From Apostichopus japonicus (Eukaryota; Echinodermata; Holothuroidea; Aspidochirotida; Stichopodidae): a stretch of DNA of 64,000 bases. A model generated the notes under the pieces. That model was not told where the DNA came from. It made no database searches and saw only the letters and a list, made by a program, of their open reading frames with translations. A program made the translations under genes and the position numbers. Shown here one piece after another: positions 1 to 64,000 of the stretch; position 1 is the stretch's first letter; each line of letters starts with the position of its first letter. The stretch is taken from NCBI RefSeq assembly GCF_037975245.1, contig NC_092568.1, forward strand, positions 682,001 to 746,000, given 5' to 3'.

Positions 1-465
1 GCGTGGAGAGCCAGGTCCGGCCCCGGGGATAAGTATGCCCGCACCGGGCCCCATTTTGTAAATTTCACTTTATCTTGAAAATGAGAGTACACACTTCTTC
101 ATTCCATAGCTTCACTAGCCCCTATGACAGTGCCGTCGCCATGATGGGGGAGGGGCACTGTGGGGTACATCACTTAATTAGAGGCGGCACATTGTTTGTG
201 AATGCCGTCCTGTGGGAGGGGTCTAAGGGGAGGGGTGTTTTTAGTTAATATGGGTCCTTAGATAGGCCTACAATCTGGTGCTATATTTTGCAACTTGAAG
301 TAATTCTTTATGTTCAAGAATTTTTGGGCTTAGTTTTTTTGGTGTGAGTGTTTTTTTACCTTTTTTTTAACCCTAAAAATCGCATCTGGGGGGCACCTGC
401 GGGGCGGGGCACGATTTTTTTTTGAGAGGGCACGTGCCCCCAGGCCACCCCTGGCGACGCCACTG
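1..465. mobile_element. Terminal part of a DNA transposon, cut by the window edge
   Basis: The right end reads, on the minus strand, CAGTGGCGTCGCCAGGGG, a CAGTGGCG-type terminal repeat of the sort seen at ends of many animal cut-and-paste elements, followed by G/C-rich stretches. The other end is not visible and may lie before base 1. No transposase reading frame is seen. Confidence 0.4.
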
Positions 466-623
466 TCCTTTAACTGACCCGGGTTCCATTTTGTTGCCCT
501 CTGACCTCCTCCCCTCTCATCAGATCTGGATCCACTAACACCAAAGAAAACTACGGCCTGTCTTCAGTTATAAGAAGCAAAATATAATCAGCTTATATAT
601 GTGATAACGGCAAGGCAGACATA

Positions 624-2232
624 GGTTTCAGTTGTTTTCCGCATACGTTACTTTCCGCTGATTACTTTCCGCTGAAAAAATTCTTCTACGGAAAACACCT
701 TTTTTTTCACTTTCCAGTATACTATATTTTCCCGCAATTTTAGGATACCAAATTCAGGCAGGATGATTAAAATAACATGAGAAAGTATCAAAGAACGTTG
801 ATAAAGGATGGTTAGACTGAGTTCATGTCAGAAAAGTTAAGCTGCTTATAATATAGAGGAGGCTTGGGGTGTGTAATTAGGGATTATTAAAGAAGTATGA
901 GGCGGTCGGCCGATAAAAGGGCAAAGGGACGCCCGCGTGCGAAATTATTTTTCCCACTTCGACGCGGCCACATGGGCGTGGCTTATGAAATACGTCACAG
1001 GCCGGCAAGTTTGTGACTTCGACTTCGAGCTCTTACGTATAGCTCTTTAATAATATACTCAGCTAATATACTCAGGCCTAATATACTCAGGCCTAAGACA
1101 TGACTTCATGAGATCCATGATGATGTGCGACTGCTCCTCCCAGTCAATCGGGTCTTATGGAGCTCTTGAGGTAAATTCCATCACAAAATCAAACTGTGTT
1201 TGTTTATTAGATGTGTTATGAACCTCCCGTGTCTGGAAAAGTTTGGAAAAGAACCCCCCGTGACAGCAGGGTCTGGAAAAGTTATAAATGAACCTCCCGT
1301 GGTATTGATTATTACACTTCATATTACACCAGGTAGGCCCACTGACCTTTCAATGCTAAAAACCTACAAAGATACATGTATTGTATTGTGCCCCATGTTG
1401 TTTTATCCATCATTCTAAATTATTTGTTCATTTATAAATTAACCCCCTTTTAAACGGCAGTAAGGAGCCTACGTGCTTTCATCATTAGTTTACGTACGCT
1501 ACTGGGTATTGTTACGGACTTGAAATATTCAACCCATTTTATTAAACAGTTGTCACTTGCGTCTGTATTAACTATAACCAGGGAGCTGTTACTGTTAGAG
1601 TAGCAGCTCCCTGCTATAACTATGCCTAAATAGCTATGTCCCTCTGTACTATACTATTTATTATACTGGTACGTGTACTAGAATCCCTGACATGTAACTT
1701 AATTGAGAACTTTCAGCACCCAAACAAACACCCGAGAGATATCACTGCATAGTCTGTGACGTGGACCAATAAGCCGTAACAACGACCGATAGTCCACGCC
1801 CATTATGCTAATGTGGCCGCGTCGAAGTGGGAAAAATAATTTCGCCGCCCGCGTTATGAAGAATTGACTATCTAATAAAGTATTAAAACTGCGGTCCGCG
1901 TAATGATAGTTTTTAAAAAAAAAAAGTTGTAAAAGGCGGTAACTTTGATTTTCGCTGGAAATGGCTGTATAAGTAAGGGCTGGTGTAATAACCGAACACG
2001 CATTTTGCACCACCTTTCTTACGAGTTACATCTAAAATCATGGCCGATTTATCCTGTTACAGTTATAATCCTATCTTCTCCATCTTCCTAAATCATTCCA
2101 TGTGCCTAATCAATTCAGTAAGTTATGCTGTTCCTCCAAAAAAAAAACGTTACTTTCCGCTGACAAATTTGTTTGCGGAAAACACCGTTTTGTTTCAGCG
2201 GAAAGTAACGTGTGCGGAAAATAACGGTACCC
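624..2232. mobile_element. Non-autonomous DNA transposon with nested inverted repeats
   Basis: Bases 631-661 and the reverse complement of 2195-2225 match at 29 of 31 positions (both contain CGTTACTTTCCGCTGA), marking terminal inverted repeats. A second inner pair, 939-973 and 1811-1845, is a perfect 35-base inverted repeat containing CCCACTTCGACGCGG. The right terminus also folds locally (2148-2163 with 2195-2210, perfect 16-base stem). Inside are a 15-base tandem repeat of TAATATACTCAGGCC (about 1050-1096) and a hairpin at 1580-1612. Flanking ATA on both sides may be a 3-bp target duplication. No transposase is recognisable. Confidence 0.65.
1580..1612. repeat. Hairpin inside the 624-2232 element
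   Basis: AGGGAGCTG (1580-1588) pairs with CAGCTCCCT (1604-1612) across a 15-base loop that can itself partly pair (TACT/AGTA). Confidence 0.55.
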
Positions 2233-2815
2233 ATATTATTCCAGGCCACGTAGAACTCCACCTGATTGGAAACCTGCGCGGGCTTTTTCCGATAAGTATA
2301 AATTACGACCGGGTGTAAGATAATTTTAAAATCCACAAAATCAAATAGTGGGCATTCGTACATAAACTTAAAATAGCATCTTACTATTGTCACAATCAAA
2401 TCATTTTCAGCTATCTACCTCTATATATGACAAATAATTTAACAAACATTTCAGAAATAATCACAGCCTATCATAAGGACATATAGCATTGGGCGGGCCT
2501 ACATGTCTACGCAATACTTTACATGCAGTAAACAGGATTGCAACTTAACCATGGCCAGAAGCAAAATGTCGAGAGTAAAGAAGCAAAAAGCTCTAAAAAA
2601 TTAGATGTGGTTCCGATGTTATGCCACACTCTGTATTAACATTAAGAAACCTTAACAAGCATTAGCAAATATTTCTAGTTCAAGAACGAGCTGGATGGCT
2701 AGTATTAACATTAGACGATTTTGTCTAGTATTTTGATAACATATCCTCCTGAAAGTTAGCAAAATTGCTTCTTTGCTGCTAACATGGTTCTCCGTTAAAT
2801 GCTCCTGATATTTTG

Positions 2816-3233
2816 TTCCAGGCAGAGGGGTAGGAAGCTTCCAAAAAGTGGGGGGGGGGGGGGGCACAACATTAGAGGGGCACTTTCTCATTCCACAACA
2901 ACCCCACCACTCGTTATGCTATAAACCGATACACACCGGCCATATATATAATATATGCTATCAAAACTATTTATTGAGATAGTTTATTGTTAACCGTGCT
3001 ACAAAAAGATATGTAATGCCATTTTAAAAATAGCATGTACAGACTAAAAATAAACAATTAAAATAAAATATTAAAATTAACAAAGGCTTAAGATATCCAA
3101 AAGACAGTTCTTCATCAAAGGGGCACATTTTATTTGCCAGTAGGGCATATTTGCTATTTTGGAGAAAAAACAGTTGGGGCGGGCGTGCCTCCAGTTCCCC
3201 CACCCCGGTTCCTACCCCCCTGGTTCCAGGCCA
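2816..3233. repeat. Imperfect inverted repeat, possible MITE
   Basis: The left arm near 2816-2840 (CCAGGCAGAGGGGTAGGAAG) resembles the reverse complement of the right arm near 3205-3233 (CCAGGGGGGTAGGAACCGGG). The left arm is followed by a 15-base G run (2850-2864). No target duplication could be fixed. Between the arms is ordinary AT-rich DNA. Confidence 0.4.
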
Positions 3234-4422
3234 TGGTGAAGTTGTACCCATTATACTATACTGCTGGCGACGGTTAACTTGGAGATATAGCTTCTCATTG
3301 CCGCTGGCCCTGAGTTAAGGCAGTCTATAGGACTGCAAGCTAAGGGGAGACAATTTAGTAACAATTTTCATAAACTTGCTAATAAATATTTGTTACCTTG
3401 CTGAGTCATTGAAGTAGTATGGGTAGCATACGCCCATTAAAAGCCCCATTGACTTACAAACTAAGTCACAAAAGTACCGTGGTCTCTAAGTCTATAGATA
3501 GAAGTTTTCACTAGCTAAACGCTACTTATCACTGGATCATAGAGGACAAGTTGGCCATTCATGGCACCATCAATTTTCCGTGTATCATGACCGTGTAGAC
3601 TTTTTGCTTATCAGAGCCTGAAGTCTTCGTCACTTGTAAACAAACCTCGTCACTAAGTAGTAAACAATTTTCGTACGCTTCTCCTGGGAGGCCTGAAGGG
3701 GTCTAAAATTGCCTTAATTGATCCAATTTTTGCACCACATGTACTTCTATTCATTCTATTCAGCATGCAAGCCACAAAAACCAGATCCTGATTGATAACA
3801 TTTTTAAAAAATATGTTCTCCTACTGCATTTGGCACTTTTCCTGAGATAAGTTTACAAGTTTATTACAACTCTGAGTCACCTCCAATGAGGTATATGAGT
3901 ACAGAATATGCGAATATATAACAATCATGAAGCAAGATGGCTTACAACAGGAAAGAACTAATGAAAAATCAAAGGCAAGAAAAGTGGAAAGGTTAAAATG
4001 GTGGCGCCAGCCATAAATGAAGAAAAGAAAAAAGATTACAAGGAAAGTGTATAATGATATGAGAACATTCGGGCGGTTTGATAAAGACTCTAATAGGAGT
4101 ATGCTACCATAGACAGCTGTTCGTCGACTCTTGACTCAAAATCCGAAGTTCTGTTGACACTCTTTTGACACATAAGCATCGAGGTAAATGATTCATTTAC
4201 CTCGATGCACATAAGTGTATGCAACTGCACAGTTCTGTTACATCATCAATCAAGTGTGTTCGAATTGGGTTATTCAGATTAAAGTACATCACATGTGTAA
4301 TAAATAAGGAAGCTATATTTAAATTGACACTGTAACTGAATAGGTTAATAACTGGGATCGTAACATTTTACTGTTTATACCACTCGTGCAGCCTTGTATC
4401 TCTAATTTCGGATAGAAAAAAG
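3234..4422. other. Spacer upstream of the P450 gene
   Basis: No gene found. It should contain the P450 promoter. The only structured site I recognise is the 33-base palindrome at 4176-4208, listed separately. No confident TATA box was identified. Confidence 0.4.
4169..4215. repeat. 33-base palindrome flanked by 8-base direct repeats
   Basis: Bases 4176-4191 (GCATCGAGGTAAATGA) are the exact reverse complement of 4193-4208, with a single central T. The palindrome is bracketed by CACATAAG at 4169-4176 and 4208-4215. It looks like a short palindromic insertion with target-site duplication, 208 bases before the P450 start codon. Confidence 0.75.
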
Positions 4423-7400
4423 ATGTTGCTGCTGTACGTGTTACCTTGTGTTCTTCTGCTAGCAATACTTGTCGTGCTGGGATATGCTGCATATATCCAT
4501 TATCAGCATGTGAAGTACAGCCATATTCCTGGTCCAAAACTGAAGAGGTAAGAACGTGACATATAAATATAAATGCAATCCTATGAAAGTGGAACGTATT
4601 CCACATTGAAACTAGGAATACATAACAAATTAAAGTAAATTGTACTTAAAGATCTGCTTTATTCAATTATTGGCTCCAATTATAGCACTCTATAGCTACG
4701 AAAGTTTTGTGATGGTCGTAAATCGACCTGCAAGCCCTACAATTAGTCTGCATAGCTTCTTAACACCATTAGACTCTTTTTTTGTAAAGACCTTGTGGAA
4801 ACATGATCATGTCTACATTGTAGTTAATCATACAGCGTCCACACAAAGACCCTCATAGTCATACAAAGAAAAAATATGTGGCAGGCATTGCAGACTAATT
4901 GGTAAAAAAGAGGTCATTTTACGACCAAGGCAGGTCGATTATGTAATCTCTAGACACTTTTCCATTATAGCATGCTAAAGTTGGGGTCTATACAGCAGAC
5001 CTTTAGGTGGTATAAATTGATGGTATTCTTCAAGTTAAATTAATTCTACTATATGCAAAATTGAGAGGGTAAATCAAAACGGTTTCAATATATTTATACA
5101 TGGCATAAACTACAGTTTGCTTTGATTCTTGCTATGTCAAGCGTGCACAGTATTTTATAAAAGAAAGGGCGGGTGTGGTGAGATTCCCCCGACTGAGTAA
5201 GATTAAAGGGGGCATGAACTTTTATTGAAGAGGCAGAGAGAAAGTAGCTCTAAAGTTAGTTCTAAACGAAAGGCCATGCTAGGAAATGTTCTTCTTTTTT
5301 GTGAGGTTGAAAGGACGAAGAGAGGGTTACACCCATAGTGGTCTAATTATTTTCCATGCAATAAATCACCTGACAGAACCATTACTTCTGACTGAAGATG
5401 GGAGGTGGGGTGCCATGGCCCTGAACCGCCCCTGCCTTGCCCTGCACCCACCGCCTGAAGTACTGTACACACAGTTCGTTTAGCACAGAACAAAAGAACA
5501 AACTCATGAATTTTAGAATTCTTAGACAATGCAGGAATAGCATGATTGTATATTCTTGATCAAGAAAAGTTGTAAGCAATAGCAGTCAATATATAGACCG
5601 ATGTTTTGCTACTCTAACGTATCATAAGCTAATTATTTATGTTGTTGCAGCAAGTCACAGGTGGCACTGGGTACATAAATGGTTGTTAGGCTTTTGAGCT
5701 TGGCAGCATCATAATGTTTGTGCTTCTGTTTTCTGGAGTGAGCTGTGACGTCAGCTTAGTTATTATCATTATCCCGAGTATACTCTGATGAGGGGGGGAA
5801 TTAAAGTGAAAATTTGTTAGCTCGTTAACTTGCAAAGCGAAATATAATGAATGTCATTTCTCCATTCTTTTTACTTTAGCTTTTTTGTTGGAGGGTCAGA
5901 TATTTTAGATGAAATCGCCAAAGGAGAGCTAACGTTACCTGAAGTAGTCTACAGCATGTAAGTGAAGACATACGATATATATGATCATGTATTTATGTAT
6001 TGTTTGTATCAAAACTTCACTTGTGTGTTTTCATGCACGGATATTTTCTTTTTGATTCCTTGCCCGAAAGCTTAAGGAATCTATGCTATGGTGATTGCGT
6101 GCGTGTGTATGTGACGCCCTTGGCTCGTAAACACGATAACTCAACAATGGCAAGTTAGATTAAAGTCATACTTGGTACATAGATGTGCCATACTGAGTAG
6201 AATAACCATATTGATTTTGGTGCTCATCTCATGAATAATAATGAGGTCATGGGGTCAAACATAAAATTCTTCAAATGCTATTAACTCTGCAAGCAAACTC
6301 AGAATTTATTTATACTTCCATAGGCGTAGGAGCCTAACTTGATTTGGGGGGCTGTAACGACTTGCCCGAAAAATAGAACCAAAATTGTTCGCGCGCTTCG
6401 CGCGCATTCAATATCTTAATGTGCTATCATATAGGCATTCATCGGTTATTACATCACATGCCGATAATCGAAGAATATATAAATAAATACCAATAAATAC
6501 CAAATATTAAAGTGCTGTTATCATGAAATGAAACATGCTCAAGAGCACTGTACAAAAGAACCAATTCCTGGAATATAAAGGAATGAATGCCTATATTGCA
6601 TGCACAATAAGATGTTGAACGCACGCGGAGCGCGCGAAAAATTTTGCTCATGTTTTCCGTGTTATTACCCTTCCATATTGGTTATAATTATTGGGCAAGT
6701 CGTTACAATATGAACGATAATAATAATATCAGTTTAACCATTGAAAAACATATTGCAAATTATTATTCTTTCAGTAGGTGCCCGAAAAGTTATCAGCATA
6801 TTGCCCGAATTTTCACCAAAATAAAAAATGGAAAACACATTGCAAATTTTTATTCTTTCAGTAGGTGCCCGAAAAATTATCAGCATAATGCCCAAATTTT
6901 CACCAAAAAAAATGGAAAACACATTGCAAATTATTATTCTTTCAGTAGGTGCCCGAAAAATTATCAGCATATTGCCCGAATTTTCACCCCCCAAAAAATG
7001 GAAAAACATATTGCAAATTTGTATTCTTTCAGAAGGTGCCCGAAAAATTATCAGCATATTGCCCGAATTTTTACCCCCCAAAAAATTGAAAAACACAACA
7101 AATTTGTATTTTTTCAGTAGGTGCCCGAAAAATTATCAGCATATTGCCCGAATTTTCACCCAAAAAAAAATGAAAAAACACACAACAAGTTTTTATTCTT
7201 TCAATAGGTGCCCAAAAAATTCTCCGGCCTATTGCCCAAATTTTCACCAAAAATTTTGGTTGGGCGGCTGCAGCCCCCCCAGCCCCCCCGCCTCCTACGC
7301 CTATGTATATGGTCCACAGTAACTGAAAGAACCTTGCTGATCAATTTAATCAACAATGACGAAAGCTTGGGATTATAATCTCAATTGGCCCACTGGCTTT

Positions 7401-10400
7401 CTGGTTAGTTTTGTTTCAGAGAGATCAAAAAAGAAAGAAAGTTATATAGGTTAACATATAATAAGGGCCTGATGTTTCGATAATAACAGGATATCCTTGA
7501 AAAGGTAAACTGAAATGAAAAGCAAAAAGTACAGATTTTAAACTAAGCAGATGGGCAGACAATTAAATTGGACCAATGGGCACAATGCATAGAGCAAAAA
7601 TATAGACTGAAAAAGGTGATGAATGGCTATGAAGATAAGCTGTTCAGAAAGGTGTAACAATTTAGGTTAATTATTACTGAAGTAGGTAGGTAGGGCGGGG
7701 GGGGGGGGGAGGCTGGAGATTGAAAGTGGGAGATTAGGATTTAGGAGCAAACAGCTGAGTGTGTGAATGGACAGGACATCGGATGATGAGGAAGGGATGG
7801 AGGAAGTGGATATTTATGGAGAAAGGGAAGGCTTGAGATTTTTTATATATTTTTTTGGGGTAGCTATTCCCTTCATCATAGATTTGTAGAATCTTAGGGT
7901 TGAAGTGTGGTGTGAGGTGTTGCATACACAGTCGTTCCCTGCTGAGGCAACCTGTATCAGGGTGGTTACCTAAGAATTTAGTGCCCTGTATAAAACCATG
8001 TCACATATATACGGTGTACATAGTAAGCAAGCTTGAAATTTCTCTTAACCGGAGTTTCGTGATTCGCAGTGTTGACTGTAAATCGGTGTCCATAACATAG
8101 AGACTGACGATTTTTTCGTTGAAGAAGAGTGGAAGATGATCCTGCAAGGATCGAAACGTCGGACGCTCTTAAGTCGTAATTTATTTTGTATTGACAATAT
8201 TAGTCGTAATTTATGAAGAAAATTTTGGTAAGTCTGTTAATGCCTTTCTCGTTGTATTTTTCAGGCACACCGAATATGGACCAGTGATCATATTGTTCTT
8301 CTTTCATTTTCACATTGTCAGCATCGTTGACCCAAAGGCTGCCAAGGTCAGTTTTTGAACCCCGCACGTCCAGCAGACTTTTACATTATGCCACACGTGC
8401 AGTCATAACTGTAATCTGCTCAGGACTCATAGACTAGTTTCTTTCCAGTTTTAGTATGTCGTCTACCATGTTGATAGATTGTCCATTGAAACTACGTTCC
8501 TTTTCTCAGCCATTCCAAATCACAGAATGAATGAGTGAAGCACATCAGTAACAACACAATTTTCCTTTCATTAATCAATGATCCTACTTATAATTATTCG
8601 AAATTCAAGTTTGCAATTGGTCAAGCCACCTCATTGGTCTAGATTTGTTTCAAAAACATGAAGGTTAAAATTATTATATCAGTTTCATTGAATCATTTGT
8701 GCCCCCCCCCCATGCAAAAGGCACTTTGTCTTGGTCACTATTTCATCACAAAAGAAATCAATACGCCATTTGGCTACAATTTTAAACTATTTTGTCGTCC
8801 ATAGAGAATCACACCATGGGCATTTAGCAATGTTGCTCGTAACTACGGTGATCAGTAACCAGGTGGTCTTATTTGAATATAAACGGGGGGGGGGGGGGGT
8901 GGGGGATGAGTGAGAGTTATGAATATTATTGACATGCTAGAGGTGAATACACAGGTAAACAGACTCACTGAGATTAAAATGCTTGTAACTTTTATCATGC
9001 AGGAGCTCCTCATGGACAATGACTTTGTGAAGCCATTCATTTCCTATAGGGGTTTCCAAAAGGTGTTTGGACAGAGATTTATGGGTTACGGACTGCTTAG
9101 TGAACTAGACAATGCCATATGGGAACGTCATCGAAAAATTTTCAATCCAGCTTTTCACAGGAAGTAAGTACTATTAAACGTCTGGTTTTTAAACCTTGTT
9201 CAAGTCACTTTATGCCAGGAAGTTGCAAAAAGAGAAGACATGGTTATTTGAGTTAACACATGCATGACCAGGTACCTCACAATAATTCATAAAATAATAG
9301 GAGTTAACTGCGTATTTTTGTATCCAGGTACCTTATGGAGCTGATGCATGTTTTCAATGACAGTTCGGACAGACTCATCCAGTACCTCTCCTTAAAAGCT
9401 GATGGTAAAAGTGAAGTCAACCTCATGAATGCCTTCGGGAGACTTACTTTAGACGTGATCGCAAAGGTTTCACCGAATATAATACCTTTTATCATTTATT
9501 TTGAAAATTCACGGAAATCTGTCATCTTGCTTCAAAAGTTGCGCTAATTTGAATATCTATGTCCAGAGATCATTACATTTCATTCTTTTCCGTATATATA
9601 TCAAAAAATATTTATGAAGAGCAGTATTTAAGAATTCATGTGCTGAAGGAAAATGTAAATAAAGTATAGCCTACTTGAAATATGCCGATTAACCAAACCT
9701 TATCTTTTTGCAGGGTACAATGATACCCTATGGCTACTGTGTGTAAAATAAGCTGTTTGAAATATCAAAGAATGTATTATATGCCAACGATACGTTTGGA
9801 GAGGATCAATTTAATCCACTGGAAAAGCTCCTAATGCGTGTTATTTGAGAACCATATAAGACAATATAATTCCATATAAGACCATATTAGTCTAATGCTA
9901 TATCTATTCAGGTTTAGTGTTGCATCTGAGAGGGTTACATTATGGTCTGTGTGTTTCTACAGTGTTATATTAGTCTTGTGACTGCTTTATGTGAGAAGCC
10001 ACAAATGTTTAGTATGGTAGCAGAGTACTTGAATTTCTTCTTCTGTTTACAGGCAGGATTTGCAATGGAAGATGATATGGTGCTTAATGATACGCCATTT
10101 ACGGATGCATTAGAGATGGCATTTGAAGCTATGTCCAAGCAAGCACAGGACATATTCTTGTCTGTGAGTAACATCAACATCATTAACAATAATGAAGAGC
10201 TAAAGATGTAAAGAACATTTGAAACAATTGGCGCCACCTGAAGATTGAATTTATGAAGTTCCCAAGCCCGAAATGAAATACAATTTGTAAATAGTTTCAG
10301 TTTATGCTATAGACATTTACGTAAATATTATTCTCATTCAAGAAAAAACAAATGTGCCAAAGTTTGTTTGATGAAATTATGCATTCTTCCAAAACATCAC

Positions 10401-13400
10401 ATGTGTCTCAAAAAGCCATTTATCTCCAGTGCATAAACACAAAGTTACACCAGTATGGTTTATATTTAGCTAAGTATGTAAAACGTTGCACTTTATGCTT
10501 GCCAGTGTTATAAACACATTTTAAGTAAAGACAGGGAGCGACACTCCAAGCACAACACATCCAGTCATATTAATAATAGATGTAAACATGGCTCATTGAA
10601 AGACATCTTCCTGATGCAGAATCAGCTTTATTAACAATTGTGACACAAAAATCTTTTTGATTGAATTTTCGTTTACGACATGAAATGTCATATACACCCT
10701 TGTGGTCAATCACAGAGATTGCCTTTGTGCATTACACAGTACCACCAGAGTACGTGCTAGCCCTAAAAAAACAGGACGCTATGCAGGACAGACCTCTGAG
10801 AGAGATAACTGAAGCAAATATAGATCAATAATTTCTTCAATAATAATCATATTCTCTTCCACAAAGTCTGCCTTTTCCATTTCATCCATAATTTTCCTCA
10901 GGCTGTCACCTGGTCACCTCGTAACATTTTGTCAATACTATGTATCTTAATATTTCTGTTTCCAGATGAATCCTCGTTATAGTGCCTTTAAGTACAGGAG
11001 TAAGGCCAGGAAAGCCATCCAGTTACTAAGGAAGACAGGAGGAGACATCATCAGACAAAGAATAGAAGACCAGAAACAGGGCAAGGATTTGCCCAAAGAT
11101 ATCCTAAGCTTCATCATAAAAGAAGCCATCGTTGAAGAGAACTTCTCCATTGAAGAAATGGTGGATGAATTTGTCACTTTCTTCGGGGCAGGTAAATAAA
11201 TATATAAATGTAAATGTAAACCAAACAGTGGATGAAACTACAATAACACTACTGACGTGATAAGCGTTACAACAGCCGTCTGTAAATGTTCGGGGTATGG
11301 AGGGGGAGGGGTGGGAGGGTGGGGTGTAAATGATATACCACTTTGATATCAAGCTGGTATATTCTCCTGCACTTTTAACATATCAGACATTATGTGATGG
11401 AGTCAATGTCGAAAATGTTACTAAATGAAGATAAGAGAGTAAAGATCAAACTAGATAAACATTTGATAACCATATTTTGATCTTGTTAGGTCAGGAGACC
11501 ACTGCCAACCTCCTGTCTTTCACTCTGCTTTGTCTTGGTCGATACCCAGAAGTCTTAAAGAAGTAGGTAATCTAAGCTATGAAGTCTTTCATAACAGACT
11601 ATATCAAAATCCTTTTTATTTAAGCAATTAAGCATTTTTGTGTAAGTGGAAATTAATTACAAGTTTTCCTATATTCGATAACTATTTCATATTTAATACA
11701 TAGGTGAAACCAAACTTCTTAGTTTGTCTAGAAAATTTTCTAAAGAATTTCATGAAAATTTGGAAGAAGAAAAATTGTAATGCCATTTTGCAGGTTTTTT
11801 CCTATAGTCACACCTATAGCATATCTTTACACTATTGAAACGACGATTGAAAATTTGTTTTTCAATTTATAGGAGCAGTTTGATAATGTTTAAACAATTG
11901 AAAAATATGAGGATTTCTTTGCAGGCTTTTACAGGAAGTTGACACAATAGTTGGACAAAAGGACACTATTGAGTATGACGACATTGGCAAAATGGAATAC
12001 CTGATGCTGGTGAGGAGAGACCTTCTTTTGTATCAAATATAGGCTAAATGTAAGAGGGTAGTTTTGCCAGTATTTTCTTTCGTATATTTTCCCCATTAGT
12101 GACTTTGGAAGAACCTTATTCACTCAAACAGATAAAAGAGACAGCAGTTGAGTCTTTCAGCCTACAGATAATAACACACTGTCTAAGGCAGGGGTGGGCA
12201 ACCTTTTTGAATGAATGGGCCAGATATAAGGAGTGAAAAATTGACCGGGGCGCACCTAACCAATGACCTGCTGTTGATTTCAAACCTTTGATTCTGAGGA
12301 CTTTCAAGCAATAGGTGTGTGTACTTAATCAGTATTCACAAAAACATAATGTCAATACAGTACAGTTGATAATTAATGGGGATAATAGTCTTACCTGACA
12401 GCATCATTAGTGCAAATAAATTCTAAGCAGTTAGCTCGTTTTTTGTGATGAAGTAAAATAGATTGATTTTTTTTCTTTTTCTTGAGACATCTTACAGGCC
12501 GCAAAAAAAATCACTGGCGGGCCGCATGTGGCCTGCGGGCCGTAGGTTGCCCACCCCTGGTCTAAGGAGATCAGCATCTCATGTGCAAAATAAAGGTTCA
12601 TGGATAGTTTTGTACTTGTAGGATCACACATAGTAAGATAATTGCTATGGCAACCACCAGCATGCATCTACATTAAAGGTGCCATGTCATTACCTAATGA
12701 TTAGGTGAACAGGAAGTAAACCAAGGAGAGAATGATCATGTGACACCCTAGTCTTGACCATTTCACTGTAGGGTCCTTTGTTATGAACTGTTAAAGGGTG
12801 ACGTATACCTAATGTGACCCGGGAGGTTTGACTTAATAATCTTATAGTCGCCTGATTAACTGGGGTTTAACAAATATAGAACTTGCTGTTCTTTACAGAT
12901 TGTTTTACAAGATTTTGACTAATCTTCAGACCTGGCCAGATGAATGGATCTGAAATATATTCTGAATTTGTATTCTATGATGACTGACGAACAGTGACTT
13001 ATTGTCCCTATATTTTACAAGCAATTTCAGGCGCGGCTGCATGATTTTAAAGAGAATGGAGTGTGACCTAAGACTGTTGAAGCGGAATACCATGTGGGGG
13101 GGGGGGGGTATGGAGGTGCTGCTTCCCCAAGGAAAAAAAAAATACACTGAGGCATAAATTAGGTCTATAATTAAGTCTAAATGCAAGATTGGGCTAAATA
13201 AATACTTTGCATTTTTGTATGTGCATGCACACGTGTGTGTGAAGGGGGGAGAGGGGGGGGGGAGGTTGGATCAGCACCTGATATTACTAGTGAACTCAAA
13301 GCACTATCATTCACAAATTTTGAAATAAAAGATGAAAAAACATAAAGTAAACAGAACGTTTAAACAATGAATGGGTGATATATCTACTTTTGGCACAGAG

Positions 13401-16183
13401 GGACTTAATCTAAGCATTTCATACATGCCACCTTGGGATATGTTTATTGAATTTTTTTTTCCTTCAAATCAAACTGTTTGATTAATGTGTGATTGGCTTG
13501 ATTTGTTATCAACTTTGGATACAATTTCAGGTTTTGAAGGAATCTCTGCGCCTGTATCCTCCTGTCTTCGGAACTGGTAGATATATTCACCGCAAGATAA
13601 GAATAGCTGGCTACGACATGCCAGTTGGTGCAAACGTTTTTGTAAGTGGAAGTCAAAAGTTCAGATGCGGGTTTACACTGGATAAGTTAAAGGTCATCAG
13701 TTATAGCCAATAAATATGCCAGACAAGTCAAATAATGGTCACGCATGTGCGGACTTTGACACTAATCCTTTTCCTCTGTATGAGAGATTGCATTTCCCAG
13801 CTTAATCCTGCTTCTGTTAAATGTCTGGGAAAAACTTTGTGGACCAGAAACCACTTTCTAGAGAACAATGCTTTTGTAATAATGTTAGCACGCTAAATTT
13901 TAAGGACTTTACTGGTGACCTTTGACCCCAGGCAGTCATTAGAAATTTTGCTCCTTGAAATAGTAAAATAAACTCTTCCTTGACCTTGTTGAAAGTGAAA
14001 GTTGTCTGCATACCGCATTTCTGTGGTTAAGATTTCTCAATGTTAGTTTGACATTGTACATCTCATCCATTTATGTGTAGGCCTATCATATAAGTCGTCA
14101 GTAAGATATTCCATCCACATAATGAAGTTAGTAGCCTATCCTAAAATTAAGTTAAATATAGTAACATGGTGAAGTATATATATACCATTGAGAAGGCTTA
14201 GGAAAGCCAATCAAACAGATCACTTCAGTAGCAAATCAGCCAGTTATATACCAGACTATTTACGACGCCATTTCTGTAACAGGTACCAGAGTCCAATAGG
14301 TGACAGCATCATTAAGGAAACGTGTACTTTTCGATCAGATCCCCTATAGGTTTCTCAACATTAAGTGTGAGGTTTTGTGAAAGGTTTCAGTTATTCACTG
14401 TTACAAAAGTGTATAAAGCAAAAATACATGTGAGTGGGGTGTAATGTGCGTTTTGGGGTTGAAACAAATATTGGACCTCTGTGTTTATTGTCAATATTTG
14501 CATGTGCAATGTACATGTTAACATGGCTTAGGTTAAGAAGAGAAATTATTTGACACCGCGTTTGAGTTTGTACTAATGCATGTTTGTAACTTTCACCTAG
14601 CTATCGATTTTCTGAATATTCATGATATGAATATTAATTTTGTTTTCAAAATGACAGAAGCAAACCTCAGCTGAAAATTTGTTGTTACTTAAATGCACAA
14701 AAAATGTTAAACATTAATGTAGGACCAGCTTTGTTGCAAATGAATACATGTTGGCAAAACATCTTTTCACGTTCGAGCATCTAGTATGCACTATAAATCT
14801 ATGTGACTTTTTTTCTTCATATCATCTATTCTCAGTTTTGTAATTATGCAATGAACAGATCAGAGGATTATTTCAAAAACCCATTGACCTTTGACCCAGA
14901 ACGTTTCAGGAGAGAAGAAGACAAGTGAGTAACAGTTACATTCTTTTCTTTGTCCGTTTAATCTTCATACGAACAATACAAATGAGAGAAGTGTGATTTG
15001 CAGTCCATTTACACCGTAACATGAGTAATGCACGAATGTTAAGTTATTGAAAGTGTCTTAATCGTGCCTCAGATGTGATATTCTTTGTATGTAGGGTAAC
15101 ATTAATCTAATCATGTGGGCACCACTGATTTTTTTTAGCCAACAGTTCGCTACTGTGAATGCTGCTATTTGTAGCTATTATTACAATCATCTTAATAGCA
15201 TTACAATCATCTTCATAGCATTACAAGCCCTTGCCTTGTATGCTTTGTGTTGCTGTTTACATAGCCAATTTGAAGCTGTTATTACAATATAGGCCTGTTA
15301 TGTATACTGCTATTACATGCTATTTAATTTATTCATAGACCTCTCTATGTGTACATGCCATTTTCCATGGGACCGCGATCTTGTATTGGACAGCAGTTTG
15401 CCTTGGTGAGTACCTATTATCACTATTTTCTCTAGTCGATCTTAAAATAAAATTAATTTTCCAATCTGAAAATCAAAATACCTAAGTTCAAGTTAATGTC
15501 AAAGTTGCATATTAAATAATAGTTCTTCCATTGATGCCATATCCTTTTGGGTTTATAATCCCCTCCACCCCCCCCCCCCTCCCATCTCATTTCAGCTATG
15601 TGATAATATCTTCATCTTTATTAGTAAATTGACTTTTCATTGATATTATTATGTTAAAGATATTTTGTGTTACTGGAGTTGTATCTTTTTTGCATTTCTT
15701 GTAGGTCGTCTGTACTGCCTCAGAATTTGCTAGAAAATCAATTAATGGTCACTCATGCCCCACGTTCAGCAAGCATTAACAACCACCCTCAAAACTTTTT
15801 TTTTTATCTCACTGAAAACATTTCATTGTCTAAGTTAATACTCCCCTAGTGCCTGCAGTAACTGGTAGTAAGATGCGGAACCACCACCAGTAAAGTACTT
15901 GTGGAAACTTCTAGTAATTGTTATCAAGCTCATATTTGGTGGTGATACTGATGATTTTGAAAAACACATTTTCTCATTGTGTCGTTGCTTCTTTCCATAG
16001 CTGCATATTTTCAACTTCCTCTGACTTTCTTTCCTGCAGATTGAAGCCAGGGTAGTGATTGCTAAATTACTTCAGAAATTGAGTTTTAGTCTGGTACCTG
16101 GACAGAAACTTGGAGTGAAAGAACGGCTGACTCTAAAACCAGCCGGTGATTGCCTTAATTACGTTACTCATAGGCTTGTGTGA
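4423..16183 (+). CDS. CYP46A1-like: Cytochrome P450, CYP46A1-like (cholesterol 24-hydroxylase type), 13 exons, complete
   Basis: Coding exons: 4423-4547, 5880-5957, 8265-8346, 9003-9163, 9328-9466, 10053-10163, 10966-11191, 11490-11562, 11925-12009, 13531-13641, 14836-14924, 15339-15405, 16040-16183. All junctions are GT-AG and phases agree, giving 496 residues (human CYP46A1 has 500). Residues 1-27 form a hydrophobic ER-membrane anchor, followed by the HIPGPKL proline hinge. The I-helix oxygen-binding motif GAGQETT is at 306-312, the K-helix ExxR is ESLR at 364-367, FDPERF follows, and the haem loop PFSMGPRSCIGQQFA places the axial Cys at 442. The C-terminal stretch LVPGQ...LKP matches CYP46A1 over other families. 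Known family role: microsomal haem monooxygenase that hydroxylates the cholesterol side chain; the substrate here is inferred. The start is the only Met before the anchor. The exon 5 donor (GTTTCA) is weak but conserved sequence resumes correctly in exon 6. No key residue is missing. Confidence 0.93.
6319..7305. mobile_element. MITE-like element with internal inverted repeat and 86-base tandem array (P450 intron 2)
   Basis: CATAGGCGTAGGAG at 6319-6332 is exactly mirrored by CTCCTACGCCTATG at 7292-7305, and both ends continue into G-rich/C-rich GGGGGGCTG. Near the left end, 6386-6442 is an imperfect inverted repeat of 6583-6646, including GCGCGC-rich stems. From about 6735 to 7250 there are six tandem copies of an 85-87-base unit starting GGTGCCCGAAAAATTATCAG. 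No transposase frame is seen. Confidence 0.65.
8133..8170 (+). ncRNA. Degenerate hammerhead-ribozyme-like motif, possible Penelope-like element remnant
   Basis: GATGA (8135-8139), then a perfect 5-bp stem ATCCT/AGGAT with loop GCA, then CGAAAC and GTC. This is the GAUGA-stem II-GAAA layout of the hammerhead core found in Penelope-like retroelements. The first two core bases (C, U before GAUGA) are A, A here and stem III is not convincing, so it is probably inactive or only a look-alike. Confidence 0.3.
12189..12559. mobile_element. hAT-type MITE with exact 8-bp target duplication (P450 intron 9)
   Basis: The element begins CAGGGGTGGGCAACCT and ends with its exact complement (16-base terminal inverted repeats). 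It is flanked by GTCTAAGG at 12181-12188 and 12560-12567. An 8-bp target duplication and CAG...CTG ends are typical of hAT elements. It is 371 bases long with no coding capacity. Confidence 0.9.
12575..12830. repeat. Dispersed repeat, copy A
   Basis: Shares a series of blocks with 17900-18240 in the same order: a CATGGATA block, GCTAT(GG/AG)(C/T)AACCACC, ACAGGAA(G/A)TAAACCAAG, GAATGATCATGTGA, TTGACCATTT and GGGTCCTTT. It lies in P450 intron 9 next to the hAT MITE. Confidence 0.6.
13642..14835. other. CYP46A1-like: P450 intron 10
   Basis: AT-rich intron of 1.2 kb with no recognised gene, RNA or mobile element. Confidence 0.5.
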
Positions 16184-16440
16184 TGTACACCTCACAAAAG
16201 GGGAACCATTGGGTGGTGTCTTGAACTGCTGTATACAAAGGAAATGTTCATCTCACAGATGTATATGGAACCAATTGTTCTTTAGGATCAGAAATAATTC
16301 ATATGAATATTCATTTTTTTTTTGTTCAATCCTTCAATTTCTTCAGTTTTTTTGATCAGCCTGTTCATTATTAGATATTAATATGGTTACATTTAATTTA
16401 ATTTTTAAGACTAGTCTATAGAGAAAGGTATAAAAGAGAG

Positions 16441-16446
16441 AATAAA
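16441..16446 (+). terminator. Candidate polyadenylation signal of the P450 gene
   Basis: Canonical AATAAA 258 bases after the P450 stop codon, in AT-rich DNA. A 3' UTR of about 0.28 kb would follow. Position and motif only; cDNA was not available. Confidence 0.5.
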
Positions 16447-17899
16447 GGTATATTGAAAATTCAATTTCTTTTGAAATTTATTAAAAAATGTTCTTTGGAA
16501 TTTAGGGTTTGTTTGGAATGGTGGGGAGGGAGAAGGATACATTTTAAAATGTAGATATGTAAAAGACTCTAGCCTGGGTACCTTTGTTTTTGGTAATGGT
16601 CAACAGTGGTCAAAATGTAAAGCATCGTAAAGCACTGTATTTAAATAGTCCTAACATGACCTTATGACAGTGTCACAATTTTTGTTTTTGGTAGAGGTCA
16701 AAACCCCAAAAAACTGGAGAAAAAAAATTAAAGAAAAACAGTCCAAGAAACTCGAGTTGTGAGGTTACTGTATAGTAGTTTATTGTATCTTCTTGTAGGG
16801 TTGTCAAGAATGAAAGAAATAGCTAATACTACCATAAGTTCACTCACGAGTAAAAGCCTCTCATGTAAAATGAAAAGACATCAGTAATTATTTGTTTGAT
16901 TTGAATAATAATGTTAGGTAGCTTTCCCTTTAAGGGAAGCTTTTCTTGAAAGGGATACTCTGAATGCAGATGTTATACTTGTATGGAAAGAAACATATTC
17001 CGCAATCAGTTCAAAACCGATCTCAGTATTGTGTCATTACCTGGTGATATGGTTGATTGAATGCAAGCTATTTTGACAGGCTAAACACTGCCTTTTACTG
17101 CAGGAAGTGGATAACTGATCTAAGAGGCAAATGGAAAAAAAAAACCAAATAATTCAAAATTACTACCAAACCTTACAACACATGCTTAGTCTATACACAG
17201 TTTTACAGGATATGTGTTTATATTGTTAATAACAATCAGTAACATTTCTCACAATAACTAAAACTAAAACTGACTAGTTGTAACGTCACATGTGTACAGT
17301 ACAAAAATTATATTAATTATTAAAAGGCCAACCAAATTTCATCCATTATAAATGTTTTTAGTAATAAAATATCTGATATAAAATTAATAAACCAATACTG
17401 AATCTTGAAGAGGCCAAGCATCTCCTGGTCCACTAACAAAATGGTCAGTAAATCTGTAACCCAAGGACCAAACATTTGAAATGTCCAACTAAAAGTTCAT
17501 ATTGCTTGATATTACATTTATATAACACAGTCATTTCAAAATTTAAAGGCAGCTTTCTTGGCTAGCAAGATACATTTCAAGTGTTAAACATATTAAACAT
17601 ATTTTATAAACCAGTTTGAAGATAGTTGTAAGGAAGATAGTTGTAAGTCACAAGTGATTTCAAAACAATTTTCATAGCGAGTCACCAATGTTTAATGTTG
17701 TTGCACACTTCACAGAAAACAAAAGTTAATTCAAAATTTAGTGATAGCTATGGATGTATGGTTTCACTTAAACCCAAAATTTGTATCGTTTGGAAATCAT
17801 TTTGCTTGCTACCTCATTAGTGACCTAGAAAGAAGTTAATTCATTCTGCAGAGAAACTGACATCACCTTGGCCACTCCAGCAGCTAGATAAGCCCGCTC
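16447..17899. other. Convergent spacer between P450 and MIS18BP1 3' ends, first part
   Basis: AT-rich DNA with no recognised gene, RNA or repeat. It may include the distal MIS18BP1 3' UTR on the minus strand. Confidence 0.4.
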
Positions 17900-18240
17900 G
17901 TCCATTGACATCTCATATGTAAACAAATCCCCATGGATACATGAGACTTTCTCAATGCTGTGCATATAGTATCACATAGACAATTGATATAGTAACCACC
18001 AAGCATGTGTTTATTGCTATAGTAACCAACAGGCATGTGTTTATTGCTATAGTAACCAACAGGCAAGTGTTTATTGCTATAGTAACCAACAGGCAAGTGT
18101 TTACAAAGTGCCTAGCCATTCTTATGACCGGCCGAACAGGAAATAAACCAAGAAAAGAATGATCATGTGATACCAGAGGTTTTGACCATTTTAGGAGGGT
18201 CCTTTTCTTCGAAACTGGTGATGGGAAAGTTCCAGAATAA
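17900..18240. repeat. Dispersed repeat, copy B, with internal 30-base minisatellite
   Basis: Homologous to 12575-12830 (shared blocks include GAATGATCATGTGA and TTGACCATTT). Unlike copy A, it carries about four tandem copies of a 30-base unit, GTTTATTGCTATAGTAACCA plus ACAGGCATGT, at about 17980-18105. The unit derives from the single GCTATGGCAACCACCAGCATG segment of copy A. Confidence 0.7.
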
Positions 18241-19012
18241 GATGAAAACTGCTCCATAACCAGCTGTATTTGAAGAAGGAAACCTTTAGTTTTACACATG
18301 TCCAATGAAAAACAATCATTATGTAAAACACATTTTGTGTAGTATTTTTTTTAGATATTAAAACACTGAAGGTAATCTGGTTCTGTTTTCAAAATACTGC
18401 TATACATGTTTGCAGCAATTTATCCACTTTGCACATACGATACCAGACAAACTCTTCCCTGTTATGTACGATATCTTTACAGGAGCGTACAAACTTTTTA
18501 TCACGATATGCTACGACATGCAAATAACCTGCTTCAATATTTTTGCAATTTGAAAATATTGCTCAATAGCTCCACCACAATGACTTGAGCATTTCATAAT
18601 CTAATATGTGATTGGAGAAACAATTTCCTAACTTATCAAGGACAACTTCACAGTTTTGTAGAGATATTTAATGCCATCCGAACTATTGAATCCCTTTATG
18701 TTGAGTAATACCACATTTGTAACCTCAGTGGTAGGTGGCAGGGAAGCAGTCATTTTGGTTGCAAAAGCTATTCTGGAGAAGTCTTCGCCATGAACCATTT
18801 TCTTTGCAGGTCACATTTGGCCTGGGTTTAGGCTGACAGCAGTAATTTTGCTACACTGGCAGTTGCAGGAATAATGTTGCAACCTAAGTCTGGATATGGC
18901 GGAAGTGGACCAGTTTCTACACAGTTAGACCACATGTAGCATATATGGTAGCAGTCCTTTTGGTTCATTCGCAGGATTCTCTGGAAGCTATCTACTTCCT
19001 CCTGATGGAGAT

Positions 19013-22000
19013 TTAAGCTTTCATTCCATCCTCCTCCTCCTCCTCATCAGACCAGTAGTAATCTTTCTCTTGGTCCGAGTCGTCCTCTTCAGTTATTTCC
19101 TTAACTTCAAAGGCCTGCTGTAACTCTTTGTCACTAAATCGACTCTGAAATTTGTTCTGTTTGGTACCAAATTTTGTTAGGGGCTGCGGATAACAAGCAA
19201 ATGATCACAAATCACAAATTCTGTGTTTTAATTTGAAATTTTTAACAATTTCTTTCTGAGTTATAACAGCAAAACCAGTATTCTGCAAGCTTTTAGGCCT
19301 ACCAACCAGAATCTTTCGTGAGAAGAGCCATGACCCACCAGAAACGCACACCTCAGAATAGAATGTTCAGAATGAATGAAGAGCTAGCTTGGACTACGGA
19401 ATTAATATTAAAAAATATCTTAATAGATCTCCACCAGCAAGCTCAGTCAACAGTAAATAATTACTATGACGTCTAAAAAATCCTACGCAAATTTTTGTGA
19501 CCAACTTTTGGGTTTTCCACCCCCCCTCCATCCCAGGAATGAATTTGTCAAGTTTTGAGAGACACTTTTCTTTGCAATGTGAATGAATGTTTCATAGCAA
19601 GAGAACGTTCCTGGTGGGCCGGACAGGATCATGGAAACAAGCTGAAATAAATGGAATGTTTCTCTCAAAGTAGAAATTCCGAAACAAATATAGTGGGAAG
19701 CTGTTTTTGTTGTCAATATCCCTCCTGTGAACGTCCATCTCAAATCTCTCACCAAAAATAAAATACGATAATAAGCTACTCCCCTTACCCTTCCTGCCAC
19801 TGGTGTTGTCTTTTGTCTGGTTCTGCCCTTTCTTTTCTGCATACGGTATATATAATGTTCTGCTTTATCCCTGTGGAACAAAACATGAAATATATGGTTA
19901 CATATTTGCCAATAAAATTAAAGTAAACAAAATAATTATGGAGTGATGGACAAATAGCTAATGAACAACAAAATGCAAATATATGTACATATATTCACAT
20001 TCACCTGCCAAGACAAAACCAATATAGAATTAAAGTCATAAACTAAGTTTTATCATTGAGGGATAAGTGCAGGACTGTGTGTGTGTCCGGGGGAGGGGGG
20101 GTGGGGTGGGGGTGGGGGGTTGTATTTGGTATTCAGGCAATCTGATAGACTTTTTAGGGTATGACAATTGACTAACCTGTTGACACTCTGAAGGAGGCCT
20201 GGTGTCCAATTAGGGTGTGGTGTTTTCTTTGTTGAGAATGGTTCAATGTTGGGCATATTGAGTGAGGGGGTCTTACTGCAGGGAATACTGTCATCTGACT
20301 CTTCGTCGCTGCCGTCACACAGCGGAATCTGATTGAAAGAGATTAGATCAAGAGATTAGTAGAAAACAACTCACTATTCAAATACAATTCAATATAAGTG
20401 GTTTGTGTATATACATATACAAACACATGTCAGAGATCTCTCTCTCTCTCTGTTATGTATATATCAGGACCGGGCAAAAGTTATTATATGAATGAACAAA
20501 ATAGATTGAACTTTATGTTAACCAAACAGGAGATAAAGGGATTTACAACTGTTTAAGCAATATTCACCTTTTGCCCCACATTATTTTTTATTAAAATATT
20601 CCACCTTTTGATAATACTGTAAAAAATTGCATGTGTGCAGCAGTTATTAGCACAACACCATGTAGAAAAATGAGGAAAAATTCACCTAGATCTGTAACCA
20701 TGACAACCGTGCAACTCGAATGAAATTAAACTTTCGGGCATATGACCAGAAAACTCTGCTGTACAAGACATGACTTCATCAACTACATCTTCAAAATAAT
20801 AGTTTTGACATCTTTCTTACAAACTCAAAATTATTTTAAAAACCATATTCTGATGACAAGAAATGTGAATCTTAAACTGAAGAAAAGATATTTTCACACT
20901 GCTGGTCGAAAAACCCCGACTCAATTTCTTGCCCCTAACTCGAGATAAGGTTGATTGAATTTAACCTATTTTGAATGGCTAAAGCTTTGACTACTCTAGT
21001 AAATCTGATCATAGTATGGGATTGTGATGTCATCTGGGCAAATGCTCTTCCAACGCTTTTCTAAGTCTATAGTAACCTCCTCGTTGATTTATTCCTCAAA
21101 CCTGATACATTTGAAAAAATTTCGGTTAGCTGTCACATTTGTCTATATTTTTTTTCCATAAAAAATGTATCTTTTTGAAAATATTCTTTTTTGTCTGTGG
21201 ATGATTTACAAATTATAAAAATAAATATTCAGCTTAAGTGTCCTTATGACATCCATTCAGTTGTTGCCAAATGTATTTACAAAATAAAAGCTGAAAAATT
21301 CTTATCTTTGCAATTCAACATGCTATGAGGATGTGCTTTTTACCCAAAGGTTCAGAAAATTTTCCAGCATGTTTGCTAGGCAATAACTTCAGCTAGCGGA
21401 AAACCCTTTTACAGGACTAGAGTTATACACACTGTGCTGGCAATTGAACAAATTAAAGAAATCGTTTTACAAACAATAAGCTATTGTTTTAAACATAACT
21501 GAGGATACCTTGTGTCTCCTCGTTTTCTTGTAAGGAGTATTATCTAGCAGATCTTCCTCGTAGCCCATATTGTGATGCTCTGCCAATTCCCTGAGTTGTC
21601 TTTTGCGACGTAGAGTTCCCTTCCTGGCATTAAGGGTGACAGGACCTGCCAGAGAAACGCAAAATGAAATATTTAAAGTTAACATACAAAATGACAATAA
21701 TCAAGGGAATTTTACAACAAAAAATTTGTTTGAAAAAAAAAATTGTTTGAAAATATTCAATATTTGTTTACTGTTCCAATAATTAATAGATATTTCATAT
21801 TTAAAGACTTGAATGCTAACCAAGCTGACAGCTTTGGGACATTTAAAATGGAATGGCAATAAACTGGGAAGAGAGCCATGATTACCTCATAATGAAATCA
21901 CTTTACTATAAAAAGTAATTGTTGACATCTCACAGATCAAAAAACTAAAAACATTGACTGCATGTCCTGTTCTATGTATTACGTGGGTGTTTGGAGACAA

Positions 22001-25000
22001 ACACCTTTGAAATATCTTAATAGCTTAGAGTGCTCCTTAAAGGCAAATTTGATGAAGCCTTTTTCAGCTTTATAGTTCTTAATATACACAGTGAAATGGA
22101 ATGAGAAGGACTGTCCTCATCTTGAGGAAAGGTTAATATAAACGCAGGCATGTGCCCACGCTAGGCGGCACTGGGCGGCCCCACCCAGCACTAAAAATTA
22201 CCGCCCAGCACTGTCTCAAAAATTGTGAATCCTGTCCAGCACTATTTTCATCTAAAATCCCGACATTCCTAACAATATATTCAACATAAATTGGGCCTAC
22301 CCTATGCCAATATCATACAGACTTATAATGCATCAGTTACGCATGCAAGAAACATTACTTACTGCTCGCAATCGTTCCCTTGTAAAATCTCTTTGAAACA
22401 AACTAATAACTTTCACCAGGTACGTAATATATTTCACAAAAAAAATTTAAAAATGTAAATTGTTAGCAAAACTAGTAATTATGACATGTGCTTAAAAAAG
22501 CTACACAAGTGCCAGCATTTGGCATCTGAGCACCTTCCCCAGGATGGCGATCAGTAAACCCGGCACTCAGGAAATCCTGGGCACATCCCTGTACACGGTA
22601 AATGGAGAAGGACTGTCCGCATGCATCTTGAGTAGAGGTTAATATACACTATGAATGGAGAAGGACTGTCCGCATGCATCTTGAGTAGAGGTTAATATAC
22701 ACTATGAATGGAGAAGGACTGTCCGCATGCATCTTGAGTAGAGGTTAATATACACTATGAATGGAGAAGGACTGTCCGCATGCATCTTGAGTAGAGGTTA
22801 ATATACACTATGAATGGAGAAGGACTGTCCGCATGCATCTTGAGTAGAGGTTAATATACACTATGAATGGAGAAGGACTGTCCGCATGCATCTTGAGTAG
22901 AGGTTAATATACACTATGAATGGAGAAGGACTGTCCGCATGCATCTTGAGTAGAGGTTAATATACACTATGAATGGAGAAGGACTGTCCGCATGCATCTT
23001 GAGTAGAGGTTAATATACACGGTAAATGGAGAAGGACTGTCCACATGCATCTTGAGTAGAGGTTAATATACACTATAATGGAGAAGGACTGTCATACGAG
23101 GTAAATACATTTGGAGAATTTAGTGAATCAGTGCACTGCAGATGAATATTTCAATATACCTCTGCTTGTCTCATTGGTAGATTTCTTCGTGTTTCCAGAC
23201 ACCTTGTCGGCCTTCAATAATGAAGATTTTTTGGCCTTGCATTCTTTAATTTGTCTGGTACCGACTTTATCTGACACCCTCTGCCAATAGTCATTTGAGG
23301 TTCCAGGAATACATCGTAGCGCACTGTAAGAGAAGATATTAGAAATCACAGAAACTTGTTGTGAAGCATTTGTATCATGTATATATTTGGTTTCCCATTT
23401 ACAGAATTTTTTACCAAAACCCAGAGTTGAAAAACACCTTGCTGAATTTCCTGCAAAGATGGGCCATTTCTGGAATTGTTCACGAACCAGAGACATGAAC
23501 ATCTGTGATACATATTGGCACCTTACAATGATAAAAACGAAAAACCTGTTGAACACTCTTTTCTTTAAAACACTGCTTTTTAACATTCCCCCCCCCCCCT
23601 CCCCCATCCAACACACACACATTTATGATTTTTTCAAATTCCCAACCCTGACCAAACCGACCAAGTTTCACTTTAAATAAGAGTGCAATTGTTCGGTTTT
23701 TGTCTCATGAATATTAACTACAAAGTACCTCATGATTCCATTTGATTTATGAAGATTTCATCTCGCAGACGCTTTTGCAAATTAAATACTTAGATCAAAC
23801 AGATAACTTTCCAAAAATTATGGACTCTTTATTATTCTGAAAATAAACTTGACTAATTTACTGCAGTATGATGGGATTTTAGTATTAGAAAATATTCATT
23901 TCCCAAAAGAAAAATTGAGAAAACATCTCAAAAGGCACTGTCTGATAACGTTGATAATAACGTCGGCTCCTCAGTGGAGGCCTAAATGTTTAATCCATCA
24001 TTTTTTAACTTCTCAGAAATCCATCAAAGCATGTTCCCTGAACTTCACATAAACAAGAGAGCACCCTTGGATGACAATTAACACAATTTGTCCTTAAAAT
24101 AAAGTTGTAATACAAAATAAATACTTTATCTGAGGAAATAAAAATCTTATATATTTTCATACAGTTTTGTGTCACGTTGAGGAAACAGACATAATAATGG
24201 TGTGTGTGTTAGTTTTTCTTCCACCAGCCACAATTAATGAGCCTCAGATATTGTTGTATCCAATAACGTCTTATAATTTTGCTATTTTTCATTTGAAATA
24301 TGATATCCCAAAGGTCGTATCTCAACATTAATGCAATTGGTGTCAAAATGCAACCTAGACTGATGGCAATTCATTCTAACAGTCAACAACATATCAACAA
24401 TTCAGTGCCTAAATTCACCATTCAATGTAACATTACGTCAGTTCGGTACGTACATCAAGTATTTGAGAGTATACTCTCAAATGTCTTGATAACTTGATGT
24501 CTTACCTTTCCAATCTCTCAACTTCATCTTCTTTCCATTCATCACTGCCCCTTTCGTTCTCTTTGTCAGATGCCCTCTCGTTATTCCTTTGGGCAGTCCT
24601 CGTCCTAGCACTTGCTGGTCGTGTTACCTCTTTGCCAGTGTCCTTGTTTATCTCATTTCCATCATTTTCCCCTTCGGTTCGAAGCGAAGCTATTTTATTG
24701 TCACCATGTTCGCTTCCTGTCTGATCCTGACTACTACGAACCCCACGAGTTGTCTGAAATGATCCTGTTAAAGTGCAGTCATTACGGAAACTCTTTTTGC
24801 CTCTTGTGAAATTCCTTCTCCCAACAGAGCTTCTATCACGGGTGTTGCTTCGTGAGGCCGATTCATCGGGCATCTCTGGAGATGCTTCATTCCGGGTGGT
24901 TTCCGTTCCAAGTTTACTTTTGTTTACTCCAGAGTCAAATACATCAGGGTCGCTGCCCGGTGAACTACTGGAGCTCCGTCTCTGAAATTTCATCTCTTCC

Positions 25001-28000
25001 CGTCTCTGTTTCTGTTTGGCGAGTATTCCCAAGATATCGCCATAGAGATTAAAGTTAAGAGATTCCTTCCTCTTCTCGGTGGGAATAGACCTGGTCTGAC
25101 TTCTCGCTTGCTTCATACTTTCCGTATCAGATGTCTGTTCCAGAACCTTGACTACTTTATTATCGCATTCACCGATAACGTCTCCCTGTTTCTTGGTCTG
25201 ACTTTGCCCCCTACCACTGCAATGGTTTTGGGTACTGAGGTCCTCTTCAATACCCCTGTTCCTGGTTATGGTCCTTCTGGTACTTTTTCTGGTCCAATAT
25301 TGCCCCAATTCTGATTCGCTTTCCGATGACACACTCTCAGTTTCTTCGGTTCTTCTCTTTGTCTTCACCCCAACAGTCGACTCGTTGACTTTGATCCTGT
25401 TCGAAGCTCTGGTCTTTGAAGATTCTGTTCTCTCTGGAACAAACCCAGATGTCTTCTCCCTCTTGTTTTTCTTTGTAGGTGGTTCATCTCTTCTGATGCC
25501 TCTCTTTCCTGCTCGGTCATTAGAGACGCTCTCTTTCCGTGTTGCTTTCGTTCTTCTACTCTTCTTTGTCGTTTTCCTTGCCTCTGTTGTTCTACGTTCG
25601 TCGACACTTCTTTGCTCTTTTGCCGAGCCCCTTGCAGAATGTCTCTGTTTCACTCGTGAGGTTACAGAGCTACCTTCTAGAACAGTCTATAAAAGAATTA
25701 AAGGTACATGAGTACTATACTATTTACTTAAGATAGGGAGCAAAAAACTAGGCTAAAAACCTAAATGAAAATTCTGTTTCAAGTCCTGACAAAACTTTAT
25801 TCCTGGAATGTACTAAGGTCCCATGTGATACATAATTGAAAGTGACATGACTGAATGTTTCATCTCAAGAATTTCTTTTATTGGATTGAGAATGTAATAA
25901 GCAAAATGCATGTGCACAAGATCATCTTCTTGTCATATGTAAGCAAACAAATTCTGTTTAACTGGTGTTTAAAACTTTTGAGCATTAATAGCTGTCATTC
26001 TATTCTCAGGTTGTGTTCTGTTATAACCAGGATTGGTCTGCTATGTTAACAAAGATCTACTACAGTAAACTGTCGAACATGATGTAGCCTACATTGTACA
26101 TACTACATAGTGCAGCCTAACATATCTACTGGATAGACAACAACTAGCCTTTACAGAGAACATTTCATAGGGGTGGGTGTGTTGTCAAATTGACTTATCA
26201 ATAAATAAAGGAAACCATTTTGTAAATGATCGTTACCTCTATATGTGTGTCAGTGGTAGTGGCTGATGTTTTTATCCACATTTCAATTCACTTTAGTAAA
26301 GTCATGAAGTCAAACTTTTTTCTACTTTAATTCTTTCTGTTATACCCTTTCTCTGTTTTGTGTGCAGTATAACAATGCCATCATTTTGTGTTTGTATATT
26401 GTGCAAATTTAATTTACCAGCCTCTAACACCACTACGATGACATTGAGCAAAATAAATTAAAACTGAAGTATTGTGAAAGTTAGCAAATAGAATATATAG
26501 GGCGAATAGATCTCAAGTGTGGTGGAGTTTTTATCACAACCATATTTCCCACAAAAAAATGATAAATTATTGAATAATGCTCAAAGCAGTGAGAGGCAGT
26601 GACTCATCATCTGTAGGATGCACAGATGGGCCACAAATTGTCTGTGTGAACAAAAGAAAAATGGATCCTTACGGTGTCAGCTTTCAAACCGACCAGCTTT
26701 GGAGTATTGAACGAAGTGTGAGTGTGGTCTGTTGTTCCAGCGATCAATTCCACTTCGTCCAGACGTACGTTGGTGCGTTGCCGTTCCCCGGTCCAGTAGG
26801 CCAGAGGTGGTAGGACACGTCTGCCGCTCCTGGTACACTTTAGCTCGTCTACAGATATCACATTTGGTGTCTTGAACTCTGCTGCTGGGAAGTATTAAAA
26901 AGCAATCAATTAAATGCAGTCATATATTTTCCATAATGCATTATCAAACAAGAGCATCAATGACGCAGTATCTCAATACTGGAAGTTCTAATTTTGATTC
27001 CTAGTTTCATATCTTTGCTCTGTCTCTACAATTATCAATATCAATATATATAATATTTTTGGTCATATAGTTTGACGTCAATGACAACAGTCTAATAAGA
27101 AGAGGCCAACAACTCAACCATATTCTTGATGCCCGCCTTGAGAAAGCTAGGCCTATCAACCTACTGTATGTTACTGTAGACTGTAGTGGTGACTACCATC
27201 AAAACTGTGTACACTTCCAAGTATCAAAACAACCCACGTTTTTCCATTTCAATAATTTTGACTTGAAGATTTCGTGGATTTATGACTTGGAAAAAATAAG
27301 GTACAAGTAGATTACCAGTTTTTAATTGAAAGTGATGGGTGGCCACCTCCTCCCCTATAGCCACCCCAGTTCCTATCCATTTTAGTATTTTCTTTTAATT
27401 CTTTGTATATTTGATGTCAAACATCACAAGTTCAAAAGAAAGCTAAACATACATCCTATAAGTTATAACCTTATAGTTATACATCTTATATCCTTATAAA
27501 TAAAACATAACCTTATCCAATTTTTATAGTCTTATAAAAGTTGTGATGCTATGGCCGGCTCCTCTTTTATACATACTCCAGTGAAAATAAAATGTGATAG
27601 ATTATAATTTTTGTTTTTAATTCCTCTTTTTTTTGGGGGGGAAGGGGGGGTTAAAGACATATACCAAACAAGCTGTTAATTCAAAATGATGCTTCATTCT
27701 AGAAATGCACAATATACACTCTATTTCAAATGAATATTTGTTGTATTATCCCATTAACATTATGTTAAATTTATGGAGTCACAGTTAATATATAAGTTGG
27801 AAACTTAACTTAAAATTAAAACACACTGTAAGGCAATCGAACAAACTTACTGTACCCTGGCCCAAAACTGCCTGAACACCACCAGTACAATGCTAATGTG
27901 GCTATTACTAAATGAAGGCCTAATATAGGATGCACTAGGCTTAGCCTTCAGCAGCACAACAATGTGCATACCTAATTATTAAAAAATACCTGATGGGCAA

Positions 28001-31000
28001 TCAAACAAACTTATCATGACTCTTGCTCTGAAAAACCACCTGAACACCAGTACAATCCTTAAATTGATATTACTAAAACCATGGAGCTATAAACAGACGA
28101 AGTCCTAATATAAATTAAATGCAGTACAACAATGTGTATATGGAATTAGTGTGCAATACACTACCAGTACCAGCAGCGTATCTCACAACAGTACAGAAAA
28201 TTGGTCGCGAGGGTGGCCATTTTCGTATATCTAACATGTAGCTGCCATGAGTCATAGCCAATCTGCTACAAACCAGACTTAGAGGCGGGGCTTGAGTCAT
28301 AGCCAATCTGCTACAAACCAGACTTGGAGGCGGGGCTTAATCATCAAAAACAAGGAAACAAATAAGTTTTGGAGCGTGCGCAAAAAAGGCTTGTTTCAAC
28401 TGTTTTTCAGAGTGATTTGGCCAAATTTGGACATAAATTGGTGAAAAAGCCATAGAATGAGATACAATTCTGGAATAAAAAATAGTAACTTTTGTTGGCC
28501 TTTATGATATATGCTTGCTCTGGAAATTCCAGAGAAAAAGAACTTTGAATGAAGACGCTGAAAAATTTTTAAGAGAAGAGAGAGTCCCACTTACTGTTAC
28601 AATATCTCTATACATGTACTGTATTGAGATAAAAATAAAATTTTCCCACAAAACTGGACATATCTTACTGACTGAATAAACTTAATAACTTTTTCCTCCA
28701 TATACAATGTTTCACTTACCATGACTTCTTAAATTAAGTACAATTTAAAGCTTTCAAAGACACATTATTTGTCTGCATTTATTTCAATACGTCCCAATTT
28801 CCTTCAAGTGGGTATTAATTCATATTGCACAACATGTGATTTGAGAAAGACAACAACAACAGAAATTTTAGAAATGAGGAAAATATTTGGCTCAATGAAA
28901 AACGAAACAGCTAAAAAGAGAATGCCAAATTCTAGGGCAGTTTACTAATAAAAGAATGTTGTAGAAAATAAACTCACCAGGTGTAGTCAAAGTGTCTTTT
29001 GGAAAAGCCTTGGTTGTATCTGGAGTCAGTAATTTGGACCTGTTACTTCCTCCCTTGGAAATAACACTCTTTGGAAGTTGTTGTTTTCCACCAGTGATAG
29101 GAGTGGATTTCACTTCTTTTTTCGGTTTGGAAGACTTCTCTTCTTGTCTTGCGACTCTCTTTTTTGCCTCGGGTTTTGTTTCACTCGGGACTGGCTTCTC
29201 AGATTTGATCCTATTATCCCTAATGAAAGAAACAGACAACTGAAAATTTTCAAAGCAATTCCAAAGTTTTTCTCAAAATACTTTGTATCATAAGGCATAA
29301 ATACTATCACAATGTGCCTTTCATTTCAAATGACATGCTTTGCCTTTTTTCTTTTCTTTTTTTGGCAGGGGGGGGGCAAGGGAATGGGGTTAAGGATCAG
29401 TAAAGGCACTACCATGCCTGACTATTGTACACTTCCACCTGCTCAGTGTTCGATTTTTCCGGTATCGCATCGCAAAATGCGATCCAAAACGACAACTTGC
29501 GAGACGTTTCCAAATCAGCATCGCACATTGTGCCGATTTGTGCGATACAAATTCCTAGTCAGATTTGGGAGCAAACACTCAAACCTTAACTTATGAACTG
29601 TCGATCACAATGTAGAAGTTATAATTTATTGAGTTTATACTCAATGTACAACTTATTCACTTGACCATATAGCGAAAAAAAAACCTGAAAAAATAATATC
29701 CTACCATAGTTAAGTGTAAAGCAAATAGCATAACCACCTCGGCAGTTACGGATCTCACGTAACTAAAAGGTTCCCTGGCAACGTGCCCAAAAAATGTTAA
29801 CAAACAGGTGTTACACAGGGGATGAGCTCACAGTTGTTGGGAAGGTACTGTACCTGGGCAAATTCGCAGCACATGTACCGTGGTACAGTAGTTGGGTATA
29901 GGGTTAAACACTGCAGTTGTAAAAATGTACGCATAGTGCACGCTATTCATTGTTAGGCAGTCTAGAAACGGGGCTTTGCTGAACGTTGTTTGTTTCATAA
30001 TATCGGAAGTTTTGTAAGTTGCACTTTTTAAAGATTGAAAGACAGATTAAATCTCTTTTCATTTTATAACATAAAATAGCTACTTTAACTTGTCATTTTA
30101 AAATTTTCATCAGTTTCGTGACAATTTAAATAAAAAAAGTTGTCAGTATTTTGCATCCTCAACTGCGAATTTTTTCATCGCCAGACATCGCAAAAAATGA
30201 CAATTTTCGGGGGCTTTCGCCCCCAGGATCCCCACGAGGGGTTCTACCCCATGACCCCACCATAGCCCTAAGACGGGCCCCTGGACACCACGCCTTTATG
30301 CTAGGCAGGCGAACACCGACGGGAAATCGGCAGTGTGTTCGCGGGAAATTGAACAAGGTTTTCCAACACTGCTGAACTGTGCAGTTACTGCATGCATCAT
30401 GTTCAAGGTTTTCACGGAGGCCTTTGAGGAAATGAATGGTTAGTACAGTGTATATATGCTGCACTAATGCTGTGTGTAGGCCAAGGTTCACGAAGGTCAT
30501 TGGTTATATTCGCGCGCCGTAGACGTGTTTTTAGATGTTACGGAGAGTCAGGTTTCCATGGATATTAATCGAAAATGAATCTGAGTTTAACTGACGCTAA
30601 AGAAAAGGATCCTCTTGGGCAGATTAACAAATCATTGCAAGTATAAATAAGTACAGGTAGCTCTGCTGTTAAAAAGAAAAGTTCAATATCGGTTTGCTGT
30701 TATTGGCAATTAGGCAAAATTTTACCGATACCGATATGCTGCCGATATTGCAAATATCGGCCGATACCGATATTGAAAACGATTATCGTAGCAACACTAG
30801 TATAAATAATAATAATGAACAAACATTTTCTAGTTAATACATTGATCGCCAACATTTGGTCCGTTTTGTGGTAATTTCAAAACTGCTATTCAATATTGGG
30901 GAACTGCTATGCAACAAAAATATTGTATAGCAATTGTCGAAATTTGTTGCTATGCAATTTTTTGGCCATAAGTCGAACCCTGCACCTGCTATGTAAATTG

Positions 31001-34000
31001 GAGGAAATAATGTAGTATTCACATTTTGTGTTGCAAAAAATACTGAAAATTGTATACTGAATAACTGGTATACATTTGCATTGTGTGAAGGAATTTTTGA
31101 AGAAAAGTTTACAAAGCATTTTGCAATGTTGGTCATGAAGTGACATCCCTAGGCTTGTTGCAACCCATACATTTTTAGGGCATTATCCAACCAATATATA
31201 CTCCCTGGTGATTGTCGATCAAACTGCAGATTGACTGATCTGATTGCAATCGATTGCCACACATGCATACACACTCGCATACACATCCTCCTGGTACACA
31301 CATATACTTTCTACTCTCAAACACACACGAACATGAATGCAAATCATGCTTGCTGCTATTGGCAAGAAACCAACAGTGAAAGACGAGGACATCACTGGAG
31401 AAATTACTACAATATCGATGATGTTAGAAACAGCAGAAAGACGCAAAATGAGAGTTGAAATAACTTACTCTTCTTTCCTTAAACACTGTTCCTGAATTAT
31501 CTCTTTCCAGTCTACTGGAAATCCGTTTAGGAACCTTTTCACTGTATCAGGGGAGAAACCTGGAAAAAAAAGATGAATAAAGAAAAGTGTATCATTTCAT
31601 GAAAGTGACAGAAAGCTCATGACAAATTTGGCATTTTTCTTCAAAAGAATTTGGAAATTCCAAGTTCAAAAGAATGACAAAAAGCAGCTGTCACCCACAT
31701 GCTTAGTGTGAGTCTGAAATATATATTCCAAACATTAAATAACAAAGAAGTTTAAATTTCTTTAAAACCTCCTTATATTCGGTTCTCTGTGTGAATTACA
31801 GCAAATTTCAAGTACAAAATGCTCTAGCCTATCCATTCATGAAATGTCTTACTGCCCTTTTGCGACATCTTTCTTTTGAACCTCTCTATCAGCCATTGTT
31901 GTTCTTTACTGGACTATTTGGACACTTTTGTCGATGACTGGTTTTAAATATTATCCGATGTGATATAATGGAAGTAAGAACTAAGTGATTTTACTTAAGC
32001 TTGCACAGTTTCGTGAAAACTTACAACCGGTTTTTCTCTAGCAAAAAACCGAATCTGGCTCAAAAACCGGTTTTTTCCCCCTCCTGAATTGCATTGAAAA
32101 CATCCAAATCTCGATCGCTAAGATGCGTATTTTTGAAGCTTTATCAACAGCGGGTTCAAGTCTGTTCGTTCGCAGTAAATTGTTAAAAACATGAATAATA
32201 AATTCAAGAAATGTTACCGCCTTCATGACTCTCATTTTATAACCCACGTTAACTAAACTGAAGTAAATATATCGAAAAGAAATGTGTTAGTAAAATTTGT
32301 TCTTTAAGTTCTAACATCACGTACACGTATCGTTTGTCTTGTGTTTACTGTACTTCACGAAGTTCAAATTCGTGTTCAGAAAAAAATATCACGGTCATGT
32401 TATATTATATGTTTAATTTTTTTTTATGTTATATTTTCGGAGATGAGGGCCAAGCGTAAACCCCATTATGACCAATTGGAGATCTTAAAAAAAAAATGCT
32501 TTACAATATGATTGGTCCAATGAAGGTACCAAATTGCACGAGGCTCTAGCCATGTTCGCGGGTGGTATCTTGGCGGTAAAATAAATTTCTCTTCAAGGAG
32601 TGAAGAGAATTTACCGTCTACACTTTCAAGTACAAGTTGAAAAATATCGCTGGCAAAAGCGGGATTAGGTCGGCAAAGATTGTAAATTGTTAACCTTTAA
32701 GTTGGAAACATGTGTTCATCAACGTAAACGAAAAACCAACTGAGAGACGCCTTGTCTGATAACTGGTAAGAAGAAAGGTTTAAAGGAAAATTACAAAGAA
32801 AATAAAATCCATTAGCGTACAAAGGAGAATTGTCACAACAGCAACAACTGTAATTTTCAGCCATGTATGCAACATTTTTACTCCTTTAATATTCCTTGAC
32901 TCAAGCCTGAAGCCAGGTGTCTCTTGTGAATAATGGACTGTGATTGTTCTAATGTTACTTGTTGCATCTTAGTTGTTAAACTCAACCCCCCCCCCCCGCG
33001 ATTGTTCTAAAGTTACTTGTTGCATCTTAGTTGTTAAACTCAGAGCCCCCCCGTGATTGTTCTAATGTTACTTGTTACATCTTAGTTGTTAAACTCACAG
33101 AGCCCCCCCTGCGACTGTACATGTCGTATTGTATTGTGGATTGCGCAATGAACCTTTCAAGTTTAACGTTCATTTTTTGAACACGAACTGTGATCAATGT
33201 GTTTGAAAAGATTTTCTCCATATCCTCTACTATTAAATTGAAGTTAAATAGTAAGAACAACACAAAGAGGACAAACACTTTGGATGTAACAATTTATTTG
33301 GAACTGCATCTCGTCATTTGAGTGTGTACTTCTCACAACTACTAACGTTGGCCACCAAGGTCAGTTCAATACTACAAGGTACCTAACTGATGCACGCATA
33401 TATGGGCTGCATAGCCTAATGTTAGGCCTAGCTATCCACCCTCAAGCACTGGTTATGGCGTGTGCGGATCGTAGCTGACAATGTCGTCTATCAGAAAAGC
33501 TTTCTCTTTTTGCAATTTACTTTCATATTGCAAAAGAACAGTAAAAAGGAGAAACCAGAGTCAACAAACTTTTTTTTTTTCAGTATTTGCAATTCACATT
33601 TCGGTTTTTCCGGTTTTTTCGGTTTTCTTAAAATAAAAAATAGTACCGAAATTCGGTCGGAAAAAAACCGGTTTCGGTACTAAAACCGGTTTACCGTGCA
33701 AGCCTAATTTTACTACATATAATCTGCTGGTACCCTCAAACATCAATTACTCATTTCTTCTTGTTTAATACTGTAAAAAAACATAACACTTGCTTCACAT
33801 CATTATGTAAAACAGAAAAAACACAGAAATAGTAGACAATAGACAAAAAACTAAAAGCTGTGCACCAAGGGTATTAATATTCACCGTTTTCTAAAGTCAT
33901 TGCAATATTCATAGATCCACGAAGTCGGTACTTGGAGCCAGATGACGTCACCAACAGTCTTGGCTTTATTCTCTCCGATATGGCTGAAGAATGCCATAGT

Positions 34001-36958
34001 TCACCCTCAGGATCGCCTCTGCAAAGTGAAGTGTTTACGATGATTTTTCTTAATAGATTCACATTACATATTTTGGAAAGTTTCCGGTATAAAAGTGCAG
34101 AGGAAAGCAAAATCTCAAACAATCATGTGGCGAGAGGTAGGAAAGGGGAATGGTGTCCAAATAAACTGTAGCTTTTGTGCCACCAAAGTAAACTGTACAC
34201 TGATTTTGGAGAATTGCAAAATCGAACTAGCTTGAACTGTAACAGGTCTAAACAAAAACCATGGCTTTAGCTTATACAGGTATTATCCTGTTTCTTTAGA
34301 AAAGTGGTTTGATTCCTGCCAATGAAATAACCTACCCAAGGCTCAACTTCAACAATAATTTTTAGCTTAAACAGTTATTAATAATGACTTTGCTACTTAC
34401 ATTCTGTGTCCTTCGATGACAATGATTCTTTTGCGAGGCTGTGTGAGATACCAACCTTCCATTATACTTTCCGCAATAAGATCATCCTGGGGATGAAAGA
34501 AGAAGATTAAATGAAAAGCTGAATTGATTTGACAGATGCAGGCAGCAGTATCCATGCCAACTACTAACTTTGCTATACAACTGCAAAGATGTACAACAGT
34601 TTGGTATACAGGGACTATAGCAGAACTGTAACATCAGGTTGAAAGGAAGGAAGGAGGATGGAGGTCTAGAAAATGCAGGGGGCGGGGGGGGGGGGGGGGA
34701 GAGCCTTACCCAAACCTAAGTGGTCTCATAAGATTTGGCTGAAATCTCCTCACCACCATTTAGGGAGCAAGTTAAAAAGAAAATAACAACGCAGTCTTTA
34801 CCTTGTTTCTTAGGAATATGTGAAAACATTTTAATCATAATAGGAATGACAAGAAAACAATGTTGGGACCTCTCTGAAAATTAATGTTTCCCACTGATAC
34901 GCACCATGTCATTAGTCTGTGGGGTATCTGTGGGATTTGTTTTGTAAGGCCAATCGATAACAGCTTGCTCAAGTGTTCTTCTCTCTTCCTCTTCATCGAT
35001 TATTTGCTTTCCGACCGAGCTCTCCAAATCTTTGCTGGTCTGTGAAGTGATGGCCGTCGTGGTTTGTTTTTGAACCAACGATCTTTTCGACGGAGATGTT
35101 AGCGGCGAGGATGAAGGGGGATTTTCTTCATTCAAGGCTTGAAGAAACAATTGCAAAAAAGAAATCAATTGTTAAAATAATCTGCTTTACAAGTATGATG
35201 ATTGTGACCATCAGCTTGAAGGTACACCCAGGGAATAATTTAGTCTTCAAATGTTGTGTATCAGGTTTTGAAGTGTCTATAGATTGTCTCTTACAGTGTA
35301 CTATGGATCCTATGTAGAAAAATGCTATGTATCTTTGGACTGCTATAGCAACTTGACCAATTTGCATAGCATCGTGCGATGGGATACTAGATAAATGATT
35401 TCCTGACGCTAAGTTACAATGCCTTAGAAGCCACATAAGTATGCTCAGGAAAACAATACACTGTTTAACTATTGTCAAATTAAAGATGAACATCAATATA
35501 TTGGTAGCAATTTTGAAGCTTCTTAACTTACATTATGGTTCTATTATACAATAAAAAAAAAAACTGCTATACATCTTTGCAAAAGTTTGTATAAAGATAT
35601 GTACGTTTTTTGCAAAGCATTTTGCAAATTAATAGAGGATAGCTCGGATTAACTATTTCTTGGGGTGATAATTGAATTCCAAGCTACACAATACTCACTG
35701 AAGGAGCCTTGCAGAGCGTCATTTCCCCTGGATGGCTGAGTTCGTCTCTTTTGCTTTAAAATCTGACTTAAAGGAGACAGGAAAGGCCTCTGATTTGGGT
35801 CACATGATTCATTGGAAAACGAACCAAAAGTCGACACATGACTGCGAACAGGTAAATTGAAGAACTTCTGTGGAAGATTAATTTAAAGGAGGCATGTTTA
35901 AGTAAGCATTAGAAGACAGAATTATTCAATTGGTTGAAATTTCTTCTAATCATTTGACAGACAGGTTGCTTACTAGCAGCAGGTGCTACATCAAACTTGA
36001 TATTATGAATTATTAGTTTGATCTTAGTCTAGATGTGGCCAAGCAACAATTTTGATCTTTGTTGCAATAAACTGAAGTGAAGCTACCATAGGGAATACCT
36101 TGAAAAAACAAGAAACTGCCATCCATAAACTAAGTAGGAGTTACTGTACAGCTCGACTCAATTGAAAGAGTTCCAATTTGTATTTGGAGCGGAATTATAC
36201 TTGCGTAAGCTTACCTTGGCTCCTGGTGAGCGATACAAAATATTATCAAATCTGCTGGTGGTGCAGGTGCTATCAATGCTGTAAAATAGATGATCAGAAG
36301 TATTTATTCCATAAATTCATAACATTTTTAGGCCTGTTAGTGTAACCTGTAAAATCATATTCAATCCATGCTTAGTCAACTTACTTAGAATTGTTATTTG
36401 GATCAAATCAAATAAAAAAAGGACCCATATGATTTAACACTAGCATAGTTTCCCCAACTGTCACTAAGTTAACTGAGGATAAAGTGAAACTGGTTAAATC
36501 TTGATCAGCAAAACACACTGCTTTGGTATTTTTGTTTGCATCTGTTCAGAAAAATATGCCTAGCCTACGCTATGAAATCACATTTTTAAATTTCCCACAA
36601 GAACACAAAATGTACAATCGTAATGGTACGTAACTACAACTGGCGTATAGCTTTCCGGTAGGCTAGGCCTAACATAAAGCCTAATCTAACGTTAATCCTA
36701 GGCTAGTAAGTTCATCGTTATGTCAGTGCAAACTAAGTAAGGGCAAGTTTTAGCAATCGCCATCGCAATTGAACTTAGTTACGGATCGACATGGTGAAAT
36801 GTTAGATATCTAGTCTAGCTCATGATTTTGTTAAGTACCAAAACGATAATCAAAATTTTTGTGCAGGTCCAACCACACTTTCCACAAATGATTACATGTA
36901 TCAGACTTTCTAATTATTGTTAGATTACGTACCTCCCTTTCCCAAACAAGTCCGCCAT
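19013..36958 (-). CDS. MIS18BP1: MIS18-binding protein 1 / KNL2 (centromere licensing factor), 15 exons, complete
   Basis: Exons in transcript order: 36933-36958, 36215-36278, 35699-35867, 34905-35137, 34401-34486, 33885-34018, 31469-31559, 28978-29219, 26673-26881, 24506-25686, 23160-23323, 21509-21645, 20177-20328, 19789-19870, 19013-19183. All phases agree; 1046 residues (human about 1130). A SANTA domain lies at about 145-260, with LWHSSAISERIK, GSKYRLRG and GFSPDTVKRFLNGFP as its signature. A CENP-C-like motif is at 363-382. A long basic Ser/Arg/Glu-rich exon covers 419-812. A SANT/Myb domain is at about 800-845 (DEWKEDEVERLE, then DYWQRVSDKVGTR). After it come the family-typical GTLRRKRQ and DKAEHYIYRMQK segments and an acidic tail. 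Known role: recruits Mis18 alpha/beta and HJURP so that new CENP-A is loaded at centromeres after mitosis; nuclear. The exon 9 acceptor is a tandem CAGCAG, so one Ala may be added or skipped. Confidence 0.94.
22091..23094. repeat. 53-base minisatellite in MIS18BP1 intron, interrupted by a transposon
   Basis: About nine near-identical tandem copies (22592-23094, last one partial) of a 53-base unit containing GAGAAGGACTGTCCGCATGC and TTGAGTAGAGGTTAATATAC. A diverged copy sits alone at 22091-22144, cut off from the array by the insertion at 22145-22591. The array lies between MIS18BP1 exons 12 and 11, close to the exon 11 donor at 23159. Confidence 0.9.
22145..22591. mobile_element. hAT-like short element inserted in the minisatellite
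   Basis: The left end CAGGCATGTGCCCACG and the complement of the right end CAGGGATGTGCCCAGG form terminal inverted repeats. Length 447 bases, no ORF. The flanking array sequence (TAAACG left, TACACG right) looks like an imperfect target duplication, too short or too eroded to measure as 8 bp. Confidence 0.6.
24453..24499. repeat. Palindrome directly after the MIS18BP1 exon 10 donor
   Basis: ATTTGAGAGTATACTCTCAAAT (24461-24482) is a perfect 22-base palindrome, and CATCAAGT (24453-24460) pairs with ACTTGATG (24492-24499). In the transcript this hairpin begins about 6 bases inside the intron, after GTAAG. Confidence 0.65.
26766..26840 (-). other. MIS18BP1: CENP-C-like motif in MIS18BP1
   Basis: Residues 363-382, inside exon 9, contain TRSGRRVLPPLAYWTGER. 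This fits the CENP-C motif pattern R-S/T-x-R-x4-P-x2-Y-W-x-G-E-R, where the Arg contacts the H2A/H2B acidic patch and the aromatic Y/W pair contacts the hydrophobic CENP-A C-terminal tail (established for CENP-C). R366, R369, P374, Y377, W378 and G380-E381-R382 are all present, so it should be able to bind a CENP-A nucleosome. It is separate from both SANTA and SANT. Confidence 0.85.
27828..28148. repeat. Diverged tandem duplication, unit about 155 bases
   Basis: 27828-27985 and 27986-28148 share, in order, GGCAATC(G/A)AACAAACTTA, CCTGAACACCA, CCAGTACAAT, ATTACTAAA, CCTAATATA and ACAACAATGTG. Intronic in MIS18BP1. Confidence 0.6.
28249..28338. repeat. 45-base tandem duplication carrying CCAAT-, GC- and AP-1-like boxes
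   Basis: Two copies (28249-28293, 28294-28338) differ at one base. Each contains AGCCAATC (CCAAT box), GGCGGGGC (GC box) and TGAGTCA (AP-1-like; the first copy's is completed by the T before 28249). It lies in the 2-kb MIS18BP1 intron between exons 9 and 8. Confidence 0.75.
29444..30982. mobile_element. 1.5-kb hAT-type element with exact 8-bp target duplication (MIS18BP1 intron 7)
   Basis: The left end CAGTGTTCGA and the complement of the right end CAGGGTTCGA form short terminal repeats. CACCTGCT flanks both sides (29436-29443 and 30983-30990). The interior has a GGGGGC-TTTC-GCCCCC hairpin (30209-30224) and a patch of repeated, mirrored CCGATATTGC/ATATCGG words at about 30680-30790. No transposase reading frame survives. 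Confidence 0.8.
31996..33706. mobile_element. 1.7-kb hAT-type element with AACCGG-rich ends and exact 8-bp target duplication
   Basis: The left end TAAGCTTGCACAGT and the complement of the right end TAGGCTTGCACGGT match; both ends continue into clustered AACCGGTTTT words. Flanking ATTTTACT is identical at 31988-31995 and 33707-33714. The interior has no convincing transposase frame but has a three-copy tandem repeat at about 32938-33110. It sits in MIS18BP1 intron 6, inside the SANTA domain. Confidence 0.8.
32938..33110. repeat. Three-copy tandem repeat inside the 31996-33706 element
   Basis: Three copies of a roughly 60-base unit, GATTGTTCTAATGTTACTTG followed by TTGCATCTTAGTTGTTAAAC and a run of C of varying length (7 to 13). 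Confidence 0.8.
34684..34699. repeat. 16-base G run
   Basis: Uninterrupted G homopolymer in MIS18BP1 intron 4, one of the longest of many G or C runs in the window. Confidence 0.9.
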
Positions 36959-36974
36959 TTTAATTTGGCGCCAT
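36959..36974 (-). promoter_or_regulatory. E2F-like site and tiny upstream ORF at the MIS18BP1 start
   Basis: TTTGGCGCC (36964-36972) fits the E2F consensus TTTSGCGC and lies 6 bases upstream of the MIS18BP1 start codon. The same bases, read in the gene's direction, contain an ATG at 36974-36972 that opens a four-codon ORF ending at 36960, just before the real start. The real start context AAAATGGCGGAC resembles the YY1/TISU element used by genes with very short 5' leaders. An E2F site suits a cell-cycle-regulated centromere gene. Motif match only. Confidence 0.45.
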
Positions 36975-37595
36975 TTGAGTCACATGTTTGCTACTTGATC
37001 AACGGGGATCACTGATGTGTTATAATACTTATGTATTACTTCCATGTAATACTTCCATGATACTTTTTAAGAAATATAGTCTGGGTAATGAAACTCTAGT
37101 TGCTCCCTGCAACTGTTTTCACAGGATTGTGGGCTGGGGAGGGGGAGGGAATAAACATATGATAGAACAAAATTGAGAAAAATTAAATTGGAAAAATTTG
37201 TTCAGGACAATTTGGACAAAGTAATGTGGGACTGCTTCATCTCCAACAATTATCAGTTATTGCCTACATCATGTGATTTGAAGGAGGGGATCAAGTTTGG
37301 GTATGAAATTTTGTTACCCGCGAGGCTATTGCATGGATATTAATGTATGGGAGGGACTTCAAGTACCAAAAAAATGCAATTTCTCTATAACCGTACATAC
37401 CGGTTCCGTATTGATTTTGTGAAATAGTCAGTAGGGGCGGGGTCAAAACCGTAAACAAGGAAAGCTTATATTTAGCAACATGATACATCATGACCCTGCA
37501 TATGAATGATAGAGCGGAATGTGAAACAAATTTAAATTCAATTTCTCCCTGTATCTTGTATTGCCAGACTTACATGACATATTTGAGATACTCGT

Positions 37596-37782
37596 CGGGG
37601 TTGCCAGTTTTTCTGTGACGGGACCGGCCAAATTAGTGGCCAAAATTGCATGAAAAAAAAACAATAACGAATTTGCTATGGTTCGATGACACCTTTACAA
37701 GGGAAGGACTTAGGCCAAGGAAATTTGAAAAACGCCAAAAATGTCTCTTTTCCCCCCTTAAAACGCCAATCTGGCAAACCTG
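37596..37782. mobile_element. 187-base hAT-like MITE
   Basis: The left end CGGGGTTGCCAG and the complement of the right end CAGGTTTGCCAG form imperfect terminal repeats. The flanks ATACTCGT (37588-37595) and GTACTCGC (37783-37790) match at 6 of 8 bases, consistent with an eroded 8-bp target duplication. GGTTGCCAG-type ends are common in animal hAT MITEs. Confidence 0.55.
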
Positions 37783-38139
37783 GTACTCGCGTCATCATTT
37801 TCAGAGCCATTTAAAAAATAAATATATATTAATTTGACGGGGTTCAATGATATTTTGGCTGAAATCAGGTCATAAACATGAAATCTCAATTAAGACGGTA
37901 TATCGATGATGACTACTAAGTTGATAGCATGATGATGATAATGCCCACAATTAAGGCGACCATGGACGTTGATTGTTTCTTAGTTTAGATTATGCATACT
38001 GCTTAACGGGAGAGTGTGCTTTACGCTAACTTAAATTCTAGTCCTGGCAAGTATCTTTGCCTAATAAACACCTTTGAATTAACGGAAGATATTAATAGTT
38101 TCTTTGGATAGAAGAAAAAATGTATTTGTCTTCTTCTTG

Positions 38140-38400
38140 GATTTATAAAGGCTTGTGATAATGTACTCCATCAGCAGCTTTGATCGGTGACTTAATTCTT
38201 AAGTTTGATTCAGAATTGGTTTTGTGAAAGGCAGAAGCTCGATCAGAGGGTGATCAAGTTGTCATTGGTTAATGCTTCTTCTTGACAGGTCTTTAGAACG
38301 TGATGTTTCTCAAGGATCAGTCTTTGGTCCCGCCGATTGTAGTGTGAAGAAGTTTGCCGATGACACCAATCTGTACCCTGATATTGAGCTCCAAACGTAG
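38140..38400 (+). pseudogene. Decayed non-LTR retrotransposon reverse transcriptase fragment
   Basis: Broken frames translate to recognisable reverse transcriptase pieces in the right order: GFIKACDNVLHQQL, then IQNWFCERQKL, then DVSQGSVFGP, then KFADDTNLYPD with the catalytic F-A-D-D motif intact. A stretch between QGSVFGP and FADD is missing, and stops and frameshifts are present. Confidence 0.7.
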
Positions 38401-39024
38401 TGTTGATTTATACGCAGAAAGATTTGCATTAAGATTAACTTGATCTGAGGCAAAAAAAAGTTATTGCAAGGTAATGCATGTTGGTGCAGTAAGTAATCCT
38501 TTATTCTATGCAGTATATAGTAAAGTGACGCTTCATGATATTTTTTTCTTCTTCTGGAAAGGGATACCGGTGTTCCTGTTGACTATACGATACTACCTTC
38601 TAGGCAGTGCAGTGGGGCTACCAAGTAAGCCAATAGAGTTCATGGGGTGCAACTTGGATGTAAATAAATAATTAACTTTGGTAACATGCATGTGAAAATC
38701 ACTGCAGTTGCAGTTTATTTGCATGGTATACGAATTAGTTATTAATACAATTTCAGCATTTGGATCGGACTTCCTTTAATTTCTCCTCATAATCATGTTT
38801 AATAATATCTGACAATGTAAACAAAATATGCTGAATTCATCTTTGAACTGCTCGAATTTAAACTTCAGGCCCTTCATTTTTTCCTTTCTGTTTCATGATC
38901 CGTGTGTCACTTTTTGCAATCGACGTTCGTCTTTCATAGTTCAAATGAACATCGAAATATAAATACATTTCTTGTACATGTCGATGTCTATAACTGCTAG
39001 TTTCAAACCAGTCGTTTGTACGAC

Positions 39025-42000
39025 ATGAAATCTAAAATGGCAGGACCGCCTGACAAAAATCGATCCAAAGAAAAGTTGTCTTCCGAAAAAAGTGACAAGA
39101 AGTATGCAACACTAACGACACGTTCTATTGCTTTAATGGCCGAATCCGCAGGTTACCCATCTATTTCGGGTGAAATCTGTACAATTCTAGCTCAAGACAT
39201 TTGCTATCGACTTCGCGAAACTGCTCAGGTAAAATGTTTGTGTACGATTTCAGGCCAAGATTGCTGCTTGGTGGGTCCAATTACTTCAGACTTTGAACTG
39301 TTATTTGTTTACTCATTGATGAATACGTTTTCTCATATTTCTATATATGAAACTTTTGCAATGTTTTATACAAGTGCGCATCAAAATTTTACGTATTTTG
39401 ACATAGCCTATCGCACGCTTGGCTAACTTTGAAGAAACTAGACTATGACTATGAAGTATCCTACTACTTAGTACTGACACTGTATGAGCATTTTCTGTAA
39501 CACAGTAGTATCTTCACGAACAAGTAATAGCACTGTACCGGTACCTGTTATAACGCAGTCCATTCCTACATCAAAAGAGTGCTATGTGTCCCTCATTCAC
39601 TTTGATGACCTTAAATAAGTAGTTAAAGTACTAGTCATTGGTTTCAATGCATATATAGCAAGTGCAGTACAAAATTTTTAGAAGAATAAATTTGGAATAT
39701 TTCTTTATTCCTTACTCTGTACACATACAAATAAACGTAAGTCCTCTAGGCCTAGAGGCTAGGCTGATATCAGTCAATTAATGCAAAAGAATTGACTAAA
39801 TGAGGGATGATTTGGACATTGCTTTGCAAATTTACATCATCATTTCGCTTTTGTGCAGAACACATAGAGGGACTTGCTACCACACTTAAAAGTTTTGCAT
39901 ACTTCTGTTAAGTACAGTATGGAAATTGCTTCATAGTTGATATTGCATAACAAAAAGTTCATCAACTACAATTGCAGCATAGTCTAAATAACATAACCCT
40001 AAGCAGATAACCAGAACTTAAAAACCTGTACCAAATTTCATATCATATATATTGCTATTAATAAGATCTAGGACAGCTAGCAAATCCCAACTGTGCAATG
40101 TTTAGAGATACTCATGTTATGGTACAAATTGACTCTAAGTTACCATGCCTGTGTATATTGCCTGAAACTTTAGCATTAGGGGTTTCCTTTGTTGGAAATC
40201 TTCTAGCCCATATTAGTTCATTGCACCCTTTGCTGAGCATATTCATCAGCGTATACATTAACAAGGACGGACTACATCAATGGGGAGATGCGCAAAAAAA
40301 TGTACCGACAATGGAGGGTCATGTGAAGTTCATCCTCCCCTGTTAAACTAGACTCTTTTGGTACTCCATGAATGTATATTTTACAACAACTAATGTCATG
40401 ATCTTATTGCTACAACATTCCTTAAAAGGCTATGAGAACAGTGTAATTTAGCTAAGTGGTACATTTTGTCATTGTTCCCCACAATTGACCACAATTTTCA
40501 ATTCCAAAATTACCATTTTGAGTATTTTCTTTAAAAAAATTGAACTGCAACTGGAACACATGCATCTTATCAGGACTGTACACAAAATATGCTCACTAGA
40601 AGCAAATGGCAGGATTTGTTGCTCCTTAGCAACACAAGGCTCCTTGCCATTTTTTGCACGTAAACAAGCATGTATGACCGACTTAAGGAATCTATAAGAC
40701 TCTGACAGGAGATGTTCAAATTATAGCCTACTGTAGGTCCATACAGATCAAGCTTGTTATGATATGGAAAGTAAATCTAAACAATGTTATCATCCAAACA
40801 TAAGTAATTATTCTCAAATTTACCATAAATGCCCGTAGCAGTGGCGTGCTGTTGTCTACTGAATGCTTATCTCTGACAACTGACAAAGATTAATAATACG
40901 TAAGTAGCAACTGGGAACACGTCACATGACCCTCCATGATTGGTACGTTTCCGTACTGTGGAGTGATTCCTCCAGATCATCTTAAATTCTATGAGCATTT
41001 ATTTAAACAATTGATGTACAGTAAAAAGGTATATAGCAGGCTACTTCCATTTGATAAATTTGTTAAATTATAGTAAAACTTGAGGCCAAAAATATGACTT
41101 AATAGTTGGTGCTCTTTTGTTTCATGCAATAGCAAATGGGAAAATTAGAATTTCTTTTGGTAGGTTTTCTCTGCATGATTACAGCCTTGTTCAAGGAAAC
41201 ATGGCTTTGTTCACAGTGATATGCTACTTCATTAATGAGTTTTTGTCGCAAGATTTATCTTGATTTGAAGTTAAATCTGAATGGTCTAATCATTTAATAC
41301 TACTTCATTTTTCTAACAGGCCAGCACACAGTTTATGAAACATGCAAAGAGAAAGAAATTATTGGTTGAAGACTTCAACAAAGCCTTAAAATGGAGCGAT
41401 GTTGAGGTGTGTGTGTATTTATTTAAATCAACGTTGATGTTTCTTATTATCAGTGACCTAAAGCTAGCGATCCTCCAAAATATTATATATATTTCTGAAG
41501 ATTTCCACCTTTTTTTTCTTTAAGATTTTTGTGAACATTTGACTTCTCTTCTACGAACAGATCTTATGCTGATCGAAGTTTGATCTCATCAATTAGTGCA
41601 ATATTGTCCCGAAATGTTGTCATTTACATGATTATTAATAGCTAATTGGATAAATTATTTGTAGTTTCAACAGTAATGTGTAAAATACTTATTCATTTTT
41701 GTTTTCTGATAACCCTCCTTTAAAGCCAATCCATGGTTATGGATCTCATAAGAACATACAGTTTAAGACTTTGAAAGAGGGGAATCTTTACTTTGTGGAA
41801 GAGAAAGAGGTTGACCTGACATCTACTTCATTGGACCTTCAGGTTCCAGCTACTGCTGGAAAATGCTCAGTGAAAGGTCAGTTATGAAAATATGATGTAG
41901 AATGAAACCGTTCAAGTGTAATGTCGCCATCTTTGTTTAAGCACCCTCTAATGGTTGACTTAAAAAATATCCTCTACAAACTGTCATCCAAAACCGAACA

Positions 42001-45000
42001 TACACAGTTGTTAATTATAAGGTGACTTATAAATTTGCAAATCTCAAAATTTTCCTATGGAATTCAAGCACTGAAATTATTTCTGTATCATGTTAGTGAA
42101 GTGTTTTCTTTTAATAATAACAAAAACACCAATTATTGATATTATTATAACAAGTGTTGTTTATTTTATTTCTCAGCATCCTGGTTGGCACTGGAAGGAA
42201 CAAGCAAAGGAAGTAGTTCAACTGGAACTACAGGTAAATTTACAGTTAATTAGTATTCCGCAGTCTTTGCTTTGTTTTATCTCCCATTGTTGCCCATTAA
42301 AGTCACAGTGGAAGACTTTGTTGCCAAAAGTCCATTAAACAAACTCCAATCATCTTTGTATATTGTGTTTACTCCGCATCTTTCAACTGAAATGATCGTT
42401 GTCTTCAAAATATTTCAAACTCAGTGCAATCAACCGTTGCTATCTTTCTGAAGGCTGCAGTAAAACTGTAGCTAGGCTATTGCATCAATCTGAGTGCAAT
42501 TCTAATAAAAAAATTATGGTTCTGCACTTTTAGTTGAATGTTGGTATGATTGTCTTGCTGGCAATGAAAACACTAAGCAGCAGGAAAATGGCATAAAGCT
42601 TATATAAGTAGATTCAGTGATTGAACACTTACTTATTGATTCTTTGGAGGTTAATGATGCCAGTAGATATGAGTATCCAATAGCTATCACAAAGGCCTAA
42701 AATATTTAGGTCAATTAATTTTCTTCTTCTTTTTTCATGCTTTATTTAGGTGTCAAGCATTGTCTTTCTGATTTATCGGATGAACTTCAAAAGTATTACC
42801 AGGAGGTGACAAAAGTGATCTTAGAGAAAGAAGCCGAAGGAATTAAGGTAAATCTCGGTCAAATTATTTAGCATTGGTCATAACTTTGATATAGTATGTC
42901 TCATGAAATACTTGTAAAAACTAAAAACATGGACGAGTGCCATCATCATGGGTGCTCTTTGAGTGTTGGAACTTTCACCATCGAGTATAATCTTTTTACT
43001 CACGTGCACCCATTAGTGAATGTCCCCATCTTGCCCTGCCCCTCCCATTTGCTTGCCCACCGATGCGCATTTGCCATACAACCTCCCCCTCCCCCCACTT
43101 GCTCAACCTGATAAAAATATGGTTCACCATTCTGACAAGTTAGCCCTTCATATTCCTATGTTTACCTACTATGTACTTCAATCCTATACCCATTTTTTTT
43201 ATGACACAATCATGATTTATATATATATTGTCCTCTGTAGATGGTGTTGAATGATCTTGCCAGTAACTCCAAAGTGTCCCCCCTGCTGCCATATTTGGTC
43301 AGTTTCATAGAGTCCGGGGTGAAGACTGTCAGTCATGATCTCAATCAACTAACCAGACTTTTGCAGGCTGTTGACGCTCTACAGAGAAATAATTATCTCT
43401 ACCTCGGCTCATATGTAAGTCGTTTGAAGGTTCATGCATGCAAATGATGTGTTGCTTGCTTTGAAAGGAACAAGAATAAATGGAAAGAAAGGATGCTTAG
43501 AATGTGATGCCATTAATTAAAATATAAGAGACAAGTTCCTACATCTTTTCTAGCTATGTCTATCTGTCTGCCGGCTTCTCAACTATTCTTCTAAATGTTT
43601 CAATAGGATTTTTATGTGTCCAGAATTATCTTTGTCATTATTTTTTTCTCTGACTTTTATGCTATATTGCAAATTTATAGTAGAGAAAAAAGTTGGACAA
43701 ATAGCTTGACATTAAAATTGCTGTCCACCTAGTACAAACTTGCTCAACTATGAAGCAAACCACTGCAATATGGAAGTCGGGTTGGGAGGGGAAGCAATGT
43801 AGGTGTGTGGGGTGGGGGTGGGGTGTGGGAATGGTACTTGAGGGGAGATGTGGTTAATACTTCAATTGGTAAATTCTCTCTCTTTCAAACTTTGGTTAGT
43901 ACTGTCTGATCAAGGTTGTGTTTTATAAACTCTTGTGTATGTTGGAGGTTTCATGATTACAAATGTTGTCCTGTTCATCTTCCATTTAGCAAAGTACGAA
44001 CAACTAAAGGAAGTCAAGATAAGCTACCACGAGTCTCATTCTTTAATCTACCTTTCTGTAATATTTTATCCCTTCTAGGTCAATAAGCTCATTGGTAGTG
44101 TCACCTACTGCATTCTTGAGCCTCTGGCAGTCTCGATAAATCCATTAAACGATCACTGGTCTCTGAGAGTGTTTGCTTCTCGTCTGTTGCATCCTCTGGT
44201 CAAGTAAGTAGCATTTCAGAATTCAGAGGAATGTTTGGATTAAAAAAAGAAGAGAAAAAAAATTGTGAGAGAAAGAATCGTGCAGACTTGAGTTATTTTA
44301 GTGACATGGATAATCATCAGTTGATGTTGAACTCATAAGAAGATTGTGCAATTCATCAATACTAAGTAAGACATGCTACGATTTGTTCACCATTTGTAAG
44401 CTTCTCGAGCAAATAATTCAATTGGATTCAATTGTCAACGTAATCACATACTTTTAGGAGTGCATAAATTGTATTTTTTTTTTATTTTTTATGTTGGGGG
44501 TGAAGAGAGAAGGGTGCAGGGTAACATGGCAATGGTAGTTGATTAAAGATTCCACTTTTCTTATCAATAAACACCTTTTTTTGTTCTCATGTGTTTTAGC
44601 TGCTGTGGTCCCCAACCTCAGGGAATGTACAATCAGTTACTACAGACTTTGAAGGACATCCTAGCTGATTCTGCTAGACCACTCTGTTCTCATTATGGGG
44701 CTGTGGTCAGCCTCTCAGCTCTTGGACCTCAGGTTGTTGAGCATTTCCTTGTTTCTTGTGATTTTTCTGTTGTCTTTACAGTCTTTTGATTCATACCATC
44801 CTAGTTTTGAAATATTAGCATGTGATGAGGATAACATGATTGTAAATGACCCTCTTACTTATTTACCTGCTGTGCATTATTTCAATTCATTTTAGAAAAA
44901 AATATGCTACTTGCAGGAATAGATCTAGGTGGGTGTGGGTTTTGTTTATTCAACCGCATACATAAATTCAAAACTTGCTATTAGCAAAAATAATGCTTTT

Positions 45001-47385
45001 CTTATCTGGGGGAGGATCCTCCCAGACTCCTCTTCACACCTTTGGTGACCGCAAAGTTACACCCACTTCTCCTATAAAATCCTGGATCTGCACTTATCTT
45101 GTGAGCATCACATTTGTGGCATTCACAGAGTGGCAACAGTTCCACTGAAGTGAAAATATTGAAATAATATTTGACAAAAATGTGTGTTATAGTTTAGAGA
45201 CTATACCCCTCCTTCCTCTTGATATTTATTCTTTTGCTTGTTTTTTTTTCTCAGGCTATCGAGGACATACTTGTTCCTGTGCTACCTACCTATTGGCAAT
45301 TCCTACAGCCAATCCTGGAGGACAACTCACTGTCAAGCACACACATCAGAGAAGATGGGCAAAAAGTGTATGGTGCAATTCAGGTGACAGGAAAAGTTGA
45401 AGAACCTTTTGTATTCAAGTTTATTCTTTTAGCACCTCTCTTGGTATTAAATTGTTCTCTCTCTTACCATTTTCTATTTGTTTCCTATTTTTTCTTTGCT
45501 TTCATATATTTGTTGTATTTTTTGCTCGGAGCTGGCTCGGTTTGTTTGGAAGGACTTTCAATACTGACCTGATGACATTTGACCTCTCAAGTTCGAGTGG
45601 ATAGTTAGGGTTGAATAATAAGTTCTTTACAGCAAAATTAAATGGATAAAGCTACATTTTGAGACAATTCAACTACTGAGAAAGCATCAAAATCTGTTGT
45701 TATTGGAGTTTGTAAGTATCAATGCATCTGCAGCTCCAAGTTAAGGAAACTTGATCATTGTGGTGATATTAGTGCAGAGAGCTTTTGTGATTTGACCCAC
45801 ACATATAGTTCTTTAGTTAGCCTTAATGATAAAACATGGTTGTCTGATAAATAGCTTGTCTAACTAAGGCTTTTTCATATGTCATGCTTGCTGTAAAAAA
45901 TATTCATTAGAGGGTGTGAAGACTCTCGCAAAAAGAAATGTCTAATGCCGGTAATCTGACCTAGTTTCGAATGAGGTGTAACAGAAGTGTAAGACACCAC
46001 CATCGATCCCAGAAAATACACACACAGCTTGCTACCGTTTGTAATTAAACACTAGTGTACAGTCAGTACAAACAGCTGTGGTCAGTACCCACAGCACAGT
46101 GTAGAAACGATACAGCGATGGACATCTTAGGTCCAGCTAAAGATAACAACGTATCACGTTTCATTACTGTCTGCATTTTGTAGCGACATGAACAAAACAT
46201 CACTTGCAAGCAACAGCAATTTTATCAGATTGCCGCATGTGGTTTGGGGCGAGTCTTCAATACCTCTAAGAAATATTATTCAACAATTTTTTTTTTTGGG
46301 GGGGGGGAGGATTGCAATGACTCATTACAAGTGATTTCTGTGTACTTGTACGGAAATTCCTACCACAAACTGTTGACAAAGTTTTTCACAACATGTCACA
46401 GTATTGTTGCATAGGGTATTGCACTATTACTTCAGTAAAAATGACTCGGTACAAGTCAGGAATGTCACTGGTTAAATATGAAGTGGTTAGTTTTATGTTC
46501 TGATTTTGTTTAATCTGGATTATCCAAAGTTTTTTTTGAGCATAATTATATCTGTTACGATTGCAAGAAATTAGGAAAGTTACTTTGTTGCCTTTACTTT
46601 TGTCTCTAAGGTCTGTCATTATTCTCTTTGTTTCATATCAATTTCTCTTTCAGAATGCTGCAGAAGTCCTCCTCAAGGCGAAGTATTCTTCTCTTCAACG
46701 AGAGGAAAAACCATCTCAAAAGTCAACAGAGAGTTCATCACGGTCATCTCCGTCCAGTGAAGAAACTTCCAGAGATACATCCATCCACGAAACATCAAAT
46801 ATCAATGAGTTATACACAAAGTTTCGGGACTACCTCGGCGACAGTTTATGTCTTCGGCTGTGTTTCGAAGGACCTCACAACTCCATAAAGCCAAACATTG
46901 GTGTAGTTGCCACAGAAGTTTCCTTGCAGGATTTGGTGAACGAAAAAGTTGTGTTCAACGGAAGTAGATTCGAGCGGAAGAAGGAGAGAACATTAGAAGA
47001 TGAAAATGAAGCAAAAATCAGGTTTTTAACTAGGCCTCCAAAGTTAGGAGGTACCGGTAGAGAAGGTCTGAGAAAAAGGCCGGGCAAAGCCATGAAACGG
47101 CAGCGGTCACGTTCACAGAGCTTTAAAGAGGCTTTTCCGTTGGCCAAAAATATCAGAACGTATGGAAAAATGAATCTTTCTAGTTTACTCAATCTGCCAG
47201 GGTACATCGAACCTCTTCTTCCTGTAGGGAAAAGTCCCCTGCATGAAAAGGAAGACCCGGCAGTCATCCCCCTGCCGACGATGTGGAAAATAAACCAGAA
47301 AATGAAAACGGTTGGGAAGAGGAAGCATCTTGCTGTAAAACGGCTGAGAGGACCCACGCCATTTTACTTGGGAATGATGCTTTAA
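39025..47385 (+). CDS. TAF6L: TAF6-like protein, SAGA/PCAF complex subunit (PAF65-alpha), 10 exons, complete
   Basis: Exons: 39025-39228, 41320-41406, 41726-41876, 42177-42233, 42750-42847, 43241-43414, 44079-44203, 44600-44732, 45255-45383, 46654-47385. Phases agree throughout; 629 residues (human 622). A histone fold covers about 24-95 (LTTRSIALMAESAG, DICYRLRETAQ, QFMKHAKRKKL, VEDFNKALKWSDVE). The TAF6 linker LYFVEEKEVDL follows. HEAT repeats cover about 175-390 (VSHDLNQLTRLLQA, ILEPLAVSINPLNDHW, SHYGAVVSLSALGP, DGQKVYGAI). The basic tail keeps INELYTKFRDYLGDSL, as in TAF6L. FMKH(A/T)KR(K/R)KL and GYGS favour TAF6L over TAF6. Known role: histone-fold partner of TAF9 in the SAGA acetyltransferase complex. 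An alternative start is the second Met at 39037, in stronger Kozak context. The exon 8 donor (GTTGTT) is weak. Confidence 0.95.
39229..41319. other. TAF6L: TAF6L intron 1
   Basis: Intron of 2.1 kb between the first two histone-fold exons. AT-rich; no gene, RNA or clear mobile element was recognised. Confidence 0.5.
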
Positions 47386-47399
47386 TCTTTTTTGTTTCT

Positions 47400-48040
47400 T
47401 AATCTTTTGAAAGACCTATTTGGTGTTGCTATAGGGACCTCTTAGGTGTTGCAACAGTAATGTTGTAGATGTTACTACAAGGAGCTGTTAGGGGCTTTTA
47501 CAGGCCCCATTGTTGCTAAGATCATATTAGGTGTTGTTACAGACCCTACTATGTGTTGTTACAGGCATTTATTTAATAGGTGTTGCAACATACCTATTAC
47601 TTATTGCTACAGTACCTATTTGGTGTTGCACAGGCTCATCATGCTACAGTTTTATTAGGTGTTGCTACAGTGACCTGTTAGGTCTTGTTATATGTCCCAC
47701 TGAGATGTTGCTACAAGGCCTATTATGTGTTGCTATGGTAACCTATTAGGTGTTGCTATAGCCATATGAGGTTTTGCCCACAGTAACCTATTAGGTGTTG
47801 CTCCAGCCATATTAGGTTTTGCCCACAGTATTAAAACCTACAGTATTATCTGTTGCTTCAGTAATCTACTAGGTGTTGCTCCAGCCATATTAGGTTTTGC
47901 TACAGTATATACCTGTTGGGTGTTGCTACAATGACCTGTTAGGTGTTGCTTCATTCAACTTTTAGGTGATGTTACAGGAACCACCTATTAGCTGTTGGCC
48001 AAAGAGACCTCTTAGTTCTTGTTATAGGGACCTGTCAGTT
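47400..48040 (+). repeat. Degenerate minisatellite in the probable TAF6L 3' UTR
   Basis: About 0.64 kb built from imperfect copies of a roughly 20-24-base unit containing TTAGGTGTTGCTACAG, with variants such as TTAGGTTTTGCCACAG and TTAGGTGTTGCTCCAGCC. Spacing drifts and copies have diverged, so the array is old. It starts about 15 bases after the TAF6L stop codon and ends before the candidate poly(A) signal at 48222, so it is probably transcribed in the mRNA. Confidence 0.8.
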
Positions 48041-48221
48041 GTTGCATTTAATGCATATAATGCATGCTAATATGTAAAGTCAGTGAGTGACATTTACTTT
48101 CCTCTAAAAACACCTTTTTGTGTTCACAAAGATAAGATTTTGTTTAATATTCGATTTATGAAATCCTATGAAACTGTAAAGCTTGAACAGTCAAATTTAA
48201 TTTCCAATTATGCGAAACTCA

Positions 48222-48227
48222 AATAAA
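48222..48227 (+). terminator. Candidate polyadenylation signal of TAF6L
   Basis: AATAAA about 0.84 kb after the TAF6L stop codon, the first canonical signal I found downstream of the 3' minisatellite. Confidence 0.5.
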
Positions 48228-50478
48228 TGAAGAAAGAAGGTAGTACTTTGTCTTTTGATGTGGTTTACTTACTGTGAAGTGTATAAATATTGGAATATTG
48301 AAAACTGAATAGAGTGCATTTATAATTCTCCTCATTTAATCTTTATTTTCCAAAAAAGAAATTGAGAGGGGTGTGTTGGTATGATCAATCGCAATCCTAT
48401 TTTGAGGAATACGCCCTAGATTTGGTACATTGTTGACCAAACTTGATAAGCTTCTTTAAAATTTGTTTCCCATTTCTTCTCTCCTCAGCATCCCCTCTCC
48501 TACCTAGTCTTCACATTTAATGATGATTGACCTTTCCAAAGGGTCAATGCAATAAATTCACACTCTGATGTAGCATACCTACCATAGAAACTGAGAGGTG
48601 AGATATTCCTTACCAATCTCAGTTTGAATTATAGGTGTGTAAATATTGCATTTATTAAAGGGACATTCCAATGACTGAATTAGATTTCTTAAAAATTTTG
48701 GAATTTTTCTGGAATCTGTCGGTCAAAACCACATCCTCATAGCATTGGGTATGTTGAGGTCATGAATTTTTCAAATTTGGTGATATTTTGCAAATACATC
48801 TGGCAACAACAGAGTTATGTTACCATGACATGAAAATGATTGTGTTTTTTTGTTGTAATATTGAAATAATTTATTCACAGATGAAAACAATATATTTACA
48901 ACAAAAAAAAGGTTTCTTTTTGATGAAGTCCTAAATACAGAGAACATTGATAGCAAGGTAAACATTCCAAATGTATCACATATGAAGGAAAAATCAACAA
49001 AAAGATTATCATTCAATCAAACATATCTAGAGTTAGGGACAAAGGATATTGAGTTGGGATATTAACTAACAGTGTAGAATGCATGATAAGTGCTACGGTT
49101 TGTGCCCCTGGAATGTCTCTATAAAGGATGACATTTGGTAGATATTTCATAGTCTAAGAAAATAGTCAGTGTTGATAATGTTTCTATAGCTATTCCAGTT
49201 TTCAATATATTTAGGTTTAAAAAGAAATCTCTGGAATTCTCCTCAGTACAGCCTCAATGTCAACCTTAAAATTAAACCATTGTTTTATTAATGCCAATAA
49301 CTCTGCCACGTAATAATTATGCTGAACACCAAGACAATCGAAAACTTTTATTGTTTGCCCTCAGAAGAATGAGAAGGGATGGGTATTGCACAATGTTGAC
49401 GGGTAAAGGGAGGGTTGAATGGGTAAGGGGATGGTTGGAGGGTTGGGTCTGGGGAGACAAGGGACGAGTGAATGTGAGGGGAAGGGTATAGGGGAGGGGC
49501 ATTGGTACAGGGTGATATTACATTTATTTGTTTCTTCACAATATAAATACAGAGAAGTAAACTAAGTGACAAAACATATCAGCAGAGTAACAGGTGGTGA
49601 AAGCAGAATTCATCCCCTAGAGCTCCCCACCATGGTATGTGTGGTAGGTTGTACTGCCTTTGTTTAGCGGGGATTTTTCTCATGTTGTCGCCTCGTTTGT
49701 TATGTCTCTTCCTATAATTTTACAAATGTCACAAGTTCTCAGATTAACACCCCCCTCACTTAGACCTTACAGTATGCGGGCTTGGAGTTCACCCGAAGGT
49801 AAACGCCGCCGCAACACAGACAATAGCACAGATAATAGCACAGATAAGATTTACTTTCCGTGAGGACGTCAACGCAATCCCGTTCATTAAGGCTCCCTAT
49901 ACGAACCGATTCGTACCTAGAAGAGCTGTGGGTATGATCTGTGCATATCCTTTTGTCTGTTTTTCGGAAAGACGGCTGATGTTGTGGTAAGCCAGTTTGT
50001 CCATGGTATTGCACAATATTTACTGTCACAGGGCTTGAGTCATACAGCTACAAAATATTTATCCTACCACTAGTGAAAACATCGCTCATGTATGGTTGCA
50101 CGGCAAAGTGTCGCTTAATCTTTTCTATTGAACAATACACAATGTTAAGAAGATTTGTTACTTTGGCAACTACTCGTCATTGCTTTCAGAATTCGTTACG
50201 TTTTTGTGACCAAGTTCGTTAGTGTGGTTAGGCCCCTGGAATTAACAATAACAGTGAACGCTGCACTGTCATTGATAATAGTTATTGGTTTACCATACGG
50301 ATTACCAACCCTCCACGTCGTTCAACCAAGTGCGCCCGTACTGTGTTCTTGCTAACACACCTAATCGGATACAGTTTGCTCTCCTGAAAATAAATATCTA
50401 TTGGGATAGTAACAAGTTCATTTTCGAATTTTGAGGAGTAACATTATTTTAAGAACCTCGGTATATCCATTTATAAAC
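48228..50478. other. TAF6L-LC3 spacer, including the LC3 promoter side
   Basis: No gene found. The stretch 49375-49500 is strongly purine-biased and G-rich on the plus strand, with many GGG/GGGG runs that could form G-quadruplexes, and lies about 1 kb upstream of the LC3 start codon. The last 300-400 bases before 50479 should hold the LC3 promoter and 5' UTR; I see no convincing TATA box. Confidence 0.4.
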
Positions 50479-60913
<10,435 letters not shown>

Positions 60914-61598
60914 TTTCTAGCGGTAAATTGATGTTCAATGCATTCGTTTCTACCCGAGCATGCGAACCTGTCGGGAGGACGTACTCTAAATATCAACTGT
61001 AGTGATGATGATGGATCAATCTTGAGCACAAATGTCACTTTTTTCCAGTATTTGGAGATATATTACTTGGACATTCTGGTGGCCTTCAGGAATTCTGTCA
61101 AAAATGTGGGGATGAGGAGGATTTTCGGGGTGTATTCATTCAATCTCATAGCAAGTCCAGATTGGATGGATATTGAAACATGTTATTGTCTGACAGATTT
61201 AATTATCAGGGTTATTTCTTTCTTTATTCCTATTGTTCTGTTGTTAATGTTTTTAATGTTGTTAATGTTATGCACATATCAGTACCGGTATCATTTGTGT
61301 CCACCGTATGTCAGACAATGGTTTGTTAATCCATAAAATTCTAGATGAGACACTTCCTCGACGTAAAGTAACCCCCCCCCCCCAAAAAAAAAATAATAAT
61401 AATAATAATAATATTAAGCATGTAAAGGAACCTGTCAAGAGTGCACAAAAGAGATTTATATATTTCTTTTTTTTTAAATATTTGTAAGTGATATTGATAT
61501 AGTATGTTTTCTCTCAAAACAGTTTGATTAATAGGTTTCAGTAATAGCATCATCACTATAATGTCTTCAGGGGATACAAGTAGCAATTATGGACATAA

Positions 61599-61604
61599 AA
61601 TAAA
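61599..61604 (+). terminator. Candidate polyadenylation signal of the LC3 gene
   Basis: AATAAA about 0.69 kb after the LC3 stop codon. An AAT microsatellite and poly(C)/poly(A) run at 61374-61412 lie between. Confidence 0.4.
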
Positions 61605-64000
61605 CAGTAACAACAATGATGCTTATTAGATCATCTAGATAAATTAAATCAATGGTGACGAGATCTAACTCTGACTTTAACCTGAAATTTTGACATTTTG
61701 TGCAAGTTTTGCCACCTCCGATCATTCACCTTGGAAGTTTGATGTATGTATGTGTGTACAGTAGCTATGTTGTTCCTTCTGTTTCAATCTAGAGACAAAG
61801 GTAGGCTAAAAAAATATAGGATTAAAAAAAAGTTGGTATTTCTGGTGGGTCGCAGTTGCACCCACTATCTGCATGTTAAATTCACACTCACAACAACTGC
61901 ATTCGTAGGTTTTTGTTTTCTATAGTAAAACAAGACAAAATTCCACTTGAAAAAAAGGATTTCATCGTGTTTGATCCGATTTCATCCTAGACATTTTGCC
62001 ACAAATAGTATTGACACTACAGAATTTGTATTAAATTTCTAAAAAAAAAAGGCACTTTTCGTACCATACAGCTGCAGTATACCAATGGTTTGCATGGGAT
62101 ATGTTACAGTTATGAGACAATAACGAGGAATAATTTTACAGTGTAGCAATTCCGAAGGCTCTTGATTTTGTCTCTCATAAAACATATGGTTCCTGTGTAC
62201 AATGAATTACTATACAATACACTACTGTAGCATAGCAGTATTGTCCATTTCACATAGCATTTTGCAAAGTGATACTGTATCAATTATTTGCTTGAATATA
62301 GGGATTGCCTGATTACAACCCCTACATATATATGGTGGTGTATGGTAAACTTAGCATGTCCCCTAAGTGAGCATTCTATGTTATACACATGTCTAGCTGC
62401 ATTGATAAACATTGTTGCGGTTTCCATAGGTCCAATTGTAATCACTCTTTCAATAGCAATTTTAATCTACAAAGTCTTAATGGAAATGTCCAAAATTGCC
62501 ACAGTGATACAAAGATCAATTTTGTCCATTTTGACGATTATTCCACCCATTTAGCAGAATTGTACAAGAAGCTTCACTGCATGCACGATGTTAGGGAAAT
62601 ATTTTCCTAGCCTCGAGCAGTTTGACTCATGACATTAAAATTATAGTTCTTTCTATTTTGGGCGGAATCGGTTCAAACGATCGATGAAGTCACGTAGCTG
62701 AAGGATGGAACTAAACCACTGAGCAAAATCAGCGAGATCATCGTTACCGCTAACATTCCAAAGAACATTAATTCTGTTACTATGGTTGATTTACCGTTAC
62801 ACATGGATCATAGTTCTGGTGGCTGTATACTGTATGTTAATATAGCATCAGACTTGAGTATTGCATGTGTAGGTATATTAGTACTCGGAACAGATTTGCT
62901 AGTAGATCCATATGCTTTATTGATTTGGCATGATTAAATATTCTTACATATGTTCATCGTTTTTGTTTTTGCAATAATAATCAGGCCTCCGTCAATAATC
63001 GTCAGCCAATTGACACAGGAGCCTTGCATACCGTAGCATTGTATTCTCATATGGAAAAGTGGAATAATATCATTTGCACATATATCATTTGTGACATATG
63101 TAACAAACAGTGGTTCTTAGCATCGTTTTCAGTCTGTGTGAACATTGCAGAAACGATTGTTTCTAATTTGATACTGTAACACATGTCTCAATGGATATAT
63201 CCAGTTGGATACTGTATGTACTGTATGTGTCCTGATAAACACTGTACATCACTGTAATGACATTGTTATGCGTTTATAGAGTATTTCCTTTTTTCAACCA
63301 AACATCGACAACAGTATCATCCCCATGCATACAAAATATATTTTACAACTTTGTAGTGTGTAGATAACCTTTATGAAAATTGCTCCATATTTACTAATGT
63401 TGCATGACTACCACCTGGTTTTTGGTGGGTTTTTGTATGTTTTTTTGTATAATATCAAAAACATGTCATACAGTTGGACCCCATATTTCTGGAATGACCT
63501 ATGACATGTACAGTACAGTTTATCTGTTTAATATGTACACACCTGATACAACTATTTGAAATTTTGTCAAATTTTGTCAATATATGTCTGCATTCCATCA
63601 TTTTGTGTGAAAATTAGTGACATAAGGATCAAACTCTAGTGGGTAGGAAACTGTAGGGTGTCCTTTGTGCAACACTGCATTGTACCAGTGAATGCAAAAA
63701 AAATAACACATTCCTAATGGTGGTACTACTGTAGTATTTTCTTGTGTGTAGAGGATAATTACTATTTTTATTAAAAGTAACAATTTCTGAAATGATTTTT
63801 TTAAAGTGCAATTTGCTAACCTTGTGTAACTTCCATAATTAGAAATATGCATGTCTTCCACTCAATATTACTACAGTACAAGTTTGTTGTCAAATGCTAT
63901 TTTTTAATTTCTTTCGTGTGTGTAATCCTTTAAGTAACACTCTGCAAGGTAGATGCTTTTGTGCTCATATTTCAGTTTGTAGCGAAAGATTGTGACATTT
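61605..64000. other. Spacer downstream of LC3
   Basis: No gene, RNA or mobile element recognised. AT-rich, with scattered TACTGTACA-like words. An 88-codon open frame at 62288-62554 has hydrophobic stretches but no recognisable domain, start context or splice partners. Confidence 0.4.

Follow-up and report, generated by a model that had tools for sequence, protein, structure and literature searches.

A MIS18BP1/KNL2 gene of Apostichopus japonicus with a CENP-C-like motif and its predicted reading of CENP-A nucleosomes

The stretch of Apostichopus japonicus DNA analysed here (64,000 nucleotides, hereafter called the window) raises the question of whether its MIS18BP1/KNL2-like gene carries a genuine CENP-C-like motif, and whether the encoded protein could be expected to bind CENP-A nucleosomes directly. 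A first-pass annotation, made from the letters of the DNA, had placed such a motif in exon 9 of the gene, together with SANTA and SANT/Myb domains, and had taken this combination as a sign that the ancestral deuterostome protein bound CENP-A nucleosomes directly.

Gene model and domains of the encoded protein

On the minus strand, from window position 36958 to 19013, a 15-exon gene with a single open frame of 1046 amino acids was found. The exon model was assembled by hand from GT-AG joins with the frame held open, and the translation was re-derived from the coordinates; all 14 introns start with GT and end with AG. The exons are as follows.

Exon 1, 36933..36958, minus strand: 26 nt with the proposed start codon, the least certain piece of the model
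Exon 2, 36215..36278, minus strand: hand-built model
Exon 3, 35699..35867, minus strand: hand-built model
Exon 4, 34905..35137, minus strand: hand-built model
Exon 5, 34401..34486, minus strand: SANTA (amino acids 175-258) begins
Exon 6, 33885..34018, minus strand: SANTA
Exon 7, 31469..31559, minus strand: SANTA ends
Exon 8, 28978..29219, minus strand: basic linker
Exon 9, 26673..26881, minus strand: amino acids 349-418, carries the CENP-C-like motif
Exon 10, 24506..25686, minus strand: long charged linker, after which SANT/Myb (amino acids 801-842) begins
Exon 11, 23160..23323, minus strand: remainder of SANT/Myb
Exon 12, 21509..21645, minus strand: MIS18BP1 C-terminal region (KGTLRRKRQLRE)
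Exon 13, 20177..20328, minus strand: MIS18BP1 C-terminal region (TPGLLQSVNR)
Exon 14, 19789..19870, minus strand: MIS18BP1 C-terminal region (YRMQK)
Exon 15, 19013..19183, minus strand: EKDYYWS tail and stop codon

Intron 11 of the model holds a tandem array (22601-23093) in which a 53-bp unit is repeated 9.3 times with 98 % matches.

The SANTA domain (PF09133) of the modelled protein was identified with 64.3 bits (E = 1.4e-17) against a Pfam cut-off of 21. The Myb_DNA-binding match was under its Pfam cut-off of 24.4, with 16.6 bits in the whole protein and 24.0 bits in a 61-amino acid piece; a match of this piece to SrfA was also below cut-off and was set aside as chance. The same region aligns to MIS18BP1's own SANT domain, both in 1wgx (KIAA1903, E = 0.00073) and in 9f5w over the same residues, the letters of these two entries being identical across SANT in the printed alignment. 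On this alignment, the SANT/Myb domain by which an animal MIS18BP1/KNL2 is recognized was counted as present. The domain order in the model is SANTA, CENP-C motif and SANT. Seven single open frames, a set that did not include the SANTA exons 5-7, gave only a weak, below-cut-off Pfam match to Herpes_BLRF2, in the exon-4 frame.

A search of solved structures with the whole model returned six distinct sequences at E up to 1. The Mis18-binding protein 1 chain 9f5w matches amino acids 798-1038 (E = 7.1e-17), the blocks GTLRRKRQLRE, PGLLQSVNR, YRMQK and EKDYY being common to the model and this C-terminal match, and a second chain of that name, 9r6h, matches amino acids 176-275, over SANTA (E = 3.4e-8). 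Both chains, as well as 1wgx, are presumably human MIS18BP1, and between them SANTA, SANT and the C-terminal region align with the model. The motif was matched at E = 0.0089 by 7y7i_K, which we take to be chicken KNL2 (M18BP1) on the CENP-A nucleosome, and SANT by two DnaJ-family chains (E = 0.046 and 0.09). MIS18BP1/KNL2 proteins are also characterised by an N-terminal Mis18alpha/beta-binding region with CDK sites; the model has 18 SP/TP sites, including four within amino acids 1-102, a region without alignment in the structure search. Judged by its sequence, the gene is MIS18BP1/KNL2.

The CENP-C-like motif of exon 9

Exon 9 has 209 nt, is entered in phase 1 and left in phase 0, and is bounded by the acceptor ACTTCCCAGCAG and the donor GTAAGGAT. 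Only the motif-encoding frame is stop-free among its three. The motif lies within it as follows.

26781..26834, minus strand: CENP-C-like motif TRSGRRVLPPLAYWTGER, amino acids 365-382

The landmarks of the motif are the anchor arginine R369, P374, the aromatic pair Y377-W378 and a possible phospho-switch serine, S367, the roles of the residues being assigned by homology from PMC4830207 and PMC13021935. Kral's vertebrate motif identities, RxxRxxxxPLxYWxGERxxY, comprise ten positions (PMC4830207), and nine of these, counted by eye, are kept in TRSGRRVLPPLAYWTGER; the final tyrosine is replaced by threonine.

The exon 9 frame was aligned locally to five reference motifs, with best scores of 82, 54, 49, 51 and 45. 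None of 5000 shuffles per reference reached the observed score, the highest shuffles scoring 43, 37, 36, 35 and 35, respectively, and for each of the five references the motif frame ranked first among the 2158 six-frame ORFs of the window (at least 20 amino acids). Pfam gave no family at E up to 1 for the exon-9 frame alone; with the motif thus outside the Pfam models here, an HMM was made by hand from the cores of the five references, with the window sequence left out. This HMM is narrow, because the references are few and mutually related, three of them being CENP-C or its consensus. It scored the exon-9 ORF at 30.2 bits and the full model protein at 25.3 bits, whereas none of 7657 other sequences (2157 ORFs, 500 shuffles of the whole protein and 5000 of exon 9) exceeded 8.1 bits. 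A single instance of the short pattern RxxxxPxx[YF]W is present in the window, yet the pattern also appeared in 43 of 20000 whole-protein shuffles and is therefore weak alone, the strength resting in the whole core; the longer pattern RxxxxPxx[YFW]WxGxR appeared in none of the 20000. The CENP-C-like motif in exon 9 is real and far above chance.

The first-pass annotation is borne out on these points: its coordinates for the motif-bearing exon are exact, the R and Y-W residues that it had described as kept are present, the profile check that it had asked for separates the exon-9 ORF from shuffles and other ORFs, and SANTA, the CENP-C motif and SANT/Myb (the last by the 1wgx/9f5w alignment) lie in one gene. 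Neither of the outcomes that it had named as refuting, a shuffle-like HMM score or skipping of exon 9, is borne out at the level of sequence.

With exon 9 as query against solved structures, 7y7i_K, named in the structure listing as a Myb-like domain-containing protein of 44 residues, was the best match (E = 0.00024), with 13 of the 18 core residues identical by eye. Three antibody chains, taken as chance, ranked next (E 0.075 to 0.95), and CENP-C 4x23 was fifth (12.9 bits, E = 1.1). The 26-amino acid core as query gave three matches, all motif-bearing, namely 7y7i_K (E = 0.00012), 4x23 (16.5 bits, E = 0.057) and 7bxt (E = 0.28). Because 7y7i_K outscores the CENP-C chains with both queries, the motif is, by sequence comparison, closer to the KNL2 chain than to the CENP-C chains and nearest the KNL2 type. 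7y7i_K has the same core, TRSGRxVxPPLx[FY]WxGER, and the same distance between anchor arginine and aromatic pair, and the alignment extends past the core, but the pair is FW in the chicken chain and YW here, and beyond GER the two resemble each other only loosely. The chicken KNL2 fragment is given as residues 518-560 (PMC11879092). The CENP-C motif of CENP-C (4x23, 7bxt) has the same RxxxxPLxYWxGER core, but it belongs to another gene and its match is weaker than that of KNL2.

From amino acid 551 onward, exon 10 (24506-25686, minus strand) encodes an RKSTR stretch after YW (GQYWTRKSTRRTI). Proline and GER, both part of the CENP-C motif, are missing from it, and this basic stretch may have no relation to that motif.

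Predicted function and alternative readings

The gene is very likely an ordinary animal MIS18BP1/KNL2 ortholog that has kept the ancestral CENP-C-like motif and would read CENP-A nucleosomes directly. By homology, R369 would be the anchor in the acidic patch of H2A-H2B, and the aromatic pair Y377-W378 would pack against the C-terminal tail of CENP-A. MIS18BP1 would thereby directly read pre-existing CENP-A nucleosomes in interphase and deliver the CENP-A loading machinery to them; SANTA may contribute by way of CENP-C. The motif of frog and chicken M18BP1 is used for CENP-A nucleosome binding (PMC13021935, PMC11879092), with which the data in the available part of PMC12296988 agree, and in chicken KNL2 the contacts are with the H2A-H2B acidic patch and with two parts of CENP-A, its C-terminal tail and its L1 loop (PMC13021935). 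HJURP is the subject of the available part of PMC13001451, where the motif is not mentioned.

The architecture is that of Xenopus laevis M18BP1, a single protein that combines SANTA and SANT with the CENP-C motif (PMC9210943, PMC13021935) and that has, likened by description, a serine close to the anchor arginine (PMC13021935), but the nucleosome-binding piece modelled there comprises residues 758-789 (PMC13021935), whereas the motif is at 365-382 here. Plant alpha-KNL2 likewise has SANTA and a CENPC-k motif of the RSGRxxxxPLEFW type (PMC9210943, PMC11879092), but according to the available part of PMC11879092 a SANT domain is not detected in it and the motif is in its C-terminal part.

Alternatively, the motif could be conserved but minor, targeting going mainly through CENP-C via SANTA and the linkers, and the motif adding little or contacting the nucleosome otherwise. 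This reading, which we regard as unlikely, has precedents in human M18BP1, which localises by CENP-C binding without the motif (PMC11879092), and in Xenopus M18BP1-S, which localises in metaphase by CENP-C binding (PMC13021935), and the isolated plant motif is insufficient for centromere targeting (PMC11879092); yet according to the same paper Arabidopsis, chicken and frog need the motif for centromere targeting, and with nine of Kral's ten identities intact its decay is not apparent here. The C. elegans KNL-2 has no motif and binds CENP-A with another region, as described in the available part of PMC8259991, so the mechanism varies among animals. Given the human, plant, C. elegans and Xenopus data, the presence of the motif is no proof of the main targeting route in this protein.

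That the exon 9 frame is open by chance, or that the exon is absent from the mature mRNA, is highly improbable. Its acceptor consists of three CAGs in tandem, a run that offers several cut sites, but offsets of -3, 0 and +3 all hold the frame, and an offset of -6, which was also tried, is without a preceding AG. Skipping of exon 9 shifts the frame and brings a stop at the sixth codon, by which in-frame skipping was ruled out, and the motif frame ranks first by a wide margin in both the alignments and the HMM search. That the gene is CENP-C, the protein of which the motif is a signature and whose chain 4x23 matches weakly, can be dismissed as vanishingly improbable, since the modelled protein has SANTA and the MIS18BP1 C-terminal region, the KNL2 chain is the better motif match, and Pfam at E up to 1 on the 1046-amino acid model gave only SANTA and Myb and no C-terminal cupin domain.

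Phosphorylation of Xenopus S760, near the anchor arginine, prevents CENP-A nucleosome binding (PMC13021935). S367 lies two residues ahead of R369, with the same placement in the chicken and plant motifs, and it probably matches this mitotic phospho-site, according to the description in the paper together with the chicken and CENP-C sequences. Phosphorylation of S367 next to the anchor might, with less certainty than the steps above, weaken the nucleosome grip in mitosis, as for the Xenopus serine. A mitotic phospho-switch that predates vertebrates, making direct CENP-A reading and cell-cycle release an ancestral pair, is a tentative and somewhat doubtful extension of this. In the available part of PMC13021935, the S760A variant did not restore metaphase centromere binding in extract, no kinase was assigned to S760, and the site was a poor fit to the listed mitotic kinase consensus sites; the switch is therefore only a lead here.

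The motif has already been reported in KNL2 of frogs, birds, fish, plants and many invertebrates and is missing in mammals, the statement on many invertebrates being from PMC9210943, which cites Sandmann 2017. In the partly available literature on echinoderms, sea urchins, invertebrates and metazoans, an invertebrate deuterostome named as having the KNL2/M18BP1 motif was not found. Human and other mammalian M18BP1 are without the motif (PMC13021935, PMC4830207), in agreement with the loss in mammals stated in the first-pass annotation. The overall interpretation of that annotation is partly supported: it is right in direction, but its ancestral-deuterostome inference is not new, because it is contained in the broader published statement. 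The gene fits the published view of mammals as the lineage that lost the motif and does not by itself change the known picture; what it adds is one complete gene from a further animal in which direct reading of CENP-A nucleosomes by MIS18BP1 is to be expected. If the embryos handle easily, direct binding by MIS18BP1, like the proposed phospho-switch, would be open to testing outside the established models.

Neighbouring features in the window

The window gave neither an Rfam match at gathering score nor a tRNA. A probable TAF6L-like gene lies head to head with MIS18BP1, the proposed starts of the two being about 2 kb apart. Features outside the MIS18BP1 model are as follows.

39001-39423, plus strand: probable first coding exon of the TAF6L-like gene (Pfam TAF, E = 3.8e-7; TAF6L chain 7ktr_F, E = 3.5e-6)
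53369-53710, minus strand: weak THAP-domain match (20.6 bits, cut-off 23.9), possibly transposon-derived
13486-13710, plus strand: cytochrome P450 exon (Pfam p450, E = 9.4e-7) of a gene that perhaps spans 8910-13710
8910 and 10951, plus strand: ORFs that seem to be further P450 exons, though neither matched a Pfam family at E up to 0.01
6745-7253: tandem array of an 87-bp unit in 5.9 copies, with long open frames over both strands
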